Below, one piece after another: positions 1 to 64,000 of a DNA stretch of 64,000 bases (within the stretch, counting starts at the first letter, position 1; each line of letters begins with the position of its first letter). Position numbers and translations under genes: made by a program. Source of the stretch: Begonia masoniana. Taxonomy: Eukaryota; Streptophyta; Magnoliopsida; Cucurbitales; Begoniaceae. The notes beneath the pieces are model-generated. The model had not been told where the DNA came from, made no database searches, and worked only from the letters and a program-made list of their open reading frames with translations. The stretch is taken from contig CM039508.1 in NCBI GenBank assembly GCA_022432975.1, positions 17,707,330 to 17,771,329 of the forward strand, in the 5' to 3' direction.

Positions 1-93
1 GGCGACTGGGCGCCGTGGGGGATCGCTGCATGGCGACTGGGCGCCGTGGGGGATCGCTGCATGGCGACTGGGCGCCGTGCTGGTCGCTGCAGG
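1..93. repeat. 31-bp tandem repeat, about 3 copies
   Basis: The unit starts GGCGACTGGGCGCCGTG and ends GATCGCTGCAT. Two copies are identical and the third differs in its second half. The array is open at the window edge, so the copy number is a minimum. It is inside the LTR at 1-477. Confidence 0.85.
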
Positions 94-477
94 CAGCAAC
101 AGATCGCTGCATTATGCAGCGATCAGGCGCTGCATAATGCAGCGATCGTGCGCTGCATTATGCAGCGCACTCGGCGACCGAGCGCTGCATATAGCAGCGC
201 CCGGTCGCTGCATCTTTTCGAGGGCAGAGTTCCAATTCTGCCCTCCCTCTTTTCTGATCTGTTTTAATGTTTTTAATTAATGTTTTTAAGTTTTTTTTTT
301 AATTGTTTTATAGTTTGTTTTAAATGCTTTTAAGGTTCAAATTTAATTCCGATTTCAGTTCTGTTTTCAACTTCAGTTTTTATTCCACACAAAGTTTTAT
401 TTAAAGCATAGAAAAGTAAAAAGTATAAAATGAAAAATTTATTACGGAAATACGGGTACGGAATTAGGGGTGTTACA
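1..477 (+). mobile_element. 3' part of an LTR, cut by the window edge
   Basis: The segment ends in GGGTGTTACA, the terminus shared by the other Ty3/gypsy LTRs in the window, and directly abuts a broken pol reading frame at 479. No primer-binding site follows, so it is the end of a solo LTR or of a 3' LTR. GC-rich GCGATC/GCTGCAT hairpin-like repeats fill 1-220, followed by AT-rich sequence. The Tk3 LTR has similar GC-rich palindromes near its 3' end, which supports plus orientation. The left end and any target duplication lie outside the window. Confidence 0.7.
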
Positions 478-478
478 C

Positions 479-850
479 AAGGTCTACAAGCTTGAGCTTC
501 TAGGAGAATATGGAGTTTCAGCCATTTTCAATGTTAAAGATCTCTCTCCATACCTTGGAGAGGATGATGTAGAAATTGAAATATTTTCAGATTTTAGGTC
601 AATTCCTTAATCACCCGAGGAGGATGATGTTCCACAATGACCTATCACTAGATCACGAGCCAAGCAGCTCACTAACCATTTTATTTCTCTTTATTTTGCA
701 GAGCATAAGCTCTATGAAAGCTTTGAGGAAACACCTAGTGCCATTGATAAGGAAGCACCAAAGTATATGGTTACTAGGGAACTTAACTTGGAAGCCGAGA
801 CATGTGATACCTCAATTGCATGAATTTCCTCTAGTTGAAAGTTAGAAAGC
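479..850 (+). pseudogene. Ty3/gypsy pol C-terminal remnant
   Basis: The frame starting at 479 reads the end of a Ty3/gypsy integrase: a KVYKLEL strand, then FNVKDLSPYL and an acidic stretch, with a stop at 608-610. Past that stop the reading continues in another frame through EEDDV, a TRSRAKQL motif and an AEHKLYE region. This is the usual order at the 3' end of gypsy polyproteins of the kind whose gag appears at 60.9 kb. There is no start and only the last part of integrase is present. The 89-residue frame at 576-845 runs through the same relic out of register and is not a separate gene. Confidence 0.7.
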
Positions 851-1060
851 TACTAAGATGAAGAAGGCTCTAACGCTTTTTCTCCATGATTATTCATTAC
901 TTCTTCTACAACTTATTTAAAGTGTTATCTATTCATGTTTTATTGTGTTTGATTTCAAACAAACATTGTTAAGTTTTGTTTTACTCAGCTATTTACATTT
1001 AGTCGAGTATGTGTTGATTTTATTTTTTTGTAATGTTTTGATTAGACCATGGGTTATAAC
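851..1060. other. AT-rich gap, nothing recognised
   Basis: Probably the 3' untranslated or flanking part of the gypsy remnant. I see no motif, repeat or supported reading frame. Confidence 0.4.
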
Positions 1061-1270
1061 CCTAATTTTAAAGGGGTTATTGATGCACCACAAGACGGTC
1101 TATGCAAATAATACACCAAAACAGAATAACATAAAGGGTCGGTACTCTTGGATCAATCTAAAGAGTACCCCAAAATTCCAGTGTATTCGTTCTTCGAGAA
1201 AACAGAGTCTAATGCTCGAAAATTGAATTAAACTTACTTGGTGTAAGATCAATAAACTAACCTGTGAAAC

Positions 1271-1552
1271 TTACTCAAACAAGGACGATGGAATGAACTG
1301 GCTGAGATGGGGACCGATGCTGGTCCGGAAGGCAACGTTGGCACCTTCGGACAATGAGCTCCCCGAAAATGAAGAGTGCTCCAGCAAAGACGTCCGGTTT
1401 TCCACCCTTTTACTGTATTTCCAACCTAGAAAGGCCGGAGAAGAGTATGTTGAATAAGAGCTACCAAGTAACCTGGAACTTAGCAGACAACGAATGGAAC
1501 CCAGCTCGGATATGATGCATCGAGAAGAAACCACGAGAAACTTGAAGAACAC
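1271..1552 (-). other. Unrecognised 93-codon minus-strand frame in a transcribed-looking leader
   Basis: This minus-strand frame starts about 70 bases downstream of a strong TATA box (minus strand, 1622-1631). The product is serine-rich with no domain I recognise. The position (TATA, then a CT-rich leader, with a tandem array upstream) resembles the R/U5 part of an LTR more than a host gene. I did not find LTR ends, so the element type is open. Coding status is doubtful. Confidence 0.2.
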
Positions 1553-1621
1553 TTTGATTTTGGAAGATAAACTTCACTATACTTCCATTCATCAAAAATT
1601 CCTTTAGAATGCCACAAAACA

Positions 1622-1631
1622 CCATTTTATA
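1622..1631 (-). promoter_or_regulatory. TATA box, minus strand
   Basis: The minus strand reads CTATAAAATGG, a near-ideal plant TATA box. A leader and a 93-codon frame lie downstream on that strand, and the 30-bp array begins about 305 bp upstream. Confidence 0.5.
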
Positions 1632-1936
1632 GCCTCTGAAGATCGGAGGCTTCTGAAGAAAAATAGAGAAAAAAATTGTCGTTGAAGGTTGACTAGCCGT
1701 TAACTATCCGTTGGAGTAGCCGTTGGGCATCGGCTCCCCAACCACACGCGTGTGCAATTACAGTGTCAGATCAGTGCGTGCCATTACTTGAACATCCCTT
1801 CGTGCATGCCTAAGTGTCTTCGTGCATGCTAATATGCCTTTGTGCACGCCAATCGGATACCCTGGTTCCCACCCGCGTGCTAACCAGCGAATGATCCTCC
1901 GTGAGCTCTCATCAATGAGTGCTGCTCGTTTGTTCG

Positions 1937-3474
1937 CATGGCTGTTGCTGCGCACGAATGATGCTGCATGGCTGTTGCTGCGCACGAATGATGCTGCATG
2001 GCTGTTGCTGCGCACGAATGATGCTGCATGGCTGTTGCTGCGCACGAATGATGCTGCATGGCTGTTGCTGCGCACGAATGATGCTGCATGGCTGTTGCTG
2101 CGCACGAATGATGCTGCATGGCTGTTGCTGCGCACGAATGATGCTGCATGGCTGTTGCTGCGCACGAATGATGCTGCATGGCTGTTGCTGCGCACGAATG
2201 ATGCTGCATGGCTGTTGCTGCGCACGAATGATGCTGCATGGCTGTTGCTGCGCACGAATGATGCTGCATGGCTGTTGCTGCGCACGAATGATGCTGCATG
2301 GCTGTTGCTGCGCACGAATGATGCTGCATGGCTGTTGCTGCGCACGAATGATGCTGCATGGCTGTTGCTGCGCACGAATGATGCTGCATGGCTGTTGCTG
2401 CGCACGAATGATGCTGCATGGCTGTTGCTGCGCACGAATGATGCTGCATGGCTGTTGCTGCGCACGAATGATGCTGCATGGCTGTTGCTGCGCACGAATG
2501 ATGCTGCATGGCTGTTGCTGCGCACGAATGATGCTGCATGGCTGTTGCTGCGCACGAATGATGCTGCATGGCTGTTGCTGCGCACGAATGATGCTGCATG
2601 GCTGTTGCTGCGCACGAATGATGCTGCATGGCTGTTGCTGCGCACGAATGATGCTGCATGGCTGTTGCTGCGCACGAATGATGCTGCATGGCTGTTGCTG
2701 CGCACGAATGATGCTGCATGGCTGTTGCTGCGCACGAATGATGCTGCATGGCTGTTGCTGCGCACGAATGATGCTGCATGGCTGTTGCTGCGCACGAATG
2801 ATGCTGCATGGCTGTTGCTGCGCACGAATGATGCTGCATGGCTGTTGCTGCGCACGAATGATGCTGCATGGCTGTTGCTGCGCACGAATGATGCTGCATG
2901 GCTGTTGCTGCGCACGAATGATGCTGCATGGCTGTTGCTGCGCACGAATGATGCTGCATGGCTGTTGCTGCGCACGAATGATGCTGCATGGCTGTTGCTG
3001 CGCACGAATGATGCTGCATGGCTGTTGCTGCGCACGAATGATGCTGCATGGCTGTTGCTGCGCACGAATGATGCTGCATGGCTGTTGCTGCGCACGAATG
3101 ATGCTGCATGGCTGTTGCTGCGCACGAATGATGCTGCATGGCTGTTGCTGCGCACGAATGATGCTGCATGGCTGTTGCTGCGCACGAATGATGCTGCATG
3201 GCTGTTGCTGCGCACGAATGATGCTGCATGGCTGTTGCTGCGCACGAATGATGCTGCATGGCTGTTGCTGCGCACGAATGATGCTGCATGGCTGTTGCTG
3301 CGCACGAATGATGCTGCATGGCTGTTGCTGCGCACGAATGATGCTGCATGGCTGTTGCTGCGCACGAATGATGCTGCATGGCTGTTGCTGCGCACGAATG
3401 ATGCTGCATGGCTGTTGCTGCGCACGAATGATGCTATGCTGCATGGCTGTTGCTGCGCACGAATGATGCTGCAT
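1937..3474. repeat. 30-bp tandem array, 51 copies
   Basis: The unit contains GCATGGCTGTTGCTG followed by CGCACGAATGATGCT. I count 51 occurrences of GCTGTTGCTG at 30-bp steps, nearly all identical, with one 5-bp insertion near 3434 in the last copies. The period is a multiple of three and the unit has no stop in several frames, so long frames of 509-594 codons run through it on both strands. These are by-products of the repeat, not genes. Short relatives of the unit (CGTGCATGC, GTGCACGC) flank the array and may be its seed. Confidence 0.98.
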
Positions 3475-4543
3475 AGCTGTGTGCACGCTCCTGCCTTCGG
3501 TCACGTCTTCCCTTACGTGCCCCAAAACCCGATCATCGATCTATCCTATAAACTAACCACACTTGTATGCTATATGGCACAAGGCAACTCTTTGCCCCAA
3601 AATTAAATAACGAAGAAAGACCAATGTTTTGCCTTATAAAAAGAATAACAAATGGGAAATGCTTGGTTACGATGAATTTGTTGTAAGGAAGACAAATTCT
3701 CTCTTAAACATGAAGCTATCAAAAAGGTCTTCTCCTGTAAAACTAACAAACTTGTTATATACAAGATTAGTCGGGTAACGTACCTTTGTTGGAGAGCGAG
3801 TCATAGGCCTCTGAGGCATATCAGTTATTTAAGTTCCTTTTTAGGGCTGCGTTCCTTAGTGAACTTGAAGACATTTTTTAAATATTTTATAGGATATTTT
3901 TTCCTCTTAATTGCACTTTTCTCTTTGGTAGTCGCTAGCAGATTATGAGTGTGAGTGTGAGTGTGAGTGTGTGAAGTTGAATCCAATCTTCGTGAATGTG
4001 GTTAGATTTTCTTATTGCTAAAATCTTCTCATCTTCATTCTATTGGGGTTGAACAAGAATGTATAAACTCTCAAAAACTACAATAGGTGCCATTGAAGTT
4101 GATAGCCATCATTAGGTGGCCATTTAGACTACCTTCCATTCCTACGATCATATCTTCTTCATCCTAGAAATTTTTGTCACGAAATTTGGAGGCGACGTCC
4201 CCACTTATAGAGCTATCCAAAATTTGACCGAGTTATCATCTTCCCTAATGAGGTCTTGTTTTCAGCCAAGTGGTGTGATATGATTCTCTAACAACCCTCA
4301 CCATTTTCATTATATGTCTCGATTTCTAGAGCTTTTGGCTGAGATATTTGGAGGTTGTTGTCCATACGTATAAAGGTTGATGTTGTCAAAAAGTTCACTT
4401 GAAGACATTCCCAATTGACAAAGTTATTGCTTCCTCAAGTCAACTCCCAAAATTTTCCTAGAATTTGAGTTTTCCTTGGAGTTGCCATCTTTCCATTTTG
4501 GTGGTGTGTCATTCCTCTTAGCAATGAAGCACATATTTGTCCC
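3475..4543. other. Non-coding AT-rich stretch with a GTGTGA microsatellite
   Basis: No gene is recognisable. A (GTGTGA)n microsatellite lies at about 3946-3974. TATAAAAAG at about 3634 on the plus strand is TATA-like but has no supported downstream frame. The CT- and GT-rich text at 4100-4450 looks like decayed transposon sequence. Confidence 0.4.
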
Positions 4544-4973
4544 CTATTCATCCTCAGATGATGAATCTTCATCACTATCGTTGCATCTAACCTTCATTGT
4601 TTTCTTCCTGAAAGCCTTTAGTGCCTTCTTGGCTTGTAGGTAGTTAAATTTGTAGTGTCTAGGGTTACCACACTCAAAGCAAGTGACCCTTTTGCTTTTG
4701 AGGTCAATCCCCTTTTGTAACCTTATTTCTTTGCCACTTTTTTCTATTGAAAGAATTTGCAAAAGCACCTGGTAATTAAGGTTATCTCCTCATAATCTTT
4801 CTATTTTTGGACTCAATTTGAGTGCTCGATGAGGCCTTGAAAGCTATGTCTTTCTTCATTGAGATCTCCTTCTCCTTTTGATTTTCTTTAATTAATATTA
4901 AACATACTTGTTTTATCTTAAGAGATCCAACGAGTTTTACCTTACTTAATATTAAACACACTTGTTTTGACAA
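4544..4973 (-). pseudogene. Ty1/copia-type gag remnant with zinc knuckle
   Basis: Read on the minus strand, two frames offset by a frameshift (4973-4782, then 4768-4544) resemble the C-terminal part of a Ty1/copia Gag. In order there is a lysine/glutamate-rich stretch, a basic RKIMRR region, a CCHC-like knuckle beginning CFECGNPRHYK with its last cysteine replaced, a lysine-rich KKALKAF block and an acidic tail DSDEDSSSEDE. In the family the knuckle binds RNA during particle assembly. The missing cysteine, the frameshift and the lack of any pol sequence mark it as dead. Confidence 0.6.
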
Positions 4974-5674
4974 TGAACGTAATTATTTGTTATATAATTC
5001 TAAGTTATTAATAATTATCAAGTATATTGTTGTTTGAATGTTTTTTTGTTTACATGTTGAAATTATATTCACCTTGAAAATACTATTGAAAGTGAGTATT
5101 TGGATGTACTAATCCGTTTATTGAGTCTATTTAGCAAATGATGAAATTATGATGAAGAATTCATTCGAAAAACATTCAAATGTTGAAGGTCTATTTGTGC
5201 GTTCACCTTGAGAAGAAGGCCAGATGCCCAGTCTTGAGTAATGTGCTAAAATGAAGATTCATGGATACTCGATCCTAAGAGCATTTTGGTCACAAGTTCC
5301 CGTAAGGAACACCTTTTGCTATTAGCAAAAGCCCAATCCTGAGGTAGTATTATTCAAAGCGTAATTTATGGATAGCTAGAGATAGATGTAGACACCTAGA
5401 AGAGTCAAGTAGAAACAATATAATTCCTTTTTGAGAATTTCACTCCTTAAAGCGAAAGTTTTCAAAGATTCAGGAAAAATGAACACGCTGCAGATGACGC
5501 GATTCAATGAATTATGAGTTGAATTTGGACAGTGAGAAATAAGCCCTCAAAAGTTCAGGTCAAAACTCCAAATGGAAAGAAACTTATGCACTATTAAACA
5601 CAAGTGTGTCAGAATTGCACAAAAAATCACAGATTCTAAAGGAAACTTCTACTACGATAAAATGGCTCCAACTA
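4974..5674. other. AT-rich gap, nothing recognised
   Basis: I see no domain, splice pattern or repeat I can support. It may be internal sequence of the decayed minus-strand element whose LTR copy begins at 5675. Confidence 0.35.
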
Positions 5675-6238
5675 TGACGTGCTACAAAATAGGGGTGGAA
5701 GTTGACACAAAAAAAGCTGTATTCTCGGCTATGCACTGTTTTGGCCGAGAAGAGCAGCGAATTCCAACAAGCACAACTCGTTGAATCCTTGGACTTTGGG
5801 GCTGACATTTGGAGCATCTCTTTCTCATGATGTTGTAGAAGTTTCCTCCAAATTTGATGGCAAAATGATGCATAGAGTAAAATTTGTGGTGGAAATGGTG
5901 AAGGGTACTGGGAACCCAGAACTCTAATATGGCTGAGAAAATGGGTAAACTTTGGAGAGGTATAGCTCTTTTTTTTGAAGCCAAATGGATGTGATTTTTG
6001 GAAAGAAAGAAGTTGTATGTGTGAGGATAGTTATCTCCAAACATGGAGAACTGAATTGTTGTGGATGAAAAGATATGGTCACGGGAGTGCAGGTTGGTCT
6101 ATAGATGCTACGGCTGCACCTCCTTGGTGTTGTGCAGCTTTATTAGATGAATGCCTCCAACTTGCTTTTTGTGAGTTGTCTATACCTTTGTTGGGTGTTA
6201 AACCTCTATGGGGAGAGGAAGAGAAAGGATATAGTAGT
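5675..6238 (-). repeat. Dispersed LTR-like repeat, copy 1
   Basis: This stretch is clearly similar to 55353-55780 and 57057-57640: all begin TGACGTGCTAC and share the motifs TTCTCG.CTATGCACT, GAAGAGCAGC and GTATGTGTG.GGATA. At 57 kb the repeat end is followed on the minus strand by a primer-binding site, so it is the 3' end of a minus-strand LTR. Here no primer-binding site follows. The copy is split by the solo LTR at 6239-8621 and resumes after it for a short distance. Confidence 0.6.
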
Positions 6239-7188
6239 TGTAACGACCCTTAAACGTACCCTTAAACGTACCCTTTATTTTCCCGTATAAAATTTTTTTG
6301 TTCACCCTTAATATACGAGTGTAAATAAAACTTTTGAAATTCAGTGTTGAAATCGGAAATTTAAAACTATGTTTGTAAACTATTTAAATTAACTGAAAAC
6401 AATTAATTAAAAAAAATTATTAAAAACAATTTAAATAAATTTTTTAACTTTAAAACCACATTCGAGGGACAAAAGGGACTTTGTCCCTCAAATGTGTGTG
6501 GCGATCAATCGCCCAAGATGTGGCGATTGATCGCCACAGGCAATCACAACCAGGCGATAAGTCGCCTGGTTGATCGCCTTGGGCGTTTCTACCGCCAGCC
6601 AGCAATCGCCACTTTTACATGGCGATTGCTGCACCCAGGCGATTACTTGCCACCTTCTCTGGATTTCTCCAGAGAATAGTGAACTCCCTTGGCAATTAAT
6701 CCCCTCCTTCAGGCGATTATTCGCCATCGCCTCTGGATTTTTAATTCTAGAGGCTGCTTCTCTTTATCCCTTCACATTCATACCCTGCACACACACCCTT
6801 ATTTTTACACACAACACATTCTCCTCATCTTTCTTCAACACATACCATTACAATTTCACAAAACACACTTCTATACAATAACACTATTTCGCACATACGT
6901 TTCACACGCTATCGATCACCTATTCACCAACTCAAAACACAATTTAAAACGTAACCAATTTCATGAAAACGAACCGCATGGTTCCGTTTAAAAGTTTAAC
7001 ATTCCCACTGTTTGAAAAACATTGAAAACATAACAAAATACTACCCAGATCCAGACATCCTAAAACATCGACTATACATTTCTTTTTATCTATCAAATCC
7101 CAAAACATTTACCTATGCACGTCCCCACGGGTCAAAATCACGCTCCGACTGCCAGCGCACTCCCACGGGTCATCCTCCTTCAACGTGC

Positions 7189-7235
7189 TTATACTTCAGG
7201 CGGAGGGACGTCTTCCTCACCTGTCTCAAAGTCAC
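7189..7235 (-). other. Candidate LTR exon 3 with 14-residue acidic end, TAA stop
   Basis: After TATGGTGTAG on the minus strand, 47 nt read GT plus 14 codons (DFETGEEDVPPPEV) and TAA. Length and stop position match those of most LTRs in the window. Confidence 0.5.
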
Positions 7236-7785
7236 CTACACCATAGAATTAAACACGTGAGCTAGAGGCTCAGTAAATCTAAGTGAATGCAAATGTATGC
7301 TATGCTATGCTCTTTCAAACTATGCGTTCTTTTCACTTCTTTTCTTTTCTTTGTTTAGGTTTCTATGGGTCACCCAAAGCTTCACTCTCGTTAGATAGGA
7401 GCGGCACATCCCGCGATTGGATAGCCCCTCGGATCTAGCTGGGGGGAAAGCATGCTTCCTCTGACAGCCATGCCTGAACCACCGCACCCGGCGTGACTAT
7501 CTCTGCATTCATTTACGTTCTTTGTTTACCTTTTTCCATGTAAAAATGCTTTGAAATTCATTTTGCATGCGTGCTTAGAAAACCATGCATGGACATGCTC
7601 GATGCAATAACAATAACAAAACAATGAACATAAAGCATTAAAAATCAACAAATACTAACATTCTATAACTTAAAGTAACCTAACTACCCATCCTAATCAC
7701 CCAAACACACATATCTCCAATCTCCTCGATCGACTCAATTAATACGGTGTAGGCCAAGACGGCCAAACAAGTCACAGAGACTTAC

Positions 7786-7831
7786 CTCGCGTCCGTTGTA
7801 TACCGAGCTTCGTCCACAAATGCTTGTTCAC
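7786..7831 (-). other. Candidate LTR exon 2 (46 nt)
   Basis: On the minus strand it is preceded by TTATAG (3' splice site) and followed by GTAAGTCTC (5' splice site). In the frame that enters exon 3 it reads LWTKLGIQRTRG across the junction, closely matching WTELELQRTRG from the LTR at 16765. Confidence 0.5.
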
Positions 7832-8372
7832 CTATAACATTTCACAATATACGACATTAAATCAAGTCTAAATCACCAAACTCCAAAAATTGCTAACTCA
7901 TAACTAAAGAAAAATCTCCTAAACTCTATTTTAGTTCGTTGAGGCATTACGTCGAACAATTCGCGCTCGGCATACCAAAAACTCCATTAATGGGGGTTTT
8001 CAAGCTCTAACTCGACCAAATCTCAAATACCCTTCAACAAACCGACGAACTAAGCTCCAATGATTATCAATACGTCTATTAGAGGCATAACTCAGCTCAA
8101 CCTATCAATTTCAAACATCGATGTACGTTTTCGACAAAAACCCTAACGAAGCCTAATCGTTTTAAACCTTAGAAATCAATACCTAACGTTCCAAAAGTGT
8201 CGATTCGTACCTAGAGTCGAGGAAGGAGAAGGAAACGTGAAATGATCGTTGTGATCGGAGAGAGCTCCGTCGTCGGAAGGGAGAGAGCTGCGTGAGGAGA
8301 GGGAAGTCGTCGCGCGAAGGAGAGGGAGAGAAGAAAGTTGCGTTGAAGTGTTGGAGAAAAGTGATTTTTGCC

Positions 8373-8381
8373 TATTTTATA
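8373..8381 (-). promoter_or_regulatory. TATA box of the minus-strand solo LTR
   Basis: The minus strand reads TATAAAATA about 240 bp from the LTR start at 8621 and upstream of the first splice-donor-like site (donor GT at 8210-8209). Confidence 0.5.
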
Positions 8382-8689
8382 ACTTTGGCTTGGCAAATGA
8401 CTAAATTTTCCTTTCATTTGTTTTCAATTTCTTCCTCCAATTGTCTCGTTATATAACTAACGATTTGATTTTCCAAAATTCTCATATTTCACAATAAATT
8501 CCAATTTATTATTACAGCTTCGTTAAAACTTTCCGTTCGTAAAACGGACTTAACTTGATGTACTTACAAAAACGCCGATAATATTAGAATAATATTAAAT
8601 CCCGTAAAGCCGGGTGTTACAGTAGTAATGGTTTCCACCTACACTGACAAAGAGAGAAACCAAAAACACACTCACTAAATTCGGATATT

Positions 8690-11008
8690 ACTCACCGAAA
8701 TGGGGCTGCCACTTGAAGAGAGTTTCAAGTTTGAAGATTGTAACTTCAACAATGTTTTCTTTGCATTCAAAAACTAGGTTTACAACAACTCATAAGGTGG
8801 TATATATACTACTCTTAGAGGAGATTAGTGTTACAATACTAAAAGAAGCTTTTACAAAAAAAGGTAATCCTAAAGTAAGCCAAAAAGGGTGCTCGGCTTA
8901 ATGAGGAAGGCCTAGTACCTTTTTGTCATCCCATGTCATTGACTTTTCCGAACCCTAAAATTTATCGTTCATAGTATCTATTACATCAATACCATAAGTT
9001 AAATATTACTTTAGAGCTTCACAAAAATATGCTTTAATTCCACTTGCTTTGAACTTTATAAATTGGTTATAATCCATGTGCTTCCAAGAGTGATGCATCA
9101 ATGGTTGATAGATTGACTTTGGATTCGTGATAGGTAATCTAGGATCAAATTCTTTGGCTTCTTTTGATGCATTTTGAGCTAATATCTATCTTCATGATCT
9201 CAAGTAAAGAATTACCAAAGATGATAAGAATGTTGTTGGATGATGGAAAGAAATTGTGTCAGCCTTTTGTGTCAATGATCCCATGAATCGACTCCTCTTT
9301 GTCTAGTGAAATGATGTTCTTCTCTAAGAAATCTAAGAAAGAGAAACTTATAACATGAGTAAAGAAGTTAGAATAAGAGTTGGCTCGGAATCTTGTTAGG
9401 GGATTCTGTGGCACATCAAGCTATTGGCACGAGTTTCGAACTACAACAGAACCTCTTAATGAAGAATGAACTCTTCAAATTTCATAATAAAATTTGCACG
9501 GGAGATAAAATTGAGAATGAACAAGGGCAAGCTGGTTGGATTGATGCCAATACACCCTTCCACTTCCATGGGTACTCGCAAATGAAGAATGCAGCACTCC
9601 AACTTGATGATATGTGGGATTCTTCAACTCCACAAAAAATCATCACCTCTAAAAAGTGATGGGAGATGAATTATAAGACACTTTACCCAGCTCTCACGGA
9701 TAAACAAATTAACCAAGTATAAGAGACACAATCGGCCACAAAATTTGAGATAAATGTGGGGAATTTGCAAGAGAGCAAATATGTTTATTTTTTGAAACTC
9801 AAAGATGCATTATTTGTCATTGAATGGGGTCTAAATACTCTACAATGAGCATTAGAACCCTTAATAAAAAAACCAAATAGGGACCTGAGAAACGATCTTT
9901 ATTGAAGAGGCTACTACTCTAGAAGATCAGCAGTCTAGCCCAATTGTTTCCCTTCCAGTTAGTTGCTTTCTCAGATTTTGAATCCCTCTTTCAAGTATAA
10001 CCTAAAGTCGAGTAGTTTTCTTTTTTAAATAAAATTAGACATAAATACTATTAAAACTCTTGATCCATGCTCGATTTAATTTCCTCCATGCACGTCTTTA
10101 TAGTCCTTCATGCAAATCATCTATTTGCATCACACCTTTCATGTTACTCCTTCAATTGTATGTTGTCTTCATCTCCACATTTAAGTGTACAGATTACTAT
10201 TATAGTAAGTGTTTTGGGTTTCCTTCACCTAATGTTGATGGGAGTCCTTCTAATGTCTTGAATACCTTTCCCTCTTGAGTCTTTGGGTGCAACAATGGTC
10301 CAATGGATTATTCAAGGCCCTCCTTTGAGTGGATTTGGGCTTTTCAAACTTGGGTAATAGAAAAAGTAAGTAGAATTGAATTTCTTTCTTTTGAGCCTAT
10401 TTGAAATAGCAAATAATGTCCAATTTTTATGAGTCGCCTCATTTTGGAAAGTTTGAGATGTAACCAACATTCTTTACGAAGATTATTTTTTTTATGTACA
10501 ATCGGAATAATTGTCGAATATGCCAAATTATTTTTTTATGTACAATCAGAATAATTGTCGACTATGCCAAATATTCCACGGAGGTCAAGTTGAAAGAAAT
10601 TTTGAAATACTTCATATATTTCCAAACTTGAGTTTGGATTTCCACTTATGCTTTATCCTTAATAAATCTAGAATATATGTAGAAGTTGACTGTATGTGAA
10701 TAATTTGGTTGCATTTTCCTCAATGATCACTTAGAAAATGAACACTAGATATATTGTAGAAAATATTCATTGTTGATGGTGAGTTTAAGGATCCTGTAGC
10801 ACATCATTCTCCTGGGGTTGAAGAGGATTTGATCATAAATCCAAGGCTCTTTTCGATTCGAATTCTTCATGACATCCTTGAACGATCCACCCCAACTAAG
10901 ATAGGCTTTTTTCTTCTAATTGTTTGGGATAGTTCCAAAACAATTTTATAATCAATTCAAACCAAACAACAATTACATACGAGCTCTGAAGTATAAATCG
11001 ATTTTAGC
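8690..11008. other. Gap of AT-rich, transposon-derived-looking sequence
   Basis: No gene is recognised. An 88-codon frame at 9393-9659 (plus; contains KNELFKFHNKICTGDK) and an open stretch near 10770-10950 (contains VDGEFKDPVAHHSPGVEED) have no domain I can name and may be exon relics or chance. A 41/42-bp imperfect tandem duplication (TTTATGTACAATC..AATAATTGTCGA) occupies about 10489-10571. Confidence 0.35.
9393..9659 (+). other. Unrecognised 88-codon frame
   Basis: It begins with TTG or internally with ATG and contains no known motif. The composition (rich in N, K, Q, H) is not obviously that of a shadow frame. There are no flanking promoter or splice signals I can defend. It could be a relic of an exon or of a transposon gag. 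Confidence 0.15.
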
Positions 11009-11637
11009 CCATTTGTAACACCCGATTTTACGGTGTTTTGTAATTGCACAATATAATGACATTTTTGTAAATATTGTGAATCTATTACGTTTAACGAGCG
11101 AGGAGTCTTATTGGAGAAACCATACTAAGTTCAACCAAACAAGCAATCGGATGGAGGGGCAAATTAGGAAATAAATGGGGGTAGTTGGGAGCACCAAGTG
11201 AGAGTGTGACAAGTGTCAAAACTTGTGGGAGAAGCTTGGTAAAGGCAACACCTTCCTTTTCCCTCCCTTACGAGAAATCACATTCACTTTCACTCTTTCT
11301 CTCCTTTAACTTTCACAGCCATGAAAATTCTCTCCACCCCTACGCTTATTCACAATTCAACGGCTCTTCCTCCAATCGATCAATTTCGTTCACGATTCAT
11401 TCCTAAATCGCGACCCTAGGTAAGGTTTTAATGTTCTGGATTGTTAGCCTTCAATTTTAGAGTTGTTATTCAAATAGGGTTTCGTTGGAAATTGCTGAGT
11501 GAAGTTAGAAATTGTTAGTTATTGGAATGTTGAATGATAATAAGGCATTTATGATTATGAAGGATAGTTAAGTGGAATTAATGGAGTCCGATTGGGTTAG
11601 ACTCGGTACTAATGCCGTGTGTTATGAATTGGCTTAG

Positions 11638-11681
11638 GTGAACAAGCTCACAGATAGTGCTTGGTGTGCTGAGGACTTAAG
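11638..11681 (+). other. Candidate LTR exon 2 (44 nt), Tk1 5' copy
   Basis: Flanked by GGCTTAG and GTAAGTTCTCG. In the exon-3 frame the last codon before the junction is TAA, where related LTRs have CGA; the 3' LTR copy has TGA. This fits decay of CGA through TGA. Confidence 0.5.
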
Positions 11682-12234
11682 GTAAGTTCTCGTGATTTAC
11701 TGTGGCCGATTGGCCTACACCATAAGTTGGAATTTGTGTTGAGGATTGATTGGTATTTTGTTTGTTTAATTGCTTTGGTTGGGTAGTTTAGGCTTGATCG
11801 TTGTTATAGATTAAGCTTGGTGACGTTTGATGGTATACTCGTTATGTATGTTTTATTGTATGTTAAATTGTTCATGCATTATGGTTTCAAAACGGCAAGA
11901 AAATGAATTTACGCATCGGTTTTATGAAAAGAAAATGCATGTAAAAGCAAGTAAAATATCACAGTAAACAACCATGGCATGGGTTATCGGGGATGAGGTT
12001 CAGACCTGGCGTTCCGTGGAGAACGGGTTTTCCTCCCTTCAGATGGTGTGGGCTGTCTAATCGCTTGACGTGCCCTATCCATCTATCGAGCGTTTCTGAT
12101 AATCATAGACTGACACGTACTGCTAAATGAAATGATATGGACGGCTTTCATAAAAACTGCATACAAATGTTTATGCATAGCATTTACGTATAATTTGCTG
12201 AGATTTTTATCTCATAGGTGTCTTTATGGTGTAG

Positions 12235-12290
12235 GTGACTACGAGTAAGGTGAGGAAGATGTCCATCTACCTGACGAGCCTGCAGTTTGA
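12235..12290 (+). other. Candidate LTR exon 3, Tk1 5' copy, with premature stop
   Basis: After TATGGTGTAG the frame reads DYE, then TAA, then GEEDV and onward to TGA at 12288-12290. The 3' LTR copy (28456) has CAA in place of this TAA, so the stop is a mutation in this copy. Confidence 0.45.
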
Positions 12291-12759
12291 TGGAGGATGC
12301 TCGTGGGAGCGTGCTGGCGTAGTCGATGCGAACATGACCCGTGGGAGCTATAGGTTAAAAGTTTTTAATTGAATTGCATAGAAACTCTTTTTAGGATACT
12401 TGGCATTTGGTTAGGTTAATCAAAACGTTGTTTTGATGTTTTTGAGGATTTAATTAGTTTCTGCTATATATGAATGAATATTGACGAATAGATTGATGTT
12501 TTGATGAAGTAGATCCGATATTGATGTACGGATTAGGCTTTGATGAATTAGAGATAGACTTTGATGATTTTAGGTTATGCAGGGGAAAGAAGGTGAAAAC
12601 AGCTCTCTTGACAAAATCCAGAGAGCTAGCCGATTGATAGCCAGGAAGAGGCGATTGATCGGGTAATGCATGGTTTAGAGTCGAGATTTTATAAGAGAAA
12701 GCCATCGTCCAAAGTCTGTGGACGATAAGGTTCAGTTAAGTATTCTGACAAGGAAAGTC

Positions 12760-12990
12760 AGTGTCCACAGTCATCGTCCAAAGTCTGTGGACGATGAGTT
12801 TATGTAGCCTGTGGACAATGAAGTCACGTGGACTGGGGACGATAAAGTCACGTGATCTGTGGACATTAAACTTAAGTAAGTCTATGGACGTTTGTCTCTG
12901 GATGATGAGTTTATGTAGCCTGTGGACAATGAAGTCACGTGGACTGGGGACAATAAAGTGACGTGGTCCGTGGATGAATGAGACGAAACC
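12760..12990. repeat. Direct repeat block with CACGTG (G-box) motifs in Tk1 5' LTR
   Basis: A segment of about 62 bp containing GATGAGTTTATGTAGCC and GTCACGTGGACTGGGGAC occurs at about 12792-12853 and 12903-12965. CACGTG lies at 12825-12830, 12849-12854 and 12936-12941, with a mutated fourth site (GTGACGTGG) near 12958. The same block appears twice in the Tk1 3' LTR because of a local duplication. Confidence 0.85.
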
Positions 12991-13473
12991 CAAGTGGAAT
13001 GTATTTCCCGTCTGCTTTATAGTCGTCAACTGATTTCTTTACAGAAGCTACGTTGACCCCTACTGTACCATTCGTCCAAACTCGATAGAGAGAATTAGCT
13101 ACCCTACTGTTCAAATTGATGAAACCCGAGAGAAATTAAATGTCAAACTAGGTTATAGGCGTCGACCAAAACCATGTTTCACTGTCTTTCGTAGAATTTA
13201 AATTAAGTTTAACTTTAGTACTAGGTTTATATCTTCCGCTGAATAAAGTAATTAGTTTTTAAATGTTGATAGATATGGATTTAATGCCTGAGTCTATTCT
13301 CTCACGATTGATGAACGAATAAAAATGGAAATGAATTGATAAATGAAAATGAAAATTTTATGAGAATAGACGAGGGTAATAGGCAAGTCCAATTATAAGA
13401 GGAAATGTAAAAGTTTAAATTTTCGGGACTTTTAGTATTTATGTATATTGAAATTTGGGGACGTTACAATAGT

Positions 13474-13486
13474 TGGTATCAAAGCC
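13474..13486 (+). other. Tk1 primer-binding site (tRNA-Met type)
   Basis: TGGTATCAAAGCC lies 5 bases after the LTR end and matches the plant initiator tRNA-Met binding site TGGTATCAGAGC with one change. It sets plus orientation. Confidence 0.9.
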
Positions 13487-13558
13487 TCTGGGTTTTAAAA
13501 TCGGTTCTGTAGACTGCTCGACTGCGCAAGCAACTTCCCAGACATACTTCTTCAAACT

Positions 13559-13621
13559 GTAAGTACGTTATATGCTATATTTGTTTTTGTTTCTTAGGGT
13601 TATTGCCTTTAACCTTTATAG
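13559..13621 (+). other. Candidate leader intron between primer-binding site and gag, Tk1
   Basis: The donor is CAAACT/GTAAGTACG and the acceptor is CCTTTATAG/GTGTACAAA, nine bases before the gag ATG. The length is 63 nt. Tk2, Tk4 and Tk5 have the same arrangement at the same place. Confidence 0.45.
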
Positions 13622-13630
13622 GTGTACAAA

Positions 13631-14349
13631 ATGGTGCGTAGAGGAAATGACCGAGATGAAAGGGATGACACCATAGACCAACTTAGAGACTTCATTGCCC
13701 AACAATCCCAACACTTAGATCGATAGGTAAAGCACATGGAAAGACAATCTCAACAATTGGACACTTTGATAAACCATAAGGGCAATAGAACTCAGGAGGT
13801 GGCAGCTCCCAGTAACCGAGGAATGGAGAGATTTCAAAAGCTACAACCCTTGGAGTTCAATGGACAATCTTCGAATCCCTCTTTAGCCGAGGAGTTGATT
13901 CGTACTATGGAAGACATGTTGGCATATGCGAATATAGAGAATGGAGAGAAAGTTGCGTTGGTCACCTATCATTTGGCTTTAGACACTCGGTTTTGGTGGG
14001 ATACGATCAATACAACCACAGATCTAACCAAAATGAATTGGGAGCGGTTTAAAGCCATATTTTATGACAAATATTTTAGCCATGCGGTACGGGAGGCCAA
14101 AATGATAGAGTTCATGCAATTGAGACAGATTGGCTCAGTTGCTGAATATGTCAGAAGGTTCGAGGCTCTGTCCTGGTTAGCACCACATCAGGTCACTGTT
14201 AATGAAGACAAGGTGTGCCGATTCATGCAAGGGCTAAGTCAGGAGACTCGAAAGAATGTCATCATATTAGGGGTGCGAAATGTGCTCTATGCTGAGATTG
14301 TGGCGAGAGCACTAGAAATTGAGGTCGCTGAACCGACTTACGTCAAACC
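13631..14349 (+). pseudogene. Tk1 gag, N-terminal part
   Basis: The ATG at 13631 follows the leader acceptor. The first 31 codons (MVRRGNDRDERDD start) end in TAG at 13724-13726, where the frame simply continues from 13727. The rest is a retrotransposon Gag core: EFNGQSSNPSLAEELI, then FWWDTI, WERFKAIFYDKYF and SVAEYVRRFE, the usual order of the capsid-like domain. The reading frame is cut at 14349 by Tk2 and resumes at 23460 through the duplicated AAACC. The Gag forms the cytoplasmic particle in which reverse transcription occurs. The single TAG is most simply a CAG-to-TAG change. Confidence 0.9.
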
Positions 14350-14485
14350 TGTAACACCCGGTTCTATTGAACTAATTCTCTATTCTTTTAATTAATGGTA
14401 TATTTTATTTGGTAATAATAAAAGTAGGGTTAATGGATGACTAGGCAAGGGCATAAGGGTAATTGAAAATTTAAAAGTGGATACG

Positions 14486-14494
14486 TATTTAAGG
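14486..14494 (+). promoter_or_regulatory. TATA box of Tk2 5' LTR
   Basis: TATTTAAGG, 136 bp from the LTR start. The 3' LTR has TATTTAAAG at the matching place (21512-21520). Confidence 0.5.
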
Positions 14495-14836
14495 AAAGGG
14501 GTTTTGGGTTTAATGCACTATAGCCGCCACTGTTTCCCAAATCATTTTCGACTCTCAGTTCCTCAGCTCAGCAGAGTGCGCTAGGAGGTCCTTCTGCGAT
14601 TTTCCCTTTGACTTAGGTGAGTTTTACAAAGGTATCTTACTGCATTATGATTTATAGACGATAGAGGAGTATCGTAGATGCATGTTCCTGGGAAATGCAG
14701 GGCGTAGGAGTTGAGTCGGGTCTCGTATGAATAGGGAATGCACATAGGACAGAGTCCCAAACTAGCTCCTAGGATTTTTGAATGGTATAGGATGAGGTCA
14801 ATGAAGATCTAATTGGTATTTTGTTTATGACTCTAG

Positions 14837-14886
14837 GTGAGCAAAGCTTCCAAAGTAGTTGAAACCGAGCTTTTCCAGGGAGCCAG
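14837..14886 (+). other. Candidate LTR exon 2 (50 nt), Tk2 5' copy
   Basis: Flanked by GACTCTAG and GTAAGTAAAG. In the exon-3 frame the 3' half reads LKPSFSREPG across the junction, but TAG and TGA occur in its first 21 nt, so it is not open throughout. Confidence 0.45.
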
Positions 14887-15364
14887 GTAAGTAAAGTATG
14901 CGTGTGCCTTCGGGCCTACATCACAAAACAGTAGGATTGTATATGCTTGATTGTGTTTGTATGTCATGCATCATATTTTGAAAATATACGAAAATGAATT
15001 TACACGAAATGACATGGTAAGGAATGAACAAACTGTAACAGTTGTTAAGGGAACTAATCTGCCCCTTAATCAAGAGAGAGGATTTATGACTTTGGGGTAA
15101 GTGATCCAAACCCCAATTTCACAGGGGGATCTGAACAGTTTGTTAAGGGAACTAGTCCGCCCCTTAATCGAGAGAGAGGACGTATGACTTTGGGAGAAGT
15201 GATCCAACTCCCAATTTCACAGGGGGATCGGATCAGAAACGAATGCATATGCAACTGAGATGAGAAAGTAGAAATTTGCATGTTTAGGAATTTATGTTCA
15301 GTATTTCATTCATTACTGCTTTACTTACTTAGCATTAGGCTAATAGATGAGTTTTGTGATGTAG

Positions 15365-15411
15365 GTACTGAGCTTTCAACAGGTGAATTCCCTGAGTTCA
15401 CTGAGGAATAG
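15365..15411 (+). other. Candidate LTR exon 3 with 14-residue acidic end, Tk2 5' copy
   Basis: After TGTGATGTAG: GT, then 14 codons TELSTGEFPEFTEE, then TAG. The total of 47 nt equals that of Tk3, Tk4 and Tk6 LTRs. Confidence 0.5.
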
Positions 15412-16514
15412 GTGAAGTTGGAGGAGCACTTCTATGCTACGGTTAAGTGCTCTGATGAAGCAGTTTAACTTTTGTCTGAATGAGAGTTTTCAATGGTTAG
15501 GTATTCTGATAAAGTGTTTTGAGAATTTTAATGATAGTAGAAGTTTGATACTTCTTTTAACGCTTCTGTGATCTTATTTTCTGGATTTAGAAATATGGTT
15601 TGATTTCGATTGTAGCTTGCTATTCTGAATTTTTAAGAATTGTGGATTTGTGTTGATCAGAATGATTTCAGCAAAATATACAAAAATCGTTTAGCAGTCG
15701 GGTTTACTCCTTATTAGAGTCACTTTTTGGTCTATCGGTAGAAGTTAGGTGTTTTGTCCACCGACAGATGTTGGAGGATTGAATCATCCGACTGACGTCA
15801 TCGAAAGATGTCTTCTGTAGAGGCCATCGGATGATGTCTTCAGTAAAAGCCATCGGAAGATGTAGGCAGTAAATTTGTCGTTTAGTGATCGGGCTATGTG
15901 CTTTTGTTTTGTGAGTAAAGGCTTTTGTCGTTTTGTGATCGGTGTGAGTTAGATGAATGAATCATCCGGCTTACGTCATCAGTAGATGTGTAAAACAAGT
16001 TTTGTCGTTTTGTGATCGGTGTGCGTTAGATGAGTGAATCATCCGGTTTACGTCATCGGTAGAAGTGTATAATAAGTTTGTCGTTTTGTGATCGGTGTGA
16101 GTTAGATGAATGAATCATCCGGCTTACGTCATCGGTAGAAGTGTATAATAAGTTTTGTCGTTTTGTGATCGGTGGAAGCCTTCAGTTTCTGTTTCTGCCC
16201 TTTTTCGTTGACTTTGTTTAGCGGCAGATGTGTTTGACTCTTACGATTTTCAAGTTTTCACGCTTAAGTTTTGATATCTTCTGGCTTAATTATTTCTTAA
16301 TATTTTAACCGATTATTCAAACATTGTTTTATAGCTCTGCTTAATTCTGTTTTGCTCAAAAGAATTTTCGCTGCAAGATTTTAAATGTTTTGAGATTTTA
16401 GAAAATGCCAAATTTTGACTTTAGAGCAAAGTTTTAAATTTGGTCCAGAGTTTCTCAGTTATGTTCGGATTATGTGTAACGAACTGGGTTCAGAGAACTC
16501 GGGGCGTTACAGTA

Positions 16515-16527
16515 TGGTATCAGAGAC
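16515..16527 (+). other. Tk2 primer-binding site
   Basis: TGGTATCAGAGAC lies three bases after the 5' LTR end and has an exact 11-base match to the initiator tRNA-Met site. Confidence 0.9.
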
Positions 16528-16594
16528 ATTTAGTTAAACCGTTCAAAAGATTACTTATCAGTGTCGATCGTCGCATGGAAGCACTCCAACAACT

Positions 16595-16654
16595 GTAAGT
16601 GTTTATGTTAGCCTTAGTTATTAGATATTTATGAGAGTAGTTAACCCTGTGCAG
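16595..16654 (+). other. Candidate leader intron, Tk2
   Basis: Donor CAACT/GTAAGTG and acceptor CCTGTGCAG/GAAATC, a 60-nt interval ending 13 bases before the gag ATG at 16668. Confidence 0.5.
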
Positions 16655-16667
16655 GAAATCTAGTAAG

Positions 16668-16764
16668 ATGTCTAGACGACCGGGAAGACCAAGAGTACTA
16701 AGAGAGATGCCCAACTTGAGAGCTGAGGAAGATCCTCGCGTGATTAGGCAGCTGATAGATCTGG
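16668..16764 (+). pseudogene. Tk2 gag, first 32 codons only
   Basis: The ATG at 16668 opens a basic N-terminus (MSRRPGRPRVLREMP) that is cut by the Tk3 LTR at 16765. The rest of gag, the protease and the N-terminal half of RT are missing: at the far side of the Tk3 fragment the sequence resumes in RT. The start is chosen because it follows the leader acceptor as in the other elements. Confidence 0.75.
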
Positions 16765-17693
16765 TGTAACACCCAGATTTTCGGGATTTTGTAAATAAAT
16801 AATACAATGGCATTTTTGTAAATATGTCAAATCAAGTCAGTTTTTCAAAAAGAAAGCGTTATTACGATTCTAATAATTATTAAGGATTTTAAGAAAATTT
16901 CGGGGATTTTAGAAGTCTAACGCTAATTTTTACCAGAATTACGTTTATCGTTATACAAAGGACGTTTTAGTAAAAGTAGTAAACGAGGTCCGAATTGCGA
17001 ACGGACAGTTTTAATGGAACCCTAGTAATAAATTGAAGTTATTGGTGAAATAAGAGAAATTGGAGAAACCGAATCGTTAGCTAATTAACGAAACGAAGGA
17101 CGAAACAAATAGAAAACAAAGGAAGGGCAAGATGGTAATTTGCCAAGCCAAGTTTTATTAAAAACAAAATTTCTTCTTGTCCCTCACCATTTCTCACGAT
17201 TCTCTCTCCCTCCTTGCGTTCGCCGGCAATTTCTCTCACGGCGACCTCCATTTCCGACGATCGAGCTCTCCGATCGTCTCGATCCTTCACGTTTCTTCCT
17301 CCTCTCGCAACCCTAGGTATGATTCTATGGTTTTAGAAAAGTTTATTTCAAGTTTTACGAAGTTTAAACGATTAGGGTTCGTTTAGGGTTTTGTGAAAAA
17401 CGCGATTTAGGTTTAGAAATCAGTAGGGTTATCGTAGTTATGAATATAAAGGACATATTGAGCATTATTGGACGAAGTTAAGTCGAGTTACGAGAAATGT
17501 TAAAGATAGAGGATTTTAGGGTTTTTGGAAAAGTCGTTAATGGATGTTTCGTGGTATCGAGTGCGAATTGGTTGTTGAAATACCTCAATTAGTTAAGTTA
17601 GAATTTTAGGAATTTCCTTAGTTAAGGATTTTGCTAGTTTGAGCATTAAATTGTTTAAACTCGTTTTAACGACAATTTGGTGAAATTGCTTAG

Positions 17694-17738
17694 GTGAACA
17701 ACGCTCGTGGACGGAGCTTGAGCTGCAACGGACACGAG
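17694..17738 (+). other. Candidate LTR exon 2 (45 nt), Tk3
   Basis: Flanked by TGCTTAG and GTAAGTTCTCG. In the exon-3 frame it is fully open (EQRSWTELELQRTR) and also joins exon 1 without a stop. Confidence 0.55.
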
Positions 17739-18325
17739 GTAAGTTCTCGTGATCTTCTCTGGCGGATTGGCCTACACCGTACGTCGAGGTCGTCTCGAGG
17801 AATTGGTGACGCTTTTGGTTTAAATTGTTTTGGTTGGGTAGCTAGATATGATATGCTTTTAATAGCTTTTATTGTCTTGATGGTATGTATGTTGTTTGTT
17901 TACTTTAAGTACGTAACTGTTCATGCATCACGGTTTTAAATTACGCATAGAAAATAAATTTCTGCACAATGTTTTAAAGAAAATGGCGATGCGGCCTGGA
18001 GAGGGGCTATTGATCTATTGTGTAGGCACGAAGGGGTCTGTCACAATACCGCATCTAATATGTACTCATGTATGTTATGGTCACGCGAGGTGGGGCTCAG
18101 GCACGGCTGTACGTGTTGTAAGCGTGTACCCTCCTCCTCTAAGTGGAAAGGGTAGTCCGACCGCTGGATGTGCCCTCTCCATTTAGGGGGATGAGATCTC
18201 GGTGACAACCAGAGTAAAGATAATGAAAATGTTGAATGATTTTACGAACTCATTTGCATAGCACGCATTGCATTTACGTAGAGCTTACTGAGATTTTTAT
18301 CTCATAATGTGTCTGTATGGTGTAG

Positions 18326-18372
18326 GTGACTTGGACATAGGTGCGGACGAGATCCCTCCACCTGAGGAGTGA
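18326..18372 (+). other. Candidate LTR exon 3 with 14-residue acidic end, Tk3
   Basis: After TATGGTGTAG: GT, 14 codons DLDIGADEIPPPEE, TGA. With exons 1 and 2 spliced, the frame is open for about 270 nt back to a TAA near 17136 but has no ATG. Confidence 0.55.
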
Positions 18373-18839
18373 TGCAGTTGACGGAGGATGATTGCAGGAG
18401 TGCGATGGCGCAGTCGAGGTGCATTTTGACCCATGGGACTCATGGTTAGGTGTTTTGAGGATTTTTGGAAATTGTCGGGCTAATGGTTGTATAGAAACAT
18501 TTTAGGGTGTTTGGTCTCGATAGTTGATAGGTTACGTTTAGAGTTTTTAAAACGTTTTGAAAATGTATTTGTAAATGTTTGGTATTAGGTAATCGAACCA
18601 CGCAGTTTGTTTTTATGAAATTAGGTTATGTTTTTAATTGAGTTATAAGTCATTATTTTTGGGTGATTAGCAAATGATAAATCGATGGGGTTGTGAGTAA
18701 GTTTATGTTGATGATTATTGAAGGGTTTAGTGTTTATGTATATATTTGGAAAGAGAATTGAGTATGCAAGGGAAAGGAGGAAAAGGAAAGAAAAGAAGAG
18801 ATGAGGGAAAAGGGTGCGCAGGTCCTCTGGAAATCCAGA

Positions 18840-18960
18840 GGACCTGGCGATCGATTGCCAGGCAGGGGCGATCGATCGCCAGGCAGGGGCGATCGATCGC
18901 CCCTCGCTCTGTCGCGCGATCGCCAAGGGTGGCGATCGCTGGGTAGGCAAGCGATCGCCG
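18840..18960. repeat. CGATCGATCG palindromic repeat cluster in Tk3 LTR
   Basis: Several copies of GGCGATCGATCGCC and GGCGATCGCT-type units, each self-complementary, alternating with CAGGCAGG. Similar palindromes sit in the solo LTR at 6239-8621 and in both Tk4 LTRs. Confidence 0.8.
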
Positions 18961-18965
18961 AAGGG

Positions 18966-21347
18966 TGATCTTTTGTAAGACAACTTTTTGTACAAGATAC
19001 GGACATTATGAGTTTTTGATTATATCCTTTAGATTGACAAATGCACCAGTAGCCTTCATTGATCTTATGAATAGGGTGTTTCATTAGTATTTGGACAAGT
19101 TTGTCATTGTGTTTATGTGAGTTTTGGTTGGACAGAGTTCACTTTCTTGGTCATGTGATCTCTGGAGATGGGATATCTGTCGATCCAGCCAAGGTTCAAG
19201 CAGTTAAGGAGTGGCCCCAATCGAAGAATGCTATAGATATTCGGAGTTTCCTTGGGTTAGCAGGATACTACAGGAAATTTATTGAAGGATTCTCGAAGAT
19301 TGCTACATCCCTCACTCGGTTAACTAGGAAAAACATTAAGTATGCATGGACTGAGGAATGTAAATCCAGTTTCCAGACTTTGAAACAGAAACTAACCAAT
19401 GCCCCAATATTAACCCTTCCTGTTGAAAATGGTAAATTCAGCATTTATTGTGATGCTTCCAAAATTGGTCTTGGATGTGTGTTGATGCAATATGGTAAAG
19501 TAATAGCCTATGCTTCTAGACAGTTGAAAACACATGAGAAGAATTACCCTACACATGACCTAGAATTAGCTGCAGTGGTATTTGCACTTAAGATTTGGAG
19601 GCATTACTTATATGGACAAACTTGTGAAATATTCTCGGACTATAAAAGTCTAAAATATATCTTCACACAGAAAGAATTAAACATAAGGCAACGTCGATGG
19701 TTGGAATTTGTGAAGGATTATGATTTTGAGATTAAATATCATCCCGGCAAAGCAAATGTTGTGGCAGATGCTTTGAGTAGAGTAACAACTTCAGCCTCAG
19801 CCCTGATTCTTGACGTACCATTAGCCTTAGAGTCTGAATTCCAAAGGTTTAATCTAGAAGCAGTGCATAGTGTGTCAGCCATGCTTACTGCAATATCCTT
19901 AAGACCTACCATTCTTGAAAGAATAAAGGAAGTCCAGTTAAATGATGTAGAGTGCAACAAGTACAAGTTAAGCATGGATTCTACGGACAAATCAGATTTT
20001 AACTATTCTGCTGGTGGAATCCTTAAGTTTAGAAATAGATGGTTTGTTCCTGCCATTAAAGAACTTCGAGATGAAATTCTTTCCGAAGCACATTCTTCCA
20101 GATTCTCTGTTCACCCTGGGAGTACAAAGATGTACAAGGATCTTAAACAGCATTATTGGTGGCCAAGTATAAAAGGGAGTGTGGTAGAGTATGTAGGATC
20201 ATGTTTGTGTTGTCAGCAGATTAAAGCTGAACACTAGAGATCTGCAGGAATGTTACAACCCTTCCCGGTTCCTGAATGGAAATGGGAACAAATAACGATG
20301 GACTTTATTGTGGGATTGCCTAGAACAACAAAGGGACTTGATGCAATCTGGGTAATAGTTGATTGATTAACCAAATCCGCCTACTTTCTGCCAATAAGGA
20401 TGACATACTCGATGGATCAGCTTGCTGAGCTGTATGTGCAAGAGGCTGTTAAATTACATGGAGTTCCAAATACCATAATTTCAGACCGAGATCCTAGATT
20501 TACGTCCAAGTTTTGAAAGAGTCTGCACAAGGCTATGGGTACGCAGCTCAACTTTAGAATCGCCTTTCACCCTCAGATTGATGGACAATCTGAAAGGACT
20601 ATTCAGACTTTGGAAGATATGCTTCGTGTGTGCGTTTTAGATTTTCAAGGATCATGGAGTAAATACTTATCATTAGTGGAGTTTTCCTATAACAATAGTT
20701 TTCAGGCAACTATAGGTATGGCACCGTACGAGGCATTATATGGACGAAAGTGTAGGTCCCCATTGCACTGGGATGAAGTTGGAGAGGCACGTCTGATTGG
20801 TCCTGACTTTGTGTAACAGACCGTGGAAAAGATTGCTCTCATCCGCAAGAGGATCTTAACAGCTCAAAGCCGACAGAAAAGTTATGCAGACAGAAGACGC
20901 AGAGAATTAGAGTTTGAGGTAGGTGATGAAGTTTTTCTTAAGATATCCCCATTTAAAGGAGTTGTGAGATTCGGCAAGAGAGGCAAGTTGAACCCCAGAT
21001 TTATTGGACCCTTTTCAATCTTAAAAAAGATTGGGAAGGCAGCTTATGAATTGCAGCTACCAACCTCTATGGAAGGAATCCATAAGGTGTTCCATGTTTC
21101 TATGTTGAAGAAGTGTGTGCGAAATCCATCACAGATTGTGGAACAGCAGAGTATTGAAGGTCATCCTACTCTTACATATGAGGAGAAACCAGTAAGGATC
21201 CTAGACTATGTTGTGAAAGTGTTGCGCAATAAAGAGGTTCAGCTAGTGAAACTCTTATGACATAACCAGAACATAGAGGAGACAACTTGGGAGGGCCAGC
21301 AAGACATGATAGACCAACATCAGAAATATTCAGGTACTGAATTTTGA
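18966..21347 (+). pseudogene. Tk2 pol remnant (partial RT, RNase H, integrase, chromodomain-like tail)
   Basis: RT resumes at [12 protein letters not shown] and runs to DKFVIVF near 19114. It then jumps out of frame to [13 protein letters not shown] (19119), so about 37 codons including the metal-binding IDD motif are lost. RNase H ([14 protein letters not shown]), the integrase HHCC zinc domain ([10 protein letters not shown]...CLCCQQ) and the catalytic core ([16 protein letters not shown]) follow. The end has the LRNKEVQLVKLL chromodomain-like motif of Tekay-type elements. Stops: 19085 TAG, 20235 TAG, 20364 TGA, 20514 TGA, 20814 TAA, 21258 TGA; the frame ends at 21347. Nearly all fit CAG/CAA/CGA/TGG transitions. 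The RT deletion alone makes it inactive. Confidence 0.93.
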
Positions 21348-21374
21348 GGACAAAATTCTTTTAAGGGGGTAGAT

Positions 21375-23459
21375 TGTAACACCCGGTTCTATTGAACTAA
21401 TTCTCTATTCTTTTAATTAATGGTACACTTTATTTGGTAATAATAAAAGTAGGGTTAATGGATGACTAGGCAAGGGTATAAGGGTAATTGAAAATTTAAA
21501 AGTAGATAACGTATTTAAAGAAAGGGGTTTTGGGTTTAATGCACTATAGCAGCCACTGTTTCCCAAATCATTTTCGACTCTCAGTTCCTCAGCTCAGCAG
21601 AGTGCGCTAGGAGGTCCTTCTCCAATTTTCCCTTCGACTTAGGTGAGTTTTACTAAGGTATCTTACTGCATTATGATTATAGACGATAGAGGAGTATCGT
21701 AGATGCATGTTCCTGGGAAATGCAGGGCGTAGGAGTTGAGTCGGGTCTCGTATGAATCGGGAATGCACATAGGGCAGAGTCCCAAACTAGCTCCTAGGGT
21801 TTCTGAATGGTATAGGATGAGGTCAGTGAAGATCTAATTGATATTCTGTTTATGACTCTAGGTGAGCAAAGCTTCCAAAGTAGTTGAAACCGAGCTTTTT
21901 CAGGGAGCCAGGTAAGTAAAGTATGCGTGTGCCTTCGGGCCTACATCACAAAACAGTAGGATTGTGTATACTTGATTGTGTTTGTATGCCATGCATCATA
22001 TTTTGAAAATATACGAAAATGAATTTACATAAAATGGCATGGTAAGGAATGAATAAACTGTAACAGTTGTTAAGGGAACGAATCCGCCCCTTAATCAAGA
22101 GAAAGGATGTATGAATTTGGGGGAAGTGATCCAAACCCCAATTTCACAGGGGGATCTGAACAGTTTGTTAAGAGAACTAGTCCGCCCCTTAATCAAGAGA
22201 GAGGACGTATGACTTTGGGAGAAATGATCCAACTCTCAATTTCACAGGGGGATCAGATCAGAAACGAATGCATATGCAACTGAGATGAGAAAGTAGAAAT
22301 TTGCATGTTTAGGAATTTATGTTCAGTATTTCATTCATTACTGCTTTACTTACTTAGCATTAGGCTAATAGATGAGTTTTGTGATGTAGGTGCTTAGCTT
22401 TCAACAGGTGAATTCCCTGAGTTCACTGAGGAATAGGTGAAGTTGGAGGAGCACTTCTATGTTATGGTTAGGTGCTCTGATGAGGCAGTTTAACTTTTGT
22501 CTGAATGAGAGTTTATAGTAGTTAGGTATTCTGATGAAGTGTTCTGAGAATTTTAATGATAGTAGAAGTTTGATACTTCTTTTAACGTTTCTGTGATCTT
22601 ATTTTCTGGATTTAGAAATATGGTTTGATTTCGATTGTAGCTTGCTATTCTGAATTTTTAAGAATTATGGATTTGTATTGATCAGAATGATTTCAGCAAA
22701 ATGTACAAAAATCGTTTAGCAGTCGGGTTTACTCCTTATTAGCGTCTCTTTTTGGTCTATCGGTAGAAGTAAGGTGTTTTGTCCGCCGACAGATGTTGGA
22801 GGATTGAATCATCCGACTGACGTCATCGGAAGATGTCTTCAGTAGAGGCCATCGGATGATCTCTTCAGTAAAAGTCATCGGAAGATGTAGGCAGTAAATT
22901 TGTCGTTTAGTGATCGAGCGATGTGTTTTTGTTTTGTGAGTAAAAGCTTTTGTCGTTTTGTGATCGGTGTGAGTTAGATGAATGAATCATCCGGCTTACT
23001 TCATCGGTAGATGTGTAAATAAGTTTTATCATTTTGTGATCGGTGTGAGTTAGATGAGTGAATCATCCAGCTTATGTCATCGGTAGAAGTGTATAATAAG
23101 TTTTGTCGTTTTGTGATCGGTGGAAGCCTTCAGTTTCTATTTCTGCCACTTTTCGTTGACTTTGTTTAGCGGCAGATGTGTTTGACTCTTACGATTTTCA
23201 AGTTTTCACGCTTAAGTCTTGATATCTTCTGGCCGAATTATTTCTTAGTATTTTAACCGATTATTCAAACATTGTTTTATAGCTCTGCTTAATTCTGTTT
23301 TGCTCAAAAGAATTTCCGCTACAAGATTTTAAATGTTTTGAGATTTTAGAAAATGTCAAATTTTGACTTTCGAGCGAAGTTTTAAATTTGGTCCAAAGTT
23401 TCTCAGTTATGTTCGGATTATGTGTAACGAACTGGGTTCAGAGAACTCGGGGCGTTACA
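21375..23459 (+). mobile_element. Tk2 3' LTR (2085 bp)
   Basis: It begins TGTAACACCCGG after the purine tract AAGGGGGTAGAT (21363-21374) and ends GGGGCGTTACA before AAACC. It is 77 bp shorter than the 5' LTR, mainly from fewer copies of the TCGTTTTGTGATCGG repeat near its 3' end. TATTTAAAG lies at 21512-21520. Confidence 0.93.
22390..22436 (+). other. Candidate LTR exon 3, Tk2 3' copy, with early TAG
   Basis: After GATGTAG the frame reads GT, GCT, TAG (22395-22397), then the same LSTGEFPEFTEE and TAG as in the 5' LTR. The GAG-to-TAG change is specific to this copy. Confidence 0.45.
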
Positions 23460-26400
23460 AAACCGAGGGAGCTAGCTAGAAGGTTCTTTCGGGAGATACA
23501 ACCTCGGCCTCAGAATAAGGGCTGGCAGCCGAGGGGACCGCCACAGCAACAACAAAGAGGTACTAAGAGACTCTATGATGGCAAGGGTGACCAGGGCAAG
23601 GGGAAGCAAGTCCAAGGGGCTACTCAGAAACCTATTTGTCCTAAGTGCCAGAAGGAACATTATGGCACTTGTCGATTGGGCACAAACAGTTGTTACAGAT
23701 GTGGGGAGGTAGGCCATTTTGCTCAGAACTGTCCAAGGGCGGCTACCGATCAAAGGGGAGTTGTCCCGAGGATTTTAGCCTTTATTGAGCCAAGTGATGT
23801 CGACGACGAGGCCCAGCCCTCCGTTATAGCAAGTACTCTTTTAGTCACGGGAGTAGCTGTATTTTCATTGATAGACACGGGTGCTACGCACTCGTTTATT
23901 TCTACTGCATGCATAGCTAGGCTAAAGATAGTGCTGTAGTTGGAAGATTGTGAATATAGTGTGATGCTACCTTCGGGCGAGCGTATGCATTCGGATCGTA
24001 TCTTTCAGGGCAATGTCATCTCAGTGGGGAATAGTACCCTATATGTCCGTCTGATAGTTATGGGCATAGAGGTGTATGATCTTATTTTGTGGATGGACTG
24101 GCTATCTAGCCACTTCGCCACCTCGCCACCATCGACTGCCGATCCGGGTTGGTGACTTTTGGCCCCCGGGTAAAGAGGAAATTGCTTATCAGGCAATGAA
24201 TAGGTTAAGTAGGCTGCGAACTTCCTATTCCATGAAGGTTAATGAGCAGTTTAAAGATGAACTCTCAGTTTACATGGTCACCGTGTTCGGCACTCAATTA
24301 CTTAATGGGGTAATGTCGACTGACATCCCGATTGTCAGGGAGTTCACGGAGATTTTTCGCGACGATCTTCCCGGATTGCCATCGGACTGAGAGATCGAAT
24401 TTGTAATAGATGCTTATCCGAATTCGGCACCTATTTCAAAGAATCCGTACAGATTGGCGCCTGCTGAACTGAAAGAGTTGAAGTTTCAGCTGGAGGAGTT
24501 GTTGGATAAGGGGTTCATCCGACCTAGCTTTTCTCCATTGGGTGCGCCGGTTTTGTTCGTTAAAAAGAAAGACGGAACTCTCAGGATGTGCATCGACTAT
24601 CGAGAGTTGAATAAAATGACAGTTAAAAATAAGTACCCGTTGCTCCGAATAGACGATTTGTTCGACCAACTGCAGGTTGCTTGAGTATTTTTAAGGATTG
24701 ATCTACACTCGGGTTATTATTAGTTGAAGGTCCGGAGAGAAGATATTCAAAAGATAGCATTCCAAACGAGGTATGGGCATTATGAGTTCCTTGTTATGTC
24801 TTTTGGACTTATGAATGCCCCTACAGCTTTTATGGACCTAATGAACCGTGTCTTCAAGGAGTATCTAGACAAGTTTGTTGTTGTTTTCATCGACGACATC
24901 TTGGTCTATTCGAAGACGAAAAAGGAGCATGAGAAGCACCTACGGATTGTTTTAGGAGTCTTGCAACAACGCCAGCTTTACCCAAAGTTCTCCAAGTGTG
25001 AGTTTTGGCTGGATCAAATAAATTTTCTCGGCCACATCATATCTCAAGAAGGGGTTTCTGTAGATCCGAGTAAGATTCAAGTTATAAAAGATTGGCAGCA
25101 GCCTAAGAATGTACGGGAGATACGCGGATTTCTCGGGTTGGCTGGGTATTACCGTAAATTTATTGAGGGGTTCTCAAAGATTGCAGTCCCTCTTTCACGC
25201 TTAACTAGAAAGAATGAAAAGTTTATATGGACAGCTGCATGTGATAAAAGCTTTCGAGAACTGAAACAAAAATTGACAATGGCTCCAGTTTTGACGCTGC
25301 CAGTTGAGGGTGAAAAGTTTAGCATTTATTGTGATGCGTCTAAGGTTGGTCTTGGATGTGTACTTATGCAGGAAGGGAGAGTTATTGCCTATGCATCTCG
25401 GCAGTTAAAGCCATATGAGCAGAATTATCTGACGCATGACCTGGAACTAGCGGCAGTGGTCTTCGCATCAAAGATTTGGAGACATTATTTATACGGACAG
25501 CAATGAAAAATATATTCAGACCATAAGAGCTTAAAGTATCTGTTTACGCAGAAAGAATTGAACATGCGGAAAAGAAGGTGGTTAGAGTTTGTCAAAGACT
25601 ACGAGTTTGAGATTAAATATCACCTAGGAAAGACCAATAAAGTCGCAGATGCTCTGAGCAGAATGCCTTCTTCGAGTCAGCCTTCACTTGCCACGATGTC
25701 GACGGTATTAAAGTCAGAAATCGAGAGGTTTGATGTAGAGATCGTGACTGAATTATCTAGTATGCTTACAAATATTTCGCTAAGGCCGATAATCATAGAT
25801 AGAATCTGAGAAACTCAACAGAGGGACTTGGAGTACGAGAGGTATCGATTGAGCGTGACCCCTGAAGACCCATCTGATTTCAACCTGTCGGATGATGGTG
25901 TATAGAGATTCAGGTATAGATGGTACGTGCCTAACGACGAGGAGCTGAAGAAGGAGATTTTGGCCGAGGCACACTCCTCGGCTTATTCTGTGCACCCGGG
26001 AAGCACCAAGATGTATCGAGACTTGAAACAGCACTTCTGGTGGCCAAACATGAAAAGAGAGGTCGCTAGGTATGTAGAAACTTGTTTAGTCTGCCAACAG
26101 GTCAAAGAAGAGCACCAGAGGCCGGCTGGAACCTTACAGCCACTGCCGATCTCGGAGTAGAAATGGGAGCAGATTTCTATGGATTTTATTGTTGGACTCC
26201 CGAGAACAACGAAGGGGCATGATAGCATATGGGTGATAGTTGACCGTTTGACGAAGTCGGCGCACTTTCTTCCAGTTAAAGCAACATTCTCCATGGATCA
26301 GCTCGCTGAGCTATATGTACAGAAAATTGTCAGGCTACACGGGGTGCCCGTCTCAGTAGTTTTGGATCGAGATCCGAGATTCACCTCGAGATTTTGGAAG

Positions 26401-27197
26401 AGTTTGCACAACTTCAGCACGGCGTTCCATCCTCAGACCGATGGTCAGACAGAACGAACGAATCAAATTCTTGAGGATATGCTTAGAGCCTATGTATTGG
26501 AGTTTCAAGGATCGTGGAGCAGGTACTTGCTACTGATCGAGTTTTCCTATAATAACATCTTCCAGGTTACTATCGGCATGGCTCCATATGAGGCGCTATA
26601 TGGGCAAAAATGTAGATCAACGCTATACTGGGACGAAGTTGGCGAAGTTAGCATAATTGGCCCAGATATTTTGCAGCAGACGGCGGAGAAGATTGTCGTT
26701 ATTAGGCAGCGTATGGAGATAGCGCAAAGCCGATAGAAAAGCTATGCTGACAATAGAAGAAGGGAGTTGGAGTTTAATGAGGGCGACGAGGTGTATTTAA
26801 AGATTTCTCTATTCAAAGGCGTTATACGATTCAAGAGAAAAGGGAAGCTAAGCCCTCGCTATGTGGGCCCTTTACTATTTTGAAGAGAATTGGGAGGATG
26901 CCATATCGATTACAGCTTCCGGTATCTATGGAGAGCATCCACAACGTCTTTCACGTATCCATGCTCAGGAGGTGTGTGCGTGACCCGTCGTATGTCATAG
27001 AAGCACGGGAGATTGAAGTGCAACCGATGCTAACCTATGTGGAAAAGCTGGTACAGATTCTGGAGTCCTCTATTAAGGTATTGAGAAACAAAGAAATTCT
27101 GCTAGTCAAGGTGTTATGGCAGAACCACAGGGCGGAGAAAGCTACTTGGGAGAGACAGCAGAATATGATGTCAAAGTATCCTGAACTGTTTGTATAA
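23460..27197 (+). pseudogene. Tk1 gag C-terminus and pol
   Basis: Continues Tk1 Gag from the AAACC duplication. Order: basic linker; CCHC knuckle CYRCGEVGHFAQNC (about 23695-23735); protease LIDTGATHSF (DTG at 23874-23882); RT with FIDDIL (24886); RNase [12 protein letters not shown] (25331 on); integrase HHCC (about 25970-26100) and core starting MDFIVGLPR (26179); chromodomain-like tail to TAA at 27195-27197. Stops at 23937, 24388, 24682, 24721, 25504, 25807, 25903, 26158 and 26734, with another at 13724 in gag. Frameshifts: an exact 8-bp tandem duplication TCGCCACC at 24115-24130, and one missing base near 26868. About seven residues are deleted before NFSTAFH in integrase. All domains are recognisable but dead. 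Confidence 0.95.
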
Positions 27198-27224
27198 TCA
27201 AATTTTTAGGACAAAATTTTAATT

Positions 27225-27237
27225 AAGGTGGATAGAA
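27225..27237 (+). other. Tk1 polypurine tract
   Basis: AAGGTGGATAGAA lies directly before the 3' LTR start TGTAACACCCGG. It is the expected primer for plus-strand DNA synthesis. Confidence 0.7.
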
Positions 27238-27857
27238 TGTAACACCCGGTTTTACAGAGTTTTGTAATTCCACAATATAATGGCATTTTTGTAAATATTG
27301 TGAATCTATTTCGTTTATCGAGCGGGGAGTCTTGTTGGAGAAACCAAACTAAGTTCAACCAAACAAGCAATCGGATGGAGGGGCAAATTGGGAAATAAAG
27401 GGGGGTAGTTGGGAGCACCAAGTGAGAGTGTGACAAGTGTCAAAACTTGTGGGAGAAGCTTGGCAAAGGCAACACCTTTATTTTCTCTCCCTTACGAGAA
27501 ACCACATTCACTTTCACTCTTTCTCTCTAACTTTCACAGTCACGAAATTCTCTCCACCCCTATGCTTCTTCACAATTCAACGGCTCCTCCTCCAACCGAT
27601 CAATTTCCTTCACGATTCATTCCTAAATCGCCACCCTAGGTAAGGTTTTAATGTTCTGGATTGTTAGCCTTCGATTTTAGAGTTGTTATTCAAATAGGGT
27701 TTCATTGGAAATTGCCGAGTGAAGTTAGAAATTGTTAGTTATTGGAATGTTGAATGCTAATAAGGCATTTATGATTATGGAGGATAGTTAAGTGGAATTA
27801 ACGAAGTCTGATTGGGTTAGACTCGGTTCTAATGCCATGTGTTATGAATTGCCTTAG

Positions 27858-27901
27858 GTGAACAAGCTCACGGATAGTGATTGGTGTGCTGAGGACTTGA
27901 G
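27858..27901 (+). other. Candidate LTR exon 2 (44 nt), Tk1 3' copy
   Basis: Flanked by GCCTTAG and GTAAGTTCTCG. The last codon before the junction is TGA, where Tk3 LTRs have CGA. Confidence 0.5.
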
Positions 27902-28455
27902 GTAAGTTCTCGTGATTTACTGTAGCCGATTGGCCTACACCACAAGTCAGAATTTGTGTTGAGGATTGGTTGGTGTTTTGTTTGTTTTATTGCTTTGGTT
28001 GGGTAGTTTAGGCTTGATCGTTGTTATAGATTAAGCTTGGTGACGTTTGATGGTATACTCGTTATGTATGTTTTATTGTATGTTAAATTGTTCATGCATT
28101 ATGGTTTCAAAACGGCAAGAAAATAAATTTACGCATTGGTTTCATGAAAAGAAAATGCATGTAAAGGCAAGTAAAGTATCACAGTAAACAACCATGGCAT
28201 GGGGTTATCGGGGATGAGGTTCAAACCTGGTATTCCGTGGTGAGCAGGTTTTCCTCCTTTCAGATGGTGTGGGCTGTCTAACCGCTTGATGTGCCCTATC
28301 CATCTGTCGAGCGTTTCCGATAATCATAGACTGACACGTACTGCTAAATGAAATGATATGGATGGCTTTCATAAAAACTACATACAAATGTTCATGCATA
28401 GCATTTACGTGGAATTTTCTGAGATTTTTATCTCATAGGTGTCTTTATGGTGTAG

Positions 28456-28511
28456 GTGATTACGAGCAAGGTGAGGAAGATGTCCCTCCACTTGACGAGC
28501 CTACAGTTTGA
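28456..28511 (+). other. Candidate LTR exon 3 with 17-residue acidic end, Tk1 3' copy
   Basis: After TATGGTGTAG: GT, then 17 codons DYEQGEEDVPPLDEPTV, then TGA. It is three codons longer than the 14-codon form of other families but keeps the GEED core. Confidence 0.5.
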
Positions 28512-28602
28512 TGGAGGATGCTCGTGGGAGCGTGCTGGCGTAGTCGATGCGAACATGACCCGTGGGAGCTATAGGTTAAGAGTTTTTGATTAAATTGTGT
28601 AG

Positions 28603-29024
28603 AAACATGGTTTAGAGTCGAGATTTTATAAGAGAAAGTCATCGTCCAAAGTCTGTGGATGATAAGGTTCAGGTAAGTATTATGACAGGGAAAGTTAGCG
28701 TCCACAGTCATCGTCCAAAGTCTGTGGACGATGAGTTTATGTAGCCCGTGGACAATGAAGTCACGTGGACTGGGGACGATAAAGTCACGTGATCTGTTGA
28801 CATTAAACTTAAATAAGTCTATGGACATTTGTCTGTGGACGATGAGTTTATGTAGCCCGTGGACAATGAAGTCACGTGGACTGGGTACAATAAAGTCACG
28901 TGGTCCGTGGACGAATGAGACGAAACCCGAGTGGAATTTATTTCCCGTGTAACAACCCGAGTCTCTCCAAACCCGATTGTTACTCATGTCATAGGACTGG
29001 ACTAAGAAATTCACGGAAAAATAG
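28603..29024 (+). repeat. Duplicate of 29807-30228 inserted out of order in Tk1 3' LTR
   Basis: The text from ATGGTTTAGAGTCGAG to AATTCACGGAAAA is the same in both places (offset 1204 bp) and includes the first 76 bp of the Tk6 solo LTR (28948-29023). It therefore arose after that insertion. The left joint is at GTAGAAAC, which recurs at 29518 where the LTR continues normally. Confidence 0.9.
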
Positions 29025-29518
29025 ACAACATCTACCGATAGAAATAGACAACATCTACCGATAGAAATAGACAACATCTACCGATAGAAATAGACAACAT
29101 CTACCGATAGAAATAGACAACATCTACCGATAGAAATAGACAACATCTACCGATAGAAATAGACAACATCTACCGATAGAAATAGACAACATCTACCGAT
29201 AGAAATAGACAACATCTACCGATAGAAATAGACAACATCTACCGATAGAAATAGACAACATCTACCGATAGAAATAGACAACATCTACCGATAGAAATAG
29301 ACAACATCTACCGATAGAAATAGACAACATCTACCGATAGAAATAGACAACATCTACCGATAGAAATAGACAACATCTACCGATAGAAATAGACAACATC
29401 TACCGATAGAAATAGACAACATCTACCGATAGAAATAGACAACATCTACCGATAGAAATAGACAACATCTACCGATAGAAATAGACAACATCTACCGATA
29501 GAAATAGACAACATCTAC
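29022..29518. repeat. 23-bp tandem array, about 22 copies
   Basis: The unit is AGAAATAGACAACATCTACC plus GAT; I count 22 occurrences of ACATCTAC. The same unit occurs two or three times inside the Tk6 solo LTR (for example 30509-30556), its likely source. Confidence 0.95.
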
Positions 29519-31314
29519 GTAGAAACTCTTTTAGGATGCTTGGAATTTGGTTAGATTAATCAAAACGTTGTTTTGATGTATTTTGAGGATTTAATTAGTT
29601 TCTGCTATATATGAATGAATATTGACGAATAGATTGATGTTTTGATGAAGTAGATCCGATATTGATGTACGGATTAGGCTTTGATGAATTTGAGATAGAC
29701 TTTGATGATTTTAAGTTATGCAGGGGAAAGAAGGTGAAAACAGCTCTCTAGACAAAATCCAGAAAGTTAGCCGATCGATAGCCAGGAAGAGGCGATTGAT
29801 CGGGTAATGCATGGTTTAGAGTCGAGATTTTATAAGAGAAAGTCATCGTCCAAAGTCTGTGGATGATAAGGTTCAGGTAAGTATTATGACAGGGAAAGTT
29901 AGCGTCCACAGTCATCGTCCAAAGTCTGTGGACGATGAGTTTATGTAGCCCGTGGACAATGAAGTCACGTGGACTGGGGACGATAAAGTCACGTGATCTG
30001 TTGACATTAAACTTAAATAAGTCTATGGACATTTGTCTGTGGACGATGAGTTTATGTAGCCCGTGGACAATGAAGTCACGTGGACTGGGTACAATAAAGT
30101 CACGTGGTCCGTGGACGAATGAGACGAAACCCGAGTGGAATTTATTTCCCGTGTAACAACCCGAGTCTCTCCAAACCCGATTGTTACTCATGTCATAGGA
30201 CTGGACTAAGAAATTCACGGAAAATTTTAAAATTTCTCTCAATGATGAAAATTCTATCTTTAATCCTTGATTATACAGCGGAAAACACAATATGTAAACG
30301 ACATTTACAAATCGACAAAACGTTAAGACTTTTGACTGAGGGAATTGAAAATCAAAGGACATCTACCGATCGCAAACGACAAAACTTTCTTCCCGTATCT
30401 ACCGATCGCAAAACGACAAAACATAATTCCCACTTCTACGGATAGTATTAAACAACGACAACTACCGATTGTCACGTGCAACCCACTTGACTCATTAAAC
30501 TTCTTCCGATAGAAATAAACAACATATACCGATAGAAATAGACAACATCTACCGATCACAAAACGACAAGACATTATACTCACTTCTACCGATAGTATTA
30601 AAGAACGACAACTACCGATTGTCACATGCAACCCACTTGACTCATTAAACTTCTTCCGATAGAAATAAACAACATCTACCGATAGAAATAGACAACATCT
30701 ACCGATCACAAAACGACAAGACATTATACTCACTTCTACCGGTAGTGAAAAATCTACATCTTCCGATTGACATGTGCATCCCACATGACTCATTAAACAT
30801 CACCCGATAGAAATAAAAAACATCTACCGATAGAAATAAATGACATCTACGATCACAACAAGACAAGACATTATACTCACTTCTACCGGTAGTGAAAAAT
30901 CTACATCTTCAGATTGACATGTGCATCCCATGTGACTCATTAAACCTCTTCCGATAGAAGACTTCTACCGGTGAGCTACCGAAAGTAATAAGCAACATCT
31001 ACTGATAGAAGACATCCTGACTTTTACAAACTTAAACATGACTGACGTAAACTTGCACAATATAATCCATAGACTCATCCAAATGCGTGTAGCGGTAAAA
31101 CTTAAATAAAATAGACCTTTCTATCATTTCATGATCATTCTCAAACTCAAGATTTCAGTCAGACAAATTCCAATACCCATTGTTTTAAAAAAATTCATCC
31201 TATTAGACTTCAGTATTCATAATCCTTACTAACATCATAAGAGTAGTAACCAGGGTTCATAATTGCCTTTCCAGCCACAAATCTGTCACCCTGAGCACCA
31301 TCCAGCAACCAGTC

Positions 31315-31361
31315 TTAGACATCCTCACTGAATTTGGAATCCTCACCTGGTAGATCTTTAC
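31315..31361 (-). other. Candidate LTR exon 3 with 14-residue acidic end, Tk6 minus copy
   Basis: After TATGATGTAG on the minus strand: GT, 14 codons KDLPGEDSKFSEDV, TAA. Length and stop position are the same as in the other Tk6 LTRs despite many base differences. Confidence 0.5.
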
Positions 31362-31947
31362 CTACATCATAAGGTTTAAACTATAAGCCTAATGCTTAGT
31401 AAGGAGTGCAACGCTAACATGTATGCATGAATGCACAGTTTAAGAAAAACACAGGTTCATGATCTTTTCTTGTTCTTGTTCTCATTCATCGTTTACATCG
31501 CGTTCTTGTTCATCCTTTACATCATGTGGATTAAGGGAGGATTTGTGCCGAAAAGGGGGTTGACAGTGAAAGTGTATATAGTCCATTGCAGGTTGTATTC
31601 ATGGTTCTCCTTTTGGACAGTGACATACACCAAACCGCCCCCAACCCTCTCTTAATCCTTGTTGCATAAGTTTCTTGTTCATATCTTAATCGTGAAGGAA
31701 GACATGCACTTAAAACATTTTCATATGCTTGAAAAGGAAAACAATCGTGAAGCATGAGTATGAGTACTCTCATTTCATCAGACTAAAAGGACAGCTCATT
31801 CATTCATCAAAAGATCATACTGTCAACTCGAGTATCATAACCAAACAGACAATAGCACAGATAACCTTTAAACATTATAGACAACTTCTACCTAGTACCA
31901 TTGTGATGTAGGGCCTTAATGGCCGGGAATCTTACTCACTCACTTAC

Positions 31948-31995
31948 CTGTTTTCCCTTAGCAACTTGAGCACTTCACCTCGGATTTTTCTTCAC
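31948..31995 (-). other. Candidate LTR exon 2 (48 nt), Tk6 minus copy
   Basis: Flanked on the minus strand by ATGTTTTAG and GTAAGTGAG. One extra G relative to the copy at 62434 shifts the frame and creates a TAA, so this copy is damaged. Confidence 0.45.
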
Positions 31996-32484
31996 CTAAA
32001 ACATTTCACATTACAGAGTTAAAACAAAATCCTAAAAGTTCTAACCAAAAAGTCATCATAGAATCTAACGTACATGTATTTCTAAGTTCTTTAGTCAAGC
32101 ACCTTATATGCGTGGATCAAGTTTCCAGAACCTAAAATGTCCAGATTCAACCTAGCAACTAAGCACAGTCGGTTATCTTAATGTCCAGAATCGAATCTAA
32201 AATACCATTGCTAAACGCAGATTAAAAATGTTACTATAATAACTCTGTCATTGAAGAATCCGAAACTTCAAGTTCTAGATGAAAACATAGCTCTAAGTAA
32301 CTAACCAGCAGCTACATTGTCTAAGCCTTACCTAGAGCGTCGGTTGTCGGGGTGAAAACTGAAGAATCGGTAGCCGACGAAGGAGTCGCTGGCAAAGAGA
32401 AGGAGAGCTCTGGAGGTTGAGAAATCGCAGATGGAAAGTGTCGGCTACAGTGGGGTTTTAGTGAGGTTTAAGGATTTCTATTTT

Positions 32485-32493
32485 CTATTTATA
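32485..32493 (-). promoter_or_regulatory. TATA box of minus-strand Tk6 solo LTR
   Basis: The minus strand reads TATAAATAG about 155 bp from the LTR start at 32646. Confidence 0.5.
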
Positions 32494-33376
32494 TCGATTG
32501 AAGTCCATCTTATTTACAATTCTGCCATCACACAAATAAAATCAATTAAGCTTTGGCATTTAAATTCAAAATTGTAAAGGTTAATGGTGGAGGTGACAGT
32601 TAAAGCTGTTAAGAAAATACCTGGCCGAACATTATCGGGTGTTACATCCCTTCTACTTTATAGTCGTCGACTGATTTCTTTACAGAAGCCACGTCGACCC
32701 CTACTGTACCATTCGTCCAAACTCGATAGAGAGAATTAGCTACCCTACTGTTCAAATTGATGAAACCCGAGAGGAATTAAATGTCAAACTAGGTTATAGG
32801 CGTCGACCGAAACCATGTTTTACTGTCTTTCGTAGAATTAAATTAAGTTAAACTTTAGTACTGGGTTTATATCTTCCACTAAATAAAGTAATTAGTTTAT
32901 AAATGTTGATAGATATGGATTTAATGCCTGAGTCTATTCTCTCACGATTGATGAACGAATAAAAAGGGAAATGAATTGATAAATGAAAATAAAAATGAAA
33001 ATTTTATGAAAATAGACGAGGGTAACAGACAAGTTCAATTATAAGAGGAAACGTAAAAGTTTAAATTTTTTGGAACTTTTAGGATTTATGTATATAGAAA
33101 TTTGGGGACGTTACTGTAACGCCCAGGAATTTCAGTTGTGGGTTTCGGGTTATAGATTTCCGAGTCTTAAATTTTAAGCCCTAAAGAACTTTAATTCGTA
33201 CAATTAGTAAATTAGGCCCGTTTTGCGAACGGAAAGTGTCATTGGAATCCTAAGAATAAGTTGGAATATTTTGGGGAAATAAGAAATTAAGGAGGAACCA
33301 AATTAATAGAAGAAATAACAATTAGAGCTAAGAAATAAACTTAGGGAATTTAGGTAATTTTGGAAGTCAAAATAAT

Positions 33377-33384
33377 TATAAAAC
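33377..33384 (+). promoter_or_regulatory. TATA box of Tk4 5' LTR
   Basis: TATAAAAC, 262 bp from the LTR start, followed by a CT-rich leader. It is kept in the 3' LTR at 40805-40812. Confidence 0.5.
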
Positions 33385-33919
33385 ATAAAACTCTCTCTCT
33401 CTTTCTCTCTCACTTCTTCCCTCCAGAACGCGAGCCCTCCCCTCCCTTGGGATTTTTCTCCTCCATTCTGCCGTCCCCTCTCAACGCCGGCGATCCTCCC
33501 TTTTTTGGTGATTTTCTCTTCCATTTTCTTCAACAACGCAACCCTCTAGGTAAGCTCTACGTGTTAGTAAAGTTAGTAGTTGTTTTTGGAGTGGTTTTGG
33601 TTTATGGTTTGTGAAGGAAATTTAGGGATTTCATTAGAAATCGATAGGATCGCTAGATTATTACTCATTGATGATTTATTGGTTGTTGTTTAGGTAGATC
33701 GAAAGAATTAATGATGTTTAAGGTTAAGTTTTTGTTGTTGGAAGGTTGTTGGAAGCCATTAATGGAGTTTTTAAATTAGTGAGCATAATGTGCTCGACGA
33801 AATGCCCGAATGAAGTGAATAAGAGTTTTAGGAAAATTTGTCTTAGCTCGGGATTTCGTTTAGTTTTAATTTTTATAATATAGAGTCGATACTAATGACG
33901 TATTATGAAACTGCCTTAG

Positions 33920-33967
33920 GTAACCCAAGCTCTCAAAGGACGGTGCTCGGCATAGCTAGGACGCCAG
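33920..33967 (+). other. Candidate LTR exon 2 (48 nt), Tk4 5' copy, donor mutated
   Basis: Acceptor TGCCTTAG, donor ATAAGTGG instead of GTAAGTGG. The exon-3 frame is open through it (NPSSQRTVLGIARTPG across the junction). Confidence 0.5.
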
Positions 33968-34515
33968 ATAAGTGGTGTTAGGTTTCTGGCTTCTAAAGCC
34001 CTACATTATATCGATGTTAGGAATTAAGTGTCGTAATGATGTTTTCACGATTTTTGAATTCTAAAGAGTCGGGTAGACTAGGACGTTTCCTATTAGTTGT
34101 CGATAGGCTCATTTATGTACATCATGAATGATTAGATGATTGGTTGGAGCACTTTCTTCATGCATCATGTCTCCTCCTTTAAGATTTAAAGATATGTTTT
34201 TGCATGCATGTTTTCAACTAAATAAAGTAAAGTAAATAAAGATAAGTAAAGTGGGAGGATGAGTAGGGCACGAGGTGCGTTAATGCAACTCAGGGCAGGA
34301 CAATACGTAATGGCAACTCAGGGCAAGTGTTTGGTCTACAGGGTAGACGTGATGGTGCCGGGCCTACTCATGCCTAAAGATATATAAGTATATGTTATGT
34401 AAAGTGAATAAATGAAAAACGAGCATGTTTTGAAAAATCATGCATTATGTATACACATGTTTTAGTGCACCTCTTTACTAAGCATTAGGCTTAATGTGTT
34501 TATCGTATGATGTAG

Positions 34516-34562
34516 GTGACGATAACGAAGGTGAGGAACCTCCTCCTGATGATCAGGCGTAG
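34516..34562 (+). other. Candidate LTR exon 3 with 14-residue acidic end, Tk4
   Basis: After TATGATGTAG: GT, 14 codons DDNEGEEPPPDDQA, TAG. The 3' LTR has lost this region at the Tk5 insertion. Confidence 0.55.
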
Positions 34563-35169
34563 TTGGTCGATGAGCGGAGCTCGTGGCGACGGGATGTGTT
34601 TTGGCTAGGCAAGAGAATCCGTGGGTGTGCTCCAATAGATTTTGTGGTAAATATGTGTGAATTAGATTGATATTGGATGGGGTGATAAATTCTATGAGGT
34701 TTATAGGAGTTGATATTTGGAAATGGTATAATGGATGTAGGCTTGAAATAGTGTTGTTTAGAATGACTTAAAAGACGTGTTTGTTTTGATGATATTTTAG
34801 GAAGTTCCGTTTTTAAGTTTTATATTGTGTTGAGAATTATGTTGGATTTATATAATGATTTAGGTATTTCGAACTGCAAGGATATGCTCGGGTTTTAGAG
34901 CGATCCATGCAGTTTGTTCTCACAAATTTTAAACACGTGTCCGGGTATGTGTTCGATTCGGGATCTTCGGGAGTATGAAGAATTATGTGTTAAATGATGG
35001 GTGGAATGATTTTTGGAAGATTTAGGGTGACGGGTAAGAGTTTGGAGGAAAAAAATTTAGTTAAGGCTAAGGAAAAAGGGGAGGGGCGCGCGCAGGCCAG
35101 GCGTTGGTGGGCGCTGGCCGGGCGTGGCGCGCGCGCGCAGCGTGCGCGCTGGGTGCGCCCAGAATGTGG

Positions 35170-35350
35170 CCCACGAGATCGATCGTGACCGAGGCGCGAT
35201 CGATCGTGGTTTTGGGTAAATTTTAGTCAGGAAACCCGAGCCAGTCGGATCGATCGGGCTTGTAGTGCGATCGATCGTGGTTTTGGGAAAATTTTAGTCG
35301 GGAAACCCGAGCCGGCCCGATCGATCGTGCTTGTAGGGCGATCGATCGCG
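35170..35350. repeat. GATCGATCG palindrome repeats in Tk4 LTR
   Basis: Two copies of a roughly 72-bp unit containing GCGATCGATCGTGGTTTTGG and GGGAAACCCGAGCC. The 3' LTR has the same block at about 54460-54650 with point changes in the palindromes. Confidence 0.85.
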
Positions 35351-35803
35351 TTGGCGTGCGCGCTGAGCGTGCGCGTTGCGTGTGCTGCGCGCGCCGTGTG
35401 CTGCACGCGCACTGTAAGGCACCCATGTGCGTTTTTTTTTTATATTTGACTTTTCAAAACCTGTTTTGACCCGACCTTTTACGATACCTTTTAAATATAA
35501 TTACGGGCGATTCCTACGTATTTTAAAGAATTTTAAGAGCCTAAAAACCAAGTCGACGTTTTCCGAAAAATAATTTTTACCTCGTTTTAATGTTTTTAAA
35601 GTTGACGACTCTTATGCCCGTCATATTTAAGTTAAAGTTAGTCTAATTAGGGTTGATCGAAGCGGGTCATTTGTCTAGGTCCGTTTTATTTTAGAGCGTT
35701 GAGTAAAAAGAAAAATTTTACGTGAAAGTACGATGGTCTAAAGTTAAGAGTACGTCATGGTTATGTCGTGGCGGCCTTGATCGGGTTGGGGTCGTCACAA
35801 TTA

Positions 35804-35816
35804 TGGTATCAGAGCG
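35804..35816 (+). other. Tk4 primer-binding site
   Basis: TGGTATCAGAGCG, an exact 12-base match to the initiator tRNA-Met site, four bases after the LTR. Confidence 0.93.
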
Positions 35817-35887
35817 ACCGAGTTTTAAAAGCGATTCTGAGGGTTGCCTGCCAAAACACACCGCCGCACGGGAACTATCCATCAACT

Positions 35888-35952
35888 GTAAGTGTTTAAG
35901 TTTAAGCATGATTCCTAGATATTTATATTGTTTTATTGTCTAATGTGCCTAG
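35888..35952 (+). other. Candidate leader intron, Tk4
   Basis: Donor CAACT/GTAAGTG and acceptor TGTGCCTAG/GAAAGAG, 65 nt, ending 10 bases before the ATG at 35963. Confidence 0.5.
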
Positions 35953-35962
35953 GAAAGAGAAA

Positions 35963-38900
35963 ATGCCGAGAGCACCCAGACAAGACGATGAGATCCCAAA
36001 CAGCCAACTAATGGAAAAAGTGCGTCAACAGTCTGAGCAAATAGGAATCTTACTCAATAGGGATGGAAACGGTGGTGGACAGGGTAGTAATTTCCGTGAA
36101 CTAAGTGGAGAGAGGTTCAGGCGGCTTAGGCTCCCAACCTTCGACGGACAGTCCTCGGATCCCACTAGTGCTGAAGAGTGGATCCGTAAAATTGAAAGCA
36201 TGTTTACTTATGCGAAAGTAGAGGAAGCGGACAAGGTAACGTGTGCGGTGTTCAACCTAGAGAAGGATGCTGTGTTTTGGTGGGATTCAGTGATGGTCAC
36301 TACGGATGTGGGGGTTATGACATGGCAGAGGTTCAAAACAATATTTTACAACAAGTATTTCAACCGTGCCCTTTGGGCCAACAAGAGGGCCGAGTTTTCT
36401 CAGCTACGCCAGACGGGATCTGTGGCTGAGTACGTGCGTAGGTTTGAGTCATTGTCCAGATACACAGGTATGATGGTTAGAAATGAGGAAAATAAAATAT
36501 ACCAGTTTGTTCAAGGTTTGAAATTGGAGATCTTGAAAGGGGTGAAGACGGCAGAAGTTGAAGATATGCCGTATCATCGAGTTGTAGCCAAGGCCCTTGA
36601 GCTTGATGACATTGAAATGAAACTGCAGCGGCAGAGAGAAGTGTCGAGGAGGTTTATTAGAGAAGTACAGCCACAACAGAACAGAGGTTGGCAGCCACAA
36701 CCACAACGTGGTGTCAAACGGGTGAATGAGACGCCTAGAGCTCAAGACAAGGGCAAACGCCCACAAGGGGCACCACCGGCTCCTTTGTGCACGATCTGTC
36801 GAAAATATCATCCGGGCGACTGTAAGTTGTATACGGGCCGATGCTTCAGGTGTGATAAGGTGGGGCATAAGGCCGTAGATTGTCCAGGTTCGGCCAAGAA
36901 ACCCCCAGGCGGTCCTTCTAGGATCTTTGCTCTTGTTGAAGATGAAGAAGCTGCACAGCCATCAGTAGTTACAGGTATTGTTTTGGTTTGTGGATATGCG
37001 GCTCACGTTTTAATTGACACGGTGGCAACCCATTCATTTATAGCACAGTATTATGTATCTAAGTGGAAACTACATTCCACCCCAGCTGATCGTAGTTATA
37101 GTGTCATGTTGCCCTCCGAGGAGCTTTTACATTCCGACCAAGCAATATAGGGAGAGGTTATATCTATTGGTGGTCGGCAGCTTTATGCAAACCTGATCAT
37201 TATAAGTATGAAGGGGTATGATGTAATATTGGGCATGGATTGGTTGTTTAGGCACTATGCCACAATCAATTGCAGGTTGGGATTAGTAGAGTTTAGACCT
37301 CCGTTCGGGGAGGGTTATTTCTTTCGAGCGACCCTCTGTTCGAATAAGATGCCTCTAGTAACGTCGATGTGCGCCCTGTACTCGATAAAGCCTAGATGTT
37401 TCAGTTTTATGGTGAGCATCGTAGATGTAAGCATGCAAGATGAATCAAAGTCATGTGACATTCTGGCAGTTGAAAGCCTTAAGGAAGTATACTTAGATGA
37501 GTTGCCTAGCTTGCCTGTGAAGGCCCCATACTCGATGAAGCATGGATGTTTTGGGTTCATAGTAAGTGTAGAGGAAGTGAGCATGCAAAATGAGTTGAAA
37601 TTGTGTGATATTCCGGTAGTTAAGGATTTTTCAGAAGTGTTTCTGGACGAGTTTCCCGGCTTGCCTCAAAATCGGGAAATAGAGTTCACTATTGAGATTA
37701 TTCCTGGTTCGGCGCCAGTGTCTAAGAATCCTTATAGAATGGCACCGGTTGAACTGAAGGAGTTGTACGTCCAGCTGAAAGAGCTAACAGACAAGGGTTT
37801 TGTACGGCTGAGCGTTTCTCCTTGGGGCGCTCCGGTCTTGTTTGTGAAGAAGAAGGATGGTTCCTTAAGAATGTGCATGGATTACCGAGAGTTTAATAAA
37901 TTAACCATCAGAAATAAGTATCCACTACCGAAGATTGATGACCTGTTTGACCAATTGCAAGGGGCTAGTGTGTTCTCAAAGATTGATTTACGGTCAGGGT
38001 ACCACCAATTGAAGATTAAGGCTGAGGATATACCAAAGACCGCTTTTAGAACACATTACGAGCACTATGAATTTAGGGTTATGTCCTTCGGTTTGACGAA
38101 TGCCCCGGCAGCTTTTATGGATCTTATGAACAGAGTGTTTCGGGAGTTTCTGTATAAGTTTGTGATAGTGTTCATAGATGACATTCTAATATATTCCCAA
38201 AATGACGAAGAACACGCGAAGCACTTAAGGGCCGTTTTGGATACGTTGAAGCGGCACCAATTGTATGCTAAGTTTTCCAAGTGCGGATTTTGGCTGAATC
38301 AGGTGAACTTCTTAGGCCACGTGATTTCGAAAGAAGGAGTTTCAGTAGAACCAGCTAAGGTTCAAGCCGTGAAGGAGTGGCCTCAGCCGAGGAATGCGAG
38401 TGAAGTGTGAAGTTTTATAGGCCTGGCTGGGTATTATCGGAAGTTTATTGAAGGGTTTTTAATCATAGCCAAACCCCTGACGAGCTTAACAAAGAAGGAA
38501 GTTAAATACGAGTGGTCTAAGGCATGTGAAGAAAGTTTTCAGACCTTGAAGCAAAAGTTGACCACAGCGCCATTGTTGATTCTGCCCTTGGAGAATGGAA
38601 TATTCAGTATCTATTGTAACGCCTCCAAAGTAGGATTGGGATGCGTATTGATGCAGGACGGAAAGGTGATTGCCTATGCCTCTAGACAGTTAAAGACTTA
38701 TGAACAGAACTATCCGACGCATGACTTAGAATTGGCAGCGGTGGTATTTGCGTTAAAGATATGGAGGCACTATCTTTACGGTCAAAAGTGTGAAATGTTT
38801 TCAGACCATAAGAGTTTAAAGTATCTTTTTACGCAGAAAGATTTAAACATGAGGCAAAGGAGATGGTTGGAATTTGTGAAGGATTACGATTTTGAAATCA

Positions 38901-40527
38901 AATACCATCCGGGAAAGGTGAATACGGTGGCAGATGCATTGAGTAGGATGCCTAAGACCAAGGAGTCAGTCGTTTACTGTATGCCAGCTTCATTGAGAAA
39001 GGAGATTCAGAGGTATGAACTTGAAGTAGTTTCAGAGCTTTCGGCCCTACTTGCTGACTTGACCATACGACCTACTCTTTTGGACAAAATTAAGGAGGCT
39101 CAACAGATGGACTCGGAAGAAAAGGAAGCAATTTTGACCAAGTTGACCGATGCATCTTCTGATTTTAGTTATTCGGAGGATAGCGTTATAAAGTTTCGGG
39201 ACCGTTGGTATGTTTCGAAGGATGAAGAGTTGAGGAAGTTGATTTTTGCAGAGGCTCATTCATCATCGTTTTCAGTGTATCCGGGTAACACCAAGATGTA
39301 CTGAGATCTTAAAGTGCTTTATTGGTGGCCGAATATGAAACGTGATGTGGCCAGTTATGTACAGTCCTGCCTTGTCGCCAACAAGTTAAGGCAGAACACC
39401 AGAGGCCAGGTGGAATGTTACAACCTTTACCGATTCCTGAGTGAAAGTGGGATCATATTGCAATGGACTTCATAGTTGGATTACCGAGGACAATAAAAGG
39501 GCATGACAGTATATGGGTCGTAATTGATAGATTGACGAAGACAGCTCATTTCCTTCCAGTAAAGATGACTTACACGATGAATCAGTTTGCAGAGCTATAT
39601 GTCCAGGAGATTATAAGGTTGCACGGGGTTCCTATATCGATCGTTTCGGACCGGGATCCCAGATTTACTTCGAGGTTCTGGAAAAGTTTACAAAGCGCTA
39701 TGGGTACTAAGTTAACTTTTAGCACGGCTTTCCACCCACAAACTGACGGGCAATCTGAAAGGACGATTCAGATACTTGAGGATATGCTGAGAGCGTGCGT
39801 GCTAGAGTTTCAAGCCTCATGGAGCCGGTATTTACCATTGGTTGAATTTGCATATAATAACAGTTATCAGTCCACGATTGGTATGGCTCCGTACGAAGCA
39901 CTTTATGGCAGAAAGTGTAGGTCGCCACTGTATTGGGATGAAGTGGGCAAAGCTAAGTTGATTGGACCAGAAATATTACAACAACTATCTGAGAAGGTTG
40001 CTCTTATCAAGAAAAGAATGGAAATTGTGCAGAGTCGCCAAAAGAGCTATGCCGATCGAAGAAGACGAAATTTGGAGTTTGTAATTGGTGATGAGGTGTT
40101 TTTGAAAGTTTCACCGTTCAAAGGCGTGGTTCGCTTTGGTAAGAGAGGGAAGTTGAATCCACGGTTTGTTAGACCTTTCCCGATTACAGAAAAGATTGTA
40201 GCTACAGTGTACAAGCTTCAGTTGCCAATGTATATGGAGGGTGTACATAATGCCTTCCACGTGTTGATGTTGAGGAAATGTGTACGAGATCCAACGCACG
40301 TGGTAGAACCGATTAGTCTTGAGTTACAGCCAACCTTAACTTACGAAGAGAGGCCAGTGCAAATAATGAAGTACGCTGTGAAAGTTTTACGCAATAAGTC
40401 AATCCCACTGGTTAAGGTGTTATGGAGGAACCAAAACATAGAGGAGGCGACGCGGGAGCGCCAACAGGAAATGATGGACAAATATCCAGAGTTGTTCAGG
40501 TACGAAATTTTGGGGGCAAAATTCTAA
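35963..40527 (+). pseudogene. Tk4 Gag-Pol polyprotein, disrupted
   Basis: The ATG at 35963 is taken as the start because it follows the leader acceptor; an in-frame TTG at 35936 would lie in the intron. Order: Gag core (FDGQSSDPTSAEEWI, FWWDSV, SVAEYVRRFESL); CCHC knuckle CFRCDKVGHKAVDC (near 36845); protease with DTG changed to D-T-V (37016-37024); an in-frame 150-bp duplicated linker; RT with FIDDIL (38171); RNase H with the first aspartate codon now AAC (38618); integrase, its zinc histidine changed to tyrosine (39278); core MDFIVGLPR (39463); Tekay-type chromodomain-like tail. Stops at 37148, 38408, 39302 and 39442, and one missing base near 39374. It is less decayed than Tk1. Confidence 0.95.
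37379..37678 (+). repeat. 150-bp tandem duplication in the Tk4 protease-RT linker
   Basis: Both halves start TACTCGAT.AAGC and encode YS.K..CF.F.VS...VSMQ, then a DELP.LP or DEFPGLP end, the proline-rich motif that precedes RT. The copies have diverged at many sites and stay in frame. The other elements here have a single copy. Confidence 0.85.
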
Positions 40528-40814
40528 ATAAGGAGGGAAGGATGTAACGCCCAGGAATTTCAGTTGTGGGTTTCGGGTTATAGATTTCCGAGTCTTAAAT
40601 TTTAAGCCCTAAAGAACTTTAATTCGTACAATTAGTAAATTAGGCCCGTTTTGCAAACAGAAAGTGTCATTGGAACCCTAGGAATAAATTGGAATATTTT
40701 GGGGAAATAAGAAATTAAGGAGGAACCAAATTAATAGAAGAAATAACAATTAGAGCTAAGAAATAAACTTAGGGCATTTAGGTAATTTTGGAAGTCAAAA
40801 TAATTATAAAACAT

Positions 40815-40818
<4 letters not shown>

Positions 40819-40862
<44 letters not shown>
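40819..40862. repeat. (CT)n microsatellite
   Basis: About 42 bases of CT repeat in exon 1 of the Tk4 3' LTR. The 5' LTR has a shorter, interrupted run at 33389-33412, so it expanded after insertion. Confidence 0.95.
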
Positions 40863-40864
<2 letters not shown>

Positions 40865-41384
40865 TCTTCCCTCAAGAACGCGAGCCCTCCCCTCCCTTGG
40901 GATTTTTCTCCTCCATTCCGCCGTCCTCTCTCAACGCCTAGCGATCCTCCCTTTTCCGGCAATTTTCTCTTCCATTTTCTTCAACAACGCAACCCTCTAG
41001 GTAAGCTCTACGTGTTAGTCAAGTTAGTAGTTGTTTTTGGAGTGGTTTTGGTTTAGGGTTTGTGAAGGAAATTTAGGGATTTCGTTAGAAATCGATAGGA
41101 TCGCTAGATTATTACTCATTGATGATTTATTGGTTGTTGTTTAGGTAGATCGAAAGAATTAATGATGTTTGGTAGTTGATGTTTAAGGTTAAGTTTTGGT
41201 TGTTAGAAGGTTGTTGGAAGCCATTAATGGAGTTTTTGAATTAGTGAGCATAATGTGCTCGACGAAATGCCAGAATGAAGTGAATAAGAGTTTTAGGAAA
41301 ATTTGTCTTAGCTCGGGGTTTCGTTTAGTTTTAATTTTTATAATATAGAGTCGATACTAATGACGTATTATGAAAATGCCTTAG

Positions 41385-41432
41385 GTAACCCAAGCTCTCA
41401 AAGGACGGTGCTCGACATAGCTAGGACTCCAG
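41385..41432 (+). other. Candidate LTR exon 2 (48 nt), Tk4 3' copy
   Basis: Flanked by TGCCTTAG and GTAAGTGG, open in the exon-3 frame. It serves as the intact reference for the mutated donor in the 5' LTR. Confidence 0.5.
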
Positions 41433-41913
41433 GTAAGTGGTGTTAGGTTTCCGGCTTCTAAAGCCCTACATTATATCGATGTTAGGAATTAAGTGTCGTA
41501 ATGATGTTTTCACGATTTTTGGGTTCTAAAGAGTCGGGTAGACTAGGACGTTTCCTATTAGTGGTTGATAGGCTCGTTTATGTACATCATGAATGTTTAG
41601 ATGATTGGTTGGAGCACTTTCTTCATGCATTATGTCTCCTCCTTTAAGATTTAAAGATATGTTTTTGCATGCATGTTTTTAAGTAAATAAAGTAAAGTAA
41701 ATAAAGATAAGTAAAGTTGGAGGATAGTAGGGCACGAGGTGCGTTAATGGCAACTCAGGGCACGACAATACGTAATGGCAACTCAGGGCAAGTGTTTGGT
41801 CTACAGGGTAGACGTGATGGTGCCGTGCCTACTCATGCCTAAAGATATATAAGTATATGTTATGTAAAGTGAATAAATGAAAAACGAACATGTTTTGAAA
41901 AATCATGCATTAT

Positions 41914-43650
41914 TGTAACAAACAAAATATCCCACCGACGTTTGACAGAATTCAATTGGAGTAGGAAAGAATCAAACACAAAATTTAATTTCTCAACTAA
42001 TTCAACTACGATCTAACCAACATTTAAAGAAATGTAGGGATATTTTTCCCTTTTAAAATGATTAACTCAGTGAAGGAAAATCACACCGAAACCAAAATTC
42101 CCTCTCTCGTTTTGAAACCAAAAAGCTTACCTCGTCGGAAAATAGCAACCCAAGTTCCGGCGAAGCTCTTTCTCTCGGCCGAGCTTCGTTTCTCGACAGC
42201 GAGAAACATTTCGAGCAAACGCCATATCTCTGACGAAAATCCCCTCGGCCGAGCATCCTTCCAGCAAACTCCTCTCCGGCGAAACCTTCCTCGGCCGAAT
42301 CTTTTCTCCGATTTCGCTCGGCGTTTGGCGCTCCCTCGGCCACGCTCTCTCCCTCTCTGGTTCTGCTCACCGTTCGACATCACAGAGAGAGAAGCTCTCT
42401 CTCTGCTCTCTGCCCTCGTGAAGAACAAGAACAGGAGTGTGGGTTCAGTTTTTATTTTAAAACTGAACCGGTTCTTTTCAGCCGAACCAAACCGAACCAG
42501 CTTGACCCGAACCCTGACACTGTTCATCCAACCGAACCGAACCGGTACTGTTCATTTGACCGGCACTATTCACCGAACCGACCCGGACCAGTACTGTTCA
42601 TCCGAACCGAACCGACCCGAATTTGACCCGACTCTAATATCGACCCAATTCGACCCGCGATCACACGTAAGAAAATTCTGCCCCAAACTCTGTCAAATTG
42701 AATTTATTTAAATAGGAATTTAATACCAAGATTTGAATTAAACAGGATATTATTGAAATATTCGATATTGGAAAAATCCCTATAAACCCTAAACGCTCGG
42801 AATCCAGGTAAGTGAAATACAAGTTTTGGCTACGGCCCTACATCCCCATATTATTTTATAATTATTTTCTGTCACACATTTTCAATGATTGAGCACGTAT
42901 GTTAGAATATCGACATAGAATAGTTTAAAAGATAAAATGAATAGGTTATTTGCATGTGTATGAAAAAGTAAAAGAAATGCGATAGCAAAAGCCTGAACGA
43001 CAGTGAGGTGGTGAGCTTGAGCGTATGTTTTAACATGATAGTAAAAGCCTGAACGACAGTGAGATGGTGAGCTTGATCGTTAAAATTAAAAGTAAAAGAT
43101 GACGAAGCCTGAACGACAATGAGATGGCTAAGTCTTAACAGGATTCAGTAAAAGTAAAAGTAAAAGTTTTGCACGTATTTCTACTTACTGAATTTTTCTC
43201 ACCTTTTTGTTTTAAACTTGTGATGTAGGTGAGTTTTTGTCTGAGGAAGAAATTGCTGCAATTGAGAACCCTCCAGTGGCAAGCGAGCATACAGATGAAG
43301 AACGTGTTGATGATTTCGAGGGAATGATTTAAATTAAGTATGCTTAAATTTTCAAACGATATTAATGTGTTATTTCCGTTTAAGACTTTAATTATTACTT
43401 TGAACTTTATTATTATTTAAAGTTTCATAAATTGTGTTAATTATGCAATGGTTTTAATATTTTGATAAGTTTATTGTTTCAAGATTTTGATAAATTTATT
43501 ACAAAGCTTTCGCGAATTTAAAGTTTTCAAATTAATATTTAAGTTTTCAAATCTATGATTTAGCGCTCGATTTCAAATCAAATTGGGAAAAATTCTAGGG
43601 TTTAAAAATTAGGGTTTCAAATTTGGGGATTTTAAAATTGGGGCATTACA
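41914..43650 (+). mobile_element. Tk5 5' LTR (1737 bp)
   Basis: TGTAACAAACAAAATATCCC to GGGGCATTACA. A transcribed-looking CT/GAACCG-rich leader has a donor CACAC/GTAAG (42666), then an exon ending at TCCAG/GTAAGTG (42807/42808), ACGGCCCTACATCCC, and three copies of a CCTGAACGACA.TGAGATGG block (42990-43135). GTGATGTAG precedes exon 3 at 43229. The 102-148-codon frames on both strands near 42060-42700 lie in this leader and are not supported as genes. Confidence 0.94.
43229..43332 (+). other. Candidate LTR exon 3 with 33-residue acidic end, Tk5 5' copy
   Basis: After TGTGATGTAG: GT, then 33 codons starting EFLSEEEIAAIENPP and ending DDFEGMI, then TAA. It is longer than the 14-codon form of other families but also acidic, proline-containing and in the same phase. 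Confidence 0.5.
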
Positions 43651-43653
43651 ATT

Positions 43654-43666
43654 TGGTATCAAAGCG
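43654..43666 (+). other. Tk5 primer-binding site
   Basis: TGGTATCAAAGCG, three bases after the LTR. Confidence 0.92.
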
Positions 43667-43739
43667 CCCAAGGTTTATAAAACGATTCTGTAGACTACTC
43701 TGTATGCTCACGTGCACCTAGAAGATTGTCAAACATCAA

Positions 43740-43833
43740 GTAAGTCGGTATTAAAATTTTATATTTTTATAAAAGTATGTTAGAAATATTTTGACAATAT
43801 AGATTTTCTTAAAATGAAATCATTGTGATGTAG
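43740..43833 (+). other. Candidate leader intron, Tk5
   Basis: Donor CATCAA/GTAAGTC and acceptor TTGTGATGTAG/ACT, 94 nt, three bases before the gag ATG at 43837. Confidence 0.5.
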
Positions 43834-43836
43834 ACT

Positions 43837-45356
43837 ATGGTCAATCATAGAGGAAATAGAAATGATCGGGATGCTTTACTCGATCGGATGATGGATATGA
43901 TGGAGATGCAAGCCAGACAAAATGAACAACTGTCGCAAGCAACTAATGCGGCAGCTCAGGCAGCCACTGCCGCGGCTCAGGCAGCAAATATGCAGGCCCA
44001 AGTTCCTAATAGGCCTCGGCATACAGATATGGATTTTGACAGATTTCGACGATTGGACCCTCCAAATTATGGCAATTTAGCTGATATGGCAGCAGCGGAT
44101 GATTGGATAAGGACCATTGAGGAAATATTTGAGCATGCCAAGATTACTGAGGAAGAGAAAGTTATTTGTGCATCTTCTATGTTTTGGATGGATGCACGTT
44201 ATTGGTGGGACTCTGTGAAAGCGATGCATGCGGTTGCTACCATGACCTGGGAGAAATTCAAAGAGTTATTCAACGAGAAGTATTTCACGGACTCAATGAT
44301 GGATGCTAAAGCTGAGGAATTTATGGCTCTTAAGCAGACCGGAGGAGTTATGGAGTATCTACACAAATTTGAGCAATTGTCTCGTTATGTCCCTCACATT
44401 GCTGGCAACGAGACTATGAAGGTGAAACGGTTCATTCAAGGACTAAGGGCGGAGATACTCAAGGACATCCGGCTCATTACTTCAAAGAACTCTTCATTCG
44501 CATTTGTGGTGGAGAAATCACTGGCTGCAGAAGGAAATGCATCTGTGGTGACAGGTTCGATATTTATTTCTGGCATTTCTTCTAGCACATTATTTGATTC
44601 TGGAGCTACGCATTCATTTATATCCTTTGATCATGCTAAGAAGTTTGACATTAAAGTAGAGCCTCTAGAGTGTAATATGGGAGTAGCTACACCTTCGGGC
44701 AAGGTTATGATTGCCGGTTCTATTATTAGAAGGTGTGATGTGTGTATTGGGAAAAATCAACTAGAGGTTGATTTAATTATTCTGACGATGCACGATTACG
44801 ACGTTATCCTTGGGATGGATTGGCTTACAAATCACTATGCGACTATTGATTGTCTCAAGAAGATGGTAAATTTCCAACTGCCTGGAAAAGAGCTGTTTTC
44901 TTTCTATGGGGATTCTAAAGGTTCAAGAGTTCCAGTAATTTCAGTTATGCGAGCTCAGAACTTATTAAACTGTGGATGTACTGGATTTCTAGCCAGTGTT
45001 ATATGTACTAAACCTGAAGGAACAACGACATTGGATATGGTACCGATAGTTAAGGAATTTCCTGATGTCTTTCCTGATGACCTGACTATATTACCACCTG
45101 CAAGAGATGTGAAATTCAGTATTGAGCTACTACCTGGAACGGCGCCGATCTCTAAAGCTCCTTATAGAATGGCGCCAAGCGAATTAAAGGAATTAAAGAC
45201 TCAACTTGATGATCTGCTGGAGAAAGGATTTATTCAACCGAGTTTCTCACCCTGGGGAGCTCCGGTTTTATTTGTGAAGAAAAAGAATGGATCGATGAGA
45301 ATGTGTATCGACTACAGAGAGCTCAACAAAGTCACTATCAAGAACAAATATCCACT
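43837..45356 (+). pseudogene. Tk5 Gag-Pol, part 1 (Gag, protease, RT start)
   Basis: [12 protein letters not shown] start, an alanine/glutamine-rich coil, Gag core ([40 protein letters not shown]), then protease [12 protein letters not shown]. Between them, at about 44530-44541, the usual basic linker and CCHC knuckle are absent: the frame passes straight from VEKSLAAE to GNASVVTG without a stop. RT begins ([22 protein letters not shown]) and is cut at 45356 by the Tk6 solo LTR. It resumes at 49899, and with the LTR and one CCACT removed the two parts are in register (1380 codons with the final stop). Confidence 0.93.
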
Positions 45357-45516
45357 TGTAACACCCGAGATACGACTAGGTAATTTTCCTAACTATATTA
45401 ACGGTCATGAATATTTAATCTTCGCAGTTTAGAATTTTATGACAAGTTTAATTATTTACATGTGGGTTTTAAACTAGGTTGAGTGGCAATATTGTAATAT
45501 TGGAAGTTGAGATCAG

Positions 45517-45525
45517 TATATAAAG
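45517..45525 (+). promoter_or_regulatory. TATA box of Tk6 solo LTR
   Basis: TATATAAAG, 160 bp from the LTR start, followed by a CT-rich leader ending at the donor at 45680. Confidence 0.6.
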
Positions 45526-45998
45526 AAAAAGGAAAAGTTTTAAATTTCACTCAAGCCACTGTAGCCGACATCTTCTACTCTCGGCGATTTCTCCTTCCCC
45601 AAGCTCGCACCCTGCCTGCCAGCAATCTCCCTTCGACGACCGGTTTTCCCCGCCATTTCCTGGATACTCTACGCCCGAGGTATGAGTTTGTCAATGTAGT
45701 TATCTGTTAGTTGATTAGCCCTGTCTTCTGCTTGGCATTGTAGTTTTGGACTTTTCCAATGGCCGACTAATAATAAGGATATCTAAAATCTGAGAGTTGT
45801 AGTGTTATTTCCCGAATCGATTCTGGACATTTTAGATTAATCAATAGTCGAATCCGTCGATCTTGTTTTTGGGATTTCAGACTACACTAAGTATTAGACT
45901 AAGGAAACTCAGGAATGACTTTAACTAATAGATCCTAGGATGATTTATGAGTAGAGTTTTAGGATTTTGATTTAACTACTGTAATGCACATGTTTTAG

Positions 45999-46043
45999 GT
46001 GAAGAAGTTGAAGAGAAAAGGTTCAGATTGCTAAGGAGACCAG
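45999..46043 (+). other. Candidate LTR exon 2 (45 nt), Tk6
   Basis: Flanked by ATGTTTTAG and GTAAGTGG. Fully open in the exon-3 frame (EEVEEKRFRLLRRPG across the junction). Confidence 0.55.
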
Positions 46044-46344
46044 GTAAGTGGATATATTAGGATTTCTGGCCACTAGGGCCCTACACCATAAGGATACTAG
46101 GAAAAATTGTTGAAATGTTTATCTGATGATTATGACTATAGGTTTGCCATGAGAGGAAGTAATTGGGTAGGAAGATGTTAAGTTACATGATTGTTTTTAC
46201 TCGTTCATACTGTATGACATTCCTCTGGGAAAATTCGAGGTCCATTCATTAATGTGCTCGTTTATGATTAAGGTAAAACATGGAAAACAAATGTATATCA
46301 TAGTAAGCGGAACGGGGAAATGAACTATGAATATGTTCATAAGG

Positions 46345-48165
46345 CTTATGTATGGCCGTGAATTTCTCCCACGGTGGAGACGAGTCGATGATATGTATGG
46401 CTCGTGAATCTCCCACTGGTGGGAGGCGCGAGTCGATGAGATTGTATGGCTCGTGAATTCTCCCACTGGTGGAGGCCGAGTCGATGATATGTATGGCTCG
46501 TGAATTCTCCCACTGGTGGAGGCCGAGTCGATGATATGTATGGCTCGTGAATTCTCCCACTGGTGGAGGCCGAGTCGATGATATGTATGGCTCGTGAATT
46601 CTCCCACTGGTGGAGGCCGAGTCGATGATATGTATGGCTCGTGAATTCTCCCACTGGTGGAGGCCGAGTCGATGATATGTATGGCTCGTGAATTCTCCCA
46701 CTGGTGGAGGCCGAGTCGATGATATGTATGGCTCGTGAATTCTCCCACTGGTGGAGGCCGAGTCGATGATATGTATGGCTCGTGAATTCTCCCACTGGTG
46801 GAGGCCGAGTCGATGATATGTATGGCTCGTGAATTCTCCCACTGGTGGAGGCCGAGTCGATGATATGTATGGCTCGTGAATTCTCCCACTGGTGGAGGCC
46901 GAGTCGATGATATGTATGGCTCGTGAATTCTCCCACTGGTGGAGGCCGAGTCGATGATATGTATGGCTCGTGAATTCTCCCACTGGTGGAGGCCGAGTCG
47001 ATGATATGTATGGCTCGTGAATTCTCCCACTGGTGGAGGCCGAGTCGATGATATGTATGGCTCGTGAATTCTCCCACTGGTGGAGGCCGAGTCGATGATA
47101 TGTATGGCTCGTGAATTCTCCCACTGGTGGAGGCCGAGTCGATGATATGTATGGCTCGTGAATTCTCCCACTGGTGGAGGCCGAGTCGATGATATGTATG
47201 GCTCGTGAATTCTCCCACTGGTGGAGGCCGAGTCGATGATATGTATGGCTCGTGAATTCTCCCACTGGTGGAGGCCGAGTCGATGATATGTATGGCTCGT
47301 GAATTCTCCCACTGGTGGAGGCCGAGTCGATGATATGTATGGCTCGTGAATTCTCCCACTGGTGGAGGCCGAGTCGATGATATGTATGGCTCGTGAATTC
47401 TCCCACTGGTGGAGGCCGAGTCGATGATATGTATGGCTCGTGAATTCTCCCACTGGTGGAGGCCGAGTCGATGATATGTATGGCTCGTGAATTCTCCCAC
47501 TGGTGGAGGCCGAGTCGATGATATGTATGGCTCGTGAATTCTCCCACTGGTGGAGGCCGAGTCGATGATATGTATGGCTCGTGAATTCTCCCACTGGTGG
47601 AGGCCGAGTCGATGATATGTATGGCTCGTGAATTCTCCCACTGGTGGAGGCCGAGTCGATGATATGTATGGCTCGTGAATTCTCCCACTGGTGGAGGCCG
47701 AGTCGATGATATGTATGGCTCGTGAATTCTCCCACTGGTGGAGGCCGAGTCGATGATATGTATGGCTCGTGAATTCTCCCACTGGTGGAGGCCGAGTCGA
47801 TGATATGTATGGCTCGTGAATTCTCCCACTGGTGGAGGCCGAGTCGATGATATGTATGGCTCGTGAATTCTCCCACTGGTGGAGGCCGAGTCGATGATAT
47901 GTATGGCTCGTGAATTCTCCCACTGGTGGAGGCCGAGTCGATGATAGGCTCGTGAATTCTCCCACTGGTGGAGGCCGAGTCGATGATATGTATGGCTCGT
48001 GAATTCTCCCACTGGTGGAGGCCGAGTCGATGATATGTATGGCTCGTGAATTCTCCTACTGGTGGAGGCCGAGTCGATGCTATGTATGGCTCGTGAATTC
48101 TCCCGCTGGTGGAGGCCGAGTTGATGATAAGTACGGCTCGTGAATTCTCCCACTGGTGGAGGCCG
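46345..48165. repeat. 47-bp tandem array, about 38 copies
   Basis: The unit runs from GTATGGCTCGTGAATTCTCC through CACTGGTGGAGGCCGAG to TCGATGATAT. Middle copies are identical; the first three and last three are diverged, and one copy near 47946 is short. That is the usual pattern of homogenisation by unequal exchange. The array lies in what would be intron 2 of the LTR. Since 47 is not a multiple of three, each minus-strand frame cycles through all phases, and frames of 539-634 codons result; they are not genes. The Tk6 LTRs at 30152 and 61875 lack the array. Confidence 0.97.
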
Positions 48166-48383
48166 ATCTAGTCGTTACTATGATTGCCCGACTGGCAAGT
48201 GACTATGTGCCCTATCTTTCTCCCTCGTTTCCTCCCTTAATACATGCTATGTAAATGATGAAAATGAGCATGAATGAAGAAAGATTTACGAACTTATGTT
48301 TCTTTAATTTGTACATTCATGTATGTCTGTCACCATGCATTCCTTACTAAGCATTAGGCTTATAGTTAAACCTTATGTTGTAG

Positions 48384-48430
48384 GCGAAGAGACTACAGGT
48401 GAAGATACTAATTTCAAAGAGGATATTTAA
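48384..48430 (+). other. Candidate LTR exon 3 with 14-residue acidic end, Tk6
   Basis: After TATGTTGTAG: GC, 14 codons EETTGEDTNFKEDI, TAA. Spliced to exon 2 it is open. Confidence 0.55.
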
Positions 48431-48799
48431 AGCTGGTTGTTGGAGGATGCTCAATGTGACAGTGCAGGACTGGAGAGGAGATTATGACCCCTGGTTATTG
48501 CTTCCTTATGTCAGTAAGAATACCAGAACTGGAATTATGTAGGATAGTGTTAGTATTGTCTGAGTCAACTTCTGAGTCTGGAATTAATTTTAAGGGATTA
48601 TCGAACGGTCTGTTTTGCTTAAGTCTTCCGCTACGTTTATTCTGAACGAGTCTCTAATTTTCTATACGTATGAATGTTAAGTCATTGAAATTTGAAGTCT
48701 GTAAAGATTAAGTCTATCGGATGATGTCGAGTGTTTTAGTCATCCGGTGATGTCGAGTGTTTTGCTCGCCGGATGATAAGGGTTAAGTCGTTTGTCGTA

Positions 48800-49375
48800 T
48801 AGTCACCGGATGATGTGTCGTTTAGTGACCGGATGATGTAGACGATGTTTGTCGTTTAGTGACCGGATGATGTAGACGATGTTTGTCGTTTAGTGACCGG
48901 ATGATGTAGACGATGTTTGTCGTTTAGTGACCGGATGATGTAGACGATGTTTGTCGTTTAGTGACCGGATGATGTAGACGATGTTTGTCGTTTAGTGACC
49001 GGATGATGTAGACGATGTTTGTCGTTTAGTGACCGGATGATGTAGACGATGTTTGTCGTTTAGTGACCGGATGATGTAGACGATGTTTGTCGTTTAGTGA
49101 CCGGATGATGTGAGTGTTTTCTTGTCGTTTAGTGACCGGATGATGTAGACGATGTTTGTCGTTTAGTGACCGGATGATGTGAGTGTTTTCTTGTCGTTTA
49201 GTGACCGGATGATGTAGACGATGTTTGTCGTTTAGTGACCGGATGATGTAGACGATGTTTGTCGTTTAGTGACCGGATGATGTAGACGATGTTTGTCGTT
49301 TAGTGACCGGATGATGAGGAATGTTTAGTTATTCACCGGATGATGTAGACGATGTTTGTCGTTTAGTGGCCGAAT
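48800..49375. repeat. 34-bp tandem array, about 15 copies
   Basis: The unit is GTCGTTTAGTGACCGGATGA followed by TGTAGACGATGTTT. Copies start at 48851, 48885 and so on at 34-bp steps, with a few variant spacers (GTGAGTGTTTTCTT). Looser single relatives of ACCGGATGATG flank both sides. The Tk6 LTR at 61875 has related but different repeats in the same position (63500-63860). Confidence 0.93.
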
Positions 49376-49898
49376 GTGATTTAATAAGTCATGTGCGATG
49401 CACGTTCTCACCGGATGATGTTTCTTATCTAGTGAGATTTTAAAGAGTCACGTGTTTGACTCGTGTTCACCGGTGGATGTCCACTACTGGGCAATGTTTT
49501 AATTGAACATGTGAAACCCACGTGCCTACCGGAAGATATCTTCTATTAGGCGATGATAAGTGAGTCTCGTAGAGTACACGTGATAAATTGGATGGGGCAC
49601 ACCCTGCCAGCCGATGCATGCAAATCCATGCAAACCCGAGTAGAATCAGGTTAGGTGATTTAAGGGCATTTCTTCCCTATCCGATTATGCTTTGGAACTG
49701 ACGATCGAGTTTAATCGACTGATTCTGTCGATGAATGAATTATTAGAAATATGAAGGAGTCAAGTTCATGTTCTGAGTTTTAAAAAAAAAAAAGAAAGAA
49801 GAGAGGAATACTAATAATGAACAGGTGTAGAAATTAAGAAGTAAATGATTACGATTGTCATGTTTACGTGGCGATCCCATCGGGGTCGTTACACCACT

Positions 49899-52518
49899 GC
49901 CAAGAATCGATGACTTATTTGATCAGTTAAAAGGAGCAGCAGTTTTCTCGAAAGTTGATCTAAGGTCTGGATATCATCAGCTGAGAATTAAGGAGGACGA
50001 CGTGTTCAAGACGGCGTTTCGTACCAGATATGGCCACTTCGAATTCCGAGTCATGCCGTTCGGATTGAGTAATGCACCAGCCGCATTTATGGATTTGATG
50101 AATCGGACTTTCAAGACATTTTTGGATGATTTTGTTATAGTCTTTATTGACGACATCCTTATCTATTCAAAGAGCAAGGATGAGCATGAAGAACATTTAA
50201 GGATTATCCTATCTATGTTGAGACACGAGAAGTTATATGCAAAGTTCTCCAAGTGTGATTTCTGGATGGAGAACGTGATTTTTCTTGGTCACATCATTTC
50301 AAAGGAGGGCGTAGCAGTGGACCCAGCAAAGATTGAAGCTGTAAGTAAATTGCCTCAACCAAAGAATGCATCTGAAATAAGAAGTTTCCTTGGTCTTGCG
50401 GGTTATTATCGGAGATTCGTAGAAGGTTTTTCAACTTTGGCCAACCCGCTTACGAAGCTAACAAAGAAAGAAGCCAAGTATTTATGGACTGATAAATGTG
50501 AGCAAAGTTTTCAAGAGTTGAAGAAGAGGTTAATCTCAGCACCCATACTAACTATCCCATCTGGATCAGGAAAATTTGTGGTTTATAGTGATGCTTCGAA
50601 GTATGGTTTGGGATGTGTCCTTATGCAAGAAGGAAAAGTGGTCGCCTATGCCTCGAGACAGTTGAAGGAACACGAGAAGAACTACCCAACACATGATTTG
50701 GAGCTTGCAGCGGTAGTTCATGCATTAAAGATTTGGAGGCATTATCTTTATGGAGAAAGGTGCGAGATTTATACGGATCATAAGAGTCTGAAATACTTTC
50801 TAACCCAGAAGGATCTGAACATGAGACAACGCAGATGGTTAGAATTGGTTAAGGATTATGACTGTGAAATTATTTATCATCCTGGCAAAGCTAATGTCGT
50901 AGCTGATGCTTTGAGTAGAAGAGCATCGTCTCAAATTTCTTCATTGCGACTGATTCCAGAACAGTTAACCAAGGAGATGCATAGATCTAACATCGAAGTT
51001 GTGCTGTTTGGGCTACTTGAGAGATTGTCTGCTATGACACTTCAGCCAAGTTTGCTTGAGCAGATAAAGGAGAAACAACGAGGAGATGCTTATATTTGCA
51101 AAGTTAAAAGTGATCTGGAAGCAAGAAAAGTTTCTGAGTTTTCTGTATCTGATGGCGGGATTATCCAGTTTAAGAAGAGATGGTGTATACCAGATGATGT
51201 AGAATTAAAGGAGGCTATATTGAAGGAAGCACATTCAACCCCTTACTCGATACATCCTGGATCAACAAAAATGTATCGAGATTTGAAGCAATACTATTGG
51301 TGGCGTGGGATGAAAGTGGATGTAGCCAAATTTGTGGAGAAGTGTCTTACTTGTCAGCAAGTCAAGGCGGAGCATCAACGACCTGCTGGTACTTTGCAAC
51401 CACTTTTGGTGCCTCAATGGAAGTGGGAGCATATTACTATGGACTTTGTAGTGGGACTTCCTAAGACTTTTAGAGGTCACGACTCCATTTGGGTGATAGT
51501 GGATCGATTGACCAAATCAGCACATTTCCTTCCTGTGAAGACTACTTATACCATGGATCAGTATGCTCAGCTTTATGTTCAGGAGATTATCAGACTACAT
51601 GGTACGCCTGTCTCTATCGTGTCTGATCGAGATACACGTTTTACCTCTAAATTTTGGAAGAGTATGCAGAAAGCTATGGGAACTCAATTGAATTTCAGTA
51701 CAACTTTTCACCCTCATACTGATGGACAATCGGAAAGGAAGATTCAAACCCTGGAGGATATGTTACGGGCGTGTGCTATTGACTTTCAAGGAAATTAGAG
51801 TAAGAACTTACCATTGGTGGAATTCGCCTACAACAATAGTTATCAAGCTTCGATCAGGATGACACCTTATGAAGCTCTCTATGGTAGAAAATGCAGATTT
51901 CCAAGGCATTGGGACGAAGTGGGTGAAGTAGTGTTAGTTGGGCCAGATATATTGAGGCAGACCGCTGAGATCGTTACACTTATCCGGAAGAGAATTCTTA
52001 TGGCCCAGAGTAGACAGAAAAGCTACGCTGATCGAAGAAGAAGGAAGTTGGAGTTTGCTGTGGGAGATCAAGTTTTCTTGAAAATCTCGCCAATGAGAGG
52101 TTTGATCCGTTTTGGAAAGAAAGGAAAATTAAGCCCAAGATTTATAGGCCCATTTGAAATCTCCAGAAGAGTAGGAGAAGTTGCATATCAGTTGATATTG
52201 CCAGATTCATTCAAGCATGTGCACAACATATTTCATGTATCGATGTTGAAGAAATATATCCCTGATTCCTCACATATCTTACCTATGAGATCTCTAGACT
52301 TCTCAATAAATCCCGACTTATCTTATGAAGAGAGACCAATTCAAATTCTGAAATCAGAAGAAAGGGAACTACGGAATAAGAAGATTTCGCTTGTAAGGGT
52401 TCTATGGAAGAATCAAAGTATTGAAGAAGCAACTTGGGAAAAAGTAGAAGAATCAAGAAGAATCTATCCTGAACTTTTCAGGTATGCATTTAAATTTCGA
52501 GGACGAAATTTCTTTTAA
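49899..52518 (+). pseudogene. Tk5 Pol, part 2 (RT, RNase H, integrase, chromodomain-like tail)
   Basis: It resumes RT after the CCACT duplication: [40 protein letters not shown] (50143-50154). RNase H has [14 protein letters not shown] and TDHKSLKYF. Integrase has the HHCC domain ([10 protein letters not shown]...[11 protein letters not shown]), the core [16 protein letters not shown] and TDGQSERK. The tail LRNKKISLVRVLW and PELF is the Tekay-type chromodomain-like end. A single in-frame TAG at 51796-51798 (expected tryptophan) interrupts it. Catalytic residues look intact. The gene stays dead because of the TAG, the LTR insertion and the missing knuckle. The upstream bases 49855-49898 belong to the solo LTR and its duplication. 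Confidence 0.95.
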
Positions 52519-52529
52519 GGTGGGTAGAT

Positions 52530-54266
52530 TGTAACAAAAAAAATATCCCACCGACGTTTGACAAAATTCAATTGGAGTAGGAGAGAATCAAACACAAAAT
52601 TTAATTTCTCAACTAATTCAACTACGATCTAACCAACATTTAAAGAAATGTTGGGATATTTTTCCCTTTTAAAATGATGAACTCAGTGAAGGAAAATCAC
52701 ACCGAAACCAAAATTCCCTCTCTCGTTTTGAAAACCAGAAAGCTTACCTCGTCGAAAAATAGCAACCCAAGTTCCGGTGAAGCTCTTTCTCTCGGCCGAG
52801 TTTCGTTTCTCGACAGCAAGAAACATTTCGAGCAAACGCCATATCTCTGACGAAAATCCCCTCAGCCGAGCATCCCTCCAGCGAACTCCTCTCCGGCGAA
52901 ACCTTCCTCGGCCGAATCTTTTCTCCGGTTTCGCTCGGCGTTTGGCGCTCCCTCGGCCACGCTCTCTCCCTTTCTGGTTCTGCTTGCCGTTCGACATCAC
53001 AGAGAGAGAAGCTCTCTCTCTGCTCTCTGCCCTCGCGAAGAAGAAGAATAGGAGTGTGGGTTTAGTTTTTATTTTAAAACTGAACCGGTTCTTTTTAGCC
53101 GAACCAAACCAAACCAGCTTGACCCGAACCCGACACTGTTCATCCAACCGAACCGAACCGGTACTGTTCATTCGACCGGCATTGTTCACCGAACCGACCC
53201 AGACCAGTACTGTTCATCCGAACCGAACCGACCAGAATTTGACCCGACTCTAATATCGACCCGATTCGACCCGCGATCACACGTAAGAAAATTCTGCCCC
53301 AAACTCTGTCAAATTGAATTTATTTAAATAGGAATTTAATACCAAGATTTGAATTAAATAGGATATTATTGAAATATTCGATATTGGAAAAATCCCTATA
53401 AACTCTAAACGCTCGGAATCCAGGTAAGTGAAATACAAGTTTTGGCTACGGCCCTACATCACCAGATTATTTTATAATTTTTTTCTGTCACACGTTTTCA
53501 ATGATTGAGCACGTATGTTAGAATATCGACATAGAATAGTTTAAAAGATAAAATGAATAGGTTATTTGCATGTGTATGAAAAAGTAAAAGAAATGCGATA
53601 GCAAAAGCCTGAACGACAGTGAGATGGTGAGCTTGAGCATATGTTTTAACGTGATAGCAAAAGCCTGAACGACAGTGAGATGGTGAGCTTGATCGTTAAA
53701 ATTAAAAGTAAAAGATGACGAAGCCTGAACGACAATGAGATGGCTAAGTCTTAACAGGATTCGGTAAAAGTAAAAGTAAAAGTTTTGCACGTATTTCTAC
53801 TTAATGAGTTTTTCTCACCTTTTTGTTTTAAAATTGTGATGTAGGTGAGTTTTTGTCTGAGGAAGAAATTGCTGCAACTGAGAACCCTCCAGTGGCAAGC
53901 GAGCATACAGATGAAGAACATGTTGATGATTTCGAGGGAATGATTTAAATTAAATATGCTTAAATTTTCAAACGATATTAATGTGTTATTTATGTTTAAG
54001 ACTTTAATTATTACTTTGAACTTTATTATTATTTAAAGTTTCATAAATTGTGTTAATTATGCAATGGTTTTAATATTTTGATAAGTTTATTGTTTCAAGA
54101 TTTTGATAAATTTATTACAAAGCTTCCGCGAATTTAAAGTTTTCAAATTAATATTTAAGTTTTCAAATCTATGATTTAGCGCTCGATTTCAAATCAAATT
54201 GGGGAAAATTCTAGGGTTTAAAAATTAGGGTTTCAAATTTGGGGATTTTAAAATTGGGGCATTACA
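52530..54266 (+). mobile_element. Tk5 3' LTR (1737 bp)
   Basis: It starts after the purine-rich AAGGTGGGTAGAT (52517-52529) and ends GGGGCATTACA. It is the same length as the 5' LTR with scattered substitutions. Its exon-3 frame (53845-53948) is also open for 33 codons. Confidence 0.95.
53845..53948 (+). other. Candidate LTR exon 3, Tk5 3' copy
   Basis: Same phase and length as 43229-43332 with two residue differences (I to T, R to H) and TAA at 53946-53948. Confidence 0.5.
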
Positions 54267-55075
54267 AATGAAGAATTATGTGTTAAATGTTGGGTGGAAT
54301 GATTTTTGGAAGATTTAGGGTGAAGGTTAAGAGTTTGGAGAAAAAAAATTTAGTTAAGGCTAAGGAAAAAGGGGGAGGGGCGCGCGCAGGCCAGGCGTTG
54401 GTGCGCGCTGGCCGGGCGTGGCGTGCGCACGGCGTGCACGCTGGGCGCGCCTAGAATGTGGCCCATGCGATCGATTGTGACCGAGGCGCGATCGATCGTG
54501 GTTTTGGGTAAATTTTAGTCGGGAAACCCGAGCCGGCCCGATCTATCAGGCTTGTAGTGCGATCAATCGTGGTTTTGGGAAAATTTTAGTCGGGAAACCC
54601 GAGCCGGCCCGATCGATCGGGCTTGTAGGGCGATCGATCGCGTTGGCGTGCATGCTGCCCGCGCTACGCGCGCCGTGTGCTGCGCGCGCACCGCAGGGCA
54701 CCCACGTGCGTTTTTTTTATTTTCGACTTTTCAAAACCTGTTTTGACCCGACCTTTTACGATACCTTTTAAATATAATTACGGGCGATTCCTACGTATTT
54801 TAAAGAATTTTAAGAGCCCAAAAACCGATTCGACGTTTTCTGAAAATAATTTTTACCTCGTTTTAATGGTTTTAAAGTTGACGACTCTTATGCCCGTCAT
54901 ATTTAAGTTAAAGTTAGTCTAATTAGGGTTGATCGAAGCGGGTCATTTGTCTAGGTCCGTTTTATTTTAGAGCGTTGAGTAAAAAGAAAAATTTTACGTG
55001 AAAGTACGATGGTCTAAAGTTAAAAGTACGTCATGGTTATGCCGTGGCGGCCCTGACCGGGTTTGGGTCGTCACA
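54267..55075 (+). mobile_element. Tk4 3' LTR, right part
   Basis: It resumes at GAAGAATTATGTG, equivalent to 34977 in the 5' LTR, and ends GTCGTCACA before the GTTAC duplication. It contains the GCGCGC and GATCGATCG blocks. Confidence 0.93.
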
Positions 55076-55352
55076 GTTACACCATTTGTTGGTGATATAT
55101 TCCACTAAAATCTTGTCCACAATCTACAACAATTGTTGCCACAAAGAATGTTCTCTCATAGCCTTATACACTTTGTTTTTCCATATATGAAATGTAAGGA
55201 CTCTGCCATAATTTTCTCTACTCAATATGCATAACTTCTCTCTTTTGAACAAATAGCTTATAAATTTGATGTTGCCCTCCCTGTTGATCAAATTCAGCCT
55301 TTTTTTGTGGTATTCACCAACTAAGCTTCAACCAACAACATGACTTGGATTA

Positions 55353-55790
55353 TGACGTGCTACGAAATGGGGATTGAAGTTAACACAAAAAAAGTCATGT
55401 TCTCGACTATGCACTATTTTGGTCGAGAAGAGCAGCAATTTCCAACAAGCACATCTAGTTGAATCCTTACACTTTAGGGATTAAATTTGCTACTTTGAGG
55501 GCTAGAGGATGCGTTAAGTGGAGGTTATGCTGCAAAGAGTGGGCGCTGTCAAAAGGGAGAATACCAATCAGTAAGGAAAATTTGTGAATTTTGGAGAGGC
55601 ATAACTCACTATTTTGAAGTTGTATTGATGTAATTTTTATGACAAGATGAATCTGTATGTGTGAGGATGAAAGTCTTTAAAAATGGAGGGGTGAATCATT
55701 GTGGATGGAAAGATATAGTCCAAATACCTTGCCTCTTCTTTGTGCTTTGAACCAACATCTTCCTTCAAGCTATCAAGGAAAAAGAGAGCT
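55353..55790 (-). repeat. Dispersed LTR-like repeat, copy 2 (possible truncated 3' LTR)
   Basis: It begins TGACGTGCTACGAAATGG and matches the LTR at 57057 in blocks, including TTTGTGCTTTGAACCAACATC near 55755 (58137 in the longer copy). About 450 bp are missing in the middle. It may be the 3' LTR of the minus-strand element whose gag is at 56.6-57.0 kb. Confidence 0.5.
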
Positions 55791-56589
55791 TTAAAATCAA
55801 CAAAAAATGTTTGTGAAATTCATGGCTCAGGTTCTTGTCAGAGGCCATCTCCATGGCACATCATCTTCCTTTGACACTTTATTCTTGTAGTTTAATTTGA
55901 GAAGATTAGGATGCTTGAAGGTTCTCAAGCAACTTTTCTTAACCATAAACATTGAAAATATGTTAGTCAAATATTCTTCACCCAAGTTAAAAGATTAGAC
56001 TTGGTCCTTGCTCAATCAATGGTCATATAAATTTTGCTTCCCTTGAAACTTTATTTCTCGGCTCTTGATAGTTGGAGGTGTTTCAAATGACATGAGAAAA
56101 TGATTCTCTTGAGCATAAGTTATCTCCTCATACTCATTTTGTTCTTCATTAGTAGTTGCAGCCAAGAATGTGTTGTCACTCTCTATAAGGTCCTCTTCGA
56201 CCACTTGTAGGACTAAGCAAATTGTCTCAACCACTTTAGGCTCCAATTTGAGTAATGGTCATCCATGAGCAAAGATAATTTCTACAACCAATTCCTTCTC
56301 ATTGGTTGCTACCAACGAGATGTCTTTCAAAATGCTAAAAAACAACAAAATCTTCATTGAAGTCGAGTGGGATAAGTAACTCTACAAAACTGATTTTGTT
56401 TTCTTCAACCAATTTAGACACTTCAAAAAATATTGGCTCTTCATGGAAAAGGATGATCTTCTTTTTTACCTTTTCACCTTCATATAAGGGTTCCTCACCA
56501 AACTCTACTTGGGCTTGAGCTATCAATGGAGGGAGCTTGAACGTAACCATTGAGTTAGACAAATGACAAGAATTATGCACTTGTTTTTA
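55791..56589 (-). pseudogene. Decayed internal region of minus-strand element
   Basis: Two short minus-strand frames (56246-56016 and 56580-56335) contain acidic stretches such as EFGEEPLYEGEK and NTFLAATTNEEQNEYEE but no domain I can name. They follow the gag relic in the same direction, with stops and frameshifts between, so they are most likely Gag C-terminal or linker sequence of the same element. Confidence 0.35.
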
Positions 56590-57010
56590 TGGACTTGGCT
56601 CAAACCTCTTTCTCATTAGATTTTTCATCATCTTCCAAGTACTAATTTCATCTTCACTGTTTGTTCTTTTTTTTTTCAAATGATTATTCCACCAATAACT
56701 AGCATAATCAGTGAACTTCTTAAGAGTAGTTTGATTTTTTCTTTATTCGAATAATCACCACATGCAAAATAAGCTTCAACTCTTTCCAACCAATCAAAAT
56801 ATAAAAGGAGGGATGTATACCTTCTCAAGATGATTTCTTGACTCTAATAGTTGTTGTTGAAAAATGGAAAACATATCCCTAAGGTCATCAATGTGTTCTT
56901 GCACACCTAAGTCCTTTTCCTTCAAAAAGTGTGGTGTGCACTTGCATGCTTGCGTCTCAATTTTGGTCACCAATGACTACTCTTCTTGCCATCATCATGA
57001 GGGAACATAA
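56590..57010 (-). pseudogene. Ty3/gypsy gag relic, minus strand
   Basis: Minus-strand reading gives, across frameshifts, DWLERVEAYFACGDYSNKEK, FTDYASYWWNNHL, then STWKMMKNLMRKRFEPSP and a stop. This is the order of the Ty3/gypsy Gag core (DW..RVE.YF, then the WW motif, then W..M...M.RRF.P). It lies just downstream, on the minus strand, of a primer-binding site (57054-57043) and an LTR. No protease or RT follows, so the element is deleted or non-autonomous. Confidence 0.7.
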
Positions 57011-57042
57011 CATCAAATAAATGAAGATAAAAGTAGAGCAAT

Positions 57043-57054
57043 GCTCTTATACCA
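57043..57054 (-). other. Primer-binding site of minus-strand element
   Basis: The minus strand reads TGGTATAAGAGC, one change from the tRNA-Met site, two bases after the LTR end ...GCACGTCA (57057). It fixes the direction of the element. Confidence 0.7.
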
Positions 57055-58184
57055 AATGACGTGCTACAAAATGGGGATGAAAGTTAACATAACAAAAAAT
57101 GTGTTCTCGACTATGCACTATTTTGGCATAGAAGAGCAACAACTGTCAACAAGCATGACTCATTGAATCCTCGGACATTAGGATTGAAATTAACAGCTAA
57201 GCGTTGGGGGAATGAATAGAATATGCTCCACATTTGAGGGTGAAAGGATGCATGAATAGAAGTTATGCTACAAAGAGTTGGTGGTATTGGAAAGGAAGAA
57301 TATCAACCCGGTTAGGAAAATATGGGGACTTTGAAAAGGCATAACTCACTCTTCTGAAATCATATGGATTTTATTTTTAAAGCAGGCCAAAGTTGTATGT
57401 GTGGGGATAAGTGTCTCCAAAAATGGAGGTCTGAATCATTGTGGATGGAAAAATATGGTCGTGGTAGTGCAAGTTGGTCCAGAGATGCTACAGTTGTATC
57501 TACTTTTGTTCTTTCAGTTTCTTTAAAAGGAAGCTTCCAACTTGTTATGATGAGAGAGTTTTCTAAACCCTTTGTTGGCTATTCAACCTCCATGGATATA
57601 AGGGTGGTTTAAATACCACTTCCAAGAGAGCTAGGGTTTGCACCCAAAAAGAGGCATCACATGCTTTAAAAAACACAAAAAGAAAAGAGGAGGGTACTAG
57701 GCTATGCCATTACCCCTTTGGGTAGTTTGACTTCCTAGTCCTAAAAGGTGTCTTTTCTAGCACCTTGTACATCAAGGTCTTTTTATAATACTTTTTGGAC
57801 TTTAAAAAATATCACACAACCATTGACTAGCTTCCTTTGACTCGACCATGCAAAGTTTTCTTTATGTGAGGATGTTGTGGTCATGGTGAGAGTGGTTCTG
57901 TTTGCAGTTGCCTTGCTAACCAAATTCAAAAGCTTTGGGCTTCTCTTTACCTCTTGGTCACACCATCGAAATAGGGGTTATCTTTGTTGATTTGTCTTCA
58001 ATAGGTTTGGGCTCCAAGCCATAAAAGAGAATGTGGTCTAGGTTGACCCCAAGAGTGGTGTTACACAATGGGAATTTGCTTGAGTATGATATTGTGCCAA
58101 TACTCCAAGCATCCAAATACCCACATTTCTCTTTGTGCTTTGAACCAACATCTTCCTATAATGACATAAAAATAAGAAGGGGGT

Positions 58185-58193
58185 CTATTTATA
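58185..58193 (-). promoter_or_regulatory. TATA box, minus strand, 38 bp from a tandem array
   Basis: The minus strand reads TATAAATAG. The 30-bp array begins about 38 bp upstream on this strand. Confidence 0.55.
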
Positions 58194-58230
58194 GAAGGAT
58201 AGAGAAAATGGGTTAGAAAATGATTGTAAT

Positions 58231-59222
58231 ATTGAAGGGTGTGACATGAAGAGTTGTAATATTGAAGGGTGTGACATGAAGAGTTGTAATATTGAAGGGT
58301 GTGACATGAAGAGTTGTAATATTGAAGGGTGTGACATGAAGAGTTGTAATATTGAAGGGTGTGACATGAAGAGTTGTAATATTGAAGGGTGTGACATGAA
58401 GAGTTGTAATATTGAAGGGTGTGACATGAAGAGTTGTAATATTGAAGGGTGTGACATGAAGAGTTGTAATATTGAAGGGTGTGACATGAAGAGTTGTAAT
58501 ATTGAAGGGTGTGACATGAAGAGTTGTAATATTGAAGGGTGTGACATGAAGAGTTGTAATATTGAAGGGTGTGACATGAAGAGTTGTAATATTGAAGGGT
58601 GTGACATGAAGAGTTGTAATATTGAAGGGTGTGACATGAAGAGTTGTAATATTGAAGGGTGTGACATGAAGAGTTGTAATATTGAAGGGTGTGACATGAA
58701 GAGTTGTAATATTGAAGGGTGTGACATGAAGAGTTGTAATATTGAAGGGTGTGACATGAAGAGTTGTAATATTGAAGGGTGTGACATGAAGAGTTGTAAT
58801 ATTGAAGGGTGTGACATGAAGAGTTGTAATATTGAAGGGTGTGACATGAAGAGTTGTAATATTGAAGGGTGTGACATGAAGAGTTGTAATATTGAAGGGT
58901 GTGACATGAAGAGTTGTAATATTGAAGGGTGTGACATGAAGAGTTGTAATATTGAAGGGTGTGACATGAAGAGTTGTAATATTGAAGGGTGTGACATGAA
59001 GAGTTGTAATATTGAAGGGTGTGACATGAAGAGTTGTAATATTGAAGGGTGTGACATGAAGAGTTGTAATATTGAAGGGTGTGACATGAAGAGTTGTAAT
59101 ATTGAAGGGTGTGACATGAAGAGTTGTAATATTGAAGGGTGTGACATGAAGAGTTGTAATATTGAAGGGTGTGACATGAAGAGTTGTAATATTGAAGGGT
59201 GTGACATGAAGAGTTGTAATAT
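58231..59222. repeat. 30-bp tandem array, 33 copies
   Basis: The unit contains ATTGAAGGGTGTGACATG followed by AAGAGTTGTAAT and is essentially identical in all 33 copies. Frames of 338-340 codons on both strands (for example repeating MSHPSILQLF) exist only because 30 is a multiple of three. Diverged single units occur at about 59425-59560, outside the main array. Confidence 0.98.
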
Positions 59223-60863
59223 TAGTGTGAGAGGAGAGTTAGTATGGCTTTCAAAGAGTTAAGAGGTGTGACTCTTGGAGTGACTAATGTCATGAAGGGT
59301 TGTAACTTATGGGAAGTGGGCTTGGCTAGGTGGGCTGAAGGGTTGGGCTATTAGAAAGTTATAATGGAAAATATGGAAGGCCCATATGAATGGATAAAGA
59401 TAGGCTTGGTGGAGGGTCAAAGTGAAAGGATGTGACATGAAGAGTTGTAATATTGAAGGGTGTGACATGAAGGGGTGTCATGGGGAAAGGTGTGAGAATG
59501 GGTGTGATATGGAAAGGTTCATACATGAAGGGGTGTAATATTGAGGGTGTGACATGGCAAGGAGAGAGAGTTGACTAATGTGGGAGTTTTAGTAAGTGGG
59601 TTTGGGGGTTTGGGGAAAAGGATAGTTGAGTGGTTGGGTGAGCAAGTGGCACTGGGTGCACAGGTTGGCAAGCTGGTGAGCGCGAGCACTCGAGAAGGCA
59701 AATGAGGCGCGCAGAGTTGGAAGGCAAGGCATGGGTGCGATGTGCACTGTTGAACGCGCGCGGCTGCTGCTGGGTTGGTGCACCGTGGGGTGATAAATGG
59801 AATGAGATGATTTTCAATTGGATCCTTGATGCTATGACTTGCAGCAAGAACTTCAAATGCTCTTCTTCAAAGAACACGCCAACTCGATTTCAGTGGAACC
59901 ATTTCTGTAACTTTATGGCCAAATAGGTACCATCGCAGTGAAAATGGATCTGATCAACAAATATTTAGATATTACTCACCAAACACTTGAAGACCAGCAA
60001 ACATTCATCTTTGATAGGTACCACAAAGCTGAACGAGGGCTCGTCTTCAAGTGTTTGGAGTAATATCCAAATATTTGTTGACCGGATCAATCCTTCAATT
60101 TTGATGAATCACATCCACTATCCTTACTCCGATGAGTCATACCCCGCCTAAAGACAGAGAACATTTCTGTTGTTTTGAATTGACATGTTTTTTGTAAAGA
60201 GAACATTTGAAGTCCTTGTGATGTGAATCAAGGTGCAACCAACTTCAAATCCAAAGTTAAATATCCATGTCAAGATCAATATTTTCTTTTGAGTGTGCTT
60301 ATTCAAATCTTCTTCTTTGATTATCTTAATTAGTTTCAAGTTATTGATTCTACTTTATTTGAGACTTTAAAGTTATTTATTAATCTTACTTGCTCTTACA
60401 ATATTTGAGCATCGTTATTATCATTAAGATATCAAAATTTATCTTTCTTGAAAAGTTTCCTTTCTTGAAGTGCTATATCCTATTCTAAATTGTTTGATTC
60501 TAACCAATTTTGAAAATTAGAATTTTGAGTTAAAATGTTTGATCTTACTTGTTTTTGCTTGTTGAATTTTTTTTCTCTTGATTAAGTTTTTACATAAAGA
60601 GCTAAAAGAAAAAATTGAGAGGTAAAAGACAAGAGGGTGAGATTACCATATAAAAGCCAATATTTGAGAGAAACACGAGTAGAGAGACATAAATCGAGTG
60701 TAAACACGTGAGGGAGTGAATGAGTTCCGTTTACTTATCTATTTTGTTCACCAACAATTTTTAATTTCTTTTCTTGAAAATGATTAGTAGTGAGAACAGA
60801 CATATTAACTTTGATACGAAGATGTAGATAAGGGTTTTTCAAGATCAAATTAAGGTTTTAGAC
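59223..60863. other. Gap: diverged repeat units, GC-rich patch and gypsy leader
   Basis: 59223-59580 holds broken copies of the 30-bp unit. 59580-59800 is GC-rich without a supported gene. 59945-60093 is an inverted repeat. 60140-60863 is AT-rich and probably the leader of the gag at 60864; I found no primer-binding site in it. Confidence 0.4.
59945..60093. repeat. Inverted repeat, arms about 53 bp, loop about 43 bp
   Basis: The left arm (59945-59997) has TGATCAACAAATATTTAGAT and CAAACACTTGAAGAC. The right arm (60041-60093) is its reverse complement with a few mismatches (GTCTTCAAGTGTTTGG, CAAATATTTGTTGACCGGAT). It can form a long hairpin or cruciform. Confidence 0.85.
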
Positions 60864-61874
60864 ATGAGGTATGAAAGAATAAAGTTTTCTTCTGATAGCC
60901 GTTCATGGAGGGGTAAATCACCAATTGAGCATTACTATAAGGAATCCAACTACGAGGATGACAATTACAAAAGAGAAAGGTGTGCTAGAACAAACCGTGA
61001 TGATGGAAATCTAAACAACATTAAAATGATAATCCCTCATTTTCAAGGTAAGAGTGATCCCGAACTTTATATAGAATGTGAAAGAAAAGTTAAACATATG
61101 TTTCAATGTCATAAGTACACCGAGGAGAAAAATATCAAATTAGTCTCGATGGAATTCCCGAATTATACGAGCATATGGTGGGATCAATTAGTGAAAACTT
61201 GAAAAAAGGTATGAAGAACAACTCATACACACATGGGACGATATGAAAGTACAAATGCATAAAATATTTATTCCTAACCACTATTATCGAGATGCGTGTA
61301 GAAAACTACAGGGTTTGACTCAAGGAATCAAAAGTGTGGAGAAATATTACAAAGAGTTGGAAGTAGCCATGGTGAGGGCTAGAGTGGATGAGGACGATGA
61401 AGCTACAATTGGGCAAATCATTGGAGGTTTAAATAGAGAAATCGCAGACATTGTGGATTTGCATCATTATGTGGACTTAGAAGAATTGTTGCACAAGTCC
61501 ATCACAGTTGAGAGACAATTGAAATCGATGAACTCTAAGAACATATGAACTTCAAACTCTGTATAGAAATCTAATTTGGGGAGTTATAAGCCTAATTCAA
61601 AATCGAAAGAGAAGTTCAAAGGGAAAGCCACGACATCGAATATCGCCCTATAAAAGGTAAAATCGAGACTTCCACACCTATTAGGTTTTGAGAGGTTAAG
61701 TGTTTTAGATGTTATGGTTTTGATCATATTGCTTCTAATTGTCCGAATAAAAGAGCTATGATTATTTTTGATAATGGTGATATAGCAAGTGTAAGTTCAA
61801 GTGACGATGAAATGTCACCATTAGAATATTGTAGCGATGTAGATATAGAGGAACCTGTGAGGGTAGTGCTATTG
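60864..61874 (+). pseudogene. Ty3/gypsy gag relic (different clade), cut by Tk6 LTR
   Basis: MRYERIKFSSDSRSWRG start; IPHFQGKSDPELYIECERKV and SIWWDQLVKT (to the stop at 61200-61202); after a frame change IFIPNHYYRDACRKLQGLTQG, SVEKYYKELEVAMVRA and IADIVDLHHYVDLEELL (to 61548); then a CCHC knuckle CFRCYGFDHIASNC near 61690 and an acidic stretch to 61874. This is the full order of a gypsy Gag, of the kind that pairs with the pol tail at 479. Two frame changes and several stops make it dead. Protease and RT would lie beyond the LTR, outside the window. Confidence 0.88.
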
Positions 61875-61938
61875 TGTAACACCCGAAATAACGACCAGGT
61901 TGGGTGGCAAAGTTGTAATAATGGAGGTTTGAGACCGG

Positions 61939-61947
61939 TATTTAAAG
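61939..61947 (+). promoter_or_regulatory. TATA box of Tk6 LTR at 61.9 kb
   Basis: TATTTAAAG at 65 bp from the LTR start, matching TATATAAAG of the copy at 45517 in context (GAGACCGG or GAGATCAG before it). Confidence 0.55.
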
Positions 61948-62433
61948 AAAATGGAAAGGGTTCAAACTTCATTTAAACCACTGTAGCCGACATCTTCTAC
62001 TCTCGACGATTTCTTCTCTCCCGAGCTCTCGCTCTCTGTTACCAGTAATCCTTCTCGTCGACGCCCGTCTTCAGGCCTACATTCCCTACGAATCCACACC
62101 CAAGGTATGAAATAGGCAAGGTAGTTATCTGTTAGTTATTAAGCTCTGTTTTCAGCCCAGTATTGGAGTTTCGGATTCTTTAATGGCCGAATAATAATAA
62201 GGATATTTTAGAATCTGAGAGTGGTAATATCATTCCGAATCGATTCTGGACATTTAAAATAACCAACCCTGAGTAATCGATAGTCGGGTCTGTCTATTTC
62301 GGTTTTTGGATTCAGACTGCACAGAGTATTAGACTAAGGATTCGGGAATGACTTTAGCTATTAAATCTTAGGTTGACTTGAGATTTAGAACTACTAGGAT
62401 TTTGTTTTAACTACTGCAATGTGAATGTTTTAG

Positions 62434-62479
62434 GTGAAAAGGTTTGAAGAAAAGGAGCTCAAGTTTCTAAGGAAAACAG
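62434..62479 (+). other. Candidate LTR exon 2 (46 nt), Tk6 copy at 61.9 kb
   Basis: Flanked by ATGTTTTAG and GTAAGTGAATG. Open in the exon-3 frame (VKRFEEKELKFLRKTG across the junction), and joined to exon 1 without a stop. Confidence 0.55.
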
Positions 62480-63092
62480 GTAAGTGAATGTACAGGTTTC
62501 TCGGTCATTAGGACCTTACATCAAAGGATGCTAGGTAGAAACTCATACGATGATTAGTAGTTCCCTTATGTTACTGTCTAACATTATGTTGATGATTAGC
62601 TCAATGGTAAGATCTCATGTTGGATAGTGCTCTATTCTGTAGCTTGATGATTTAAGAATTTCCATGTACATGCATCATGACTATTTTATGCATATGAAAA
62701 TGTTTTAAGAACATGGTTTTCTCATGAACCAAGTAAGAAGATAAAACTTATGCAACGTGGACTAAGTGAGGGTTGGGGGCAGTTCGGCGTATGTCACAGT
62801 CCAAAAGAGGGACATATGAATACGACCCGCAATAGGGACCAAGATCAAACTCACTGCCGAACCCCCTTTACCGGCACAAATCCTCTCTTAATCCACACAA
62901 CTTAAATGAAGAATATAATCAATGATTATGAATGATGAATATGATCCATGACTATGAATGATGATTACGAGCAAAGATATGAACAATAAAAGACTTATGA
63001 ACATGTGTTTTCCGAATTATGCATTCATGCATCCGTGTTAGTGTTGCATTCCTTACTAAGCATTAGGCTTATAGTTAAACCTTATGATGTAG

Positions 63093-63139
63093 GTGAAGAG
63101 CTAACAGGTGAGGATTTCCAATCCAGAGATGATGTTTAA
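63093..63139 (+). other. Candidate LTR exon 3 with 14-residue acidic end, Tk6 copy at 61.9 kb
   Basis: After TATGATGTAG: GT, 14 codons EELTGEDFQSRDDV, TAA. With exons 1 and 2 the frame is open for about 250 nt back to the TATA box but has no ATG. Confidence 0.55.
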
Positions 63140-64000
63140 AGCTGGTTGCTGGAGGATGCTAAGTATGACAGTGCAAGGCTGGACAGGCGATTAAGTCCCT
63201 TGGTTATGCTCATAGTATGTCAGTAAAGTTTATGATAAACAGATGCCTAAGGAGAATAGAATTTCTTATAACAATGAAATTCGGATTTGATTGATAGACT
63301 TCAGAGTCTGATAATGATTTTAAAGATTATCGAATGGTCTGTTTTGCTTAAGTCTTCCGCTATGTGTATTCTGGATGAGTTTATGATTCTCACTTTTTGA
63401 GGTTTATAGTTACTAAGTTAAGATTTGGGTGAGTTGTGGTACTTTCCTGTTGAATGAAGTTGTTTGATGATTATAGTGTTTTACTGCCGTATGACAGAAG
63501 CTGGATGAGGCGATCATCCGGCTGACATCATCGGTGGATGTCAAATGATAGAAGTTGAACAAATAGTCACCGGATGATGTAGTATGTTCCCTCACCGGAT
63601 GATGTAGTATGTTTAGTCACCGGATGATGGGAATGTAGTTGTTTTTTAGTCACCAGATGATGAAAACGTGGTTTTGTCGACTAGTGACCGGCAGATCAAG
63701 CGTATTTAGGTTACCGGATGATTTAAATATCATTTTGTCGTCTAGTGACCGGCAGATCAAGTGTATTTAGGTTACCGGATGATTTAAATGTCATTTTGTC
63801 GTCTAGTGACCGGTAGATGTAGAATATTTCAATTACCGGATGATGTGAGAAATTTCTTGTCGTCTAGTGCGCGAGGAATATTTAATTAGTCACGTGAGGC
63901 GCACATGACCACCGGTCGATGTAGTGTAATTAAGAACATCTAGTGGAGAATGTTCGGGACCGGACGATGTTTTTAATTAGACACGTGTAATGCCCATGAC

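What the first reader, a model, noticed from the sequence alone, without database searches (positions are those of the whole stretch)
18326..18372. Conserved 14-residue acidic reading frame with an aligned but variable stop codon in LTRs of many families
Directly after TATGRTGTAG/GT, seven LTRs on both strands have exactly 47 nt to a stop: DLDIGADEIPPPEE (18326, TGA), DFETGEEDVPPPEV (7235 minus, TAA), DDNEGEEPPPDDQA (34516, TAG), TELSTGEFPEFTEE (15365, TAG), EETTGEDTNFKEDI (48384, TAA), EELTGEDFQSRDDV (63093, TAA) and KDLPGEDSKFSEDV (31361 minus, TAA). Tk1 has a 17-residue and Tk5 a 33-residue version. The bases differ widely, but frame, length, G-E-E/D core and acidity are kept, and three different stop codons fall at the same place. 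That pattern suggests selection on a peptide end. I know of no description of an LTR-encoded peptide like this, but I cannot search.
Basis: partly seen in the sequence, partly recalled or inferred. Interest (0 to 1): 0.88.

Follow-up and report, generated by a model that had tools for sequence, protein, structure and literature searches.

The report
Base-paired introns inside retrotransposon LTRs
Retrotransposon repeats in this DNA, likely a plant's, share a predicted intron whose two ends are complementary to each other, so the short 'peptide' that seems to start there likely begins at a splice site rather than being a translated product, and the intron would let one element make both messenger RNA and genome RNA.

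Summary
In detail: all seven listed frames translate as written, with three kinds of stop at codon 15, and a neutral simulation reaches that stop alignment in 0, 0, 1 and 0 of 5000 runs from four starting copies. The peptide reading is weaker: predicted upstream exons carry 2 ATGs in 8 LTRs, exon 2 shows no coding signal, and the pol-end donors of two open pol tails are out of phase.
TATGRTGTAG|GT looks like a 3' splice site. In 12 of 13 LTR copies a perfect AG|GTAAGT donor stands upstream; predicted introns are 421-613 nt, 2340 in one copy with a tandem array. A block starting at intron base 29-37, CCTACAYCATA, is the reverse complement of the motif and changes with it between families: swap test 6 of 20000; helix score 27.1, at most 5.0 when slid. 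A short intron before gag and ATG-rich introns suggest that splicing strips upstream AUGs, leaving unspliced RNA as genome. Splicing is untested, and folding predicts the helix strongly in only 5 of 11 copies. Verdict: a structured intron within the LTR, a new variant of known retrotransposon splicing; the acidic peptide remains possible but has no start codon.

The parts
18326..18372 (+). copy D: first 47 nt after the predicted 3' splice site; the acidic 14-codon frame and TGA of the finding
18316..18326 (+). copy D: TATGGTGTAGG, 3' splice site and 3' strand of the long-range helix
18288..18304 (+). copy D: hairpin 2 (CTGAGATTTTTATCTCA), candidate branch-site region CTNAG
17771..17782 (+). 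copy D: CCTACACCGTAC, 5' strand of the helix, preceded by hairpin 1
17739..18325 (+). copy D: predicted intron 2 (GAG|GTAAGT ... TGTAG|), 587 nt
17694..17738 (+). copy D: predicted exon 2 (45 nt, no ATG)
17317..17322 (+). copy D: predicted donor 1 (CCCTAG|GTATGA) ending the CT-rich exon 1
11682..12234 (+). copy B5: predicted intron 2; 5' strand 11714-11724 CCTACACCATA, 3' strand 12225-12235
27902..28455 (+). copy B3 (3' LTR partner of B5): predicted intron 2; 3' strand 28446-28456
7236..7785 (-). copy E: predicted intron 2; 5' strand 7753-7743, 3' strand 7245-7235
46044..48383 (+). copy F: predicted intron 2, lengthened by a 47-bp tandem array; 5' strand 46080-46093, 3' strand 48371-48384 (one mismatch)
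62480..63092 (+). copy G: predicted intron 2; 5' strand 62515-62523, 3' strand 63083-63093
31362..31947 (-). copy H: predicted intron 2; 5' strand 31912-31904, 3' strand 31371-31361
33968..34515 (+). copy A5: predicted intron 2 (donor reads ATAAGT here; GTAAGT in the 3' LTR copy A3 at 41433); 5' strand 34000-34010, 3' strand 34506-34516
14887..15364 (+). copy C5: predicted intron 2; 5' strand CCTACATCACAAAA 14915-14928 pairs with TTTTGTGATGTAGG 15352-15365
21912..22389 (+). copy C3: same intron, same helix
42808..43228 (+). copy I5: predicted intron 2, 421 nt; helix 8 bp; exon 3 begins GTGAGT, 33-codon acidic frame
53424..53844 (+). copy I3: same intron; helix 10 bp (53453-53462 with 53836-53845)
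43740..43833 (+). element I: predicted short intron just before the gag ATG at 43837
13559..13621 (+). element B: predicted short intron just before the gag ATG at 13631
35888..35952 (+). element A: predicted short intron just before the gag ATG at 35963
52482..52487 (+). element I: donor-like CAG|GTATGC directly after the conserved end of the pol tail, phase 2
40500..40505 (+). element A: donor-like CAG|GTACGA at the same place, phase 2

Best explanation
The conserved TATGRTGTAG|GT is the predicted 3' splice site of an intron inside these retrotransposon LTRs, it is complementary to a conserved CCTACAYCATA block just after the intron's predicted 5' splice site, and the acidic frame is likely the start of the next exon rather than a translated peptide. 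Shown by sequence: an AG|GTAAGT donor, a short hairpin, the complementary block, a second hairpin and the TGTAG|G acceptor stand in the same order across the families, and the two complementary blocks differ together between families. Inferred: transcription would start at the TATA-like sequences near the LTR start, so the intron would lie in the RNA leader. Inferred: the helix would bring the two splice sites together and hold the acceptor in a duplex, so that splicing is partial. Inferred: the spliced RNA, with few upstream AUGs, would be the gag-pol messenger, and the unspliced RNA, full of AUGs, would be the genome copied by reverse transcriptase, which would explain why both LTRs of an element still carry the intron.
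For: Donor GTAAGT in 12 of 13 copies. It ranks first of 79-244 GT sites in the stretch scanned in 7 of 8 LTRs, and the acceptor ranks first or second in 7 of 8 (matrices recalled, not fitted). In 12 of 12 copies that hold both ends, the best uninterrupted helix (7-16 bp) uses the two blocks. Slid by 1-3 nt the mean score falls from 27.1 to at most 5.0; swapping strands between 9 families reaches the observed score in 6 of 20000. Family C's deviation is matched on both strands (16 bp). Both hairpins recur with changed but paired bases. In a four-family alignment (E, G, A5, C5) with 9% all-identical columns, hairpin 2, the 3' splice site, donor 2, the exon 2 acceptor and the stretch with hairpin 1 and CCTACA are among the best eight windows. 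ATG counts over 8 LTRs: exon 1 has 2 (7.6 expected), exon 2 has 0 (6.9), intron 2 has 306 (125.9; 139 of them in F, inflated by its array). A GTAAGT...AG intron stands directly before the gag ATG in 3 of 3 elements examined.
Against: No RNA data. Taken singly, three helices are not significant against shuffles: F 99/500, I5 42/500, G 27/500. Predicted pair probability over 11 copies is about 0.8-1.0 in A5, C5, C3, E and I3, 0.2-0.5 in B5, B3 and I5, and near zero in D (the copy of the finding), G and H. The exon 2 acceptor is weak (rank 3-27), and exons 1 and 2 could not be placed in family I. Exon 3's end is unsettled: conservation runs on for about 110 nt, against a 15-nt exon ending at AG|GTGAGG. 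The first 62 nt of exon 3 are not clearly short of ATG (8, 10.5 expected) and the rest of the LTR is rich in it (277, 188.0 expected), so the AUG-stripping idea needs a further intron 3 that is only a guess. All families come from one window; eight pol-containing loci from elsewhere lack the pair, four of them with under 1.2 kb beyond the pol match but one (L008) with 3.5 kb. In intron 1, F and G share a 7-8 bp match at the same place, the other six do not. The family-swap test ignores shared descent.
Confidence: 0.62

Rival explanations
1. The 14-codon frame is the translated last exon of a spliced LTR or pol message, giving a protein with a short acidic tail.
For: Aligned stop beyond neutral simulation; acidic residues 5-7 of 14 in 8 of 8 families; frame-0 periodicity p=0.09, or 0.015 leaving out codons 4-6; B/D/E differences by codon position 4/11/19; a 33-codon acidic frame in family I.
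Against: No ATG in exon 2 of 8 LTRs and 2 in exon 1 of 8; exon 2 lengths 44-50 nt are not congruent modulo 3 between families and show no periodicity (p=0.72 in 5 families, 0.75 in 8); pol-end donors of A and I are phase 2, which before GTGA gives an immediate stop (phase arithmetic); GGT is fixed at base level.
Confidence: 0.15
2. Compatible with the best explanation but different for exon 3: the block is only a splicing signal, with a second donor (AG|GTGAGG) 15 nt into the exon, so the acidic codons are by-products and exon 3 may be a 15-18 nt microexon, or a zero-length recursive site in I (TGTAG|GTGAGT).
For: AG|GTGAGG or AG|GTGAAT scores 7.7-8.5 in B, A, E, G, H and C; GGT fixed while most other third positions vary; I's exon begins with a full donor sequence.
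Against: D and F carry weaker forms, not listed at the threshold; conservation continues past the stop to about +110; purine content of the first 47 nt (0.53-0.66) is scarcely above the following stretch (0.53-0.60).
Confidence: 0.3
3. The two complementary blocks close a leader stem over which ribosomes shunt, as in plant pararetroviruses, and the acidic frame lies at the landing site.
For: The stem brackets a stretch with more ATGs than expected in 8 of 8 LTRs. Shunting in plant pararetroviruses is in the title of PMC5902531, of which I saw only the search listing.
Against: The stem ends lie beside a perfect GTAAGT and a TGTAG|G acceptor, which shunting does not need; predicted intron 1 upstream also holds 64 ATGs over 8 LTRs.
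Confidence: 0.05
4. The conserved blocks are DNA-binding sites in opposite orientation, not RNA strands.
For: Inverted copies of one consensus would also look complementary (inference, no call).
Against: The blocks sit at splice-site consensus sequences, change together by family, and pair only in exact register.
Confidence: 0.05

Closest known systems
Ogre retrotransposon (pea and Medicago) partially spliced intron
   Different: Ogre's intron lies between the gag-protease and RT-integrase reading frames; here the predicted introns lie inside the LTR and leader, with paired ends.
EVADE and BARE1 spliced gag RNA
   Same: Splicing divides RNA between roles; [quoted passage not shown] PMC12786077 passages).
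   Different: Splicing there makes a gag-only RNA, not a shortened leader; no intron in the LTR is described in the passages I saw.
CRM chromoviruses whose gag-pol frame extends into the 3' LTR
   Same: LTR sequence used as part of a gene (PMC3605345, passages).
   Different: There the reading frame runs on into the LTR; here the two open pol tails (A, I) stop before the LTR.
Introns with complementary ends (for example yeast RPS17B/rp51b; recalled, no call)
   Same: Pairing between a block near the 5' splice site and one near the 3' end of the intron.
   Different: As recalled, there the partner lies near the branch site; here it is the 3' splice site itself, and the intron is in a mobile element.

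Membership tests
U2-type spliceosomal intron | GT...AG ends with donor and acceptor consensus | tested here: met
   12 of 13 copies GTAAGT; TGTAG|G in 12 of 12 copies that reach the site
U2-type spliceosomal intron | Spliced RNA | not testable with these tools
   no transcript data
U2-type spliceosomal intron | Branch site upstream of AG | tested here: inconclusive
   CTNAG invariant within hairpin 2 in 10 of 10 aligned copies (family I not in that alignment); not a perfect consensus
Intron with base-paired ends | Conserved complementarity of the two ends with coordinated change | tested here: met
   best helix in 12 of 12 copies; swap test 6/20000; three single copies not significant; three of 11 folded copies give it near-zero probability
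Ty3/gypsy element with Tf2-1-like integrase tail | gag, protease and SH3_Tf2-1 domains | tested here: met
   Pfam hits in pieces of elements I and A; the other elements were not scanned
   no chromodomain hit at E<=0.001 in the two pol pieces scanned, though some close relatives carry PF00385; no tree made
LTR-encoded peptide | Start codon in frame | tested here: not met
   exon 1 has 2 ATGs in 8 LTRs, exon 2 none; the frame from B5's exon 1 ATG ends in TAG at the exon end; exons 1-2 of family I not placed
LTR-encoded peptide | Purifying selection in one frame only | tested here: inconclusive
LTR-encoded peptide | Ribosome footprints or peptide | not testable with these tools
   none held
Known structured RNA family | Rfam match | tested here: not met
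   0 matches at gathering score in the window

The most novel reading that the evidence does not exclude
A family-rich group of plant retrotransposons carries an RNA switch inside its LTR: the two ends of an intron pair and mask the 3' splice site, so that each transcript becomes either a spliced, AUG-poor gag-pol messenger or an unspliced genome, with GTRA at the exon starts and the acidic exon as further conserved parts of the switch.
Probability: 0.4. Interest if true: 0.82.

Novelty: new variant of a known kind. Interest (0 to 1): 0.6.

Why it matters
How one retrotransposon RNA serves both as messenger and as genome is called a major question in the abstract of PMC3735527. A 2025 review says that plant LTR elements generally lack introns apart from named exceptions (PMC12786077, passages). 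Introns kept inside the LTRs themselves, with ends locked by base pairing, would be a testable answer, and would mean that solo LTRs can carry ready-made exons and splice sites into host genes (inference). I found no description of this in the listings; those listings are capped and the library lacks most subscription papers.

Tried and rejected
Terminal pol exon: a donor-like CAG|GTAY stands right after the pol tail in A and I, and by eye in the frameshifted tail of C, which first suggested that pol splices into the LTR and gains the acidic tail. Phase arithmetic rejects it for A and I: phase 2 before GTGA gives an immediate stop. Gag donor: A has a phase-1 donor of score 10.1 in gag, I none above 7.3. 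Unspliced small frame: the in-frame stretch upstream is 5-41 codons and varies. Peptide running through exon 2: no periodicity. Helix in intron 1: F and G share a 7-8 bp match at the same place, the other six LTRs do not; in the guessed intron 3, B has an 8-bp match and I none above threshold. More families: viral contigs gave one distant and one partial pol hit, 0 motif hits, and 23 donor-plus-block places of which 2 had an 8-nt partner, 931 and 2363 nt on; I computed no chance level for that and did not follow them. Contigs filed under bacteria gave 11 loci; eight of them, L003-L010, were examined at the pol end, and none of the 13 loci then held has the pair.

Full report
WHAT WAS CLAIMED. 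All seven are present as described, with the exceptions listed under the observation check.

WHERE THE BLOCK LIES. The window is a nest of Ty3/gypsy-type elements and LTRs. Gag, protease and Tf2-1-like integrase-tail domains are found in pieces of elements I and A. I use these names: B (LTRs from 11014 and 27238), C (14350 and 21375), A (33115 and 40543), I (41914 and 52530), D (16765), E (8621, minus), F (45357), G (61875), H (32646, minus); a 5 or 3 marks the LTR. Where both LTR ends were set, lengths are 1.7-2.7 kb; the motif lies 1.0-1.6 kb in, or 3.0 kb in F, which contains a tandem array of 47-bp units. The 3' LTR of A is interrupted by element I before the motif, so of 13 LTR copies 12 hold both intron ends.

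SPLICE SIGNALS. TGTAG|G is a usual plant 3' splice site form (recalled). Upstream in the same LTR a perfect AG|GTAAGT stands in 12 of 13 copies; the exception, A5, has a changed first base while its sister A3 keeps GTAAGT. With an approximate plant matrix (recalled frequencies) this donor ranks first of 79-244 GT sites in 7 of 8 LTRs, one per family without I, and the motif acceptor ranks first in four, second in three and seventh in one. About 45 nt before the donor stands an acceptor-like TAG|GTRA, making a predicted exon 2 of 44-50 nt in the same 8 LTRs; it is a weak site (rank 3-27). Before that, a CT-rich predicted exon 1 ends in a donor of rank 1-7. TATA-like sequences stand about 160-175 nt before donor 1 in E, A, F and H, with less perfect forms in G and D. 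Exons 1 and 2 were not placed in I. In three elements with gag (I, B, A) another GTAAGT...AG intron of 63-94 nt ends 3-10 nt before the gag ATG.

THE HELIX. The block CCTACAYCATA, starting at intron base 29-37, is the reverse complement of TATGRTGTAGG. In 12 of 12 copies the best uninterrupted helix between the first 91 nt of the intron and its 3' end uses these blocks, 7-16 bp long. Shuffles of the 5' piece reach the observed score in 0-2 of 500 for nine copies, but in 27 (G), 42 (I5) and 99 (F) of 500 for three. Over nine families the mean score is 27.1 in register and at most 5.0 when slid by 1-3 nt; exchanging strands between families reaches it in 6 of 20000 permutations, a test that does not correct for descent. 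B, D and E have C-G where A, C, G, H and I have T-A at the R/Y position; F has a mismatch there; C has TTTTGTGATGTAGG with CCTACATCACAAAA. Thermodynamic folding of 11 copies gives the helix a probability of about 0.8-1.0 in A5, C5, C3, E and I3, 0.2-0.5 in B5, B3 and I5, and almost none in D, G and H; F was not folded because of its length. Two local hairpins flank the strands. The one before CCTACA folds in 8 of 8 pieces (GGCC/GGCC in several, GGTC/GACC in G, GGCT/AGCC in A). The one before the acceptor folds as TNAG-loop-CTNA in 7 of 8 pieces, with G-C, A-T and T-A at its second pair; in the eighth, E, the script cut an earlier stretch, and by eye one search shows the same hairpin. Rfam has no match in the window at gathering score.

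CONSERVATION. Aligning one LTR from each of four families (E, G, A5, C5), only 9% of columns are identical in all; the best eight 25-column windows are hairpin 2, the 3' splice site, donor 2, the stop region of the finding, the exon 2 acceptor, the LTR tip TGTAACACCCG, an unexplained stretch at E 1110-1130, and the stretch with hairpin 1 and CCTACA. The stop region is thus conserved as DNA too, which weakens any inference from the stop alone.

THE PEPTIDE QUESTION. For: stop alignment, acidity in 8 of 8 families, weak triplet periodicity, and the 33-codon acidic frame of I. Against: across 8 LTRs exon 1 has 2 ATGs (7.6 expected) and exon 2 none (6.9 expected), so scanning ribosomes would find no start. 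Exon 2 differs in length by non-multiples of three and shows no periodicity. The pol-end donors of A and I are in phase 2. The core AGGTGAG is largely fixed in bases. The frame +1 reading is open almost as often. I give translation a probability of about 0.15.

HOW IT LIKELY WORKS (inferred). An RNA started near the TATA-like site would run through all these introns. Unspliced, the leader of B would be 2358 nt with 71 ATGs and that of A 2555 nt with 68. If exon 3 were the 15-nt piece ending at AG|GTGAGG, the predicted exons would sum to 261 nt with 1 ATG in B and 215 nt with none in A, where one further exon could not be placed. Spliced RNA would then be fit for translation, and a splice past the primer site would make it unfit for copying; unspliced RNA is what reverse transcription must have used, since both LTRs of B, C and I keep the intron. 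A helix that holds the acceptor would keep splicing partial. Which way the helix acts, and the existence of intron 3, are not shown.

LIMITS. One window, no transcripts, no whole-genome collection (genome search did not complete). The host species was not identified; where relatives of the pol tail carry a species name in the listing most are plants, and two are proteins filed under a Snodgrassella MAG.

Noticed in passing
L003-L010: Eight contigs filed under bacteria (for example Streptomyces clavifer, a Mycobacterium, a Solirubrobacter) encode Ty3/gypsy integrase tails at 45-57% identity to element I, so they look like plant contamination in bacterial genome records.
   Followed up: partly
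window, exon 2 starts of 8 families and exon 3 starts of 9: 15 of 17 predicted exon starts after AG begin with GTRA, which after the phase-2 pol donor would read Arg-stop at once.
   Followed up: no
52482, 40500, 21334: A donor-like CAG|GTAY directly follows the conserved pol tail in elements I, A and C; its acceptor is unknown.
   Followed up: partly
43824-43839: The acceptor just before gag in element I is TGTGATGTAG|ACT, almost the same letters as the LTR motif.
   Followed up: no
1936-3480, 46347-48166, 58224-59223, 29019-29525: Near-perfect tandem arrays with units of 30, 47, 30 and 23 bp; the 47-bp array lies inside the LTR intron of copy F.
   Followed up: no
42028-42711: A 227-codon stop-free stretch inside the LTR of element I; probably open by its CT-rich composition.
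   Followed up: no
exon 3, about +48 to +110 (for example 18373-18435): Conserved GGAGGATG and GACCCRTGGG blocks after the stop in several copies, unexplained.
   Followed up: no
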